A program made the position numbers and the translations under genes. This document shows, one piece after another, positions 1-64,000 of a DNA stretch of 64,000 bases (positions within the stretch are counted from its first letter, which is position 1; each line of letters begins with the position of its first letter). Source of the DNA: Primulina eburnea (taxonomy: Eukaryota; Streptophyta; Magnoliopsida; Lamiales; Gesneriaceae); the NCBI RefSeq assembly GCF_022965805.1, contig NC_133101.1:45588342-45652341 (forward strand). Direction: 5' to 3'. The notes under the pieces are model-generated. The model saw only the letters and a list, made by a program, of their open reading frames with translations. It was not told the origin of the DNA and ran no database searches.

Positions 1-236
1 GAACAATGCTTGCTGATTCTAGTATCTCTCAAAGGTTTTGGGCAGAGGCAGTGAACACTGCGTGTTACACTCAAAACAGATCAATGATTAATAAGAATCA
101 TATGAAAAAACCTTATGAGATCTGGCATGGAAGAAAAAGTGTGGTTTCATATTTTAAAATATTCGGCTGCAGATGTTTTATACTTGTCAATGATAAAACT
201 CATTTAAAAGCTTTTGATGCTAAATCAAACAGCTGA
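1..236 (+). pseudogene. pol: Copia integrase C-terminal fragment (A)
   Basis: The reading frame from position 6 matches the segment just after the integrase catalytic core in copies B and C (motifs [26 protein letters not shown]). The upstream catalytic residues are off the window. After the sequence for KAFDAKS the frame stops at 236, and the segment encoding the following conserved GIFLGYSS block is missing compared with B and C, so an internal deletion joins it to the linker. Not functional. Confidence 0.85.
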
Positions 237-542
237 ACCAGAAGCTGTTCCTAACGATCAGTTGATAGAACAACCAAATGACATTTAGTTACCAACTGAA
301 ACTGCTCCAACTGAAATGAAAACGTTCAGTAGCCCACAGAAGCAGTTGCTGATTTAGAAGCAATAAATGCTGAACTCAGATGGAAGAAATCACATCCTCT
401 AGAGTTGGTAATAGGTAAACCATCTGATCCAGTGAGAACAAGAAATCAGATGCTCAATTTATTCATTCATTCAGTTTTCGTATCATAACTAGAACCCAAG
501 AAGACTGATGAAGCTCTTGCTGATCCAAACTGGATAAATGCA
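237..542 (+). pseudogene. Degenerate integrase-RT linker (A)
   Basis: This stretch matches the acidic, poorly conserved linker between integrase and reverse transcriptase of copies B and C but contains in-frame stops. The conserved block around [16 protein letters not shown] and [10 protein letters not shown], just before the RT domain, is recognisable near 425-540. Confidence 0.7.
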
Positions 543-1246
543 ATGCAAGAGGAGCTAAATCAGTTTATCCACAACAATGTCTGGAACTTAGTTCCAAGAC
601 CAATTTCAAAAACTGTTATAGGTACAAAATGGGTGTACAGGAACAAACTGAACGAAGATGGTTCAGTTGTGCGCAACAAAGCAAGGCTAGTAGCACAAGG
701 ATATAGGCAAGAAGAAGGAATTGATTACGATGAGACATATGCACCAGTTGCAAGACTGGAGGCAATCAGAATATTCCTAGTCTATGCTTCATTCAAAAAC
801 TTCAAAGTCTATCAAATGGATGTAAAGAGTGCATTTTCCGAATGGCCAGTTGCAGGAAGAAGTCTACGTTGAACAACCTCCAGGTTTTATCAATCATCAC
901 CTTCCTGATCATGTCTACCATTTGAACAAAGCCTTATATGGTCTTAAGAAAGCTCCAAGAGCTTGGTATGAAACACTTTCAAAATTTCTAACTGATCATG
1001 ATTTTTCTGTTGGATCAGTTGATAAGACATTGTTCAAATTCTCCAAAATGATCATATTCTACTCGTTCAAATTTATGTTGATTACATTATTTTTGGGTCA
1101 ACAAACCCCAAATTATGTGAGAAGTTTGCTAAGTTAATGCATGAGAAATTTGAAATGAGCATGATGGGTGAACTGACATTCTTTCTTGGATTACAAGTGA
1201 AGCGACTGGAGTCGGGCACTTTCATTAGTCAAACTAAATACACGAA
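543..1246 (+). pseudogene. pol: Copia reverse transcriptase, frameshifted (A)
   Basis: RT copies the element RNA into DNA. The RT signature blocks are clear: [42 protein letters not shown] and RAWYETL. The frame shifts near 836 (one base gained inside KSAFLNGQ) and again near 1047. The catalytic YVDD motif, intact in B and C, reads YVDY near 1074-1085, so one catalytic aspartate is lost. The last codons run into a Cassandra insertion at 1247. Confidence 0.9.
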
Positions 1247-1641
1247 TGTAACGCCCCAGATTCGACGACTGTCCTTACTGTATCAAGACGAGTCTTTCCA
1301 GCGTGCTTATGTCCTCACTCACACGCACCCTGAGAAACTTCCCAGGAGGTCACATCCCAAAATTGCCCCAAGTCAAGCACGCTTAACTTTGGAGTTCTTA
1401 TGTGATGAGCTACCGAAAAGAAGATGCACCTTCGTGATATGAGTAGTACCAATCAAATCTTTTAAGCTCTCTTCAACTATACAGTCCATTACATTGAACA
1501 GTCTCAGAATCCCTCTCATTCCCGTGTGGGTCGGTTCATTCATGTTCCCTCCACCTAGATGCCTGCCAGGAGCCGCTCACTGTCCGTGCAACTGATGGCA
1601 CCGGCGATCACCCCCCGCCCTCTTCGGCCCCGGGCCTCACA
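1247..1641 (-). repeat. Cassandra 3' LTR
   Basis: Starts TGTAACG and ends CCTCACA on the plus strand. It is 395 bp, two bases shorter than the other LTR. The difference includes a two-base loss inside the 5S box C-like motif (minus strand GGGATGTGACC instead of GATGGGTGACC). Confidence 0.93.
1331..1452 (-). other. 5S rRNA-like segment in Cassandra 3' LTR
   Basis: On the minus strand this holds the 5S gene internal-promoter motifs: AAGTTAAGCGTGCTTGAC (box A-like) and GTGACCTCCTGGGAAG (box C-like). Box A is intact here; box C has lost two bases. It is a 5S-derived promoter block in an LTR, not a normal 5S gene: the 5' half has diverged and there is no tandem 5S array. Confidence 0.85.
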
Positions 1642-1711
1642 TGCCCACCAGTTTCCGCTTGGTTCGTCCCCGAACCACACCGTACTAAGAGAGGTCGGCT
1701 CTGATACCACT
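1642..1711 (-). promoter_or_regulatory. Cassandra interior: PBS and PPT
   Basis: The PBS is at 1697-1709 (minus strand TGGTATCAGAGCC, matching the initiator tRNA-Met 3' end), two bases from the 5' LTR. The polypurine tract is at 1642-1652 (minus strand ACTGGTGGGCA), touching the 3' LTR. Nothing else is in the 70-bp interior. Confidence 0.9.
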
Positions 1712-2108
1712 TATAACGCCCCAGATTCGACGACTGTCCTCACTGTATCAAGACGAGTCTTTCTAGCGTGCTTGTGTCCTCACTTACACGCACCCTGAGA
1801 AACTTCCCAGGAGGTCACCCATCTCAAAATTGCCCCAAGTCAAGCACGCTTCACTTTGGAGTTCTTATGTGATGAGCTACCGAAAAGAAGATGCACCTTC
1901 GTGATATGAGTAGTACCAATCAAATCTTTTAAGCCCTCTTCAACTGTACAGTCCATTACATTGAACAGTCTCAGAATCCCTCTCATTCCTGTGTGGGTCG
2001 GTACATTCATGTTCCCTCCACCTAGAAGCCGGCCAGGAGCCGCTCATTGTCCGTGCAACTGATGGCACCGGCGATCACCCCCCGCCCTCTTCGGCCCCGG
2101 GCCTCACA
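1712..2108 (-). repeat. Cassandra 5' LTR
   Basis: This 397-bp LTR differs from its partner by scattered substitutions. Its plus-strand left end is TATAACG rather than TGTAACG, so the terminal TG is mutated. Its 5S-like block is at about 1791-1915: box C is intact, box A has one substitution. Confidence 0.93.
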
Positions 2109-2887
2109 ACGAAGGAATTACTGAAGAAGTTTGGCATGAAATCATGTTCAGCTGCAAGTACTCCCATGAGCTCATCAGTAAAACTGGATATTGATCAAGG
2201 GAGAATATCAGTTGAGACGACACTTTACAGAGGTTTAATAGGTTCATTATTGTATCTAACTGCTAGTCGTCCTGATATTGTATTTGCTGTATGTATGTGT
2301 GCTAGATTTCAAGCAAATCCTATGCAATCACACTTTGCAGCTGCCAAGCGTATTTTAAAATATCTTAAGGGCACACAAAATGTTGGGTTATGGTATTTTA
2401 AAGATTTATCTTTCAATTTAGTTGGATATTCAGATGCAGATTATGCAGGATGTAAGCTTGATTGTAAAAGTACTAGTGGATCATGTCAATTTCTAGGGGA
2501 CAGACTGATCTCCTGGTTCAGTAAAAAGCAAACATCCATAGCAACTTCCACAACTGAAGCAGAATATCTTGCTGCCGGAAGCTTCTGTGCTCAAGTGCTC
2601 TGGATTAATCAACAACTGAGAGATTATGGAATTGATGCTAAAGAATCGACCATATTCTGTGATAATACAAGTACGATTGCTATCACTTACAATCCAGTTC
2701 TTCACTCCAGGACCAAGCATATATAGATGTCAGGCATCACTTCATCAGAGATCATTCCTTGAAGAAGAACATCAGACTGGAATACGTCTCAACTGAGCAG
2801 CAAGCAGCTGATATCTTCACCAAACCACTGGCTGAGACTAAGTTTTCTCATTTTCGCAATATACTTGGATTAATTGATTTATCCTAA
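2109..2887 (+). pseudogene. pol: Copia RNase H domain, interrupted (A)
   Basis: After the Cassandra element the frame resumes at KELLKKFG and runs through the Copia RNase H region (motifs [56 protein letters not shown]). A gain of two bases near 2722 breaks the frame at SRTKHI. The remaining sequence reads on to FTKPL and a stop at 2885-2887. It degrades the RNA template during cDNA synthesis in intact copies. Confidence 0.9.
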
Positions 2888-3112
2888 TCAGTCTTGTTGC
2901 TATCTTGGTGGTTAATTCTTTTGTCAGTTTTACTGTCTTTTATTGATCACTCAGTTAGTTCTTTATTTTTTTATGACTCTCAACTGATGTCAGTTAATCT
3001 TCTATCAGTTCATTGTATTCAGTACTTGTGCTTATGATTTACTTATCAACTGATGAAATCATGTAATGCAGGAAAATAAAAAGACAGAGATAAACTGATA
3101 ACATTATTTCAT
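2888..3112. other. Noncoding spacer after pol of A
   Basis: AT-rich spacer between the end of pol and the antisense ORF. In B and C this place holds a second antisense gene (ORFb). No trace of it is seen here. Confidence 0.6.
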
Positions 3113-3532
3113 TCATTTGAGGAAATTGTTGCGAACTACATTATACAATTCCTCCTGAACAAAAACCATCCGTTTGGCCATCCATTGATTTATATCTCCA
3201 GTGCAAGTCTTATGAAAGCTGTCAGACTGAGATATGAGCTCCAGGATCCTCCTGTCCTTGTAGAGCATCAGCTCGTAAATATTGTCTGGTTCGAAAATAT
3301 TCACAGAATGGCCAACGTGCAAGCGTTCCCGATATTTCTCCAGTTTTTCCAGCAAAATGGGAGTGTTTGCCATCTCATTCTCCCAAAGAAACTGAAGTTC
3401 TTGAAGATTCTCCCAGTAGCGTAGAATTTGATTGAAAACATCATCTTCCATCTCAACCTTTCTCTTCTCCAGAGCTGCTTTCATGAAATCTTCAGCCATG
3501 TCCGGAGATTTTGAACTGCTTGCACCTGCCAT
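3113..3532 (-). CDS. Antisense accessory protein ORFa of Copia A
   Basis: This 139-codon ORF runs opposite to the host element. The ATG at 3532 is preferred over the upstream in-frame ATG (3655) because the paralogues in B and C start at the same place and a TATA box (minus strand TATATAAAT, near 3587-3596) lies just upstream of it. The predicted protein is small and helical, with tryptophans, an ELMLYKDRRILELI block and an LQELQFLWE block aligning with ORFa of B (34789-35184) and C (47908-48306). No signal peptide, membrane segment or catalytic motif is visible. Function unknown; I recognise no characterised family. The frame is intact. Confidence 0.6.
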   Translation of the reverse strand: MAGASSSKSPDMAEDFMKAALEKRKVEMEDDVFNQILRYWENLQELQFLWENEMANTPILLEKLEKYRERLHVGHSVNIFEPDNIYELMLYKDRRILELISQSDSFHKTCTGDINQWMAKRMVFVQEELYNVVRNNFLK

Positions 3533-4150
3533 TGTCTTTACTGAATATAATTTGCTAATATATTTGCGACTAACTGAGCTACTCTTATTTATATAACATG
3601 ACAAAGAAGATGAAAGGACTATTTCATTATGACTGACGTTTACACTACTAAGCATCAGGATTTCTTTTAATTAATCTTGTTTATATTCTCGAAATTTTCT
3701 TTTATGCATCTATTAAGGCGGAATATTGGTTTTAAGAGGTTAACTGAGAAGACAATTGTTAATCAACTCTCAACTGAGGACACAGTCTCACAACTAATCA
3801 TTTAGTTGAGCTTTTCACTAATCTTCTCATACAAGTTAACTAACTAACCATATTATATTCCAAATCAAGTGACGTGACTGTTCTTCAAGCATTAAATGCT
3901 ACCCTTCAGCAAATGATTGGCGGAAACGTGGACACCTTTTGAACCGTTTAAATTACACACGCTTACATCACACGTACACACGTTGTAATTCAGAATTTCT
4001 ATGGACTGACACGTGTCCAGAATTTGAATATTCACGTACATATGTACCATTCCCCGCTCCAATTCAGTTTTACTTTATGTTTATCTACAAACTGTTGAGA
4101 GCAAAAACAAATCTCATCCTTCTATTTTCTAGGAATTCATTCAGTTCCAA
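3533..4150. promoter_or_regulatory. Divergent promoter region between ORFa and long ORF (A)
   Basis: ORFa (minus) and the long ORF (plus) start back to back across this 618-bp region. A TATA box serving ORFa is near 3587-3596. A palindromic G-box, GACACGTGTC, lies at 4008-4017 and recurs in the same place in B and C. G-boxes are bound by bZIP/bHLH factors in plants; a role here is inferred. Confidence 0.55.
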
Positions 4151-6769
4151 ATGGCAAATCAAACTCCCGCTTATATGCTGAATGCAATGGCTATCAACTT
4201 CGGATCGATTCTATCCTTCGGCGACACTGATGTCAAGAACGTATTTTAAAAACTCGAAGTTGCTGGGTTAAGAACATTCTTGGGACAATCGTCACAAGAG
4301 ATCTACCCCAAAGAACTTCAAGAATTCTACTCTAGCGGTATGATCAATTCTGATGGAAACATCACCTCTACTATCAATGGTCAGTTGCTGACCATCTCTG
4401 AAGATTCCTTTGGAGAAATTTTTTCTTTACCATTTGAAGGACTGGCACACCTCTTTGATGTTGAAGAAATGCAAACCTCACTTTCTGCTGATGGACGGAA
4501 AATCAAAGTTTCCGATCCAAAGAAGAAGCTGAAGCACGAGGTTCAGATACTTGCTGATATAATCACCAAAGGGATTTTGGCGAAATCTGGATCTTTTGCT
4601 GCACTTACATTGGAAAAATTTGAGGCCATTTCTACCATTATGGCTAAACGTAAACTCAAATAGAAGCATCTCATATTCAATATCGTAAAGAATATGTTTC
4701 TATCATCCAAACAGTCCAAAGGCTTTGCCGTGCAACTGAGCTATTTGCTTAAAGTGAAGGTGTTAGTGGCAGATGATTCAGAAAAATCATCCAAATTCAA
4801 AGTCTTCAATGCGAAGAATACTATGCCACTCAAGACCAAATTAGACATTTCTCCTGCTCAGTTTGTAAAGATAAAGCAGGAGATAGGGACTCAACAGGCG
4901 GCCCCTAAATCAGTGAAAAAGGCCAAGACATTGGCTCAACTGAAGTCAGCAAAAAGGAAATTAGTTGTGGGTGAATCAGATTCAGAGAAAACTCCTTCCC
5001 CAAAGATCGCCAAGAAACCTAGGACCCATAGAATTAAGCCAACAACTACAGAGGAATCTATACCTACTGACAAGACAATTTCTTCAGATGCTCAGCAGCC
5101 AATTGAAGCAGTTCCTCTGAAGATCATCCCAACAGAAAAATCAGCTGGTGCAAAGAAAGAAATAGTTAGGATCAAAGCTCCTCTGATTAATATTGCTCGT
5201 CCTATTTTTCTGGCACCTGCCCGACCCAAAGGCATCACTATTATAGAACGGGTGGATTCTACTTGAATTGGTCTGGAAATTCCACACATCCTCAGTTCTG
5301 ATAAAGGCAAGGGCAAATTGATTGAAGATTATAGGCCTTCCAATGCCATTCAGACCCATATTGACCTTGTTTGGGATAGGCTTAATAATTTTGCGGCATC
5401 AAAACTTCAACTGTATGATGTTTGGACAGCTTATCGTACTCATATTTTTGCCAAGCAACTGAGAAAGAAATCCCAACTGAACAAGTTCATCCAACTGGAA
5501 GCCTTTGTCCTCAAGATGGTCAAAGCGGAAACAATTGTTCAAGCTCTGGGGAGAAAAACTTATTTGTTTGATCAGATGAGAGCGAAGAAGTTAGCACAAA
5601 TTCTTGACAAACTGAAGGCTAACTACGTTCCAACAAATCCTACTGCCTATGCTGATCATGCGGTGATAACTCAGCTAGACACCAATCTGATTGGTTTGCT
5701 TTCTCAAATAAAGTTTTGGGAAATGGATCAAGAATTAGTCCTTCATCAAGGAGATCCAGACGATGATGAGGAGGAAATAGTTGAAGAACCTTTCTCTCAA
5801 AAGAAATAATCACCCTCAGAACAGGCCATTATTCCAACTGAAGAGCCAGTTCAGAATATGCCTCAATCACCTACTGGTGAACATCAAATGTACACTGAAG
5901 CCGAATTATCTTTCGCAAACATTGATGAAATTATCCAAGCGGTGGTGCAAGAATCCAAATTAAGTGAACCTACTTCTAATCCAGTTGGTCATCCCGTTGA
6001 TCAAATCCATCCAGAGGCTCCTATCTCTTTAGAAGCACCAGTTCAGCAAGATCTATCTGCTGAACAAGCTATTCCAACTGTTTTGCCAACTGATTCCCAA
6101 GATCACCCTCTAGAAGCACCAGTTTTGGCTTCATCAGATCCTATTCTTCTAGGCAGCTCATCTGCTAATCAGAATCCACCTTCTCCACCTCCAATTCCAG
6201 AAATAGTTGCCGCAATAACTTCAGTTCAGATTGTTGTTGAACCAGTAGCAACTGATCAAGAGTTGATTATATTTGATCAAACTACAAGAGGACCGGAATC
6301 CTCTCATCAGTCTCCTCCTCCATCCTCATCAAATTTTGATCTTGTTCTCGAAGAAATTCAGAATATGCAAGATAGTATGAATCAGATGCTCTCAACCATC
6401 TCAATGATTCAGAATAGGCAACTGTCTCACACTCTAAAATTGGAAGACTCTCAACAGTTCAATTCCGAAAAGATGAAACCTATCCAAACTGCTGTTATCT
6501 CTCTTTCATTTGCAGTTGAAGAAATCTAGAAGAATAAGGGGATATCCTTGAGTCTCACTGCAACTAAAAATTCTATTAACAAACGAGTTGAAAGTGTCGA
6601 GACACTCGTCTCCAGGAAGATAGATTTGCTGCAAGTCACAATGACCTCTGCTATTGAAAACATTTCCACCTCTGTCCGGCTTCTAGCTACTGAAGTTCGG
6701 AAAATATCTGTCATGATGGAGCTGTTTGACAAAAAGGGGGAAGAGCTCAAAGAGATTCTAGAACAGTAG
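4151..6769 (+). pseudogene. Long sense accessory ORF of Copia A (five stops)
   Basis: One continuous frame of about 872 codons, broken only by nonsense codons at 4247, 4661, 5264, 5807 and 6527. The order is: an N-terminal globular region (about residues 30-215, with QEFYSSG and IFSLP blocks), a lysine-rich stretch with KKPRTHR (possible nuclear signal), a conserved helical segment (IQTHIDLVWDRLNNF onward), a low-complexity Glu/Pro/Ser region, and a C-terminal coiled coil (LVLEEIQNMQ to FDKKGEE). No signal peptide or membrane segment is seen, so the usual label env-like is not supported. It sits between pol and the 3' LTR, where SIRE elements carry an extra ORF. Confidence 0.8.
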
Positions 6770-6900
6770 AAGAAATCTCTATAAGCAGCAGTCTTTCTTG
6801 TATTTGTGAAGCATATGAGTTCAGTTGTTCTACCACTTATTTTATCTACTATGAAGTTCAGTTATTCGATTTTCTTTTACTCTAGTTTTGTCAAAACACC

Positions 6901-6914
6901 ATAAAGTGGGAAAT
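6901..6914 (+). promoter_or_regulatory. Polypurine tract of A
   Basis: ATAAAGTGGGAAAT directly precedes the 3' LTR, the expected site for plus-strand priming. B and C have purine-rich equivalents at the same place. Confidence 0.8.
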
Positions 6915-7884
6915 TGTTAGAAACTGAATTCCGGTGTTTGACAAAAAGATAAACCAACTGAACTACGCAACTGAATTTAGCTAACTGATCGACGCAACTG
7001 AATTATAACTGAACAGCTAGCTGCTCTTTCAGCTGACAACTCTTTAGTCATTCCCGTCAACTGACTCTTTACCAGCTGTTCTCTAAGCTGTACATGTCAT
7101 TAGTTGAAAGCAACAACCGACAAATAGTACAACTACCTATAACTTGTAGTGGAACCCCGTATTTCAGAAAAAGCAGTGTACGAGTGTCAGAGTATATTGA
7201 CGTGGCAATCAATGGTTAGAATATTCAAATATCCTTTAATGTTACCGTTGAGAGAGAAGCCTATAAATAATCAAAGATAGCAGCCGAAGAAACGACGACT
7301 GATTTCAGCTATTACATTTTACTTGCTGTTACGCTGCAAAAATATCTACTCTCATTTAGAAGTTAAAAGCTCACGTTTACTAGTTATATCAGTAGCATTC
7401 AAGGCTACATTCTCGAGCTTAAATAGTACTGTGTAATCTTTGATAAGTTTTTCTAAGTTGTGCTAAGATCAGTTACCATCTGTAAAAGTGTTATATACTA
7501 AGAGTTTCAGTTGTGGCAAAGTCATAAGTCCAAACTGAAGTGGGTCAGTGCAGTATCTTGTATTTGATCATAGTCTTTTAGTGGATATCCTATCTTCGTG
7601 ATAGAAGGGGTCACGTAGGAGTTATTCAAGTCTCCGAACATCCAGAAACAAATTGTGTTATCTTTACTTCAGTTATTATTTTTTAGTTAGATACTCTATC
7701 TTTCAGTCAGTTTATTTTCCGCAACTGTTTCATTCAGTTTAACTGATTGTCATTGACCGACGTGATACCTAGTATCAGTTTGTAACAAAACTGAACTCAA
7801 ATTGTCGAAGAATATTTAAATTTGAGGAGTGTTTATTCAACCCCTCCTTCTAAACACTCTTTATTCGTTTAACCGATCGTTTCA
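6915..7884 (+). repeat. 3' LTR of Copia A
   Basis: This 970-bp LTR starts TGTTAGAAAC and ends ATCGTTTCA, and is homologous to the LTRs of B, C and E. A TATA box TATAAATAA at 7262-7270 follows a conserved TTACCGTTG block, so U3 ends near there. The sequence after 7884 belongs to an LTR of element F. Confidence 0.9.
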
Positions 7885-10331
7885 ATAATTATAACCTTAT
7901 TTTTATCGGATAAGTTGGATCGTTCCCAGGCTTTCTGCGACTTAATTCTAATATGTGACACATGCAATAAATCTTAACTTGACAAAAACTTAACGATAGA
8001 ACTAAAAAAAACGAGATGATTAGAAAATATAACTTGATTTTTAATCATGGCTTCGTAACAACCCGAACCAACATTAAACCGAAGTTTAAACATGATTAAG
8101 AATACCCCTCACTTACTGAAAAATGTTCATGATGATAGCTGTACACGAAAAATGGTGAATGGAATCCAAAAACATAAAACACTCTTTCGAGAGTCATTTT
8201 GGCACATTTCACCGTAAATTCTCGTACGACCTCTAAACTCAAATCACAAACGGCCAAAACATGACTTTCCTAACTCATTGTGGTATTGTCCAATCCAAGG
8301 CCATGGGATAAAAGCCAACCAAGAACTCAAACCACCTCCTGAACTGCAACTCAAATCTGTTGTCAAGAACAGAAATGGCAGCATCAACTATGGTGCTTGT
8401 TTTGATCAATTTATGAAACTAATGATCATTGTGGCTTGCACCACCAACCAGAGACTCTTACCAACATCTTAAGGCATGGCTTGGACCATGGCTAAGTGCT
8501 AAAAGCCAACCACAACCCATGCAAATACCTTGGACAATTCAAAGTTTCTGCCGAGAGCACCCATTTCTGCGTAGTGTGCTGAAATGAATTGTTTTACTGT
8601 CTTGTGTCGTTCCAGTGGTATGAACTATGGCTATGGGCTAGAAGCCAACCATAATCCAAACAACACACCAAAAACCGAAAGTGTACACTCACAGAAAATG
8701 AAGAAAACCGAAATGCACTTGTGTAGTTTTGGTGAAATTTTGATAGATCTGTGAACCAATCCTTGAAGGGTTGATTTGGTCACGTCCTAGACCTGTTAAG
8801 GGAGGGTTCTAACCATGGCTATAGTCCATAGGACAGCCATGATTCGAACTCACTCCTTAACCAACAAAGAAAAAAAAACGTGGTTCAATTCTGCACCCTT
8901 GGAAAAAGTTGTCATTTCATTAATTGTGAGTGTATGGATGTAAACCAATGGGCTAATAACACACTAACACACTCTAAATCATGCCTACAAGAAGCCATGT
9001 ATGCCTGGAATCGAGCAACTCCCTGTAACAACACAAAACACTAAAACGTGAAGCACATACCATTGGCCGAGAAGCTTTACAGATTTTTTCAATAGTTTTG
9101 CTGTCAAAATGCGTTTTGTCACTTGATTTATGAACATATACTGATTTAAAATAGCTAATATAACTTGATTGCATAGCAAAGGAATAATATATACATGCCT
9201 AGAATTTGTTTTGACAAAAAAACAAATCAATACGACGAATACGAGCGGCGGAACGGAGTTAGATTTCTTTTCTTGTTTTCTGCTGCTATCTCACGCCTCT
9301 AAGCTGCTGCTTTTCTCAGATTATTTCGGTCAGTGGGATGGAGAAGTGTTATGTAATGGAGGTGATGGTTACAAGAGGTGTTAAAGGTGCCATTATATGC
9401 ATTAAGGTGGGAGTTACAAGTCAAGAAGTTGAAGAATTTTGAAATGATTCCCTTCCCTAGCTGCCGTTGGTTTTTGCTTCTTATTCCTACTACATGTGCT
9501 CGATAATTTTCTTAGATAATGGTTTGAGGAAAATGATGTGGATTATAGTATTTGAATTTACTACTACATAGTGAATTACAAATGGGAAATGAATACACCA
9601 TGAAGTGCAATTAGAGATGGTTTGAATTGAGAGTTACCAAACCTTTGAAATATTTTAAATGTTGAGTCAAAATTATTACTAATTTACATAATGTATTATT
9701 GATTACCCCTTGTATTTTAGCTTCTTAATGTTTTACCACCCATTGAACATTTTAGTGAATTAACACATTTATTTAGAATAAACTCTTACATGGCATTGCA
9801 TGGTTTAAAATTTAATTATTTAAATGCTATGTTAAATTTCATGACTATTTTATATCTAGATTAATTCATCCTTATTTGTTTACATATTTTAATTTAAGCT
9901 TTAATTAAATATTAACCTAAAGAACTTATTTACCAACTTAGCTCTAATTAATTAAATAAATTCTACAATATTATATTTCTTTAAATTAAATTATTCCTTG
10001 ACTTAAATTAAATTTAGGAATATCTTTCTTATTATTAGCCTTATCTCTAATCTCCAAACTCCGGTCCGGCATCTCGTATTTATCCTGAAAAGCTAAAACT
10101 AAACATCTACTTTTAAAATAAATAAAACAATTCATATATTCATAATATTCATTTTTAAATTAAATAATAGAAATTATGCATGACTTATACGTAATCTGAT
10201 TTTTCGGGTTCTGCAACTCTCTTGCCCCCCCTCCCCCCCAAACAATTCATATATTCATAAAAATTCATTTTTAAATTAAATAATAGAAATTATGCATGAC
10301 TTATATGTAATCTGATTTTTCGGGTTCTACA
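7885..10331 (-). repeat. 3' LTR of F (left part removed by A)
   Basis: Homologous to the F 5' LTR remnant (14146-15355, 52793-53646) and to the complete LTR of G (59198-61429). By comparison with G, about 0.8 kb at its left end is missing at the junction with A. It ends GGGTTCTACA at 10331, next to a purine tract. There are no genes; short ORFs at 8974-9384 are chance reading frames. Confidence 0.85.
8280..8840. repeat. Degenerate tandem array of ~187-bp units in F 3' LTR
   Basis: A motif of the form CCATGGCTAAGNGCTAAAAG followed by CCAACCANAA recurs near 8294, 8485, 8625 and 8810. The third interval is shorter because of an internal deletion. The second F LTR (near 14234, 14425, 14612, 14801) and the G LTR (near 60427, 60612, 60793, 60983) have four units at 181-191 bp spacing. 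Confidence 0.7.
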
Positions 10332-10357
10332 ACTCTCTCTCTCCCCCCCCCCCCCAA
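10125..10357 (-). repeat. Tandem duplication of LTR tip plus polypurine tract (F)
   Basis: About 115 bp covering the LTR end and the adjoining C-rich tract (purine tract on the minus strand) occurs twice, at about 10125-10239 and 10240-10357. The first copy ends GGGTTCTGCA then CTCTTGCCCCCC; the second GGGTTCTACA then a C run. The outer copy next to the internal region is the working PPT/LTR junction. Confidence 0.8.
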
Positions 10358-10376
10358 AGAAATTTTGTCCCCGAAA

Positions 10377-11929
10377 TTAAATCTTACCGAATAACTCGGG
10401 ATATCGACTCTTCATCTCTGGCTCAGATTCCCACGTCACTTCCTCCTCCGAATGATTGAGCCATTTGACTTTCACTAGCTTGACCAGTTTGTTCCGAAGC
10501 TTTTTCTCCTGTCTGTCTAAAATTTGTACTGGTCTTTCCTCATAAGACAAGTTCGGAGTGAGCAGCAACGGTTCAAAGTTCAAGACATGCGATGGATTCG
10601 CCATATACTTCCTCAGCATAGAGACGTGAAACACGTTGTGTACTCCGGCCAGATTCGGCGAAAGAGCAACACGATAAGCTAATGTCCCAACTCTGTCGAG
10701 GATTTCAAATGGTCCAATGAATCTCGGACTGAGCTTTCCTTTTCTTCTCGAACCGCACGACACCTTTCATCGGTGCTATCTTCACGAAAACATGATCACC
10801 AACAGCAAACTCCAAATCTCTCCTTCTCTGATCCGCATAACTCTTCTATCTACTCTGAGCAGTCCTCATCCTATCACGGATCTTGACTACTACATAAGCA
10901 GCCTGCTGCACAATCTCCGGACCCAATTTTGCTCTCTCCCCTACTTCATCCCAATGAATAGGCGATCTACACTTACAACTGTACAGTGCTTCATATGGAG
11001 CCATACCTATAGACGACTGAAAAATGTTGTTCTAGGTAAACTCAACCAACGGTAGCTTTGATTCCCAACGCCTGGAGAAATCAAGAACACATGCACGAAG
11101 AAGATCCTCCAAAATCTGGATAACTCTCTCGGACTGACCATCTGTCTGTGGGTGAAAAGCCGTGCTAAACAACAACTTGGTACCCATAGCTGAATGTAGA
11201 CTCTTCCAAAATGATGAAGTGAATCTAGGATCTCGGTCAGACACTATAGAAACGGGAATACCATGAAGTCTGATGATCTCCCGGATATATAACTTTGCAT
11301 ACTGGATCATGGAGAAAGTCATCTTAATAGGCAAGAAATGGGCTGATTTCGTAAGACAATCACCCATATAGCATTCGACCCTCTGACTGACTTCGGTAAT
11401 CCGACAACGAAGTCCATGGTAACGTTTTCCCACTTCCACTCGGGAATAGGAAGAGGCTTGAGCATACCTGCTGGTCTCTGATGTTCCGCTTTCACTAGCT
11501 GACACGTCAGACACTCGGATACAAATCGTCTGATATCCCTCTTCATTCCTGGCCACCAATATAATAACTGCAGGTCTTTGTACATCTTCGTACTCCCAGG
11601 ATGAATAGAGTACGACGACATATGAGCCTCAGATAGAATATCCTCTCGAATAGAATCACCGCTAGGAACCCACATTCTGTCTCGATATCTCACAATACTG
11701 TCTCTAACTGTATACAAGATACTGCCCTTGGATTCATCTCTCTGCCTCCACTTTGCCAACTGCTCGTCTGCTAACTGTCCACTGCGAATACGGTCTAGAA
11801 GAGAAGACTGAACCGTCAAAGTAGATAGACGAGGAACTCTACCTCGAGGATATGTCTCTAGATCAAACCTCTGCATCTCAAACTGAAGAGGTCTCGAAAT
11901 CACCAAATGAGCCATCCCTGCGACTTTCC
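10377..11929 (-). pseudogene. pol: Integrase with C-terminal chromodomain (F)
   Basis: Integrase joins cDNA to the host chromosome. Read right to left, it has an HHCC zinc finger ([10 protein letters not shown] to CLTCQ), then the DDE core ([29 protein letters not shown]), then GPFEILDRVG and HVSMLRKY, and ends with the chromodomain-like LVKVKWLNHSEEEVTWE and YPELF. The frame shifts near 11375 and carries a stop after LPLVEFT (11032) and another break near 10780. The chromodomain ORF itself (10377-10763) is open. In chromoviruses this domain is thought to steer integration to particular chromatin. Confidence 0.9.
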
Positions 11930-12281
11930 TGCTGAACGCGTCTGCAACTACATTAGCTTTGCCAGGATGATAGCAAATGTCACAGTCATAGTCCTTCACT
12001 AGCTCCAACCAACGCCTCTGCCGTATATTCAACTCTTTCTGTGTAAATAAGTATTTGAGACTTTTGTGGTCGGTAAAGTTCTGGTACTTCTCTCTGTACA
12101 AATAATGCCTTCAAAACTTCAATGCAAATACTACGGCTGCCAACTCTAGATCATGAGTAGGATAATTCTTCTCATGAATCTTCAACTGACAAGAAGCATA
12201 TTCTATCACCTTCCCATGTTGCATCAATACTGCGCCAAACCCGAGTTTCGAAGCATCGGTATACAGAACAAAATCTCCGGG
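11930..12281 (-). pseudogene. pol: RNase H domain (F)
   Basis: Gypsy RNase H, in the same frame as the RT upstream and the integrase downstream. Motifs: [42 protein letters not shown]. In-frame stops at 12282 and near 12108 break it. Confidence 0.85.
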
Positions 12282-13418
12282 TCATGAAGGCATGGCGAAC
12301 ACTGGTGCTGAAATAAGATCTTGCTTCAATTTATCGAAGCTCTTCTGACATTCCTCGCTCCACGCATACTTAACATTCTTCTTTTTCAATGATGTGATTG
12401 GAACTGCGATGGAGGAGAATCCCCGAATAAACTTCCGATAGTATCCTGCTAGCCCAAGGAAACTACGGATCTCTGACGCATTTTGCGGCACAACCCAATC
12501 TCTGACGGCTGCAACTTTTGTTGGGTCTACCTCGACCCCACTGCTAGAAACGACGTAGACTAAGAACGCCGCCTTCTCTAACCAGAACTCGCACTTACTG
12601 AACTTCGCGAATAACTTTTGCTTTTGCAAGGTCTGCAGTACTGTGGTTAGATGTCTGATGTGATCCTCTTGATTCTTTGAGTAGACGAGAATATCGTCTA
12701 TGAATACTATCACGAACTGATCAAGATACGGCTGAAATATGGGAGTCATGAGATCCATTAAGATCGCTGGCGCATTCATCAAACCAATCGGCATCACAAA
12801 GAACTCGAAGTGTCCATAACAAGTCCTGAAATCAGTCTTGAGAACATCGGCGTCTTTCACTCTCAGCTGATGATAACCAGAACGCAGATCAATCTTGGAG
12901 AATACTGAAGCTCCCTGCAACTGATCAAATAAATCTTCAATCCTCGGGAGTGGGTATTTGTTTTTCACTGTAACTCTGTTCAACTCTTGGTAATCAATCC
13001 AAAGCCTCATCGAACCATCCTTTTTCTTCACAAACAAGACCGGTGCGCCCCATGGCGAAAAGCTCGGGCGAATTAACTCCTTGTCAAGAAGTTCCTGAAT
13101 CTGTTTCTTGAGTTCTGCCATCTCTGTCGGTGCTAATCGGTATGGTGCTTTTGATATCGGTGTGGTTCCTGGCATAAGCTCAATAGAAAATTCCACCTCT
13201 CGCACAGGTGGTAAACCAGAGACGTCATTAGGAAAAACGTCTAGAAAGTCCCGGACAATAGGAACATCGGATGCTGAATGTTTTGGTGTCTCGGGAATAG
13301 ATACAAAAGTAGCTAAAAATGCTCGACACCCTCGATGCATGAGTTTCCTAGCCTGGACATAAGGCATTATACGCGGTAAATTAAAATACATGTCTGGTTC
13401 GAATAAGAATTGTTCCAT
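12282..13418 (-). pseudogene. pol: Gypsy reverse transcriptase (F)
   Basis: An open 378-codon block. RT motifs: [18 protein letters not shown] (about 121-138), [25 protein letters not shown] (173-184), FIDD catalytic motif (239-242) and [11 protein letters not shown]. It continues upstream into the protease and downstream into RNase H through stop codons, so it is a fragment of a broken polyprotein rather than a separate gene. Some normally conserved residues look altered ([21 protein letters not shown]). Confidence 0.92.
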
Positions 13419-13429
13419 CCCAGGCGGTC

Positions 13430-13750
13430 CGACTAGAACAGATTTCCGCTAGAAATCAATCAAAACTCTGTTCCTCAATAGCCAGTCCATCCCTAGAATT
13501 ATATCAAATTCGGGCATCGGCAGAACGATAAGATCCGCATACACGAGATTACCATGAAGTTCAAGGTCTATATCTCAGATCACATTAGTAGCTGTCATCT
13601 CTTCTCCAGAAGGCAATGCTACTGAATACGCTATGTCTAGCCCAATCGTCTTGATCTTGAGAGAATTTGCAAAGGTTTCTGAAATGAATGAATGAGTAGA
13701 CCCTGAATCTATCAAGGCTTTCGTAGCTGAACCGGCTATAAAGATTCTCC
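13430..13750 (-). pseudogene. pol: Aspartic protease (F)
   Basis: The retroviral-type active site DSGSTHSF is present in ALIDSGSTHSFI (near 13695-13735), followed by the flap and ILGMDWL blocks typical of plant chromoviruses. Two in-frame stops (near 13575 and 13449) interrupt it. It would process the gag-pol polyprotein in an intact copy. Confidence 0.8.
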
Positions 13751-13945
13751 TTGAAAGATTGGAATATTATGCTAAACCTAATAGTTTTACAAGAACTAAG
13801 CTTATAGACATGCAAAGGTCAAAGTTTTTTTAACCTAAATTCCCGTAGCTAACACTGATTAGAACATGCAATCATATCATAAATTCTAAGTTCAAAATCT
13901 TAACCCAAAACATTAAACTTCAAATAAAATTTAAAGATTTAGGAT
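13751..13945 (-). other. AT-rich insert between gag and protease of F (possible intron)
   Basis: About 195 bp of AT-rich, stop-filled sequence separates the gag tail from the protease, where related elements usually read straight through. On the minus strand it begins CAG/GTATCC and ends TTTCAAG/GAG, compatible with splice sites. The frames on either side are already damaged, so phase cannot be tested. It may simply be an insertion. Confidence 0.3.
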
Positions 13946-14145
13946 ACCTGTCATGAGCATCGTCTCCGGGTTAGTCTCCGCAGCATGGAGAGCAAAACTC
14001 TGCTTTGGGTAGGCAGATTCTTCTGAGGGAAATTCTTCAATATGTGGTCAGTACTACCACATTTGTAACACTTTCCTGAACCATACATACAAGTTACAGC
14101 ATGACGACGTGAGCACTTGGCACAGACTGGATACTCCACTGTATC
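13946..14145 (-). pseudogene. gag: Gag zinc-knuckle remnant (F)
   Basis: Only the end of gag remains: a CX2CX4H knuckle (CYKCGSTDH) with the final cysteine changed to phenylalanine, then QSRVL. Everything upstream (most of gag, the PBS and the start of the LTR) is deleted. The join to LTR sequence contains short duplicated pieces. Confidence 0.75.
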
Positions 14146-15355
14146 CATTGAGGTACTGTCCAGTCCAAGGCCATGGGATCTTTGACCATACATACAAGTC
14201 CCAACATGACTTTCCTAACTCATTGAGGTACTGTCTAGTCCAAGGCCATGGGATAAAAGCGAACCAAGAACTCAAACCACCTCCTGAACCGCAACTCAAA
14301 TCTGCTGTCAGGAACAGAAATGGCAGCAGCAACTATAGTGCTTATTTTGATCAATTTATGAAACTAATGGCTATTGTGGCTTGCCCCAACAACCAGATAC
14401 TCTTACCTACTTCCTAAGGCATGTCTTTGACCAAGGCTAAGGGTTAAAAGCAAAACACAACCCAAGCAAATACCTAGGACAATTCAAAGTTTCTGCCGAT
14501 AGCACCCCTTTCTTCGTAGTGTGCTGAAATGAATTGTTTTACTGTCTTGTGTCGTTCCAGTGGTTATTTGATCGACCATGGCTCGATCTAGACATGATCG
14601 AGAGTTGTATGAACTATGGATATGGGCTAGAAGCCAACCATAATCCAAACAACAAAACAAAAACCGAAAGTGTACACTCACAGAAAATGAAGAAAACCGA
14701 AATGCACTTGTGTTGTTTTGGTGAAATTTTGATGGATCTGTGAACCAATCCTTGAAGGGTTGATTTGGTCACGTCATAGACCTGTTAAGGGAGGGTTCTA
14801 ACCATGGCTATAGTCCCTAGGACAGCCATGATTCGAACTCACTCCTTAACCTACTAAGAAAAAAAACGTGGTTCAATTCTGCACCCTTGGAAAAAGTTGC
14901 TGTCATTTCATTAATTGTGAGTGTATGGACGTAAACCAATGGGCTAAAAACACCCTAACACACTCTAAATCATGCCTACAAGCAGCCATGTATGCCTGGA
15001 ATCGAGCAACTCCCTATAACAACACAAAACACTAAAACGTGAAGCACATACCATTGGCTGAGAAGCTGTACATATTTTTTCAAGAGTTTTGCTGTCAAAA
15101 TGCGTTTTGTCACTTGATTTATGAACATATACTGATTTAAAATAGCTAATATAACTTGATTGCAGAACAAAGGAATAATATATACATGCCTGGAATTTGT
15201 TTTGACAAAAAACAAATCAATACGATGAATACGAGCGGCGGAACGGAGTTTGATTTCTTTTCTTGTTTTATGCAACTATCTCACGCCTCTAAGCTACAGA
15301 TTTTCTCTGATTATTCGTCACAGGGATGGAGAAGTGTTATGTAACGGAGGTGATG
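14146..15355 (-). repeat. 5' LTR of F, left part (continues at 52793)
   Basis: Collinear with the F 3' LTR from about 8265 onward, with the ~187-bp units complete. The LTR is split after TGATG (15351-15355) by Copia C and resumes with the same TGATG at 52793-52797. Chance ORFs at 14976-15344 are not genes. Confidence 0.88.
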
Positions 15356-15705
15356 TGTTGGAAACTAATTTCCAGTGTTTGAAAAAATATGAACCAACTG
15401 AGAATACGAACCAACTGATTGAGTAATCTGAACTCAGCAACTAATCGAGTAAACTGAACTCAGCAACTGAATCTAGTAAACTAATCTACGCAACTGAAAC
15501 ACAATTCAGTTATTCTCCTCACCAGCAAATCTGGAACACGTCAACCGACAAATATTACATTCAGCCGATCCTTCAACTAAACATGTCTCGGGAAAGAACA
15601 TTCAACTGACAAAGAGACATAGAAGACTGCAACAGAATATGAAACGCCGCACTTCAATCAATACAGCTTAGAACAACACATTTCGGCTAAATCAGTTAAG
15701 ACGAC
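15356..15705 (+). repeat. 5' LTR of C, first part
   Basis: The first 350 bp of the LTR, nearly identical to 51772 onward in the 3' LTR. It is interrupted after ACGAC (15701-15705) by element D and resumes at 29289 with the same five bases. Confidence 0.93.
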
Positions 15706-17092
15706 TGATCGAGCAAAACTTGCACAGTGAATAGTCCCAAAATTTATTTTATAAATGAAAGCTCGATTTAAATATCGCAAGTGCACGATAGTCAAGTTAT
15801 AATAAACGTAAGTGAATACGAGTATCGATCCACAAGGACTGCGTTACAATATTTTTATTTTGAAGTAAAACTCTTTAGCAACGATAGAATGATTTGATGA
15901 TTAAACTACTGTATATCAAATAACTAAATTAATTAAAATGCAAAGAAAACGTTTCAAAGAAAGCAATGATTAATTTGGATTAAAATCAAATGAGAAACGA
16001 ATCTGTTGGGAATTTTCAGTTCACCTACCACTCGTGTTTAAATAATTACACTCGACTTTTAATCATGCATTCGACGGAATTCCCTAGACTAATTAATATA
16101 CTCTGTCGAGCTATATTAATACTAATCATAAACATGCAGTAATCAAGTATCCTCAATTATTTAACAGTTCAAGATTGCATTACGTTCTATGGAGTCCACT
16201 AGCTTTCATCCGGGTGAATTATCGCTATCGACACGTATCCAATTCCGTATATCTACTAAAATTGTAAATCCGTGGTCTATACTATTCATCCTATTGTTAA
16301 TTATTCTATCGAAATCATTAACAACATGAAATAATCAAAGGAAGTTAGCTAGGCTTCGATTGAAACAAGAAAGAACAATAGCATAAACAAATCACTAATA
16401 AAACCGTCGATAAATAATGTTAAACAACGAGTACGGGGTAGGATCCCCTCAAATCCCAACAAATCTAGAGTTTAGCTACTAAAATTCATAATAAAAACCA
16501 ACAACAATCTAAGAATTAAAAACTGAATAATGAAAATACTAAAGATGACGACGGATGACAGCCACGACGCGTGGAAATCTCGAGGTCTTCGAAATCTCCT
16601 TTGCTCCTAGCCTTTTCTCCAAGAAAATATGATGAAAAAAATGATAAAGTCTGAAAAACGGCGCCCCTCTTGTGTTTTAGGTCTATGGTGTAGGATAGAG
16701 TCCATAAAAAATGAAACAAATCTTTTCAAATCTCGCGGCTCGCTAGAGCGGTCAAAAGTGTCCGCCCTAGCGAGAGGTTCTCGCAGAAAATTCCTCGGCC
16801 ATGTCCCTGGGTTCGCTGGGGAGGTCACTTTTGACCGCCCTAGCGAGACGCTTGCGCAACAATTCCTCGGCCAGACCAAAAAATTGACCGCCCTAGCGAG
16901 TCCTTCTCGATGCTTTGGCAAATATTCTCCCACTTTTTGGTTCAATTCCTACAAAATAACCACCAACTACACGAGATCAGTCATATGCTAAATAATGCTA
17001 GAAAAATGCTAAATTAAACTAAAACAAACTAATATGATGCATGAATGCGTCTCAAAACCAACACTAAAAACACGTAAAAACGAGTCCTATCA
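15706..17092 (-). repeat. 3' LTR of D
   Basis: 1387 bp, starting TGATCGAGC and ending GAGTCCTATCA on the plus strand. It contains GC-rich inverted words at about 16735-16900. ORFs at 16516-16991 are chance frames across these words. Confidence 0.93.
16735..16900. repeat. Hairpin words in D 3' LTR
   Basis: Inverted pairs of the CTCGCTAGGGCGGTCA / TGACCGCCCTAGCGAG type: a full pair at about 16738-16774, a second at about 16813-16850, and a third reduced to its right arm near 16885-16900. They match the array at 19684-20025 inside the same element. Confidence 0.8.
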
Positions 17093-18265
17093 CCCCCTCA
17101 TACTAACATTTTGCTCGCCCTCGAGTAAAATAGGTTAAAGCACGAGATACTAAACAAACTCAACAACCATAAAATTACTCAAACAAGAAATAACTAACAT
17201 AAGTAAATGTCAATGGTGAGTTAACAACCTTTATGTTCATGCCTCAGTTTACTTTGCCACTACCAATCATAATCAAGTCAAATCGCAACCGAATACTCAA
17301 ATAGATCAATAATCAAATCATGCGAGTCACTCAATTAACACTTCAATACAAGTCTCACTAGCATGCATCCCCGTGTCCATTTATCACTAGCCATAAATTG
17401 AACTTTATTCAACTTTTAAGTGCAGATAAGGGTGTCGAAAAGAAGGAAAATAAGCTCAAGTGGCTAAAAGTTAGGAGCACACCGATCATTTTCATTGTGC
17501 AATCGTCAAGACTTTTCGTCTGACTTTCCTCGTCTCCTTACATCTCCAACTTTTAGCCTAGGAATAGAATTTCATTCCTTTTATTTCGGCTCCCCCTCAC
17601 CTTACATCTCCTTCTTTCTTCTCTTTTTCTTTTTTTTTTAAATGCACAATTTTCACACATGTACTCCATAGGCTAAGAATATAATACTTTGGATTACAGC
17701 TGGTTAGGAGTATGACATTTTAATTCAGTGCATTGGAAAGGAGGTAAATGTAAAGTTCAAGGCAAATCAAATTTTCTCATTCAAGGTCCCAATTAGCGAC
17801 TTATTTTCACGGGTTTACATGCTAAATCAACTCATAAATGGTGCCTTTCAAGTTAACCACACAAAACTTTCAAATTTCACCATTATTCCTACCAAATTTT
17901 AGTCCCCACACATATGTGCTCAAAAAGTTCAAATTTTGTACCAAAATTCATGCTTTAACAATCAAGAGTACCATTCACGAAGTGACCCAATCAATATTTT
18001 TGTAAACTATCAATTCAACATCATCATTGGCTCATAAACTATGTGTTCTCACCATAAACGACACCAAACAAAAGAAATGCAACGAAATTAAACCAATTAA
18101 CTAAACGACCAAAACAATCTACCCCCCCTCATACTAGAGTTGTGCAATGCCCTCAGTGCACAAAACGAAACAAACACTAAAAACCAAAAAAACTCATGAA
18201 TGCAAATGCAACGACAGAATAAGCAAAAAGAATAAAAAGAAAGGGGAAACAGTAAACTCCCCTGG
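17093..18265. promoter_or_regulatory. D spacer with two polypurine-tract-like sites
   Basis: Noncoding sequence between the third ORF and the 3' LTR. On the minus strand the PPT TAGTATGAGGGGG touches the LTR at 17093-17105. A near-copy, TAGTATGAGGGGGGG, lies about 1 kb upstream at 18122-18136; both are preceded by a similar GAGGGC-containing stretch. Nothing else recognised. Confidence 0.65.
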
Positions 18266-19409
18266 TCAGAAATCATCTTCCTCGTCATGCTCAGGCGGTG
18301 GGACTCCCTCGTCAGCTGGTGGCGGCATAGGGTAATCGTACTGAAAATGGAAGGGTGGCGGGTATGCGGGTGGAGGTGGCTGGCCGGAAGTGTCGATGCC
18401 CAAATGAGATGAGATCCCATGCACCAGGTATTCGATGTTCTGAATGTGAGCTTGATTAACTGCCTGGTACTGGTTGTGATAAGTGGCCCAAGCGCCCAAT
18501 TCGTTGATGCGATCTCGCATGGCACGGCGGCATGGCTGCGGAGGTGGTGGTGCATGTCCTAAGGCCGGAGGTGGTTGAGCTGCTCCCCCATAATCGAAAA
18601 ATACCTCCTCGGGCAGCTCAGTCTTTTCCCCCTCTTCGCTCTATAAGAGCCTCATCAATGGCTCTCATCGGCGGTAACCACTCGTCATCATCTGCAAATA
18701 TCACCCCCGCTCGGGCACACAGCTCAGTCACTATCGTCGGAAAGTAAAAAGCCAAATTGCTGCTGTTTATACACATATTAAACTGTCCGAAAATGAGCTT
18801 GCCCACATCAATCACCATCCCAGTATAGATGGCATAAAGAACATCCGCCCGCTCGCGCTGCACATCACTCGTATGACCGACTGGCATCAATCTCTTAGAC
18901 AAAAACGCATACCACAATGCCACGTCCACTTTCAAAAATTTTTCAAGAAAAACCGTATACGTCCCCAGTTGTTTCCACGTGGTGCCCGGATAACAGAGTG
19001 TGCGAATAATCAAATCATAATCCGTGTTAAGCACCCACGTCTGAAACACTGAATCATCCACCAGAGGTAGACCCAACATGTCATTGATAGTATGGGAATC
19101 ATACGGGACTAGACGTCCCCTCACAAATGCCTTGTGCTCATTCCCCTCCGGAGCATTGGCATAAAATTCACGCACAACCAGAACCACTGCTGCGTTCGGT
19201 TGTGCCTCAAAGGCATTCCACCCTCTTTCTGCTACTAGGAACTCCGCAAAATGATGGATAATAGACGAGCTAAATCCTCGCTCAGGGATTGGTTTCCTAT
19301 GTAGTCTAGCATTTTCATATCTCTCCCTAGCATTATCATTCACAAACATAGACGGAGTGGACCGAGAGCTAGAAACACCATGAGTTACCTTAGATATTTT
19401 GGGTGCCAT
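18266..19409 (-). pseudogene. Third ORF of Athila element D (frameshifted)
   Basis: The start is taken as the ATG for MAPKIS at 19409. The frame runs about 264 codons to 18618. A one-base change in the GGGGG run near 18635 shifts it, and the continuation reads on to 18266 (ending DEEDDF). Recognisable blocks are REFYANAPE, NDMLGLP, ADVLYAIYTGM and LAFYFPTIVTEL; the tail is proline-rich. The pattern resembles what Pfam calls the putative plant transposon protein domain (from memory). It occupies the pol-distal position called env-like in Athila, but no signal peptide or membrane segment is evident. Function unknown. Confidence 0.75.
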
Positions 19410-19683
19410 GTAGAGAGTGGAGTGCACAAAGTATCCAACCATCGGAAAATTGTTGAAGGTCGCCGGAGAAGCTCGCCGGAATTTATGGAAGATGACTGGA
19501 GTTGAAAAAATTGTAGTCTAAATGCTTCCGGGTGGATTGCAGAAATAAAGATCGAGTCTTTGCCCTGAAAAATCAACAAATAAAGGTCTTTAGCACAAAA
19601 GAGCAAGGAAGGCGCCGATTATTTGAGGAGGAGGAGTAGGGTTCGAAGTGGGGAAGAAAGGGGAAAAAAAAAAATTTATAGTC
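19410..19683. other. Noncoding leader upstream of the D third ORF
   Basis: No coding sequence is recognised here. On the minus strand it lies between the hairpin array and the third-ORF start. A 73-codon ORF at 19385-19606 is a chance frame. Confidence 0.5.
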
Positions 19684-20025
19684 TGCGCGACTCGCTAGGG
19701 CGGTCAAAAGTGTCCGCCCTAGCGAGTGGTTTTCAGTGACAAATTATTTGAAACATATGAGTGCTCGCTAGGCGGTCAGTTTTGACCGCCCTAGCGAGGG
19801 GTTCTCGCCGAAAACTTATTTGAAAAATACGAGTTCTCGCTGGGGCGGTCACTTTGGACCGCCCGAGCAAGTGGTTCTCGCCATAAAACGATTTTTGTAA
19901 AAAATTTCGCTCGCGGGGGACGGTCAAAAGTGACCGCCCTAGCGAGGCGTTTTTGGCGACTATGTTTTTGAAAAAACGCGAGGGCTCGCTGGGGCGGTCA
20001 GTTTTGACCGCCCTAGCGAGAGATT
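19684..20025. repeat. Five-unit hairpin minisatellite in D
   Basis: Five units of about 72 bp, each with a left arm like CTCGCTAGGGCGGTCA, a short loop, and a right arm like TGACCGCCCTAGCGAG, followed by an A/T-rich spacer. The arms are near-perfect inverted repeats, so each unit could fold as a GC-rich hairpin in DNA or RNA. The loop occurs in both orientations (AAAAGTG in units 1 and 4, ACTTT or GTTTT in 2, 3 and 5). It lies between the pol stop and the third ORF. Confidence 0.9.
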
Positions 20026-20195
20026 CTCGAAAAAAAAGAAATAAATAAAAAAAATAAAAACAATGAATGCCATGCCATGCAACTACCTAAATGCAAATAA
20101 TGCGATTAATGAATAAAGGAAAAAGATAAAATCAACATAGGGAGTAGAAGTAGTTCTCAATTTACAGTCTAGAGCTCGCCTTTTCACCCATGTCC

Positions 20196-23100
20196 TCAAT
20201 GACTGTCATGGAGCCGAGTGACTCCAATTTGTGGCTCAATTGTGCCACCGATATAGTGCTTCAATCTTTGAGCGTTCACAGTGAACGTCCCTTCCTTGCC
20301 ATCATGCAACACCACTGCACCTGATGGGAACACCTTGGCTATAGTGAAAGGTCCTGACCACCTTGACTTTAGCTTGCCTGGAAAGAGTCGTAAGCGAGAA
20401 TTGTATAACAACACCGCTTCACCCACTTTGAATTCCCTTCTTATGATGCGTTTATCATGGGCTCGTTTGGTGCGTTCCTTGTAAGATAGTGCCAGATCAT
20501 AAGAGTTTCCTCGAAACTCATCCAATTGATTCAACTGCAGAAATCGTTTCTCACCTGTAAGAGCAAAATCAAAGTTTAGTGCTTTGGTCGCCCAATATGC
20601 TCTATGCTCTAATTCTAGTGGTAGATGACATGCTTTACCAAAAAGTAGCATATATGTTGTAGTGTCTATAGGTGTTTTAAAAGCAGTACGACAAGCCCAC
20701 AAAGCATCATCTAACCGAATGGACCAGTCCTTCCTATTCACATTGACCGTCTTCTCTAGAATCCTCTTAATCTCTCGATTGAACACTTCAACTTGTCCAC
20801 TAGTTTGGGGATGGTATGGAGTGGAAACCTTGTGGGTGACACCATATTTGCCAAACAGTTTATCAAAAATTTTGTTGCAAAAATGGGTGCCACCATCACT
20901 TATGATTGCACGTGGTGCACCAAATCGATTAAAAATATGTTTCTTCAAAAATTTTAACACCACTTGTGCATCATTAGTGGCACAAGCCTCCGCCTCCACC
21001 CATTTCGATACATACTCCACTCCCACCAAAATAAATTTCTTTGTAAAAGATGCAGGAAAAGGACACATAAAATCAATCCCCCACACATCAAATATCTCAC
21101 ACTCAACAATATTATTTAAGGGCATCTCATGACGGTTGGAAATATTACCTGTGCGTTGGCATCTATCACAATTGAGAACATACAAACGAGCATCCTTAAA
21201 AAGAGTTGGCCAATAGAAGCCACATTCAAGTACCTTAGATGCCGTCCGTATGAGTCCAAAGTGACCACCTACCTCACGGTCATGACAATGGTTCAGAATT
21301 TGCTTGGTTTCCTCCTCTGCCACACATCTTCGTATCATGGAATCCGCACATATCATAAACAGAAACGGTTCCTCCCAAAAATAATATTTCACGTCTGAAA
21401 AGAATTTCTTTCTTTGGTGAAACAATAGATTAGGTGGAGGTGTGCCAGTGACAATAAAATTTGCAAAATTGGCATACCAAGGGCACGCATTTACCACAAG
21501 CAATTGTTCATCAGGAAACCAGTCATCTATATCATCATCAACGCCCTTAATTCTAACATGCTCAAGCCTAGACAGATGATCAGCAACTACATTTTCCACA
21601 CTCTTTTTATCTCGAATCTCGAGATCAAATTCTTGCAATAATAAAATCCACCTAATTAACCTAGGTTTCGCATCTTTCTTAGCAAGCAAGTATTTGAGGG
21701 CAGAATGATCTGTATACACAGTTACTTTAGACAGAACAAGGTATGAATGAAATTTGTCGAAAGCAAATACTATAGCAAGCAATTCCTTTTCAGTAGTAGC
21801 GTAATTCAATTGAGCATCATTTAAAGTCTTACTTGCATAGTAGATGGTATGAAATACATTGTTCTTCCTTTGACCCAGCACCGCACCAACAGCTGTATCA
21901 CTAGCATCGCACATCACCTCAAACGGTAACTCCCAATCAGGGACAGTCAGAACAGGTGATGTCACCAAGCTTTCCTTGAGTATCTCGAATGCATGCAGAC
22001 AAGTAGAATCAAAATTAAATTCAGCATCTTTCATCAACAAAGAGGATAAAGGTTTAGCAATTTTGGAAAAATCTTTAATGAAACGCCTATAAAAACCAGC
22101 ATGCCCTAGGAAACTTCTAACTCCTTTTATTGATGAAGGTGGGGGTAAGTTTTTGATTACTTCCACCTTGGCTTTGTCAACCTCAATTCCATTCTCCGAT
22201 ACCTTGCGTCCTAACACAATCCCCTCTTGAACCATAAAATGACACTTCTCCCAATTCAACACCAAATTGCTCTCCTCGCATCTAACTAACACCAAGTTCA
22301 AATTCTCTAAACATTCATTAAATGAGGAGCCAAAAATAGAGAAGTCATCCATAAAGATTTCCAGGAAATTTTCAGTCATGTCATGAAAGATAGCGGTCAT
22401 GCATCTTTGAAATGTTGCAGGTGCATTGCATAAACCAAAGGGCATACGCCTAAACGCAAAAGTACCATAAGGGCAAGTGAAAGTAGTTTTCTCTTGGTCC
22501 TCAGGTGCAATTGTGATTTGATTGTATCCCGAATATCCATCTAAAAAGCAATAAAATTTATGACCTGCTAATCGTTCAATCATTTGATCGATAAATGGCA
22601 AGGGAAAGTGATCTTTACGGGTTGCATCATTCAATTTCCTATAATCTATGCACACACGCCAACCCGTAACAGTTCTAGTGGGAATCAACTCATTTTTTTC
22701 AATAGTAATAACAATAATCCCACCCTTTTTAGGCACACATTGCACAGAGCTTACCCACGCACTATCAGAGATAGGATAGATAATACCTGCATCCAGAAGT
22801 TTAATGGTTTCAGCTTTTACTACCTCTTGCATCTTTGGATTTAGTCTCCTTTGTGGTTGTGCTAGAGGTGAGTATTTATCTTCCATCAGAATTTTGTGCA
22901 TGCAGATCGAAGGACTTGTCCCTTTTATGTCCGACACCTTCCAAGCGAATGCTCCTTTATGCTCCTTAAGGACTCCCATGAGCTTACTCTCCATATCATC
23001 TGTCAAAGAAGAGGAAATAATAACAGGCAATTTATTATCTTCTCCTAAATATACGTACTTGAGATGTGGAGGTAGTGGTTTGAGCTCCAAAGTAGGTGGC

Positions 23101-24302
23101 TCCTCTAAGCTTGACTTTTGAGGCATTAAATCTTTTCTGTCTCCCAATTCCTCTAGTCTAAGCCTCACTTGCTTTCTCCAAGGTGGAATGGCATTCAAGT
23201 GAGCTACTATCTCCATCTTTTCCTCGTCTACCTCGTCCTCCAGCTTTTCAGTAGTGAGAGTGGCCTCCAATGGTTCTTTCAATCTATCCTGCATAAAATC
23301 ACAAACGAGAGAATCCAAGACATCAATACGAAAACAACTATCATTGTGCATTGTGTGCTTGAGAGTGTTAAAGACATCAAAAATAATTTCTTCTTCTCCA
23401 ACTCTCAGTCTCAATTTCCCCTCTTCAACATCAATCAGCGCTTTCCCTGTAGCTAGAAACGGTCTCCCTAGGATTAAAGGCATCTCTAAATCTTCCTCCA
23501 TGTCAAGTATCACAAAATCTGCAGGAAAAATGAACTTATCCACTTTCACCAAAACATCTTCGATAATCCCACGTGGATACTTGACAGATCTGTCAGCCAG
23601 CTGCAACGACATCCTAGTTGGCTTGAGTTCACCTAATCCCAGTCTCCTAAACACAGAAAAAGGCATCAGATTAATACTCGCACTAAGATCACATAAAGCT
23701 TTATGAAAATTAATGTCACCAATAATGCAAGGTATAGAGAAACTCCCTGGATCTTTTTGCTTAGGAGGCATCTTGTTTTGAACTAAAGCGGAGCAATTTT
23801 CAGTCAAATTCACAGTCATATGATCTTCTAGCTTCCGCTTATTTGCTAAGATATCTTTCAAGAATTTTGCATAACTTGGCATATTCAATAAAGCATCAGC
23901 AAAAGGAATGTTAATATGCAATTTTTTAAATATCTCAAGAAATTTACCAAATTGTGCATCTAATTTAGCTTTCTTCATTGCTGCAGGAAAAGGTGGGGTG
24001 ATAACAATTCTATTTTGTGCAATAGGTGTAGATGTAGAGTTAGAAGACTTACCTCCTCGATTTTCCACCTCATCCTCACCGTGCTTGGTATTTTCCTCAT
24101 TAGACTTGAGTGCTTTTCCACTACGCAATTCCACTGCCTTCACATGTTCTCTTGGGTTAACTTCCGTGTTGCTTGGCAAAGCTCCTTGCTCCCTATTAGC
24201 AATCAACTTAGCCAGTTGTCCAATTTGATTCTCTAACCCCTTTATGGATGCATCTTGGTTCTGAAATCTCGTCTCGGTTGCAGAAATAAATTTAGTCATC
24301 AT
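20196..24302 (-). CDS. pol: Athila-type pol polyprotein (D)
   Basis: An uninterrupted 1368-codon ORF. In order: a coiled/linker region with [18 protein letters not shown] (about 130-147); protease with [11 protein letters not shown] (D205; the usual glycine of the active site is serine); RT (about 505-690) with FMDD at 650-653; RNase H (about 795-912; [37 protein letters not shown]); integrase with HHCC finger (about 1006-1048) and DDE residues D1077, D1136 and E1172. It ends with the GPF and [10 protein letters not shown] blocks. There is no chromodomain, as in Athila. The ATG follows directly after the gag stop in the same frame, so this is probably the second half of one gag-pol gene. Confidence 0.93.
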
Positions 24303-25478
24303 TTACTCTAAATTGGATTTCTCCTCCCGAGGCGGTTCAGGCTTGAATCCTTGGTGCATCCCATATGGTGGACCTCTTTGTTGGCGATTTTGGTTGTTTT
24401 GACCTCCCCATGAAAAGTTTGGGTGATTCCTCCATCCCGGATTATATGTGTTCGAGTAAGGGTCATTTCTAGGACGGTTCTGGAATCCCACTTGTTTTAC
24501 CGGTGCTCCCTCAGGCACATAGAATGGATTGCCATCTTGGCAATCCTGCACATCATGCTCACCCCCACACTTATCACAGAAAATTTCTTGCAGACGCATA
24601 GCCGACCCACTCATGCTCATCCCATCAATCTTTCTATTCAAAGCCTCTAACTGTGCTGAGACCGCTGACAAATCATTAACTTGATTAACTCCAGCACCTC
24701 GTCTCTGCCTATCAGACTGAGGATGATAGCTACTAGCAGCCATCTCATCCAATAACTCATAGCCTTCCTCCGCCGTCTTTCTCAATAGGTTACCACAGGC
24801 AGCAGCATCTATCATAGTACGGTTAGGAGTAAGCAGACCGTAGTAGAAAGTTTGAACAACTAACCCAAGAGGCAGCTCATGGTGTGGACATCTCCTCAAC
24901 AAGTCCTTGTAGCGCTGCCATGCCTCGTAAAGTGACTCTTGCTCATATTGGGCAAAAGTAGTAATGTCGGCTCTAAACTTCATAGTCTTCGACGGAGGAA
25001 AGTACTTGATTAGGAATGCCTTTGCCATATCCTCCCATGTAGTAATAGACCCTACAGGCAAACAGTTTAACCACGACTTAGCTTTATCTCTCAGTGAAAA
25101 TGGAAATAAACGCAAACGAACAGCATCATCAGACACGCCATTAAACTTAAAAGTATCACAAATTTCAAGAAAGTCAGCTATATGAGAGTTAGGGTCGTCA
25201 AGTGCACTTCCCCCAAATTGGACAGTGTTCTGAATCATCTGAATGATAGCTGGCTTGTTCTCAAACTGATTGACTCGGATGACTGGTCTAACGATGCTTG
25301 GACGTGCTCCATCAAGAGACGGCTGTGCATAATCCAACATCGGTATACGCCTTGGCTCCTCTCTTTGTTGATCGCCTTCCATTCTTTCCTTCGCTCTTTG
25401 CTGCTGTAGTCGACGTCTAGCTGTGTGTTCGATCTCGGGGTCAAAAGGCTCAAGCTTACACTCGAGTGATCTTCGCAT
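24303..25478 (-). CDS. gag: Athila-type gag (D)
   Basis: The capsid/nucleocapsid precursor. The start is taken at the ATG for MRRSLE (25478), as is usual for this family; the frame is open to 25517. It contains the retrotransposon gag core (AKSWLNCLPVGSITTWEDM, FLIKYFPPSK, QYEQESLYEAWQRYKDLLRRCPHH) and a zinc knuckle CX2CX3HX4C (CDKCGGEHDVQDC). It ends in a TAA at 24303-24305 immediately followed by ATGATG of pol in the same frame. This is either a single nonsense mutation or an inherited readthrough/restart point. Confidence 0.92.
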   Translation of the reverse strand: MRRSLECKLEPFDPEIEHTARRRLQQQRAKERMEGDQQREEPRRIPMLDYAQPSLDGARPSIVRPVIRVNQFENKPAIIQMIQNTVQFGGSALDDPNSHIADFLEICDTFKFNGVSDDAVRLRLFPFSLRDKAKSWLNCLPVGSITTWEDMAKAFLIKYFPPSKTMKFRADITTFAQYEQESLYEAWQRYKDLLRRCPHHELPLGLVVQTFYYGLLTPNRTMIDAAACGNLLRKTAEEGYELLDEMAASSYHPQSDRQRRGAGVNQVNDLSAVSAQLEALNRKIDGMSMSGSAMRLQEIFCDKCGGEHDVQDCQDGNPFYVPEGAPVKQVGFQNRPRNDPYSNTYNPGWRNHPNFSWGGQNNQNRQQRGPPYGMHQGFKPEPPREEKSNLE

Positions 25479-25577
25479 GCACCACAAGAAAAATCTGCAA
25501 CACAATGAGAGTATCAAATAACAATAAAATAAATAATACTAAAGAATTTACATGAAAAATAAAAATTGTGAATCAAC

Positions 25578-25600
25578 AGTCCCCGGCAACGGCGCCAAAA
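25578..25600 (-). promoter_or_regulatory. Primer-binding site of D
   Basis: On the minus strand the sequence next to the 5' LTR reads TTTTTGGCGCCGTTGCCGGG, then GACT. The TGGCGCC core is the type found in Athila/Tat elements, matching the 3' end of tRNA-Asp. Confidence 0.8.
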
Positions 25601-25603
25601 ACT

Positions 25604-26513
25604 TGATTGAGCAAAACTTGCACAGTGAATAGTCCCAAAATTTATTTTATAAATGAAAGCTCGATTTAAATATCGCAAGTGCACGATAGTCAAGTTATAA
25701 TAAACGTAAGTGAATACGAGTATCGATCCACAAGGACTACGTTACAATATTTTTATTTTCAAGTAAAACTCTTTAGCAACGATAGAATGATTTGATGATT
25801 AAACTACTGTATATCAAATAACTAAATTAATTAAAATGCAAAGAAAACGTTTCAAAGAAAGCAATGATTAATTTGTATTAAATCAAATGAGTAACGAATC
25901 TGTTGGGAATTTTCAGTTCACCTACCACTCGTGTTTAAATAATTACACTCGACTTTTAATCGTGCATTCGACGGAATTCCCTAGACTAATTAATATACTC
26001 TGTCGAGCTATATTAATACTAATCATAAACATGCAGTAATCAAGTATCCTCAATTATTTAACAGTTCAAGATTGCATTACGTTCTATGGAGTCCACTAGC
26101 TTTCATCCGGGTGAATTATCGCTATCGACACGTATCCAATTCCGTATATCTACTAAAATTGTAAATCCGTGGTATATACTATTCGATCCTATTGTTAGTT
26201 ATTCTATCGAAATCATTAACAACATGAAATAATCAAAGGAAGTTAGCTAGGCTTCGATTGAAACAAGAAAGAACAATAGCATAAACAAATCACTAATAAA
26301 ACCGTCGATAAATAATGTTAAACAACGAGTACGGGGTAGGATCCCCTCAAATCCCAACAAATCTAGAGTTTAGCTACTAAAATTCATAATAAAAACCAAC
26401 AACAATCTAAGAATTAAAAACTGAATAATGAAAATACTAAAGATGACGACGGATGACGGCCACGACGCGTGGAAATCTCGAGGTCTTCGAAATCTCCTTT
26501 GCTTCTAGCCTTT
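25604..26513 (-). repeat. 5' LTR of D, left part (continues 28817-29288)
   Basis: Nearly identical to 15706 onward. It is split by solo LTR I after CCTTT (26509-26513), repeated at 28817-28821. The rest of the LTR, 28817-29288, ends GAGTCCTATCA. In that right part two hairpin words have lost arms compared with the other LTR. Confidence 0.92.
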
Positions 26514-26639
26514 TGTAATGCCCGAGAATTTGATTATTGTAATCGGAGATGATTTATTGATTATGAATTGATATGATTATGATCGGGCCATTCCGAGATC
26601 AGATTAAACAAAGCATATGATTTACGCATATTTTGTACA

Positions 26640-26840
26640 GAACTGTTGGCGCCCGAGCGGCAGAAAGTTACCGCCCGAGCGCCAATGCACCACAAGAAGG
26701 GATTTGGACAGAATGTCTCGCGCCCGAGTGATAGTTATTGACCGCCCGAGCGCGAGAGGATGAGAAGATGAGAATCCGGACAGAATATGCCGCGCCCGAG
26801 TGGTAAAGATTAACCGCCCGAGCGCGAGTCATGCAAAACG
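26640..26840. repeat. Paired GC-word minisatellite in I
   Basis: Three units of about 80-95 bp, each with two copies of CGCCCGAG flanked by GC-rich bases and 15-20 bases apart (near 26650-26683, 26729-26755, 26792-26828). It sits just before the (TA)n tract. Confidence 0.8.
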
Positions 26841-26865
26841 TAAGGACGCCACTTGGTTTGTACGA

Positions 26866-26867
<2 letters not shown>

Positions 26868-26936
<69 letters not shown>
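26868..26936. repeat. (TA)n microsatellite in I
   Basis: About 34 TA units ending in CACACA. The H fragment has the same feature in the same relative place. The IYIYIY reading frames here are artefacts. Confidence 0.97.
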
Positions 26937-26942
<6 letters not shown>

Positions 26943-27889
26943 AACGTTTAATTCTCCTCAGAATTTAAAGAAAGGGTCGAGGAGGTTTACCAAAATCCTT
27001 ACGCCTTTTGCGAGAAATCCACCCGTCTGATTTTGAATATGAGTACAGTACCGAGTTCCTATCAACGTAGGCTACAACTGGACGTAAGTTTTGCTACGTT
27101 TTGATATGCTTTGAAATTATGCTGGTGTCAGAATTGAATAGGATTCATATATGATGTTCTTGTCATGTTAGACATCATAGAATCGAAGTCAGATTGAGAA
27201 ACAGACTGATTATGTAATTGTTATGATTTTTGGAATCGATTTGTCTGAGAATTCATATCAGATATGTATTGTTATTGAGATTATGACTGGTATCGACATT
27301 GGTTATGAGTTCTGGTATTATATCTGTGATGTTTGGACTGACGGGGTTATCGAGACTGTATTGCTACACCGTCGAAACATCAGTTAATTGATATTGATCA
27401 GATTCTGTAGTGATTTCGATTATATCGTGATATTGTCGATATGGATTAGATTGTATCTTGACTTGATATCGATCAGCGTATAATTCGATTTGAGTATTGA
27501 TCAGAACAGATATTGAATTGAGTTGTATATTGATATTATATATGTTCGGTATTGTTATTACCAGATTGAGAATGGACCGAGATAGAGTCGGGAATTCTTC
27601 TTCTTCTTCTTCCGAACGAGAAATAAAGGTATAAATTAATGTTGAGTTGGTATTGCACAACTCGAGTGAGGTTTGGCTTGAGTTTCCCTAAATCACATAT
27701 TTACTTTATTGCATTGACATTTGCAATGAATTGAGTGATATACTTGTTTTCTTGAAATATAGATGACAGGTGTTAGACGAGTAGTCTTATGACAGAAGTA
27801 CCTGATAGTGGTGGGATCACCACGGGCACATTGCACGATGTCATGAGATATTGTATTGGCGGAAGTGCCATAGTCTGTCAATGGATAAT

Positions 27890-28135
27890 TGGCTATCGAT
27901 GTGGATAGAATTATAGCTCCTTCTATTACTGGTGATCAGTACTGTATCGATGTGGATAGAATTATAACTTCTTCTATTACTGTTGATCGATGTGGATAGA
28001 ATCGGAGTTTCTTCTATTACTGGTGATCGATACTATACTGATGTGGATAGAAACAGAGCTTCTTCTATTACTGGTGATCGATACTATATCGACGTGGATA
28101 GAACTGGAGTCTTTTATATTACTGTTGGTCGATAT
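27890..28135. repeat. Tandem GATGTGGATAGAA repeats in I
   Basis: Five units of about 44-60 bp built on GATGTGGATAGAA, then CTTCTATTACTG and GATCGATACTAT. The resulting short ORFs (27983-28190) are repeat artefacts. Confidence 0.85.
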
Positions 28136-29288
28136 GGAATGCCAATGTCTGGAAACCGGGATCCCTAGGCTAGGACTGAGTCTAGTCTAAAACATGGAGT
28201 CACGAGTCTGAGTGACAATTATATTGATTTATATTTAATGATGTTGATTATGTTCCTGAATATGGTTCATATTCCTTGTTGTTCCTGATATTGGTACAGG
28301 TTTAGAATAGGATTTATTCTTGATATGGAATTATGTTCCGGATCAGGGTACATGTTTAGAATATGACTTATTCTTATTATTGATTCATATCATGATTTTG
28401 ATATAGGATATGATTTGCTGTCTCATGCTTTTATATTGTTTATATGATGGCATGTATACATGATTTATACTGGGATATTTATATCTCACCGGAGTTATCC
28501 GGCTGTTGTCTTGTTTGTATGTGTGCATGACAACAGGTGGGACAGGATAAGGGTCAGGAAGAGAACGAGGCTGGACTAGATAGCGTGGAGATCCGGGCTT
28601 CAGAAGCAACTTAGGATTCAGTACTGATATGTAATTAAACCTAGTTGAATTATTGTAGATCATACAATAGTTGTATGTGATATTTAATATGTAATTTGAA
28701 TTTAATTACATTACGTTCCCACTGTGTAATTTAAAAGAAAAATTTAGACCCTATTTTATAATTGATTAATTGTCCCAATAATGATTAAGGACTTGATTAG
28801 CGTCCGGGTCCCCACACCTTTTCTCCAAGAAAATATGATGAAAAAAATGATAAAGTCTGAAAAACGGCGCCCCTCTCGTGTATTAGGTCTATGGTGTAGG
28901 ATAGAGTCCATAAAAAATGAAACAAATCTTTTCAAATCTCGCGGCTCGCTAGGGCGGTCAAAAGTGTCTGCCCTAGCGAGAGGTTTTTGCAGAAAATTCC
29001 TCGGCCATGTCCCTGGGTTCGGTGGGGCGGTCAAAAGACGGTTGCGCAACAACTCCTCGGCCAGACCAACATGCTCGCTGGGGCGGTCAAAATAGAGTCC
29101 TTCTCGATGCTTTGGCAAATATTCTCCCACTTTTTGGTTCAATTCCTACAAAATAACCACCAACTACACGAGATCAGTCATATGCTACTAATGCTAGAAA
29201 AATGCTAAATTAAACTAAAACAAACTAATATGATGCATGAATGCGACTCAAAACCAACACTAAAAACACGTAAAAACGAGTCCTATCA

Positions 29289-29964
29289 ACGACGCATTAC
29301 AATAAATGAAGCAAACAATTACCAAAGAATAATGAAGTGGCAATCAACGGATACAAATATTCAAATATATCTCAAGTTACCGTTGGAAGGGAAGCTTATA
29401 AATATGACAGAAGAACGGCTGAATAAAAAGAAGAGATTACTCTATTCAAAGCTTGCTGTTACTCTGCTAAAATCTCAGCTCACTCTTACTTAATTTATTC
29501 GTAGCAGTCAAGGCTACAATTTGAGCTCACTAGCACTTTGTAATAATCGTTAAATTCGATAGCGCTAAGATCAGTTACGCACTGACAACATTTTGTAATA
29601 CTAAGAGTTTCAGCTTTTGGCAATGATAAGTCCAAACTGAAGTGGGTCAGTACAAATCTTGTATACGATCAAAGTCTTTTAGTGGAAATGCTATCATTGA
29701 GATAGAAGGGGTGACGTAGGAGTAATTGAAATCTCCGAACATCCAGAAACAATCCTTGTGTATTTTATTTCAGTTTTGTATTCTATCTTTCAGTCAGTTA
29801 CTTTCCACAACTACTTTAGTTTAACTGATTGTCATTGACCAACAAGATTCCGAGAATCAGTTTGTCACCAAACTGAACTCAAAATTCTAAAAGATCAGTT
29901 TTAATTGTGAGTGTTTATTCAACCCCCCTTCTAAACACTTTTGATACGTTAATCGATCCTATCA
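29289..29964 (+). repeat. 5' LTR of C, second part
   Basis: It resumes with the duplicated ACGAC and runs to CGATCCTATCA at 29964. A TATA box TATAAATAT lies near 29396-29404 after the conserved TTACCGTTGGAAGG block, giving the likely start of C genomic RNA about 30 bases later. The ORF at 29230-29493 is a chance frame. Confidence 0.93.
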
Positions 29965-29966
29965 AG

Positions 29967-29978
29967 TGGTATCAGAGC
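29967..29978 (+). promoter_or_regulatory. Primer-binding site of C
   Basis: TGGTATCAGAGC, two bases after the LTR, matches the 3' end of initiator tRNA-Met. Confidence 0.92.
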
Positions 29979-30024
29979 GGTTGAATCTTGTTCTTGAATA
30001 CTTTTGATCTATAAACTTGCTAGC

Positions 30025-30331
30025 ATGACTTCATTCAACAAAATTCCTATGTTCTCCAGAGAAGAATTTGATGATTGGAAAATCAGAATGCAAGCTCATT
30101 TAGCTGCACAAGATGATGACATGTGGTATGTCATAACTGATGGACCCATGAAGATTCTAAAAACAAATACAGCAGTTGCCATAACAGAAGGGGCACCACC
30201 AAGAATAGAAAAGCCCAGAGATGAATGAACAACTGAAGATAAAGAAAAGCAAATCTTGATAATGTGGCTAAAGACATTCTGCACAAAACGCTGGACAAAG
30301 TAACCTTCAGCAAAATAAAGATGTGTAAGTC
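30025..30331 (+). pseudogene. gag: Copia gag, 5' part (C)
   Basis: Gag starts at the ATG for MTSFNK (30025); an in-frame upstream ATG at 30004 is less likely because B has the same pair and the conserved protein begins at MTSF. The N-terminal gag block (FDDWKIRMQAHLAAQDDDMW) is intact. A TGG-to-TGA change stops it at 30226, and a frameshift follows. B is inserted at 30332. The reading continues at 42194, where removing B and one target copy restores the MCKSAKEIW junction. Confidence 0.9.
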
Positions 30332-31301
30332 TGATAGGATCGGTTGTCGTAACAAGAGTGTTTAGAAAGGGGGGTTGAATAAACACTTACACTTAAAATT
30401 GTTCTTTATTAATATTTGAGTTCAGTTTAGTGACAAACTGAATCTCGGAATCTTGTTGGTCAATAAAAATCAGTTAAACTAGAGTAGTTGCGGAAAGTAA
30501 CTGACTGAAAGATAGAATCCGAAATTGAAAGAAATATGCGAGAGTTGTTTCTGGATGTTCGGATAATTTAATTACTCCTACGTCACCCCTTCTATCACAA
30601 GGATAGGATATTCACTAAAAGACTTTGATCAAGTACAACACTTGTACAGATCCACTTCAGTTTGGACTTACAACTGCCAAAACTGAAACTCTTAGTTCTA
30701 CACAATATTCTCAGTACGTAACTGATATTAGCACAATTGAATCTAACAGCTTTTAGAGAGTGCTAATAAGCTCAGATTGTAGCCTTGATTTCTACGAGTA
30801 ATTCAAATGAAAGTGAGCTAAGATTTTGACAGAGTAACAACAAGCTTAAGATTGAGTGATTGTCTCTGTTTTCTTCTGCTGTTCTTCAGTCATATTTATA
30901 CTTCTCTTTCAACGGTAACTTTGATATGCATTTGAATTCTAGTATCCGTTGAATGCCACTTCATCATTTGTTGGGCAATGTTCTCTTCATTGATTGTCAT
31001 TCGGCGTCTTAATTGCAGTAGCCGAAGTACGTTGTTCTATGCCGTAATGATTGAGGTGCGGCTTTCCATATTCATTTGCTGTTTACTATGTCCTTTTTTC
31101 GGTTGAATGTTCTTTCTCGAGAAGCATTCAGTTGAGATATGTTTTGACTGAAACTTATGCAGCTGAGTATATTAACTGATCGGTTTCCAACGGATCAGTT
31201 TTCTTCATTTGTTCAGCTAGTTTCAGTTGTTAAATATTCAGTTGTTTCATAATTTAGTTAGTTTCTTCAGTTTGTCAAACTCCGAAATTTGGTTTCCAAC
31301 A
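30332..31301 (-). repeat. 3' LTR of B
   Basis: Plus strand TGATAGGATC to GGTTTCCAACA. The TATA box (minus strand TATAAATATG) is at about 30891-30900. Nearly identical to 41218-42188. Confidence 0.95.
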
Positions 31302-31315
31302 ATTTCCCCCTTTTT
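31302..31315 (-). promoter_or_regulatory. Polypurine tract of B
   Basis: Minus strand AAAAAGGGGGAAAT, directly next to the 3' LTR. Confidence 0.88.
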
Positions 31316-31472
31316 GGTGTTTGATAAAACTAAGCATATATTAACTGAAGGATTGAACTCTTATAGACTGCTTCTTAACAAAAACTGTCTCAAAATAAAC
31401 TGTTAAACTGCTAACTGCTCCTCAATGCTTTTTCTGCTGCTAACTGCTCTTCAATGATTTTTCTGAGTCATA

Positions 31473-34208
31473 CTAAAATTCCCCCTTTTTGTCAAACTGA
31501 GCCATGTGGAGAGATATTTGTCGAACTTCAGTAGATAAAATGCCAACATTGGCTGAAATACTGGAGATGGCAGTAAGAACTGAGGTTTGCAGTGAGTCTA
31601 TTTTGTTTGCAACAGATGTTTCTAGTCTTTCAACTCGTTGGTTGATTACATCTTGAGCAACAAAAAGAGCAGCAGTTGTGGCTTTGTTCGGCTTGTGTTC
31701 TATGGCAACTGAGAGTTCAGTTACAACTTCTTGAATATTCTTCAGCTTTGCAAAAACAAAATCTTCGGATCCATTCAGCTTTACAGAATGATAGTATTGG
31801 GTTGACTGAATGGATTTGATGGCATCCATTATTTGATTCATATTTGTCTTGATGGTGTTGATTTCTTCGAACAATGCTTCTGAATTTGAGATTTCAGGAG
31901 ACATGACTCCTATATCTTCCTGATGTGGCACTTGTTCTGGTGGAGTGAAAATTATCATAGTGCGATCAACTGTCTCTTCTTGACCTTGAGATGAAGAAGG
32001 TTGCTTCTGAGCATCAGAAACACTTTGTTCTAGAATAACAGGGTTATCTGTGGTAACTGCTCTCGGAGAATCATGGGCTTGTACTTCTGTTTGATCAACA
32101 GCTGAAACTTGTGGGGGTTCTTCAGTTTGAAGATTTCCAACATTAGGCAACTGCTCTTCCACAGATTTAGTGAGTGTTTCCTCTTGGTTCTGAGTGAGCA
32201 CTTCAGTTTGCTCTTCAGTTTCAGAGGTTACTTGCTGAACTGTTTCTGGAGCAACAAAAATTTGAGCTTGTTCTGCATTATCAGAGAATTGAACATATTC
32301 TTCAGCAATAAAAGTTTGAACTGGGTCTTCAGATGTAACTAGAACGTCTTGTTCTGTTTGTTCAGTTAGAGGATCAACTGATTCAAGATTATGTGCTTCA
32401 GTTTGAGCTTCCTGAGCAACTGACTGAATGATTTCATCGATATTGGCGAAGGTAAGTTCAGTCTCAGAGTACAGATGTTGATCCCCGGCTGTTGTTTGTG
32501 GAACCTTCTGGACTGATTTTTCAGCAATGAGTTCTTTAGAAGATTCATTCTGCTGAGGTGATGAAGATTTGTATTCCTCTGTTCTTGAAGATTTTTCTGG
32601 AAGAACATGTTCTTGATCTTGTTCCCAAAACCTTATTTCCCTCTGTAGACTACTAAGATCTGCATCCAGTTGAGTGAAAACAGCTCTATCTTGATATGCA
32701 GTTGGCCCTGTGTGGTTGTAGTTTTCTTTCAACTGTCTAACCATCTTAGTCAGTTGATTAGCCCGTATTTGATCAAAGAAATACTGTCTCCTTTCCAGTG
32801 CTTGAATAATGGTAGCAGCTTTAACTACCCTCAAAACTATCTTTTCTAGTTTAATAAACATCTTCATTTGGGATTTGTGCTTCAGTTTCTTGGCAAAAAT
32901 TTCGGTCCTGAAGCTTTTCCAACGGTCAAAAGCTGTGAGTTTTGATGTGGCAAATGTATTTACCTCTTCCCAAATTAGATCGATATGAGTTTGAATGGAG
33001 TGAGATGGCCTTGGCTCCTCCTCAAGCTTGCCTTTTCCCTTCTCTGTGGTTAGAATATGAGGAATTTGTAGGCCAGATTTGGTAGACTCCGCTGGTTCCT
33101 TCAATGTGACGCCTTTTGGTCTAGCCTGAGGTAAAATAGTGGGTTGATTTACACGAGTGAAGGGAGCTTTTACTCTTGTGGGTATCTTTTCAGTTGGAAC
33201 TGTATCATCAGAAGGGATGACCTGCAATGGAATAGCCTGAATAGGCTTTTCAGCAGCTGACTGAGACAGTTTCTCAGTAAAGGTCGGTTCCACTGCTGGT
33301 ATTGGTTTGGTTCTTTGTGTCCTTGGTTTCTTGATAAGTTTGGGAGATGGAGTTGTCTCAGAATCTGATTAACTGAGAATCAGTTTTCGCTTTGTAGCCT
33401 TCAGTTGGGCCAGCGTCTTGGCTTTCTTGACTGATTTAGGAGCAGCTTGCTGCATCCCAATCTCCTTCTTGACTTTTACGAATTGTTTAGGCGAGAGATC
33501 CATCTTGGTTTTTGGTGGCAATATATTCTTGGCAGTGAATATCTTAAATTTTGAAAAATTTTCGGCATTGTTAGCTACCAGTCCTTTAAGTTTCAGAATA
33601 TAACTGATTGGAATAGCAAACCCCCTGGACTGTTTTGTTGATAGAAGCATATTCTTTAGAATGCTGAAAATAATGTACCTCCAGTTGGCTTTCTTCTCAC
33701 CCATGATGATTGTCATCACTTGGAATTTCTCAAGAGTGAGAGCTGCATATGAGCCAGCTTTAGCTAAAATTCCCTTTGCTACAATATCAGCCAACAATTG
33801 AATTTCTGGTTTCAGTTCTTTCTTTGTGTCAGAGACTTTGATTTTCCGCCCATCAGCAGATAATGAAGATTGCATTTGCTCAATATCGAATGTTTTAACT
33901 TCAGAAAAACTGACAAATCCATCCGTTGGCAAGGACAACATTTCTCCAAAGTTTTCTTCGGATAAGATCAGCAACTTATCATTGATAGTGACAGCGATGT
34001 TTCCTTCAACAGTGACATACCCTTTCATATAGAATTCATTCACTTCCTTCGAGTATATTTCTTGTGAAGATTGTCCCAAGAACATTCTTTGCCCAGCAGA
34101 TTCAATGTTCAGAAAGACATTTTTTATATCAGCTTCTTGAATTGATAAAACTGAGTCAAAATCGATTGCCATGGCATTCATCACGTGAGCAGGGATCTGA
34201 TTAGCCAT
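31473..34208 (-). pseudogene. Long sense accessory ORF of Copia B (single stop)
   Basis: One 911-codon frame from the ATG at 34208, broken only by TAA at 33369-33371 (after KRKLILS). The N-terminal region (about residues 28-215) holds NEFYMKG, GEMLSLPTDGF, LLADIVAKGILAKAG, LTLEKF and SRGFAIPISYIL. A basic stretch with KKPRTQR follows, then a conserved helical segment (IQTHIDLIWEEV, ALERRQYFFDQIRA), a long Gln/Glu/Thr-rich region, and a C-terminal coiled coil ending FDKKGEF. There is no membrane segment. Part of the N-terminal pattern matches the D third ORF. Unknown function; a structural or nucleic-acid-linked role is only a guess. Confidence 0.85.
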
Positions 34209-34788
34209 TTCGAAAGGTAAGATGATCTGAAATTCGTAGAAAATAATGCTTTGGAAATTAATATGCTCTTAGAACTGATTGTATGCGTTAAGGAAAAGAA
34301 CTGAATTGAAGCGGGTATAGTACATTTGAGCGCGACTGTTCAAATTCCGGACACGTGTCAGTTCATGAAAATTTTGAATAAAAAATATATGTACGTGTGC
34401 TGTAATCGTGTGTATAAAGATTAGCGGTTTTAGAGTAAGCCGCGTCGTCAATCTGCAGTCACGTCAATTGATTTAGAATATAATAAATTTTAATTAGTTA
34501 ACGTATGTGAGAATATTTATAAACAATCCAACTGAACGATCAGTTGGGAAACTGATTCATTTTAGTTGAGAAGTTACAAACAACTGTCTTCTCAGTTAAC
34601 CTTTTGAAATTAATATTCCCCCTAAATTTGTGCATAAAATAATTAAAGTAGTGCTACAAAATAATTTTAAGAGTGCGAGAAGTTATTGGTCTTGCTGAAC
34701 TATTGACGACTCTTCAGCTTTCTTGATATTCCCCTATAAATAGAAATATCTCAGTTAGTTTTAGACATATCATTCAAAATATTCAAAA
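34209..34788. promoter_or_regulatory. Divergent promoter region between long ORF and ORFa (B)
   Basis: A 580-bp region between two divergent ATGs. The ORFa side has TATAAATAG at 34735-34743 and GACTCTTCAGCTT at 34708-34720. A G-box, GGACACGTGTCA, lies at 34349-34360 toward the long ORF. The same layout occurs in A and C. Confidence 0.6.
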
Positions 34789-35184
34789 ATGTCTGACACG
34801 GGTGACTCAAGTCTTTCTCCCTTTTCTGTAGAGGCCAGGAAGGCTGAGATTGAAGACGAAGTCTTCTATGAAAGTCTGCATTATTGGGAGCGATTGCAGG
34901 AGCTTGAGCTCTTGTACAATTCTGGGGAGGCCACCACTCCTGAATTGGTGGCAGAACTGAATCAAGTGCGAGAACACTTGAATATTGCTGTGTGGGTGGA
35001 CGTCTTCAAGGATGGTCACATGTATCAGCTGATGCTCCGCAAGGATATGAAGATCTTGAGGCGCATAGCTCATTCTCACAGCTTTCTCATGACTGCTCCT
35101 TCTTTATCTGTTTGGCTGAAATTTTGGATAATTGTTGTGGAGAATGTGTATGATGATGTAATCCAGACAAACATTTATAAGTAA
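34789..35184 (+). CDS. Antisense accessory protein ORFa of Copia B
   Basis: An intact 131-codon ORF opposite to element B. It begins MSDTGDSS, then a helical region with HYWERLQELELLYNSGEATTP, QLMLRKDMKILRRIAHSHSF and WLKFWIIVVEN. It aligns over its whole length with ORFa of A and C and more weakly with ORFb, sharing the W..L..L, SG....P, MLWKE/MLRKD and terminal Trp positions. Soluble and helical by inspection; no known motif. Its own TATA box is 46-54 bp upstream. Function unknown. Confidence 0.7.
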   Translation: MSDTGDSSLSPFSVEARKAEIEDEVFYESLHYWERLQELELLYNSGEATTPELVAELNQVREHLNIAVWVDVFKDGHMYQLMLRKDMKILRRIAHSHSFLMTAPSLSVWLKFWIIVVENVYDDVIQTNIYK

Positions 35185-35487
35185 TGAAATATTTATCTGA
35201 TTTTAACTCTTTTTTTCTGCAAGTGATATGTTTCATCAGTTGTGACATAAACTGATGACAAACTAACTGTCATTTGTTGATCATGAACTGGGACTATTTA
35301 AACAATTATTAACAGAATTCAAACTGGTGTCAGTTGAATATTAACAACTGACAACTTAAAGTCCTTGGTAAATGTGAAAGACACATTAAATGTCGTGAGA
35401 CTCTTCAGCTTCTCCAACGTCATTTTCCTATAAATAAGATGATAGTGATAAAAATGTGATGCAATATCAGTTCAAAAATATTTCAAT
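35185..35487 (+). promoter_or_regulatory. Promoter region of ORFb (B)
   Basis: Contains GACTCTTCAGCTT (35399-35411) and TATAAATAAG (35429-35438), the same two elements in the same order as upstream of ORFa. The start position of ORFb is 50-59 bp beyond the TATA box. Confidence 0.6.
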
Positions 35488-35910
35488 ATTTCTGATTCTG
35501 ATGCATGCAGCAGCACTCATGTTCATGTTTCTGAGCAGTCAGCCCCTCGTTTAACAATCATCAAGAAAAATATGGAGAAATATGTCTTTCAGAAGGTGAT
35601 TTCAACTTGGGAAAAGATTCATGAGTTGAAAAGGGTGAGTGACAGTGGTGCTATTCCTACTCGTGCTCAGGAGGCAAGAGCACTGAAGTACCTTGAACGT
35701 TTTGAAGTTAGACATGTTAGGAATTTGGTTAAAGACAAATGTCTTTTGGAGGCGATGCTATGGAAGGAGTGGCATGTTGTTGATAACATTTCGAAATCTA
35801 GGGCATTTGCTAGAGTTCGAATTTATGAGTTAAATGATTGGGTTAGGGCGTGGCTAGATTCAGTTGATGCCATGATATCTTCTGTAAAATGGGAACGTTG
35901 GTATTCTTAA
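35488..35910 (+). pseudogene. Antisense accessory ORFb of Copia B (start codon lost)
   Basis: Homologous over its length to ORFb of C (47148-47579). The codon aligned with the C start is ATT (35488-35490), and the frame is open from there to the stop at 35910 (140 sense codons). The first remaining ATG, at 35572, would give a 112-residue N-truncated protein. Conserved blocks are STWEKIHELKRVSDSGAIP, RALKYLERFEVRHVRNLV, LLEAMLWKEWHVV and KWERWYS. It ends 78 bp from the end of pol, which converges on it. Confidence 0.65.
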
Positions 35911-35988
35911 TGAAGTGTTAATTTTAATTTGTTGTGTTCTTCTTTTCTTCGTATAATTCTGTTAGTGAAGCAATATTACTAATAATTT

Positions 35989-38781
35989 CTAAGATAAATC
36001 AATTAAACCAAGAATATTTCGAAAATAGGAAAACTTAGCCTCGGGTAATGGTTTTGTGAAGATGTCAGCTGCTTGCTGTTCTGTTGAAATATATTCTAGT
36101 CGAATATCCTTCTTTAACGCATGATCCCTGATGAAGTGATGCCTGACATCTATATGCTTGGTCCTTGAGTGAAGAACTGGATTGTAGGTGATGGCAATTG
36201 TGCTGGTATTATCACAAAATATGGGCGATTCAGTTGATGTTACTCCATAATCCTTCAGTTGTTGCTGAATCCAGATCAGTTGTGCACAACAGCTACCAGC
36301 AGCAAGATATTCTGCTTCTGTTGTTGAGGTAGCTATGGATGTCTGCTTCTTGCTGAACCAAGAGATTAGTCTGTCTCCTAAGAACTGACAAGATCCACTT
36401 GTACTTTTGCGATCAAGCTTACATCCTGCATAATCTGCATCTGAGTATCAAACTAAATTGAAGGTGGAGTCTTTGGAATACCATAGCCCAACATTTTGCG
36501 TGTCCTTAAGATATCTCAGAATTCTTTTAGCAGCTGAGAAATGTGATTGCTTAGGATTTGCTTGAAATCTAGCACACATACAGACAGCAAAAACAATATC
36601 AGGACGACTGGCTGTTAGGTATAACAATGAACCTATTAACCCTCTATATAATGTCGCCTCCACTGATATTCCCCCTTCGTCAGTGTCTAGTTTAACTGAT
36701 GAGCTCATGGGAGTTGTTGCAGCTGAACATGATTCCATACCAAATTTCTTTAGCAACTCCTTTGTATATTTTGTTTGACTAATGAATATACCAGTTTCCT
36801 GTTGCTTTACTTGCAGTCCAAGAAAGAATGTCAGTTCACCCATCATGCTCCTTTCAAACTTATCCTGCATTAACTTAGCAAACTTTTCGCACAATTTGGG
36901 GTTAGTTGATCCAAAAATTATATCATCAACATAAATTTGAACTAGTAGAATATGATTATTTTTAGTAAATTTAAACAAGGTCTTATCAACTGATCCGACT
37001 GTAAAGTCATGATCAGTTAGGAATTTTGAAAGAGTTTCATACCAAGCCCTGGGAGCTTGTTTAAGACCATATAATGCTTTGTTCAAATAGTATACATGAT
37101 CAGGAAGTTTGTGGTTTACAAAACCTGGAGGTTGTTCGACATATACTTCTTCTTTTAACTGACCATTTAGGAATGCACTCTTCACATCCATCTGGTAAAC
37201 TTTGAAGTTTTTGTGAGATGCATAAGCAAGAAATATTCTGATTGCTTCCAATCTTGCAACTAGAGCATACGTCTCATCGTAGTCAATTCCTTCTTCTTGC
37301 CTATATCCTTGTGCTACTAGTCTTTCTTTGTTGCGTATAACTGAACCGTCCTCATTTAGTTTATTTCTGTACACCCATTTTGTACCTATAATGGTTTTAG
37401 AAGTTGGTCTTGGAACTAAGTTCCAGACGTTATTGTGAGTGAACTGATTCAGCTCTTCTTTCATAGCATTTACCCAGTTAGGATCAGCAAGAGCTTCATC
37501 AGTTTTCTTTGGTTCCAGTTGTGAAACAAAGGCTGAATGAATAAATAAGTTTAACATTTGATTGCGAGTTCTTACTGGATCAGATGGATTCCCTATTACC
37601 AGATGTGGTGCATGTGATTTTCTCCATCTGTACTCTGCATTTGTTTCATCAGCAACTGCTTCAGTTGGTAACTGAGTGCAATTTTCAGCTTCAGTTGATG
37701 CCTCGTCAGCTGGTATTTGAATGTTATCAATTTGCTTTAATAACTGATTGTCATCAAGGACTTCCTGCTCATTTAATTTATCCAATATTTCTGGTTCTGG
37801 TGTTTGAAAGATGTCCTGATTGTTATGACTTTCTTCTTTGTCATCATCTTCCAAACTGATATCTGTAAATCGATCAGCTAGCTCAACTTGATCAGTTGGC
37901 TTATCAGTTAATACAGTTTCATCAAAATCAACATCCGTAGATTCTTCAACATTTAAAGTTTTCTTATTAAAGACTCTATAAGCTATACTAACTGATGAAT
38001 ATCCAAGGAATATTCCTTCTGCAGATTTGGCATCAAATGCTTTTAAGTAATTTTTGCCATTATCATGAATAAAGCATCTACAGTCGAATATTTTGAAATA
38101 AGTGATTATAATTTTTCTTCCATGCCAGATCTCATATGTTGTTTTCATATAATTCTTATTAATCATTGATCTGTTCTGAGTATAACATTCAGTGTTTACT
38201 GCCTCTGCCCAAAATCTTTGAGAAATGCCAGAATCAGCAAGCATTGTACTAGCAGCTTCTTTAAGGGTCCGATTTCTTCTCTCAGCTACACCGTTTTGCT
38301 GAGGAATTCTTGCTGCTGAGAGCTCATGCTTGATTCCAGCATTTTCTAGAAAACTTGAATGTGTTTGATTGATGAATTCAGTTCCTCGATCAGATCTGAT
38401 TCGATCAATCCCAACTGATTTTTCGTTTAAAAGTCTTTTGAAGAGTTTAATCAGTTGTGCAGCCGTATGGTCTTTGGATTTGAGAAATATAACCCAAGTA
38501 AATCTTGAAAAATCATCTACAACCATCAAGGTTTTTTTCATTCCCCCTAATCTCATGACTGGTATTGGACCGAAGAGATCCATGTGCAATAGTTCTAAGC
38601 ATCGTGATGAAGATTTACAACCCTTGTTTTTGAAAGAAGATTGTACTTGTTTTCCATACTGACATGCTGAGCAAAGTTTTTCTTTTGAAAAATTTATTTT
38701 GAGCAAACCAGTTACAAGTTCATGTTTACTCAGAAAAGCAATGGATTTAAAGTTTAAATGATTTAACCTTTTATGCCACAA
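35989..38781 (-). pseudogene. pol: Copia integrase, RT and RNase H (B)
   Basis: A 777-codon open frame (38781-36448), then one TGA at 36448-36450 (Gly in other copies) and open again to the pol stop at 35989. In order: GAG-pre-integrase HKRLNHLN and CSACQYGKQ; integrase DDE residues D68 (HMDLFGP), D131 (RSDRGTEF) and E167 (GVAERRNR); acidic linker; RT about 450-690 with intact YVDD at 617-620; RNase H (YSDADYAGC, STTEAEYLAA, FCDNTSTI, FTKPLP). Integrase and RT catalytic residues are complete. The RT signature is SIRE-like. Confidence 0.93.
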
Positions 38782-39243
38782 CCAGTTTTGAGATGATTTT
38801 GAAGCAATGAAGCAGACTGGTGCATGAGGCTATTCATTCCAACTGACTTTATATGTGTTTCCACATCGTTTGCCAGTTAGTATGATTTCATCAGTTGATG
38901 TTTTAACTAAGCATGAGTTTTTATCAAATTGTACCGAGAATCCAATGTCGCATAACTGACTGATACTAATCAAGTTATACTTCAGATTCTCTACTAATAA
39001 AACATCTTTAATAGTAAAGTTACCATGGATAATCTTACCCTTACCCACGGTTTTACCTTTGGAATTATTTCCGAAACTGATGTTTGGACCACTATATTTG
39101 ATCAGTTGAGATAGCATACTTGCATCTCTTGTCATATGTCGTGAGCAACCGCTGTCCAAATACCATATTGAATTTTTATTTGTACCTGTTACCTGCAAGC
39201 ACACACATAATTTGATTTGGTACCCATATCTATTTGGGTCCAA
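38782..39243 (-). pseudogene. pol: Copia protease (B)
   Basis: The aspartic protease active site DSGCSRHM is present (YLDSGCSRHMTRDASML), followed by SFGNNSKGKTVGKG and LISISQLCD, the normal Copia protease order. A TAG at 38830-38832 separates it from the integrase block. Confidence 0.9.
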
Positions 39244-40864
39244 AGCTTATTAGTCCCTTTGGAACCCACACTTGGATTAGTCTAACTGAATTTCCAGTCG
39301 ATGTATTCCAAATGGTGTTCCTCGGTTTTTGTGTGCTTGGTGAATAGTGTACAGATGATACAGTATGTATTTTAGTTTGGTTCAACTGATTGTTTAGTCT
39401 GTATCTTTTCTGGACTGGTTTGCAGTTATAATAATTTAAATAATTCTTGCTAACTCTTTTTGATGAGTGATTTTCTGAGTCAGTAGAGATTTTTGGACTG
39501 TAACCAACTCCATGTCTTCTGGCCTTATACATATTCTTAATAGGTTTTTCATTCAGTTTGCTGGGCTCAAATTTCTTTCTACTGTTGATCTGACAAATTG
39601 AATGTACTTCCCTTTGTTCATTGTCACCTTTGGTTGAGTATCATTTGAAAACGTTTCTCCTTGATTACTGAACCCTAAACCAGTTTTATCAGAAACTGAT
39701 TTTTGTGAGTTATGCATTTCATTCAATGCAGTAGACGACTTATTCCAAGATTGATTGAGTTCAGTCTATTTTGAATTTTCAAGGATCAATTTCTGGATCA
39801 GTGACCGATCTTTCTTTCTCTCTACTTTTAGCTCAACAATTTCCCTTTTTAGACTCAACCTATCAACTGATTCATCAGTTTTGGTTTTGTTGTCCATGGG
39901 ATCATTTTGCTTTGACTTTATTTCCTCAAATGATGATGCAAGTTTCTGGTACTCATTTACCATTTCATGCAATGTTAAAATGAGTTCTTCTCGTGTAAAA
40001 TTAGTTGAACTAAAATCAAATACCTGTTGACTTGTAGATTTTGCTTCAGCGTCATTTCCCGTTAGACATTTGACGTCCTCTTCATCACTTGAGCTATATG
40101 AGCTTTCTGGTTCTGATTCGTCACTATCAGTTTCTGCCCATTTGGATTTGTTCGTGTTTCTTTCTGTAGGTTTTCTTATCATCTCTGGGTCTTCTCTTAT
40201 GCTCATATGGTTTCTTCCCTCTGTCAGTTGATCCTTGACTGTCCTTTTCAGGTTTAGGACAGTCAGCAATGTAATGACCTGTTTTGCCACAATTGTAGCA
40301 AGCATTTGTTTCTTCTTTGGAATTATTTCTCTGGTATTGCTTTTGAAGGTTTCCTTGGTTCTTTCTCATGAACCTCCCAAACGTTTTGATGAATAATGAC
40401 ATAGCATCATTGCTTAACTGATCAGCAGATCTCTCAACTGAACTAGTCGGTTCAGTTCTGACAGCTGCTAAAGCAGTTGTAGTTGTAGGAGTAGATGGTT
40501 CTCCTTCTCTGTTTTGCAATTCAAATTCATAAACTTTTAAATCAGCAAATAGTTCATGAAGTTCGATCTGGTTCAAGTCTTTAGATTCTCTCATAGCCAT
40601 AGTTTTGACATCCCATTCCTTTGGAAGACCTCGCATCACTTTTAGTGTTACCTCTTTGTTGGTATACACTTTTCCGAGTGCATTTAATTCATTCACAATA
40701 CTGCTTACCCTTTCATCATACTCGTTCATTGATTCTCCAACCTTCATTTTGATATTGTCAATTTTCTGGACAGCAACTGAGAGTTTATTTTCTTTTGTTT
40801 GGTCATTTCCTTCATATAACTGAATCAACTTCTCCCAAATTTCTTTTGCTGTTTTGCACATCTT
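39244..40864 (-). pseudogene. gag: Copia gag C-terminal half (B)
   Basis: Contains the gag core (AKEIWEKLIQLYEGNDQTKENKL, MNEYDERVSSIVNEL, LPKEWDVKTMAMRES) and the zinc knuckle CYNCGKTGHYIADC (about 40261-40302), then an acidic Ser-rich tail with a coiled region. Frame changes occur near 40885 (relative to the gag start), near 40150 and downstream toward the protease, so gag is not translated as one piece. Confidence 0.87.
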
Positions 40865-41157
40865 TATTTTGTTGAAGGTTGCTTTGTCCACTTTTTGTAT
40901 AGAGTATCTTTGGCCACATTGTCAAGATTAGCTTTCCTTTTGTCTTCAGTTGTCCACTCTTCTCTGGGCTTTTGAATTCTCTGTGGTGCCCCTTCAGTTA
41001 TGGCAATTGTTGTGTTTGCTTTTAGAATATTCATGGGTCCGTCTGTTATGACATACCACATATCATCATCTTGTGCAGCTAAGTGAGCCTGCATTCTGAT
41101 TTTCCAATCATCGAAATCTTCTTTTGATAACATAGGAATTTTATTGAATGAAGTCAT
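40865..41157 (-). pseudogene. gag: Copia gag N-terminal part (B)
   Basis: Starts at the ATG for MTSFNK (41157) with the conserved FDDWKIRMQAHLAAQDDDMW block. A one-base change near 40885 puts it out of frame with the rest of gag. Confidence 0.9.
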
Positions 41158-41203
41158 GCTAGCAGATTTATAGATCAAAAGTATTCAAGAACAAGATTCA
41201 ACT

Positions 41204-41215
41204 GCTCTGATACCA
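41204..41215 (-). promoter_or_regulatory. Primer-binding site of B
   Basis: Minus strand TGGTATCAGAGC, two bases inside the 5' LTR: initiator tRNA-Met type. Confidence 0.92.
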
Positions 41216-41217
41216 CT

Positions 41218-42188
41218 TGATAGGATTGGTTGTCGTAACAATGAGTGTTTAGAAGGGTGGGTTGAATAAACACTTACACTTAAAATTGTTCTTTATCAAT
41301 ATTTGAGTTCAGTTTAGTGACAAACCGAATCTCGGAATCTTGTTGGTCAATAACAATCAGTTAAACTAGAGTAGTTGCGGAAAGTAACTGACTGAAAGAT
41401 AGAATACAAAATTGAAAGAAATATGCAAGAGTTGTTTCTGGATGTTCGGAGAATTTAATTACTCCTACGTCACCCCTTCTATCACAAGGATAGGATATTC
41501 ACTAAAAGACTTTTATCGAGTACAACACTTGTACAGACCCACTTCAGTTTGGACTTACAACTGCCAAAACTGAAACTCTTAGTTCTACACAATATTCTCA
41601 GTACGTAACTGATATTAGTACAATTGAATCTAACAGCTTTTAGAGAGTGCTAATAAGCTCAGATTGTAGCCTTGATTGCTACGAGTAATTCAAATGAAAG
41701 TGAGCTAAGATTTTGACAGAGTAACAGTAAGCTTAAGATTGAGTGATTGTCTCTGTTTTCTTCTGCTGTTCTTCAGTCATATTTATACTTCTCTTTCAAC
41801 TGTAAATTTGATATGCATTTGAATTCTAGTATCCGTTGAATGCCACTTCATCATTTGTTGGGCAATGTTCTCTTCATTGATTGTCATTCGGCGTCTTAAT
41901 TGCAGTATCCGAAGTACGTTGTTCTATGCTGTAATGATTGAGGTGCGGCTTTCCATATTCATTTGATGTTTACTATGTCCTTTTGTCGGTTGAATGTTCT
42001 TTCCTGAAAAGCATTCAGTTGAGATATGTTTTGAATGAAACTTATGCAGCTGAGTATATTAACTGATCGGTTTCCAACTGATCAGTTTTCTTCATTTGTT
42101 CAGCTGGTTTCAGTTGTTAAATATTCAGTTGTTTCATAATTCAGTTTGTTTCTTCAGTTTGTCAAACTCCGGAATTTGGTTTCCAACA
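41218..42188 (-). repeat. 5' LTR of B
   Basis: 971 bp, partner of 30332-31301. Its right edge GGTTTCCAACA abuts the duplicated AAGTC of the C gag. Confidence 0.95.
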
Positions 42189-42800
42189 AAGTCAGCCAAA
42201 GAAATTTGGGAAAAGCTGATTCAGCTGTGTGAAGGAAATGATCAAACCAAAGAAAATAAACTTTTTGTTGCTATTCAAAAGTTTGATAACATCAAAATGA
42301 AAGCAGGAGAATCAATGCACGAGTATGATGAAAGAGTAAGCAGTATCATCAATGAGTTAAATGCCCTTGGAAAAGTGTATACCAACAAAGAGATTGCACT
42401 GAAGGTAATGACAGGTCTTCCCAAGGAATGGGATGTCAAGACCATGGCAATGAGGGAGTCCAACGATCTGAACCAGATTGAACTTCATGATTTTTTTGCT
42501 GATTTAAAGGCTTATGAATTTGAGCTGCAGACCAGAGAAGGAGAAACATCTACCCCTGCTGCCACAACTGCTCTAGCTGCTGCCAGAACAGAACCAATCA
42601 GTTCAGTCGAGAAATCTGCTGATCAGTTGAGCAGTGATGCTATGTCATTGTTCATAAAAAAATTTGGAAGGTTCATGAGAAAGAATCAAGGAAACTTCCA
42701 GAAGCCATACCAAAGGAACAGCTCCAAAGATGAATCAAATGACTGCTACAACTGTGGAAAATCAGGTACACTTTATTACTGATTGTCCTAAATCCAAGAA
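42189..42800 (+). pseudogene. gag: Copia gag, 3' part (C)
   Basis: Continues gag of C after B: AKEIWEKLIQLCEGNDQ, MHEYDERVSSIINEL, LPKEWDVKTMAMRES. The zinc knuckle is broken after CYNCGKSG by one extra base near 42770, giving a premature stop at 42782. The LTR-derived N-terminus of the longer frame from 42096 is not part of gag. Confidence 0.9.
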
Positions 42801-43873
42801 GGACAGTCAGGCTAAACTGATAGAAGAAAGAAATCATATGAGCACAAAAAAGACCCAAGGAAGATAAGAAGTCCTTCAGAAAGAAACATGAGGTACTCTT
42901 AGCTGAAGAAAACAAATCTAAATGGGTAGAAACTGACAGTGAGGAGTCAGAACCAGAAAGCTCATGCAGCTCTAGTGATGATGAGGAAGTCAAGTGCTTG
43001 ATGGCTAATAATGTAGAAGAAGAATCATCTAGCCAACAGATATTTGATTTCAGCTCCACTGATTTCACACGAGAAGAACTCATTCTAACACTACATGACA
43101 TGGTAAATGAGTATCAAAAGCTTGCATCATCATTTGAAAAAATCAAAGCAAAGCAAACTGATCCCACAGAAAATAAAACCAAAACTGATGAATCAGTTGA
43201 TGGGTTGAGTCTAAAAAGGGAAATTGCTTAGTTAAAAGCAGAGAGAGACAAAAATCAGTCATTAATCCAGAAGTTGTTTCTTGAAAACTCAAAACAGACT
43301 GAGCTCATTCAGTCTTGGAACAAGTCATCTACTGCACTGAATGAGATGCAGAATTCACAAAAATCAGTTTCTGATAAAACTGGTTTAGGGTTCAACACTC
43401 AAGGAGAAACGTATCCAAATGATACTCAACCAAAGCTAAAAATAGACAAAGGGAAATACATTCACTTTGTCAAAGCAACAGTGGTACAAGAACAAATTGA
43501 GCCCAGTAAACTGATTGAGCAACCTACTAAGAATATGAGCAAGGCTAGAAGATATGGGATTGGTTATAGTCAAAAATTCTCAACTGATTCACAAAGTCAG
43601 ACATCAAAGAGGTTTCACAAGAACTATTCGAATAGCCATTTCAATTAATATAACTGCAAGCCAGTTCAGAAGAGATATAGACTGAACAATCAGTTGAATA
43701 AAGCTAAAACACATAATGTATCATCTGTACACCAAGCACACAAAAGCCAAGAAAAACCATTTGGAATACAGTTACCGGAAAGTCTGTTAGACTAATCCAA
43801 GTGTGGGTTCCTAAGAGACTAATCAGCTCAGGACCCAAATAGATGTGGGTACCAAGTTATATTATGTGTGTGA
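42801..43873 (+). pseudogene. gag: Gag tail and linker before protease (C)
   Basis: Acidic, Ser-rich tail collinear with B 39250-40150, with open pieces at 42998-43231 (FDFSSTDFTREELILTLHDM) and 43274-43648. Stops and shifts separate the pieces. No catalytic domain. Confidence 0.7.
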
Positions 43874-45121
43874 TTGCAGGTAACAGGTACAAACAAGAAC
43901 TCAATATGGTATTTGGACAGTGGATGTTCGCGACATATGATAGGAGATGCAAGTGCGTTATCTCAACTGATCAAATACAGTGGTCCAAACATCAGTTTCG
44001 GGGACAATTCCAAAGGTAGAACTATGGGTAAGGGTAAGCTTATCCATGGTAACTTTACTTTTAAAGATGTTCTATTAGTAGAAAACCTGAAGTATAACTT
44101 GATTAGCATCAGTCAGTTATGCGACAGTGGATTCTCAGTACAATTTGACAAAAACTCATGTTCAGTCAAAACTTCAACTGATGAAATCATACTAACTGGC
44201 AAACGTTGTGGAAACACATATAAAGTCAGTTGGAATGATCAAAATTATGCACCAGTTTGTTTTATTGCTTCCAAATCATCTAAAAACTGGTTGTGGCATA
44301 AGAGACTAAATCATTTAAACTTCAAATCCATTGCCTATCTGAGTAAACATGAACTTGTAACTGGTTTGCCCAAAATAGACTTTTCAAAAGAAAAACTTTG
44401 CTCAGCATGTCAGTATGGTTAACAACTACGATTCTCTTTTAAAAACAAGGGCGGTATATCTTCATCTCGATGCTTAGAACTGTTGCACATGGATCTCTTT
44501 GGTCCTTTACCATTCATGAGCTTAGGAGGAATGAAATACACCTTGGAAGTCGTAGATGATTTTTCAAGATTTACTTGAGTTATTTTTCTCAAATCTAAAG
44601 ATCATACTGCTTCGCAACTAATAAAGCTCTTCAAAAGACTTTTAAATGAAAAATCAGTTGGAATTGATCGAATCAGATCTGATCGAGTAACTGAATTCAT
44701 CCATCAAACTCTTTCAAATTTCCTGGAAAATACTGGAATTAAGCATGAGCTCTCAGCAGCCAGAACCCCTTAGCAAAATGGTGTAGCTGGGAGAAGAAAT
44801 CGGACTCTTAAAGAAGCTGCTAGAACAATGCTTGCTGATTCTGGTATTTCTCAAAGATTTTGGGCAGAGGCAGTAAATACTGCGTGTAACACTCAAAACA
44901 GATCAATGATTAATAAACATCATATAAAAACACCATATGAGATCTGGCATGGAAGAAAAAGTATAATTAATTATTTCAAAATATTCGGCTGCATATGTTT
45001 TATTCTTGATAGTGGTAAAAATTATTTAAAAGCGTTTGATGCTAAATCTGCAGAAGGAATATTTCTTGGATACTCATCAGTTAGTATAGCTTATAGAGTC
45101 TTCAACAAAAAAAACCATTGA
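43874..45121 (+). pseudogene. pol: Copia protease and integrase (C)
   Basis: The protease has DSGCSRHM. The GAG-pre-integrase block HKRLNHLN ends in a TAA (44420-44422) at CSACQYG. The integrase core follows with further stops (near 44576 and 44771). Two key positions are altered: RSDRGTEF reads RSDRVTEF, and the catalytic Glu of GVAERRNR is Gly. The last open piece (44828-45121) ends in a frameshift in a run of A. Confidence 0.9.
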
Positions 45122-47067
45122 TGTTGAAGAATCTGCTCATGTCTGAACTAACTGATAAGCCAACTATTCAATTTGAGCTAGTTGATCAATTTACAGATAT
45201 CAGTTTGGAAGATGATGACACAAATGAATGTCATGACAATCAAAACATACTTCAAACACCTGAACCAGAAGTACTAGACCAATCAGATGTGCAAGAATTC
45301 GTTGCTGATGATCAGTTGATAGAGCATAATGAGAACATTCAAATATCATTTGATGAAGCACCAACTGAGACTGAAAACTGTGTTCAGTTACCAACTGAAG
45401 AAATTGCTGATACAACAAATATTGGGTATAGATGGAGAAAATCACATCCGCCTGAACTGGTAATAGGAAATTCATCTGATCCAGTAAGAACTCGCAATCA
45501 AATGCTAAATTTATTTATCTATTCAGCTTTTGTTTCACAACTAGAAACAAAGAAAACTGATGAAGCTCTTGCTGATCCTAACTGGGTAAATGCAATGCAA
45601 GAAGAGCTAAATCAGTTCACTTATAACAATGTCTGGAACTTAGTTCCAAGACCAATTTCAAAAACTATTATAGGTACAAAATGGGTGTACAGGAACAAGC
45701 TGAATGAAGATGGTTCAGTTGTGCGCAATAAAGCGAGACTGGTAGCACAAGGATATAGGCAAGAAGAAGGAATTGATTATGATGAAACATATGCACCAGT
45801 TGCAAGACTGGAAGCTATCAGAATATTCCTTGCATATGCTTCATTCAAGAACTTCAAAGTCTATCAGATGGATGTAAAGAGTGCATTTCTAAATGGTCAA
45901 ATACAAGAGGAAGTATATGTTGAACAACCCCCAGGTTTTGTAAATCACAACTTTCCTGATTATGTATATCATTTGAACAAAGCCTTATATGGTCTTAAAC
46001 AAGCTCCCAGAGCTTGGTATGAAACTCTTTCAAAATTTCTAACTGATCATGATTTTTCTGTTGGATTAGTTGATAAGACCTTGTTCAAATTTGCTAAGAA
46101 TGATCACATTTTATTAGTTCAAATTTATGTTGATGATATCATATTTGGGTCAACTAATCCCAAATTATGCGAAAATTTTGCTAAGATAATGCAGGATAAG
46201 TTTGATATGAGCGTGATGGGTGAAATGACATTCTTTATTGGACTGCAAGTGAAGCAACTGGAGACTGGTATATTCATCAGACAAACTAAATATACAAAAG
46301 AGCTGCTGAAGAAATTTGGCATGGAATCATTTCAGCTGCAAATACTCTCATGAGCTCATCAGTAAAATTGGACACTGATCAAGGGGGAATATCAGTTGAT
46401 GCGACATTATATCGAGGTTTAAAAGGTTCATTGTTGTACTTAACTGCCAGTCATCCTGATATTGTATTTTCTGTCTGTATGTGTGCTAGATTTCAAGCAA
46501 ATCCTAAGCAATCACATTTCTCAGCTGCTAAAAGAATTTTGAAGTATCTTAAGGGTACACAAAATGTTGGGTTATCGTATTATAAAGACTCTACTTTCAA
46601 TTTAGTTGGATATTCAGATACAGATTATGCAGGATGTAAGCGTGATCGTAAAAGTACAAGTGGGTCTTGTCAGTTTCTAGGAGATATACTGATCTTTTGG
46701 TTCAGCAAAAAGCAGACATCCATAGCTACCTCAACAACTGAAGCAGAATACCTTGCTGCTGGTAGTTGTGCACAACTGATCTGGATCCAGCAACAACTAA
46801 GAGATTATGGAGTAATTACGAATGAATCACCCATATTTTGTGACAATAGGAGCACAATTGCTATCACCTATAATCCAGTTGTTCATTCAAGGACCAAGCA
46901 TATAGATGTCAGGCACCACTTCATTAGATATCATGCTTTGAAGAAGGACATTAGACTGGAGTATATTTCAACTGAGCAACAAGCAGCTGACATCTTCACC
47001 AAACCATTACCCCGAGACTAAGTTTTCTTACTTTCGCAATATTCTTGGTTTAATTGACTTATCTTAA
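45122..47067 (+). pseudogene. pol: Copia RT and RNase H (C)
   Basis: An RT frame of 411 codons (45118-46353) with all RT blocks and intact YVDD (IYVDDIIFG, near 46126-46145). One lost base near 46331 shifts it, and RNase H continues in 46350-47021 (GYSDTDYAGC, STTEAEYLAA, FCDNRSTI, FTKPLP) with a final shift before the pol end near 47067. Confidence 0.92.
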
Positions 47068-47147
47068 AATTATTATTGATGTTGTTTTACTAATAAAATT
47101 ATTTGCAGAAAATAAGAACACAACAACAAATTGAAAATGATACTTTA

Positions 47148-47579
47148 TTAAGAATAAAATCGATTCCATCTTACAGAAGATAACTTAGAACCAACTGAAT
47201 CTTGCCATTCTGTAATCCAATTATTCAACTCATAAATTCTGATTCTAGAAAATGATTCAGTTGTAGAAATCTTCTCAATCATATGACATTCCTTCCATAG
47301 CATTGCTTGTAACAGAACATTGTCATCAACCAGGTCTGTAACATGCCTGACTTCAAAACGATTAATGTATTTTCTTGCTGTTGCTGCTTGAGCACGAGAA
47401 GGAACAGCACCACTACTACTTATCCTCTGCAAATCATGAATTTTGAACCATGTTGACATCAACTTCGTCAAGACATATTCCTCAATCATTTTCTTCAGTT
47501 CTTCTAAATAAGGACTTAATTGTTCAGTAACTTGAATATGCGTAGTGCTGCATGCATCAGAATTACTTGAATCCGACAT
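47148..47579 (-). CDS. Antisense accessory protein ORFb of Copia C
   Basis: An intact 143-codon ORF opposite to C. It begins MSDSSNSD, then MIEEYVLTKLMSTWFKIHDLQRISSSGAVPS, INRFEVRHVTDLVDD, LLQAMLWKECHMIEKI, LNNWITEW and ends RWNRFYS. It aligns with B ORFb and, more weakly, with ORFa, which begins with a similar MSD-Ser start. It is predicted soluble and helical, with no known motif. TATAAATAAG (minus strand, 47616-47625) lies 37-46 bp upstream. It converges on the end of pol (about 80 bp apart). Function unknown. Confidence 0.7.
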   Translation of the reverse strand: MSDSSNSDACSTTHIQVTEQLSPYLEELKKMIEEYVLTKLMSTWFKIHDLQRISSSGAVPSRAQAATARKYINRFEVRHVTDLVDDNVLLQAMLWKECHMIEKISTTESFSRIRIYELNNWITEWQDSVGSKLSSVRWNRFYS

Positions 47580-47907
47580 ATTGAACTGTTATTTTCTCAC
47601 ATTTATCTCTCTCGTCTTATTTATAGACAAATGACATTAAATGTTGAAGAAACCAAAGAGTCTCAAGTCAACCGAAGCGTTTTTCTCATTTACCCAGGCT
47701 TCTTATTTATCAGTTGTTAATTATCAACTAATATCAGTTTTTCATTTATTACTTAATACTTAACTGATTTCAGTTCATAGTCAACTTCTATAAGTTAGTC
47801 TTTCATCAGTTCATCTGTTTAAGTTCGCAATTCATATATAACAACTGATGAAATTTATCATTTGTAGGAAAGACAAGAACAAAGTTAAGCTCATATAAAT
47901 ACTTCAT
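47580..47907 (-). promoter_or_regulatory. Spacer and promoter of ORFb (C)
   Basis: Minus-strand TATAAATAAG at 47616-47625, with a degenerate GAGACTCTTTGG block upstream where B has GACTCTTCAGCTT. The rest is an AT-rich spacer after ORFa. Confidence 0.55.
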
Positions 47908-48306
47908 TTAACCATAAACATTTGCACGGATTACTTCATCATATTTTTCCTCTACAACAATTATCCACATTTTCAACCAAGAGGATAAAGGCGCGGTAGA
48001 TGTCTTGACAAAGCTATGAGAAACAGCTATGCGCTTAAGGATTTTCAGTTCCTTTCGAAGCATTAGCTGATATATATGACCATCCTTAAAGATGTCCACC
48101 CACACAGCTTTGTTCAATTGCTCCCGCACTTTTTTCAACTCTGCTACCAGTTCGGGAGTGGTAGCCTCTCCAGTATTATACAGAAACTCAAGCTTCTGTA
48201 ACTTCTCCCAGTAGTGAAGACTCTTATAGAAGACTTCACCTTCTATAACAGCCTTCCTGGTCTCCAGAGCAAACGGCGAAGCACTCGAGCTACTCGTATC
48301 TGTCAT
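47908..48306 (-). CDS. Antisense accessory protein ORFa of Copia C
   Basis: An intact 132-codon ORF. The ATG for MTDTSSSS (48306) is preferred over 48333 because B ORFa starts there and TATAAATAG (minus strand, near 48360-48368) is 54-62 bp upstream. It has HYWEKLQKLEFLYNTGEATTP, VWVDIFKDGHIYQLMLRKELKILKRIA and SWLKMWIIVVEE, close to B ORFa. Function unknown. Confidence 0.7.
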   Translation of the reverse strand: MTDTSSSSASPFALETRKAVIEGEVFYKSLHYWEKLQKLEFLYNTGEATTPELVAELKKVREQLNKAVWVDIFKDGHIYQLMLRKELKILKRIAVSHSFVKTSTAPLSSWLKMWIIVVEEKYDEVIRANVYG

Positions 48307-48913
48307 TCTTTTTGTCTTGAATATTTTCACCAATATGACTGAAACTAACCGTGTTACTTCTATTTATAGGAGAAAATCATGAAAGCTGAAGAGCCGTCAA
48401 CGTTTCAGCAAAAGATAATCTTTCCAAGCTTTAAATTTATTTTATATCGTCACGTTAATTATTATATGCATGTATTAAGGGGGAATAATGGTTTTAAGAG
48501 GTTAACTGAGAAGACAAATGTTAGTAAACTCTCAACTGAAAGGACACAGTCTTACAACTAATCGTTCAGTTGGGTATTTCACTAATCTTCTCATATAAGT
48601 TAACTAATTAACCATATTATATTCCAAATAAAGTGACGTGACTGTCGTCTATCTAATGATGTATCTTATTTTAAAAACTTGGAAGCATTTGACCATTTTA
48701 AATTGTACGCACGCTTACAGCACACGTACACACGTTTTTTTATTCAAGATTTTGATGGACTGACACGTGTCCAGAATTTAAACAGTCACAAACATATAAA
48801 TAATTCCCCGCTTCGATTCAGTTTTCTTTCTTACGCGTACATCATCTCTCAGAGCAAACTCATACACTCAGAGCTTGTATTTCGCAAAATTTCAGGTTTT
48901 CTTACTCTCAGCA
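48307..48913. promoter_or_regulatory. Divergent promoter region between ORFa and long ORF (C)
   Basis: A 607-bp region. The ORFa side has TATAAATAG and the GACGGCTCTTCAGCTT motif (minus strand, 48384-48399). The long-ORF side has a G-box TGACACGTGTCC (48761-48772) and TATAAATAA (48795-48803), about 110 bp before the ATG. Confidence 0.62.
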
Positions 48914-51688
48914 ATGGAAAATCAGATCCCTGCTCATATATTGAACGCTATGTCTATCAACTTTGAATAAGCTTTATCAGTCGAAGAAGTCGATGTGAAA
49001 AATGTATTTCTGGAGCTTGAATCAGCAAGGCTGAGGATATTCATGGGGCAATACTCGCAGGAGACTTACCCAAAAGAACTCCAGGACCTCTACTCAAATG
49101 GAAATATCAACTCTGATGGAAACATCATTTCCACTATCAATGGTCAGTTGGTTTCCATTTCTGAAGATTATTTCGGAGAAATCTTTTCATTACCTTCTGA
49201 TGGACTAGTGCACCTTGCTGATGTTAAAGCATCAGATATTGAAGAAATGCAAACTGCACTCTCTGCTGATGGACGGAAAATCAAAGTTTTCGATCCTAAG
49301 AAGGAACTGAAGCATGAGGTTCAGTTGCTGGCTGATATCGTAGCCAAAGGGCTATTGGCTAAGGCAGGATCGAATGCTGCCCTGACTTTGGAAAAGTTTT
49401 AAGCTATTACGGTTATTATGATTGGAAGAAAATTCAACTGGAAGCAACTTATTTTCAGTATCTTGAAGAATATATTTTCCTCCACCAAGCAATCCAAATG
49501 ATTTGCAGTGCCGCTGAGCTATTTGATGAAAGTCAAAGGGTTGGTGGCTGATGATTCGGAGCAATTATCTAAATTCAAAATTTTCCATGGGAAGAATGTT
49601 CTGCCACCCAACACTAAATTAGATATCTCTCCTGATCAGTTCGTGAAGATCAAAAAGGAGATTGGGACACAACAGGCTGCTCCCAAATCAGTTAAACAGG
49701 CCAAGACATTGGCTCAACTGAAGACAGTTAAAAGAAAACTGATTATCAGTGAATCCGATTCCGAGAAGACGCCCTCTCCAAAAGTTACCAAGAAACCAAG
49801 AACACAAAGGACAAAATTACCAACCACAGTAGAATCTATTCCTAGTGAAAGGCTGAAATCTTCGAATTCCCAACAGCCTATCAAAGCAATTTCTCTGAAG
49901 ATCATCCCACCAGAAATCTCAGCTGATGCAACAAAGGAAATAGTTAGGATCAAAGCTCCTCTAATCCATATCAATCGTCCTGCTGTTCTAGCACCTGCCT
50001 AGACCCAAAGGTATAAAGATTACAGAACTTGTGGATACTACTGGTACTGGATTGGAAATTCCACACATCCTCAGTACTGAAAAAGGCAAGGGCAAATTGA
50101 TTGAAGAGCCCAGGCCATCCAATTCCATTCAAACCCATATTGACCTTGTTTGGGAACAGGTTAATAATTTTGCAGCATCAAAACTTCAATCCTATGATGC
50201 CTGGACCGCTTACAAAACTCAGATTTTTGCTAAGCAGCTGAACAAGTTTATCAAACTAGAAGCAATTGTCCTCAAGATGGTCAAAGCTGCCACAATTGTT
50301 CAGGATTTGGAGAGGAAAACTTATTTTTTTGATCAAATTCGAGCTAAGAAGCTATCTCCACTGCTTGAGAAATTGAAGGCAAACTACATTCCCACCAATC
50401 CAACTGCTTACAATGATCGAGCTGTGATCACTCAGCTAGATACAGATCTTACTAGCTTGGAAGTTCAGATAAAAGTGTGGGAAATGGATCGGGAGTTAGT
50501 TCTTCCTGAGGAAGCCTCTGAAGAAGAAGAAGAAGAAGAAGAAGAAGAACCCTCCTCTCAGCAGAAAGAGCCACCCTCAGAACAAACTATTGTTACAACT
50601 GAAGAAACAGTTCAGGATGTGCCACAATCATCTGCTGTGGAACATCAGCTGTACTCTGAAGCCAAGTTGAATTTTGCCAACATTGATGAAATTATTCAAG
50701 CAGTGGTGACAGAATCTATTATTAGTAAACCCATTTATGAAGAAGTTGATCACTCAACTGATCAAATCACTCAAGAGGCTCCTATCTCAACAGAAGCACC
50801 AGTTTAGCCTGCTGTTTATGAACTAAAGGAGCAAACAGTGGTGCCTACTCAATCACCAAATCAACAGATTGCTGAGAATATGGAGGCATTGTAAATTTCT
50901 TCTGAAAAACTTCCAACTGATGAACCAGCGCGAATATCAGAGGACTATCAAATAGATGTATCAGTTCATGACCCTCTAACTGAAGATCTAATTCAACAGA
51001 AAAGCCCAATTGCTAATCAACATCAATCTTCATCTCCTCCAGTTCAATTAGCAGTAACTGAAACAGATGTTCCAGCACAGACTGTTTCTGAAACGATACT
51101 ATCTGATAGGACCATGGTGGTCTTTGATCAAGTCTCACATGAACCAAGAACATCTGATCAGTCACCTCCTCTTCAATCCACAGAAATGGATCTTGTCCTT
51201 GAAGAAATCCAGAATATGCAGCAAAATATGCAGCAGATGATTACTGAAATCAAGAAAATTCAATCCACACAATTGTCTCATACTGTCAAATTGGATTCTT
51301 CAATTGAATTTGATTCAGCAAAACTGAAAGCCATTCAAGCAAACATGGAGTCTCTTACTCGAACTGTCGAACTGTGGATGAGATGAAGAAAAACAAAGGT
51401 TTAGCTCAAAGTCTCTTTACAACTCAAGATATAATCAGTAGACGAGTTGAGCGATTGGAAACTTCTGTTTCTAATAAAATGGAATTGCTGCAAACTTCTT
51501 TACAATCTGCTGTCTCAAGTATCTCCTCAGATGTCAAAATTTTTTCCACTGACGTTCGAAAATTATCTATGAAGATGGAGTTGTTTGACCTTAAGAGGGA
51601 AGAGATCAAAGAGATTCTAGAAAAACAAAAGAAATCTTCTCGTAGAAGAAAAATCTCTGTAGATTCGTATAGTCCATTATTCAGTTGA
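48914..51688 (+). pseudogene. Long sense accessory ORF of Copia C
   Basis: Same architecture as the A and B copies: N-terminal globular region with DLYSNGN and IFSLPSDGL, a basic stretch KKPRTQR, the IQTHIDLVWEQVNNF helical segment, a Glu-run region near 50521-50550, and a C-terminal coiled coil (LVLEEIQNMQQNMQQM, RVERLETSVSNKMELL). Broken by stops near 48968, 49400, 49499, 50805 and 50892 and by frameshifts near 49999 and 51380. Not functional. Confidence 0.85.
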
Positions 51689-51756
51689 TCAATCTCTTAT
51701 TTTATCTACAATGAGTTCAGATGTTCAGTTATTATTTACTTAGTTTTGTGAAACAC

Positions 51757-51771
51757 CATAAATGGGGAAAT
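51757..51771 (+). promoter_or_regulatory. Polypurine tract of C
   Basis: A purine-rich stretch ending AATGGGGAAAT immediately before the 3' LTR. Confidence 0.85.
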
Positions 51772-52792
51772 TGTTGGAAACTAAATTCCGGCGTTTGACA
51801 AAATATGAACCAACTGAAAATACGAACTAACTGATCGAGTAAACTGAACTCAGCAACTGATCGAGTAAACTGAACTCAGCAACTTCATCTAGTAAACTAA
51901 TCTATGCAAATGAAACGCAATTCAGTTATTCTCCTCACCAGCAAATATAGAACACGACAACCGACAAATAATAAAATCAGCCGATCCTTCAACTAAACAT
52001 GTCTCGGGAAAGAACATTCAACCGACAAAGAGACATAGAAGACTGCAACTGAATATGAAACGCCGCACTTCAATCAATACAGCTTAGAACAACGCATTTC
52101 GGCTAAAGCAGTTAAGACGCCGCATTACAATAAATGAATCAAACAATTACCAAGGAATAATGAAGTGGCAATCAACGGATACAAAGATTCAAATAAATCT
52201 CAAGTTACCGTTGGAAGGGAAGCTTATAAATATGACAGAAGAACAGCTGAATAAAAAGAAGAGATTACTTTTTTCAAAGCTTGCTGTTACTCTGCTAAAA
52301 TCTCAGCTCACTCTTACTTGATTTATTCGTAGCAGTCAAGGCTACAATTTGAGCTCACTAGCACTTTGTAATAATCGTTAAATTCGATAGTGCTAAGATC
52401 AGTTATGCACTGAGAACATTTTGTAATACTAAGAGATTCAGCTTTTGACAGTGATAAGTCCAAACTGAAGTGGGTCAGTACAAATCTTGTATTCGATCAA
52501 AGTCTTTTAGTGGAAATCATATCTTGAGATAGAAGGGGTGACGTAGGAGTAATTGAAATCTCCGAACATCCAGAAACAATCCTTGTGTATTTTATTTCAG
52601 TTTTGTATTCTATCTTTCAGTAGTTACTTTCCGCAACTACATTAGTTTAACTGATTGTCATTGACCAACAAGATTCCGAGAATCAGTTTGTCCCCAAACT
52701 AAACTCAAAATTCTAAAAGATCAGTTTTAATTGTAAGTTTTTATTCAACCCCTCCCTTCTAAACACTCTTGATACGTTAATCAATCCTATCA
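51772..52792 (+). repeat. 3' LTR of C
   Basis: 1021 bp, TGTTGGAAAC to CCTATCA, the same length as the reassembled 5' LTR (350 plus 671 bp). TATA box near 52225-52233. The duplicated target TGATG follows at 52793-52797. Confidence 0.95.
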
Positions 52793-53646
52793 TGATGGTT
52801 ACAAGAGGTGTTAAAGGTGTCATTATATGCATTAAGGTGGGAGTTACAAGTCAAGAAGTTGAAGAATTTTGAAATGATTACCTTCCCTAGCTGCCGTTGG
52901 TTTTTGCTTTTTATTCCTACTACAAGTGCTCGATAATTTGCTTAGATAATGGTTTGAGGAAAATGATGCGGATTATAGTATTTGAATTTACTACTACTTA
53001 GTGAATTACAAATGGGAAATGAATACACAATGAAGTGCAATTAGAGATGGTTGGAATTGAGAGTTACCAAACCTTTGAAATTTTTTAAATGTTGAGTCAA
53101 AATTATTACTAATTTGCATAATGTATTATTGATTACCACTTGTATTTTAGCTTCTTAATGTTTTACCACCCATTGAAAATTTTAGTGAATCAACACATTT
53201 ATTTAGAATAAACTCTTACATGGCATTGCATGGTTTAAAATTTAATTATTTAAATGCTATGTTAAATTTCTTGACTATTTTATATCTAGATTAATTCATC
53301 CTTATTTGTTTGCATATTTTACTTTAAGCTTTAATTAAATATTAACCTAAAGAACTTATTTACCAACTTAGCTCTAATTAATTAAATAAATTCTACAATA
53401 TTATATTTCTTTAAATTAAATTATTCCTTGACTTAAATTAAATTTAGGAATATCTTTCTCATTATTAGCCTTATCTCTAATCTCCAAACTCCGGTCGGGC
53501 CTCTCGTATTTATCCTGAAAAGCTAAAACTAAACATCTACTTTTAAAATAAATAAAACACTTCATATATTCATAAAAATTCATTTTTAATTTAAATAATA
53601 GAAATTATGCATGACTTATAAGTAATCTGATTTTTCGGGTTCTACA
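52793..53646 (-). repeat. 5' LTR of F, right part
   Basis: Continues the F LTR after C, collinear with 9365-10331, and ends GGGTTCTACA at 53646. It lacks the tip duplication seen at 10125-10357. No genes. Confidence 0.9.
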
Positions 53647-54112
53647 TCAAATATACAACGATACAATCTCATTCAATACAGAATCTGATCAAAATCAATC
53701 TACTGATGTTTCGACTGCATAACAATATAGTCTTGATAACCCTGTCAATCTCAACATCACAGATATAATATCACAAGTCATAATCGATATCAATACGAAT
53801 CATAATCTTTAATAATAACAGGTCATGCTATCAAATCTGTACAATCTCGATCATATTACTTCAGAAAATCATAACAATTATATAAACATTCCGTTATTCG
53901 ATCTGACTTTAATTATATACTGATCAGTATACCCAAAACATATAATATCAGTCCAATCACAATTCCCTCAATATCATAATTTCAAAGCATGTCAAAACCT
54001 AACAAAATTTACGTCCAGTTGAATATCGCGTCGCTAGGAACTCAGTACTGTACTCAGATTCAAAACCAGACGGACGGATCTTTCGCAATTCACAATCAAA
54101 ATAAGAACTTGA

Positions 54113-54176
<64 letters not shown>
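54113..54176. repeat. (TA)n microsatellite in H
   Basis: About 30 TA units, in the same relative place as in I. Reading frames through it are artefacts. Confidence 0.97.
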
Positions 54177-54177
<1 letters not shown>

Positions 54178-54243
54178 GTTGCATACGGGAGACCAAGCGT
54201 CGCGTTCTTGTTCCGCACGTCTCCACGTGTGGCAATATAATCA

Positions 54244-54495
54244 CTTCGCGCATATGCGCGTACTATCTCGGCGCATATGCGCCCAAAATTCTGTTTTGCA
54301 CTTGGGCAACTGGACACCCCGCGCATGTGCGCGCCATTACTCAGCGCACATGCGCCAACTCTTCTAGAATTATTACTTGGCTTCTCGTATGGCTCACGCA
54401 TATGCGCGCACACCTCTCGCGCATATGCGCGAGGTCTTCTGCCACTTACGCGCATATGCGCAGATCCTTGTCGCGCATATGTGCAAGGTGTTCTG
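54244..54495. repeat. Paired GCGCATATGCGC minisatellite in H
   Basis: Four units of about 60-80 bp, each with two copies of a GCGCATATGCGC-type palindrome about 15-20 bases apart. In the second pair the words read GCGCATGTGCGC and GCGCACATGCGC, which are reverse complements of each other. It occupies the place of the CGCCCGAG pairs in I although the sequence is unrelated. Confidence 0.85.
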
Positions 54496-54614
54496 CACTC
54501 GCACATAGTTCGTGTTTTCTTCCTTCTTTTCCTGTCTAATCATTTCCATTTATAATCACATCTATTACCCCCAAATCATTTCCGATCATGATAATCAAAT
54601 TCTAGAGCCTTACA

Positions 54615-55940
54615 CAAAAAGTTGTCTCAACTGATTGAGAAGCTCAAGAGCTACTACAATCCTACAAATCCAACTGTCCACAATGATCGAGCTGTGCTTA
54701 CTCAGTTGGACACAGATCTTATGAATTTTCAAATACATATAAAGTACTGGGAAATGAATCAGGAATTAGTCAATCATGAAGGCCTTTCAGAAGAAGAAGA
54801 AGACGAACCTTCATCACAGCACAAAGAGCAATCCCCAGAACAAGCTGTTGCTACAACTGTAGAGCCAATTCAGGATGTGCCAGAATCTTCTTCTGCTGCT
54901 GATCCTCAACTATATTCGGACGCTGACTTGAAACTTGCTAATATCGATGAAATCATTCAGTCAGTAGCCCAAGAATTTCAAACTAATGTGCCTTTAACTG
55001 AATCAGTTGATCTCCCAACAGATCAAGCAGCTACAGATGCTCCTATCTCTTTCACTGAGGAACCAATTCAGCCTTTTGTCTCTGCTGAACAAATTGTTCA
55101 AACTGATGTGCCCATTCGATCACCTGTCATGAAAAATCTAGAAACTGTTGACACTGTAGAGGCTCAGTTGCATGCTATTGAAAATTTTCCAACTGACGAG
55201 TGCAACAAGTTTTAGTTGACCAACAATCAGAAGCACAAGTCACTGACCCTCCAACTGAAACTCCAACGGATCATCAACTTCATCAGTAGGACAGTTCATC
55301 TGCTGCTCCAAATCAATCTCCATCTCCTCTTATTCAAAAGTAAGCTAGTATGCAAGAAGTTCCAGAGCTGATACACGCTGAAACAGTAGTATCTGACAGG
55401 ATTATGGTGGTCTTTTATCAAACTACCAAGGAACAGGAACCAAGGATGACTGAACCTGTATCTCCTCATCCATCCTCAGATATGGATTTAGTACTTGAAG
55501 AGATTCAGGACATCCAGAATAACATGTCACAGATGATGGATGATATCAAGAAAATTCAAAACACTCAACTTGCTCATTCTCTGAAACTAGACTCTTTAGT
55601 TGAATTCAATTCAGATATGCTGAAGAAAATTCAAGTTGTTGTGACCTCTATCTCTCTTATAATAGAGGAACTTAGAAAGACCAGATGCTTAGTTGAGAGT
55701 CTCTTCTTAACTCAAGACACAATCAGCAAACGAGTTGACTTTGTGGAGATGTCTGTCTCAAGGATAATAGATTTGCTGCAAACCACGGTACTTAATGCAA
55801 TCATAAACATGTCCGCTACTGTCGGCCTCTTATCAGTTGATGTTCAGAGGTTATCAAATAAGATGGATGTATTTGACAAAAAGGGGGAAGAGATTAAAGC
55901 TCAGCTAGATCAATCAACAAAGCAGTCAGAATCTCGTTGA
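54615..55940 (+). pseudogene. Long accessory ORF, C-terminal half (E)
   Basis: Starts at the H junction in the KKLSQLIEKLKSYYNPTNPT segment and runs to 55215, then a frameshift and stops (near 55290 and 55345), then 55350-55940 with the C-terminal coiled coil (LVLEEIQDIQNNM, FDKKGEEI) and stop. Clearly homologous to the same region of A, B and C. Confidence 0.85.
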
Positions 55941-56090
55941 AGAGCAGTCAAAAGTTAACTGTCACGAGTAGCAGTTTTTATTGTTTGAAGATTATTTTTC
56001 TCTAAGAAGAAGTTCAGTTAATCGAATTCTTATCTTATCTACAATGAGTTAAGTTGCTCAGTTATTATTTTCTTAGTTTTTTCAAACACC

Positions 56091-56104
56091 TAAAAGGAGG
56101 ACAT
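56091..56104 (+). promoter_or_regulatory. Polypurine tract of E
   Basis: TAAAAGGAGGACAT precedes the LTR. Confidence 0.75.
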
Positions 56105-57114
56105 TGTTGGAAACTAAGTTTCGGCGTTTGACAAACTGAAGGACAAAAGCTCGAACCAACTGATTATATAATAACAGAACGCGTGATGCCGTAACTAAAC
56201 GAGCAATCAGCTAACAGCGGTTGTAAACCTTACCAGCTATTGCCCAGCAGCTGATTCTTCAGATGAAAACGTCATCAGTTATCGGGAAAGGACATTCAAT
56301 CGACAGTGGTACACAGTAGACTGTTACTTAGTGGAACGCCGCATTTAAGAGATTGGAGTGTACGGTTGTCAGAGTAATATTGACGTGGCAATCAACAGAT
56401 ATAAAGATTCAAATATTATTTAATGTTACCGTTGGAAGAGAAGCCTATAAATAGGCGAGAAGAGCAGTCAAAAGAACACACGAACAACTATTCGATTCAA
56501 GCTTGTTGTTATGCTGCTAAAATCACTACTCGTATTCAAATATCAAAAGCTCATTCTTATCAGATATCTCAGTAGCAATCAAGGCTATATTTACGAGCTT
56601 GTTAGCACTTTCAAATCTTTGTTAGATTCATTCAGTCGTGTTAAATTCAGTCACGCACTGTAAAAGTTTTTGTGAACTAAGAGTTTCAGTTTTGGCAGTG
56701 TTAAGCCCAAACAGAAGTGGGTCGGTACAACTTTTGTATTCTATCAAAGTCTTTTAGTGAAAATCCTATCTTCGTGATAGAAGGGGTGACATAGGAGTTA
56801 TTCTATTCTCCAAACATCCAGAAACAAATCGTGTGCATTTTACTTCAGTTATTATTTTCAGTCAGTTATTCAATCTCTCAGTCAGTTTCTTCCGTAACTG
56901 TTTTTCAGTTAAACTGATTGTTATCGACTGACGAGATACCGACTGTCAGTTTGTCACTAAACTGAACCCAATCTTCGAAAAATAACGAGATACCGACTGT
57001 TAGTTTGTCACTAAACTGAACCCAATCTTCGAAAAATATATATAATCCGTGAGTGTTTATTCAACCCCCCCCCCCCCCTTCTAAACACTTATCACCTTCG
57101 AACCGATCCTTTCA
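56105..57114 (+). repeat. 3' LTR of E
   Basis: 1010 bp, TGTTGGAAAC to CGATCCTTTCA. TATA box TATAAATAG at 56446. Contains a direct duplication of about 53 bp near 56930-57035 and a C run at 57066-57078. Confidence 0.9.
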
Positions 57115-57589
57115 CTTCCTCATACTCGTCCTCATCTGCATCGATCAAGTCTAGTGAGTCTAATGACTAAACATGTATAAGTTGATAATAGCAAGTAATA
57201 CATAATAAAACCACATGCATTTTAAAGTATCACATACATACTTAAACTCTAAACATACTTAAATAAACATAGACGTGCAATCATTTCATAAACCTTTTCA
57301 TAAACGTTCTGGAATCATACATACTTGAACTTGCATAATCATCATCATTTTGCGTAGGGATATGTTTCAAAACAAGTGACCCATAAAATAATGCGCCTGA
57401 TCAGACTAAACCACAGTACTGGGCTGGCAGGAATCATCACAGCCTTTCGATCGAACGTCCACTCTCACATACATAAGATCCCCGGTCATGCTTTACCGGG
57501 TGGATTGGTCCCTAGTCATGCTTTATCGTTTCCCAATCTTGAAAAAAACCTGGTCATAATTTATTGTGGTGAAGAGGTTCCCAGACACG

Positions 57590-58110
57590 TTCTCCGGCTT
57601 CCAAACCCGTAACATAATTGGTCAAAAGACAATTCTCATACCTCAAAAAAATAAAACATTTTCTTTTCTTCTTGCACGTCAAACATACTTACATAGCGTT
57701 GAGCGCTTCATTGGATCTCGCTTGGGCTACTGCTGCACATATTGACACATTATTCATAAAACTTAAATTCCATAACTTAACCGTACTAATCTTACTCACT
57801 ACCAAAGTAATTTAAATAACTTATGACTTTCTAGAACACTCTTGGTAATGCTTTAACGGGGTGGAGAGGTCCCCGGACACGTTCTCCGGCTTCCAAACCC
57901 GTAACATAATTGGTCACAAAAATATAAAACATTTTATTCTCTTCTTGCACGTCAAACATACTTACATAACGTTGAAGGCTTCATTGGATCTCGCTTGGAC
58001 TACTGCTGCACATACTAACACATTATTCATTCAAATTAATTCCATAACTTAACCGTACCAATCGTACTGAGCACTACCGAAGTAATTTAAATAACTTATG
58101 ACTTTTTAGA
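57590..58110. repeat. Direct duplication of ~260 bp in J
   Basis: Two diverged copies (about 57590-57830 and 57868-58110), each containing TTCTCCGGCTTCCAAACCCG, CTTGCACGTCAAACATACTT and TTCATTGGATCTCGCTTGG. Confidence 0.85.
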
Positions 58111-58374
58111 CAACCCGGGACTTGACCATGTATAATCATCATACTAAACCATGACATCGAACCTCGAAACAATCTTGATATGAAGTATGAAAATTTCCCA
58201 AGCAATGGAAGACACGGACCCCGCTTAAACCCTAATTCAACGATTCGTATTCAAGATTCATATCAGCTAAACTAACCCACCCACCCCCCCAGCTTGGTCA
58301 TCACGATGTATTAATATCCAAAAGATTCAATAGCACCTAGACCTAAAGCTCCTCAAAATCCTAGACTAGCGCTT

Positions 58375-58470
58375 GAAGTGTAGCGCTGCAGCATTGGTTA
58401 AGCGCCTAGGCGCTATATCTCAGGGCCTAGGCGCTACCAGGTCCAAGCACTGGCGTTGCAGCGCTCCAAA
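58375..58470. repeat. GC-rich palindromic words in J
   Basis: AGCGCCTAGGCGCT (a perfect palindrome) followed after about 10 bases by GGGCCTAGGCGCT, flanked by GCGCTGCAGC and GTTGCAGCGC words. The same paired layout as in D, H, I and K. Confidence 0.8.
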
Positions 58471-59197
58471 TACAACGTTGCGGAGCTAACATTGAGGGAC
58501 CCAAACCCAAAGAAGACATCATCTACCCTGTCCTTACTCAACCCAGACCAGCCTCGAACCACTCCTCCCTATCCCCATGCACGCCACAACAACACGCACC
58601 CCCGAGCCACAACCAAAACTCGCTCAAGATCCTTTCCAAGGCAAACACAACGCGTCACAATCCCATAAACCCAAAATTCGGCATAATTCGCTTCCCTATG
58701 ACTTCTATTGTAACCAAACCCTTTTTGACCCGAAACGAAACACCAAATAGCTTCTGATCACAACACACAACATACTTCTAAAAATTACGAATTTACTGTC
58801 TAATCGCAGATATCGAAAAGTACCAAGTTTTAAATGCAAAAAGTTTTCTATAAAACCGATTGAAAATTCGCAGGATTCAAAATGACAGCAGATTCGGTTT
58901 TTTAGATCTAATTTTTTTTCCAAATGTGTTCCGAGCATCATCGCTCAAACTCTACATAACATATACGGATTTTTATATACAATATGCATCAAAATATTTA
59001 CTATGACAAGATCGATGTGAGAAAATGAAAGATTATACATGCCTTGATTATTTATACCCACGATACAACGAATATCAAATCGAGGAGATGCGAGAATCGA
59101 TCCGGAACAACTTGTGGCACGTTTTTGCTACTAATCAAACATGAGGCTGCCAAAAAATTCATAAGGGAATGGGGTTGGATGCTGGAGGAACTTAAGA

Positions 59198-61429
59198 TGT
59201 AGAGGCCCGAAATTCATATTTGAAAATTTGCAGAAAAATTTGAAATTTTCTTTTTAAAGGTAAATAACTTGCCTCATTCATAAAATAAACTGAATAAAAG
59301 TTTTAAGGTTTAATGTAACAGCGGAATAAAAGTTTTAAATGTCGAAATAGCAGCGGAAGTAAATATCTTTTTCAAAACAATAACTTAAAATAATTCATCG
59401 TGATAAAAATGAGTTTGCACAATAATGATAAGTAAACTGATAAATGAGGTCCTCGGGTTCCTACTAATGCCGACTCAAGCTAGCTCAGTGGTCTCCACCC
59501 TCGGTCCCGACCTCATCAGTACCTACAACAATCAAGTCTAGTTAGTCTAAAGACTCAGCATGCATATATCGTAGATAACAAGTAAATATATCATAAAATT
59601 TCATGCCGTGTAAAGATATCATGTCGTAAAACGTAACTTGAAAATATCTTGTCATGAGTAATTATAAATACGTGCATAACTGAACTGAAAATCATAAGTG
59701 AAATGTTTGCTCGATAGAGCCCTGTCATGAAATAGTATATAATAATTTTCTGTTGAGAATATGTTCTACGCAAGTGGCCCATAACGTGAAATGAATCGTC
59801 TGATCAGACTAAACCACAGTATACTGGGCGGTAGAGATCATCACAGCCCTTGGACTGGATATCTGTACCCATACATGAACATGAACTGAATCGGTCAGTG
59901 ACCACCGGATGAAGTAATAATCCCATGATAAGCTGCAATCTCATGAACGTGAAGTGGCCACAAGCAATATCATATATATCTCAAAAATGAATATTTTATA
60001 TTTTTATGGGCGTAATATAATTAAATATCTTGTTTTACTTTACCGAATGGGTTAGATCATTCCCAGGCTCGCTGCGACCTAGTTCTTACATGAAAATATG
60101 CAAATGATTTTTCCTTGAAAATAACATAGTCATTGAACCAAAAAACCAACTAGACCAACAACTTAAATTCTAACCATGACTACGTACCAAACCGAACCAA
60201 CATAAAACCATCATTTAGTCATGATTAAAATACACCTAAAATGATGAAATAAAGCTCCTAAAATTTGTACAAGTCGAAATTTGCTGAATGGAAGCCAAAA
60301 ATAAGAAACGCTCTTTCGAGAGTCACTTTGGCACATTGCACCATAAATTCTCGTACGACCTCTAAACTTAACCGAATCACAAACGGCCAAAAACATGACC
60401 TTCCTAACTCGATGAGGTACTGTCCAGTCGAAGGCCATAGGCTAAAAGCCAACCAAGAACTCAAACAAAGCGTCTGAACCAAAGCACCAAGCTGCTGTCC
60501 AAAATTACAGCAGTAGCGCTTGCGCTTGCATGCTTCGTTTTCGAGACTATTGGCCATTGAGGCTTGAACCACCAACAAGAGTCTCTTACCAACATCCTAA
60601 GGTGTGTCTTGAACCATGGCTAAGGGTACTAGGCCAGCCACAATCCAAGCAACACCAGAAACATCGCCACACTTCCACCCGAGAGCCCAACTGTGCGTGC
60701 GTGGGGTGTAGCGCTTCTCTTGGTGTCTTGGTCACTGTAATGGACATATGATCGACCACGGCTTGACCAAGACATCATGAGGTATTTTGTGAACCATGGC
60801 TAAGGGCTAAAAAGCCAACCAAGATCCACACCAACCCCATATATTCGAAACCCACTCATGCGGAAAATAAAAGGATCGAAGGGACACTTGTCTTGTTTTG
60901 TTTTGAAAACCGATGGGACCTTGAACCAAGCCATGAAAGGGAATCTTGGTCACGTCCTAGACATACCAAGGAGGGATTCTAACCATGGCTACAGCCCATA
61001 GGGCAGCCAAAATCAGAAGCCACACCTTAGGAAAGAAAAACAAGAAATCGAAACACAAAAACTGCACTATGGGAGTTGCTGTCCATTTCGTCTTTCTTTT
61101 GGCAAAGGGACTCAAACCGATGGACGAGCACCTCCCTAACACATCCTAGTTCATGTCTAAAAGCAGCCTTGAGCGCCTGGAATGTTTTCTTAATATTAAA
61201 TAAATTCTAGGAATGTTTTCTTAATATTAAATTTTATCTCAATACTCTAACTCCAGCCCGGCCTCACTTATTTAACTGAAAAGATAAAGCTAAACTTATG
61301 CGATTTAAAATAAATAATCATGACTAACAACTTTAAAAAAAATGCTTTAAATAATCAAGAAATCATTTTAAATTTAAATACTAGAAATTATTCATGGCTT
61401 ATACTTAGTCTGATTAAATGGGCTCTACA
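59198..61429 (-). repeat. 3' LTR of G
   Basis: 2232 bp, TGTAGAGGCCCG to GGGCTCTACA on the plus strand. It gives the full-length reference for the truncated F LTRs. Four ~185-bp units lie at about 60413-61020. The adjoining plus-strand ACTCTCCCCACTTAAAAG is the polypurine tract. ORFs at 59591-61142 are chance frames. Confidence 0.88.
60413..61020. repeat. ~185-bp tandem units in G LTR
   Basis: The ATGGCTAAGGGCTAAAAGCC-type motif recurs near 60427, 60612, 60793 and 60983, with intervals of 185, 181 and 190 bp. Units are diverged. Confidence 0.75.
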
Positions 61430-62270
61430 ACTCTCCCCACTTAAAAGAAATTTCGTACTCGAAATTAAAACTTACCGAATAGCTCGGGATACCGACTCCT
61501 CATCTCTGTCTTAGACTCTCACGTAGCTTCCTCCTCTGAATGATTAAGCCATTTTACTTTCACTCGCTTAACCAGCTTGTTCCGAAGCTTCTTCTCCTGT
61601 CTGTCTAAGATCTGTACTGGTCTATCCTCATAAGACAGGTTCGGAGTAAGCTGCAATGGATCAAAGTTCAAAACATGCGAAGGATTTGCCATATACTTCC
61701 TCAGCATAGAGACGTGGAACACATTGTGTACTCCGGCCAGATTCGGCGGAAGCGCAACACGATAAGCTAACGTTCCAACCCTGTCGAGGGTCTCAAATGG
61801 TCCGATGAATCTCGGACTGAGCTTTCCTTTCTTTCCGAACCGCATGACACCTTTCATAGGTGCCACCTCCACGAAGACATGGTCGCCAACGGAAAACTCT
61901 AGGTCTCTCCTCCTCTGATCAGCATAGCTCTTCTGTCGGCTCTGAGCATCCTCATCCTATCACGGATCTTGACTACTACCTTGTCAGCCTGCTGAATAAT
62001 CTCTGGATCCAACTCTGATCTCTCCCCTACTTCATCCCAATGAATAAGGGATCTACACTTACGACCATACACTGCTTCAAATGGAGCCATACCTATAGAC
62101 GACTGGAAACTGTTGTTATAAGTGAATTCTACCAATGGAAAATTCGACTCCCAACTCCCTGAAAAGCCGATGACACAAGCACGGAGAAGATCCTCCAAAA
62201 TCTGGATAACTCTCTCTGACTGCCCATCTGTCTGAGGGTGGAAAGCTGTGCTAAACAACAACTTCGTACT
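61430..62270 (-). pseudogene. pol: Integrase end with chromodomain (G)
   Basis: From right to left: LLFSTAFHPQTDGQSERVIQ (catalytic Glu region), NSFQSSIGMAPFEAVYG, HWDEVGERSEL, then after a frameshift near 61905 FIGPFETLDRVG, HVSMLRKYMANPSHVL and the chromodomain-like VKVKWLNHSEEEAT. A TGG-to-TGA change near 61519 stops it just before the YPELF tail. Very close to F. Confidence 0.9.
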
Positions 62271-64000
62271 TGTAGTGCCCAAATTCAGTACACGTATAAC
62301 CCGTGCATTTGTTTAATCATTAAAGCCTTTTTATTTAATTTTAAAACGAGTCTTAGAATTGCATGATTTATTCAAATGCATCATTTTAAAATACTTATGT
62401 TTATGTGATTCACGTTAAACTTTTTTCAAGTTTCATGTTTCAGGCGATTATTCGAGGCGGGATTGAGGAAAAGACCCGGTGACGATTTTGGCAATTTTAA
62501 TGGGGTTTTATTTTAAGTTGAGAATGAGGCGTTTTAAATTATTTATTCAGTTTAGTGTTTTAAAAGCCTTATTTATGTATTTAGGAATTGTAGAGTTTAA
62601 AACTTTTAAGATTAGCATTTTGGTGGGTGTTATTTTAATCAAGGAGAATTTTATAAAATTTGAGTGTTATTTGAGTTAACCTTTTTAATTAGACTTTTTA
62701 ATTACCATGTTAATTGTTAATTAGGCATAATTTATTCCCTAACTATTAAAACACACGCACACACACGTTTTTACACACAGTAGAAAACGCTCAACACACA
62801 ACACACCCTACACATCTCAATTTTCAGATTTTTTAAAAGAAAGAAAACTAGGGTTCTTTGCAAGAGAAGAAGCCGCCCCCTCCTCTGAATTATACCTGCA
62901 TATTTTTGTGAATTTCTTCGAAGGAAAACGTGCCACGTTCATCTCGGATCAACCTCGCTTCCTTCACCGCTTCGGTATCGCCGTTTCGGTAAAGTTATCA
63001 TCAAAAGGCACGTATATTCTGTTCTTTCTGCATCGATCTTGTCATATTATGTGTTGTGTTATTTTTATGTGTAAAAATTCATGTGTGACATTCGTCGTTT
63101 GAGCGGAAAATGGTTTGAATGCGTTTTGAAAAACTTTTTAGATCTTAAATCTCGTAACTTACTGTTCTGTTGAAAACTGCGATTTTTCGTTCGGGATTTT
63201 GGGAAAACTTTCAACGTGCAAAATGTAGAACTTTTCGACACCTTCGTTTTGATATAAAATTCGAAATTTTTGGACAACAATTGAGTGAGTTATGGTGCTT
63301 TTTATGGGACTGCTCAATCTGCGTTTTCAGAAAATTATGTATTGATATGTTCTTGAAGTTTTTGTGTTGCAGGCTTCGTTGGAAATCGACGGGTGATCGC
63401 TGCTGCGTATAGGTACTTTGTTTATGATGTTGGGATGGTTATTAACGTGTGGTTTCGCTTCGTTAGGCACCAAGTTGAATTAAGCGTTGTAGGAAGAAAG
63501 TTGGTGTCGAAATCCAAATTGTGTTGTTGGTTGTGGATTGTTACTCTTGGGGTTATTTTTAATGTTCACTTGGGTTTGACATAATGCATTAGTGTTCTAA
63601 GAAGTGTCTCGTGGTGTCTATTTGTAGTTCGTACGATTAAGTTTAGGTGTTAAGCATATCAGGTTCAGAATTTTCACGTGTTGGCACGCGCCGCAGGTAC
63701 ACGGACCCGGGGACGGACCCTGGCACGGGGTCCCTGCCTTTGTTACTTTTCGGTGTTTGTTTCCAGAGTCTACACGGACCCCCACACGTACCCTGACACG
63801 GGGTCCGTGTCCATATTTCCTTTCGAGTCTTCTCACCCGAGTCTACACGGACCCCTACACGGAGGTAGGCACGGGGTCTGTGTCCTTCACAAATTTGGGA
63901 AAAATCTTATACTATGCTTGGAGGTTCGATGTCTTGGTTTAGTACAATGGTTTACAAGGTCGAGTCATGGGAATTGTAGAACGTCTTAATGGATTAAATG
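62271..64000 (+). mobile_element. Element K: gypsy-type LTR running off the window
   Basis: Starts TGTAGTGCCCAAATTC inside the G integrase; the five bases before it, GTACT, would be the target duplication, but the other end is not visible. It is homologous in inverse orientation to J (blocks GCATCGATCTTGTCATA near 63030 and TTTGAGCGGAAAA near 63100). All ORFs here (62479-63989) are chance frames. No gene recognised. Confidence 0.75.
63685..63890. repeat. CACGGACCCC/GGGGTCCGTG hairpin minisatellite in K
   Basis: Three units of about 75 bp, each with a CACGGACCC left word, a short spacer and a CACGGGGTCC right word; the middle unit has exact arms CACGGACCCC and GGGGTCCGTG. Chance ORFs at 63618-63989 cross it. 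Confidence 0.88.

Follow-up and report, generated by a model that had tools for sequence, protein, structure and literature searches.

Accessory antisense genes and TCAGTT sites in a Copia family

An abundant Copia retrotransposon family of Primulina eburnea carries a pair of antisense genes with TATA boxes and is studded with the hexamer TCAGTT over its whole length, and this combination suggests that the element may encode its own regulatory system. The reading we favor, with a probability of roughly 0.55, is that of a SIRE-like Copia in which selected accessory genes with their own TATA boxes would encode regulators, and TCAGTT would be a dispersed recognition site. The duplication of the antisense genes (ORFa and ORFb), the TATA box before each of them and the element-wide TCAGTT are new beyond the preliminary description of this DNA.

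Organization of the element

The window, which is the whole stretch of DNA analyzed in this study, comprises 64,000 nt of P. eburnea (NC_133101.1 45,588,342-45,652,341; GCF_022965805.1). Copy B is a Ty1/copia-type LTR retrotransposon (30332..42188, minus strand), recognized from its LTR pair, target site duplication (TSD), TG..CA ends and Pfam matches (Retrotran_gag_2, rve and RVT_2), and sits nested inside the gag of its sister, copy C (15356..52792, plus strand). The 5' LTR (41218..42188, minus) and 3' LTR (30332..31301, minus) of B are 96.6% identical, and the direct repeat AAGTC flanks the copy at 30327-30331 and 42189-42193. The 5' LTR is directly followed, in the sense direction, by AG and TGGTATCAGAGC, a candidate primer binding site that we take to be of the tRNA-Met type. 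The gag region (40127..41184, minus) occupies two overlapping frames, and pol with INT, RT and RNaseH (35989..38829, minus) lies in two frames read stop to stop. At the opposite end the terminal polypurine tract AGGGGGAA is followed by AT (31302..31311, minus) and then by the TG of the 3' LTR; an internal AGGGGGAA (34616..34623, minus) lies between ORFa and the long sense ORF and has a counterpart in C at 48478.

The preliminary description had proposed that B and C share one plan after pol, and the ORF coordinates follow the same order in both: antisense ORFb, antisense ORFa, and a sense ORF of ~910 codons. In B, the ORFb frame is found at 35452..35910 (plus) and ORFa, of 131 aa, at 34789..35184 (plus); in C, ORFb of 143 aa is found at 47148..47579 (minus) and ORFa of 132 aa at 47908..48306 (minus). 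The long sense ORF of B (31473..34208, minus) has ~911 codons and one in-frame stop, which is private to B and shared by none of the 20 related genomic copies (0/20), and that of C (about 48869..51601, plus) lies in several frames. Copy A (1..7885, plus), cut by the window edge, was said to follow the same plan without ORFb, and ORF mapping agrees: ORFa (3113..3523, minus) and the long ORF are present, ORFb is absent, and the sequence continues from the end of pol into the spacer. Preservation of the long ORF in fragment E (54616..56984, plus) holds for a piece, its 3' part next to an LTR-like piece, and not for the whole ORF.

The copies within the window are damaged. Pol and the long ORF of C are broken by frameshifts; its 5' LTR is in two pieces (15356-15703 and 29289-29964) with other elements in between, and its 3' LTR spans 51772-52792. 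The start codon of ORFb is gone in B and present in the 19 other B-like copies that were located, one of the 20 not being located.

Paralogy and selection of ORFa and ORFb

ORFa and ORFb align by hhalign over 118 columns (probability 97.4, E 1e-11). Judged by this alignment, they are shown to be paralogues, that is a duplicated gene, and their origin as unrelated captures was rejected. All 20 ORFb loci examined (20/20) have an adjoining ORFa relative. The predicted ORFa fold, computed with 6 sequences, consists of helices only and has fair confidence (pLDDT 85.6, pTM 0.76). One short ENA contig holds an ORFa relative with 69% identity, open from Met across 132 aa, and a second short ENA contig holds an ORFb relative with 82% identity across 102 aa. 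No informative match to ORFa or ORFb came from the Pfam, PDB sequence and fold searches, and 0 of 101 stretches were confirmed in the viral contigs scanned.

Genome searches returned 4521 first-look candidates for ORFa and 4832 for ORFb. By hand counts, 116 of 150 scored places for ORFa and 57 of 150 for ORFb were stop-free within the match; these places are not a random sample, because they are the matches most similar to the query and some are partial. In-frame stops occur at 0.21 per 100 codons for ORFa (71 aligned sequences) and 0.51 for ORFb (70), versus 2.0-12.4 in the other five frames of the same alignments, which include some places twice. Between B and C, dN/dS is 0.20 for ORFa (Fisher p 4e-11) and 0.53 for ORFb (Fisher p 0.007), and the net comparison between groups gives 0.19 (ORFa) and either 0.49 or 0.22 (ORFb). 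Chance openness of the two frames was rejected on the stop rates relative to the other frames and on dN/dS. The substitution patterns show that the ORFa protein evolved under purifying selection, clearly so, and show the same more weakly for the ORFb protein.

A dN/dS near 1, named beforehand as the result that would speak against functional genes, was not seen (ORFa ~0.2, ORFb 0.2-0.5), and other family copies with these ORFs open were found, as the stop-free places above attest. The view of them as working genes in active copies would apply to past active copies, those of the window being damaged.

These results also bear on whether ORFa and ORFb act mainly as antisense RNA, which would arise from internal TATA boxes, pair with the genomic RNA and tune or silence it, with the proteins being incidental. 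For antisense aORFs, the text available of PMC7264820 discusses both a role through dsRNA and the transcription of retrotransposons in antisense. However, protein-level selection, conservation of frame and length, a predicted fold and a distant relative open over its full length would be unexpected under an RNA-only function, which we regard as highly improbable.

The long sense ORF

The first part of the long ORF has a dN/dS of ~0.1, and this comparison clearly shows that it evolved under purifying selection. It is basic, with a pI of 9.6 and basic clusters, and is related to Dorcoceras 'dystroglycan-like' proteins. A membrane-type envelope role of the long ORF was set aside on hydropathy, as the highest 19-residue values are 1.12 in its first part and 1.37 in its second, compared with 1.42 for pol. 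The predicted structure of the long-ORF domain reached a pLDDT of 32 and was not used.

PF20167 (Transposase_32, putative plant transposon protein) weakly matched two of four members of the long-ORF domain (best E 0.0023), none above the curated cut-off, and was unmatched by the window's own long-ORF protein. A neighbouring gypsy element carries an ORF with a strong PF20167 match. The hhalign comparison of the long ORF with that ORF was not significant (E 0.046, probability 1.2), and homology to PF20167 was set aside as weak.

TATA boxes of the antisense genes

The TATA box CTATAAATA lies before ORFb of B at 35428..35436 (plus) and before ORFa of B at 34734..34742 (plus), and the corresponding boxes of C lie at 47618..47626 (minus) for ORFb and 48361..48369 (minus) for ORFa. 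On both strands of the 64-kb window CTATAAATA occurs six times, four times at the ORFa and ORFb starts and twice in LTRs (A and E). Upstream regions were sought for 21 copies in each of four sets (ORFa or ORFb, B-like or C-like). The exact CTATAAATA was found upstream of ORFb in 19 of 20 B-like and 18 of 21 C-like located regions, and upstream of ORFa in 17 of 20 and 15 of 19, respectively. The search patterns were fitted by 17 of 20 B-like and 17 of 20 C-like loci for ORFb and by 16 of 20 and 12 of 20 for ORFa, and in these it stands 42-63 nt before the ATG. These counts show TATA boxes and start codons of ORFa and ORFb to be kept in most copies examined.

Element-wide excess of TCAGTT

Copy B contains 107 TCAGTT/AACTGA sites across its whole length (30332..42188, both strands), where 13.7 are expected (z 25). 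In each of A, B, C and E no other 6-mer is as over-represented as TCAGTT, which reaches 7-9/kb there; in arbitrary genomic DNA (12 stretches, 24 kb) it occurs at 0.88/kb and ranks 480 of 2014 6-mers. The LTR of B holds 13 sites versus 1.2 expected, and the spacer upstream of ORFb reaches 17/kb. The strands are balanced in B (CAGTT 73, AACTG 71), the spacing along the element is random, and tandem repeats are short arrays only, some containing TCAGTT. Protection from C-to-T change at the TCAGTT sites was looked for and none was found. A second, weaker 6-mer excess in B is that of GAATAT/ATATTC (38 vs 8.7).

Within the gag, pol and long-ORF frames the excess goes beyond codon usage: compared with synonymous shuffles, B has 19 versus 4.7 sites in pol, 6 versus 0.9 in gag, 4 versus 0.9 in RNaseH and 21 versus 8.3 in the long ORF, counts that were reached by at most 2 of 1000 shuffles. 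ORFa and ORFb are without TCAGTT excess. Retention of the sites is 0.594 from B to C versus 0.341 for matched 6-mers (0/2000), and 0.679 versus 0.316 (0/2000) from C to B. At the level of sequence comparison, TCAGTT is thus shown to saturate the whole element and to be preserved beyond coding demands.

A mutation or replication bias of the family could produce such an excess as a by-product without binding, and the second excess and the random spacing would suit it. Yet a single 6-mer stands at z 25 in B and is retained at about double the rate of matched 6-mers, and a general bias does not predict that two ORFs of one molecule, ORFa and ORFb, would be free of the excess; we consider this explanation highly improbable. 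Alternatively, the long ORF and the antisense pair are selected genes and TCAGTT is the site of a host MYB-type factor exploited for expression, the accessory proteins serving, for example, RNA or particle functions. TCAGTTR/YAACTGA corresponds to the MYB core site, and both the LTR of B and the spacer that precedes ORFb are rich in the sites. Transcription factor sites are, however, expected near promoters, while TCAGTT is also found within the gag, pol and long-ORF frames, at the synonymous level, and its spacing is random over the element. Recognition by a host factor is a possible reading that we hold to be doubtful.

A putative regulatory system

Selection and architecture are shown by the comparisons above; transcription, binding and function of the accessory genes we infer. 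In the favored reading of an element with its own regulators, the small antisense gene was duplicated between pol and the 3' LTR of a high-copy SIRE-like Copia family, with the long sense gene running divergently from the pair. ORFa and ORFb would have promoters of their own and be transcribed independently of the LTR, and their small helical products, together with that of the long ORF, may be regulators of the element itself. TCAGTT would most likely be read by the long-ORF product through its basic first part, ORFa and ORFb acting as partners, or else ORFa and ORFb might read the site directly. Recognition would take place on integrated copies or on cDNA, along which the sites are spread, and could keep the chromatin of the element open or expressed, by analogy with VANC for VANDAL. 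Tentatively, the accessory proteins might thus form a sequence-specific anti-silencing or activation system of the element, for which ~100 TCAGTT sites, introduced throughout the element and even at synonymous positions in gag and pol, would mark the full length of every copy as 'self'.

Comparison with known systems

Of SIRE elements, 74% are reported to carry a sense ORF downstream of pol and before the 3' LTR (PMC6317226). Our element is alike in its Copia pol and post-pol sense ORF, with the long ORF in A, B and C and part of it in E; Pfam RVT_2, rve and Retrotran_gag_2 place it in Ty1/copia only, and 'SIRE-like' denotes likeness. The SIRE attachment site is AT/TG, and the published octamer AGGGGGAG begins 10 bp before the 3' LTR (PMC2829016). 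Copy B matches the octamer position and AT/TG, its octamer differing in the last base; C has AT/TG at 51772 and an octamer two bases off, and AGGGGGAG itself was found in none of A, B or C as searched. Several copies of the polypurine tract octamer in the linker, rare elsewhere, are a further SIRE trait: AGGGGGAA of B lies at 34623, 31486 and 31311 after pol and also at 38548 and 36676 in pol; in C it stands at 48478 in the post-pol region and at 46382 within pol, and in A at 6735. The SIRE descriptions, as far as the accessible text of PMC2829016 and PMC6317226 goes, are without an antisense gene pair or TCAGTT saturation.

Among plant retrotransposons, Ty3/gypsy elements are already on record with antisense accessory genes, and their Tat-type antisense ORFs between pol and the 3' LTR include Grande gene23, with a reported internal promoter, RIRE2 and Retand TRP28 (PMC7264820). 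ORFa and ORFb share their orientation and location. In contrast to Tat/Retand, the element here has RVT_2 and a copia gag rather than a Ty3/gypsy pol, and carries two paralogous genes of 131-143 codons plus a long sense gene; PF04195 (Transposase_28) was unmatched by ORFa and ORFb of B and by 16 family sequences at E <= 1. No antisense gene in a Copia element was found among the matches listed in the literature searches, which agrees, short of proof, with the statement in the preliminary description that no such Copia is known. That a Copia family, too, has a duplicated antisense gene with TATA boxes and protein-level selection suggests recurrent invention of such genes. Surveys have used ORF cut-offs of 250 codons (PMC6317226) and 600 bp (PMC11963269); ORFa and ORFb fall below both, and more such genes may therefore have been missed.

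The VANDAL/VANC system of Arabidopsis likewise combines a short enriched motif (YAGTATTAY for VANC21, AGTTGTCC/AGTTGTAC for VANC6; PMC5735166) with accessory genes beside the enzyme. VANDAL is a DNA transposon whereas the family of copy B is a retrotransposon, and the likeness is one of analogy only. VANDAL motifs are non-coding and often in tandem repeats, whereas TCAGTT is dispersed and lies inside coding sequences too. Should a protein of the element indeed read the TCAGTT saturation as a recognition code, the family would offer a parallel to VANC anti-silencing among retrotransposons, one whose site code is written into coding DNA.

Structure of the Copia copies and their surroundings

Copy B (30332-42188, minus strand) was delimited by self-comparison as an LTR retrotransposon whose LTR pair, 96.6% identical, has TG..CA termini. 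It is flanked by one AAGTC repeat on each side and inserted within the gag of copy C, and copia gag, integrase core and RVT_2 domains were detected in it with Pfam. The 3' LTR of copy C was placed by self-comparison at 51772-52792; its 5' LTR lies in two pieces, 15356-15703 and 29289-29964 (93.1% and 95.6% identical to the 3' LTR), with other elements in the gap. A Ty3/gypsy element with LTRs about 99% identical (15706-26514) sits in this splitting stretch. Its sense ORF after pol (18618-19442, minus strand) matches PF20167 Transposase_32 (E 8e-39). At 19691-20052, just upstream of this ORF, units of ~72 bp built around a palindromic GGCGGTCA..TGACCGCC core form a tandem array. A plant snoRNA snoR71 match (24874-24980, plus strand), scoring at the gathering score of 40 bits, is found on the strand opposite to the gypsy gag ORF. 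Together with the Dorcoceras relatives of the long ORF described below, it marks the window as plant DNA. Copy A (1-7885) is truncated by the window edge, and fragment E covers 54616-56984.

In copy B, pol is followed by two small genes on the plus strand, antisense to the element, ORFb (35452-35910) and ORFa (34789-35184), and then by the long sense ORF (34208-31473), which is divergent from ORFa. The common order after pol proposed for B and C in the preliminary description was found in both copies, and comparison of the window copies also bore out that A has no ORFb. Two lesions are private to B: the in-frame stop in its long ORF, present in 0/20 relatives, and the loss of the ORFb start, where 19/19 other located B-like copies carry ATG. 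The spacer separating the long ORF from ORFa has one CACGTG, which we take to be of G-box type, in each of A (3590-4150), B (34209-34735) and C (48370-48915). It lies within a conserved ACACGTGTCC stretch; it was counted as 2 per spacer in the shuffle test because the palindrome is scored on both strands, and 24-37 of 500 shuffles reach 2.

All 15 families with an opposite-strand ORF2 in one paper are Ty3/gypsy; the extra ORF in the two Copia families that have one is set against these as not opposite in orientation (PMC4093653). Among the papers listed in literature searches, judged by title and abstract start and with supplements and subscription papers outside the scope, none concerned antisense genes in a Copia element; this does not prove absence, but agrees with the earlier statement that no description was known of a Copia with an antisense gene pair and a long sense gene.

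Paralogy, abundance and predicted proteins

The two antisense genes are duplicates of one another: 118 columns of ORFa and ORFb align in a profile comparison (E 1e-11), and nine columns are invariant across 16 sequences of both kinds. The host assembly searched amounts to 812 Mb over 1224 contigs. In 20/20 loci, taken at intervals of roughly seven rows down the ORFb match list with some of these rows skipped, ORFb is adjoined by an ORFa relative, whether its frame is open or broken. A first look gave 4521 candidates for the ORFa protein and 4832 for ORFb; 150 of each were scored and all match. Other open family copies do exist, with 116/150 ORFa and 57/150 ORFb places stop-free by hand count. 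The protein collection yielded two relatives only, each on a short ENA contig: P0001, which is ORFb-like, and P0005, which is ORFa-like (132 aa, 69% identity to B and to C). A natural fusion without ORFa was seen at locus L041 (G000:C4:7356438-7361325), where the ORFa upstream region joins directly onto the ORFb TATA region and ORFb.

The ORFa protein is predicted to be all-helical (pLDDT 85.6, pTM 0.76), and no known fold stands out on fold comparison. At pI 9.6 and with KR clusters, the first part of the long ORF is basic, and it lacks any membrane-like stretch; its only relatives found are three Dorcoceras hygrometricum 'dystroglycan-like' proteins, 33-37% identical. The second part is acidic (pI 5.0). 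We infer that the product is a nuclear protein.

Selection on the accessory genes

Between B and C, NG86 dN/dS is 0.12 for gag, 0.16 for INT, 0.18 for RT and 0.07 for RNaseH; between B and A it is 0.26 and 0.10 for RT and 0.09 for RNaseH. For the antisense genes, regarded as working genes in the preliminary description, the ratios came out lower than a value near 1: 0.20 (B-C), 0.54 (B-A) and 0.35 (C-A) for ORFa, and 0.53 (B-C) for ORFb. The long ORF gave 0.12, 0.08 and 0.15 in its first part and 0.24 and 0.24 in its second. Fisher p for B-C is 4e-11 for ORFa, 0.007 for ORFb and 3e-35 for the first part of the long ORF.

When all pairs of dS 0.15-1.5 are taken together, ORFa has a median of 0.233 in its true frame (0.38-1.87 in the other frames) and ORFb one of 0.516 (0.57-1.70 in the other frames). 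Loci L009-L038 and L059-L078 were picked by protein similarity, so that dN within groups is lowered; net dN/dS between the B-like and C-like groups is 0.193 for ORFa and 0.494 for ORFb. The L077/L078 group gave 0.221 against B-like for ORFb, and 0.75 (ORFa) and 0.52 (ORFb) against C-like. Individual copies that are damaged or divergent (L057, A) yield ratios as high as 0.98. L039-L058 are 20 of 39 other places, picked by long-ORF DNA similarity. Pieces from tblastn below 33% identity were removed from the alignments because ORFa and ORFb would otherwise mix. Stop-free sequences number 56/71 for ORFa (45/60 distinct) and 40/70 for ORFb (33/58 distinct), reference excluded. The dS between B and C is uneven along the element (gag 1.1, pol 0.4-0.5, ORFb 0.5, ORFa 0.9, long ORF 1.7), as if modules had been exchanged through recombination between families.

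Antisense TATA boxes

In the proposed model, LTR-driven sense RNA would encode gag-pol and also serve as the genome, and ORFa and ORFb would be driven by separate antisense promoters. The box CTATAAATA lies upstream of both genes in the antisense reading direction, in copy C 47 nt from the ORFb start and 63 nt from the ORFa start. Among upstream regions sought in 21 copies per group, the exact box was found for ORFb in 19/20 located B-like (L057 not located) and 18/21 C-like regions, and for ORFa in 17/20 B-like (L041 not located) and 15/19 C-like regions (L069 and L076 not located). In the loci fitting the patterns, its distance from the ORFb start is 59-61 nt in B-like (17/20) and 42-50 nt in C-like (17/20), and from the ORFa start 55-56 nt in B-like (16/20) and 52-63 nt in C-like (12/20). 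Four of the six occurrences in the 64 kb, both strands counted, are the boxes of B and C; the remaining two are in the LTRs of A (7261) and E (56445), ~340-346 bases past the likely LTR starts. ORFa of A has a variant box. The C-like ORFb box is kept better than most 9-base windows (5% equal it), and conservation of the C-like ORFa box is unremarkable (20.5% equal it). The B-like leader between the ORFb box and start contains out-of-frame ATGs, and these make the simplest interpretation of the ORFb start less secure.

A dispersed TCAGTT motif

The best clue to function is the TCAGTT sites. Together with AACTGA, the motif is in excess family-wide over the dinucleotide expectation: 107 vs 13.7 in B, 71 vs 11.0 in C (42189-52116), 50 vs 7.3 in A (1-7187) and 14 vs 2.4 in E, whose LTR-like piece has 8 vs 0.8. 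It is the top-ranked 6-mer in A, B, C and E, and ranks 343/2047 at 7900-29288 of the window and 480/2014 in 12 arbitrarily chosen genomic stretches of 2 kb. The motif density is 0.88/kb in those stretches, compared with 7.1-9.3/kb in the family. The extended form is (A/T)TCAGTT(G/A). GAATAT/ATATTC shows a second, weaker excess, with 38 occurrences in B (8.7 expected) and 19 in A (5.0 expected).

Synonymous codon shuffling does not explain the excess in gag, pol, RNaseH and long ORF of B, RT of C, RT of A and a piece of the C long ORF (<=3/1000 shuffles each). It is weaker in C INT, C gag, an A long-ORF piece and C ORFb (47-91/1000 shuffles equal the count), and by the same shuffling none was found in ORFa and ORFb of B, ORFa of C or three ORFs of other elements. 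Between B and C, the sites are retained at 0.59-0.68, compared with 0.32-0.34 for nearby 6-mers matched in G+C and phase (0/2000 permutations in each direction). Six smaller A-C tests all go in the same direction, two at 5% (53 and 81 of 2000) and four not (184-819). The aligned part of B and C contains 66 B and 56 C sites with 38 common, so the sites turn over too.

Spacing along the element is random, and gag, pol, the linker, the long ORF and the LTR all carry sites. They are equal on both strands, and the motif thus resembles a signal in double-stranded DNA more than one in RNA. We propose, by analogy with VANC, that an element-encoded protein would bind the motif with loss of methylation, and give this about one chance in three. 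The main rival explanation is that a host MYB reads TCAGTT. In the neighbouring gypsy element, a dispersed motif of this kind was not found and only the tandem array is present. VANDAL transposons encode a protein, VANC, that is reported to bind a short motif, with loss of methylation (PMC5735166; PMC10398659). With its short motif and transposon-encoded protein, VANDAL/VANC is the nearest described arrangement known to us.
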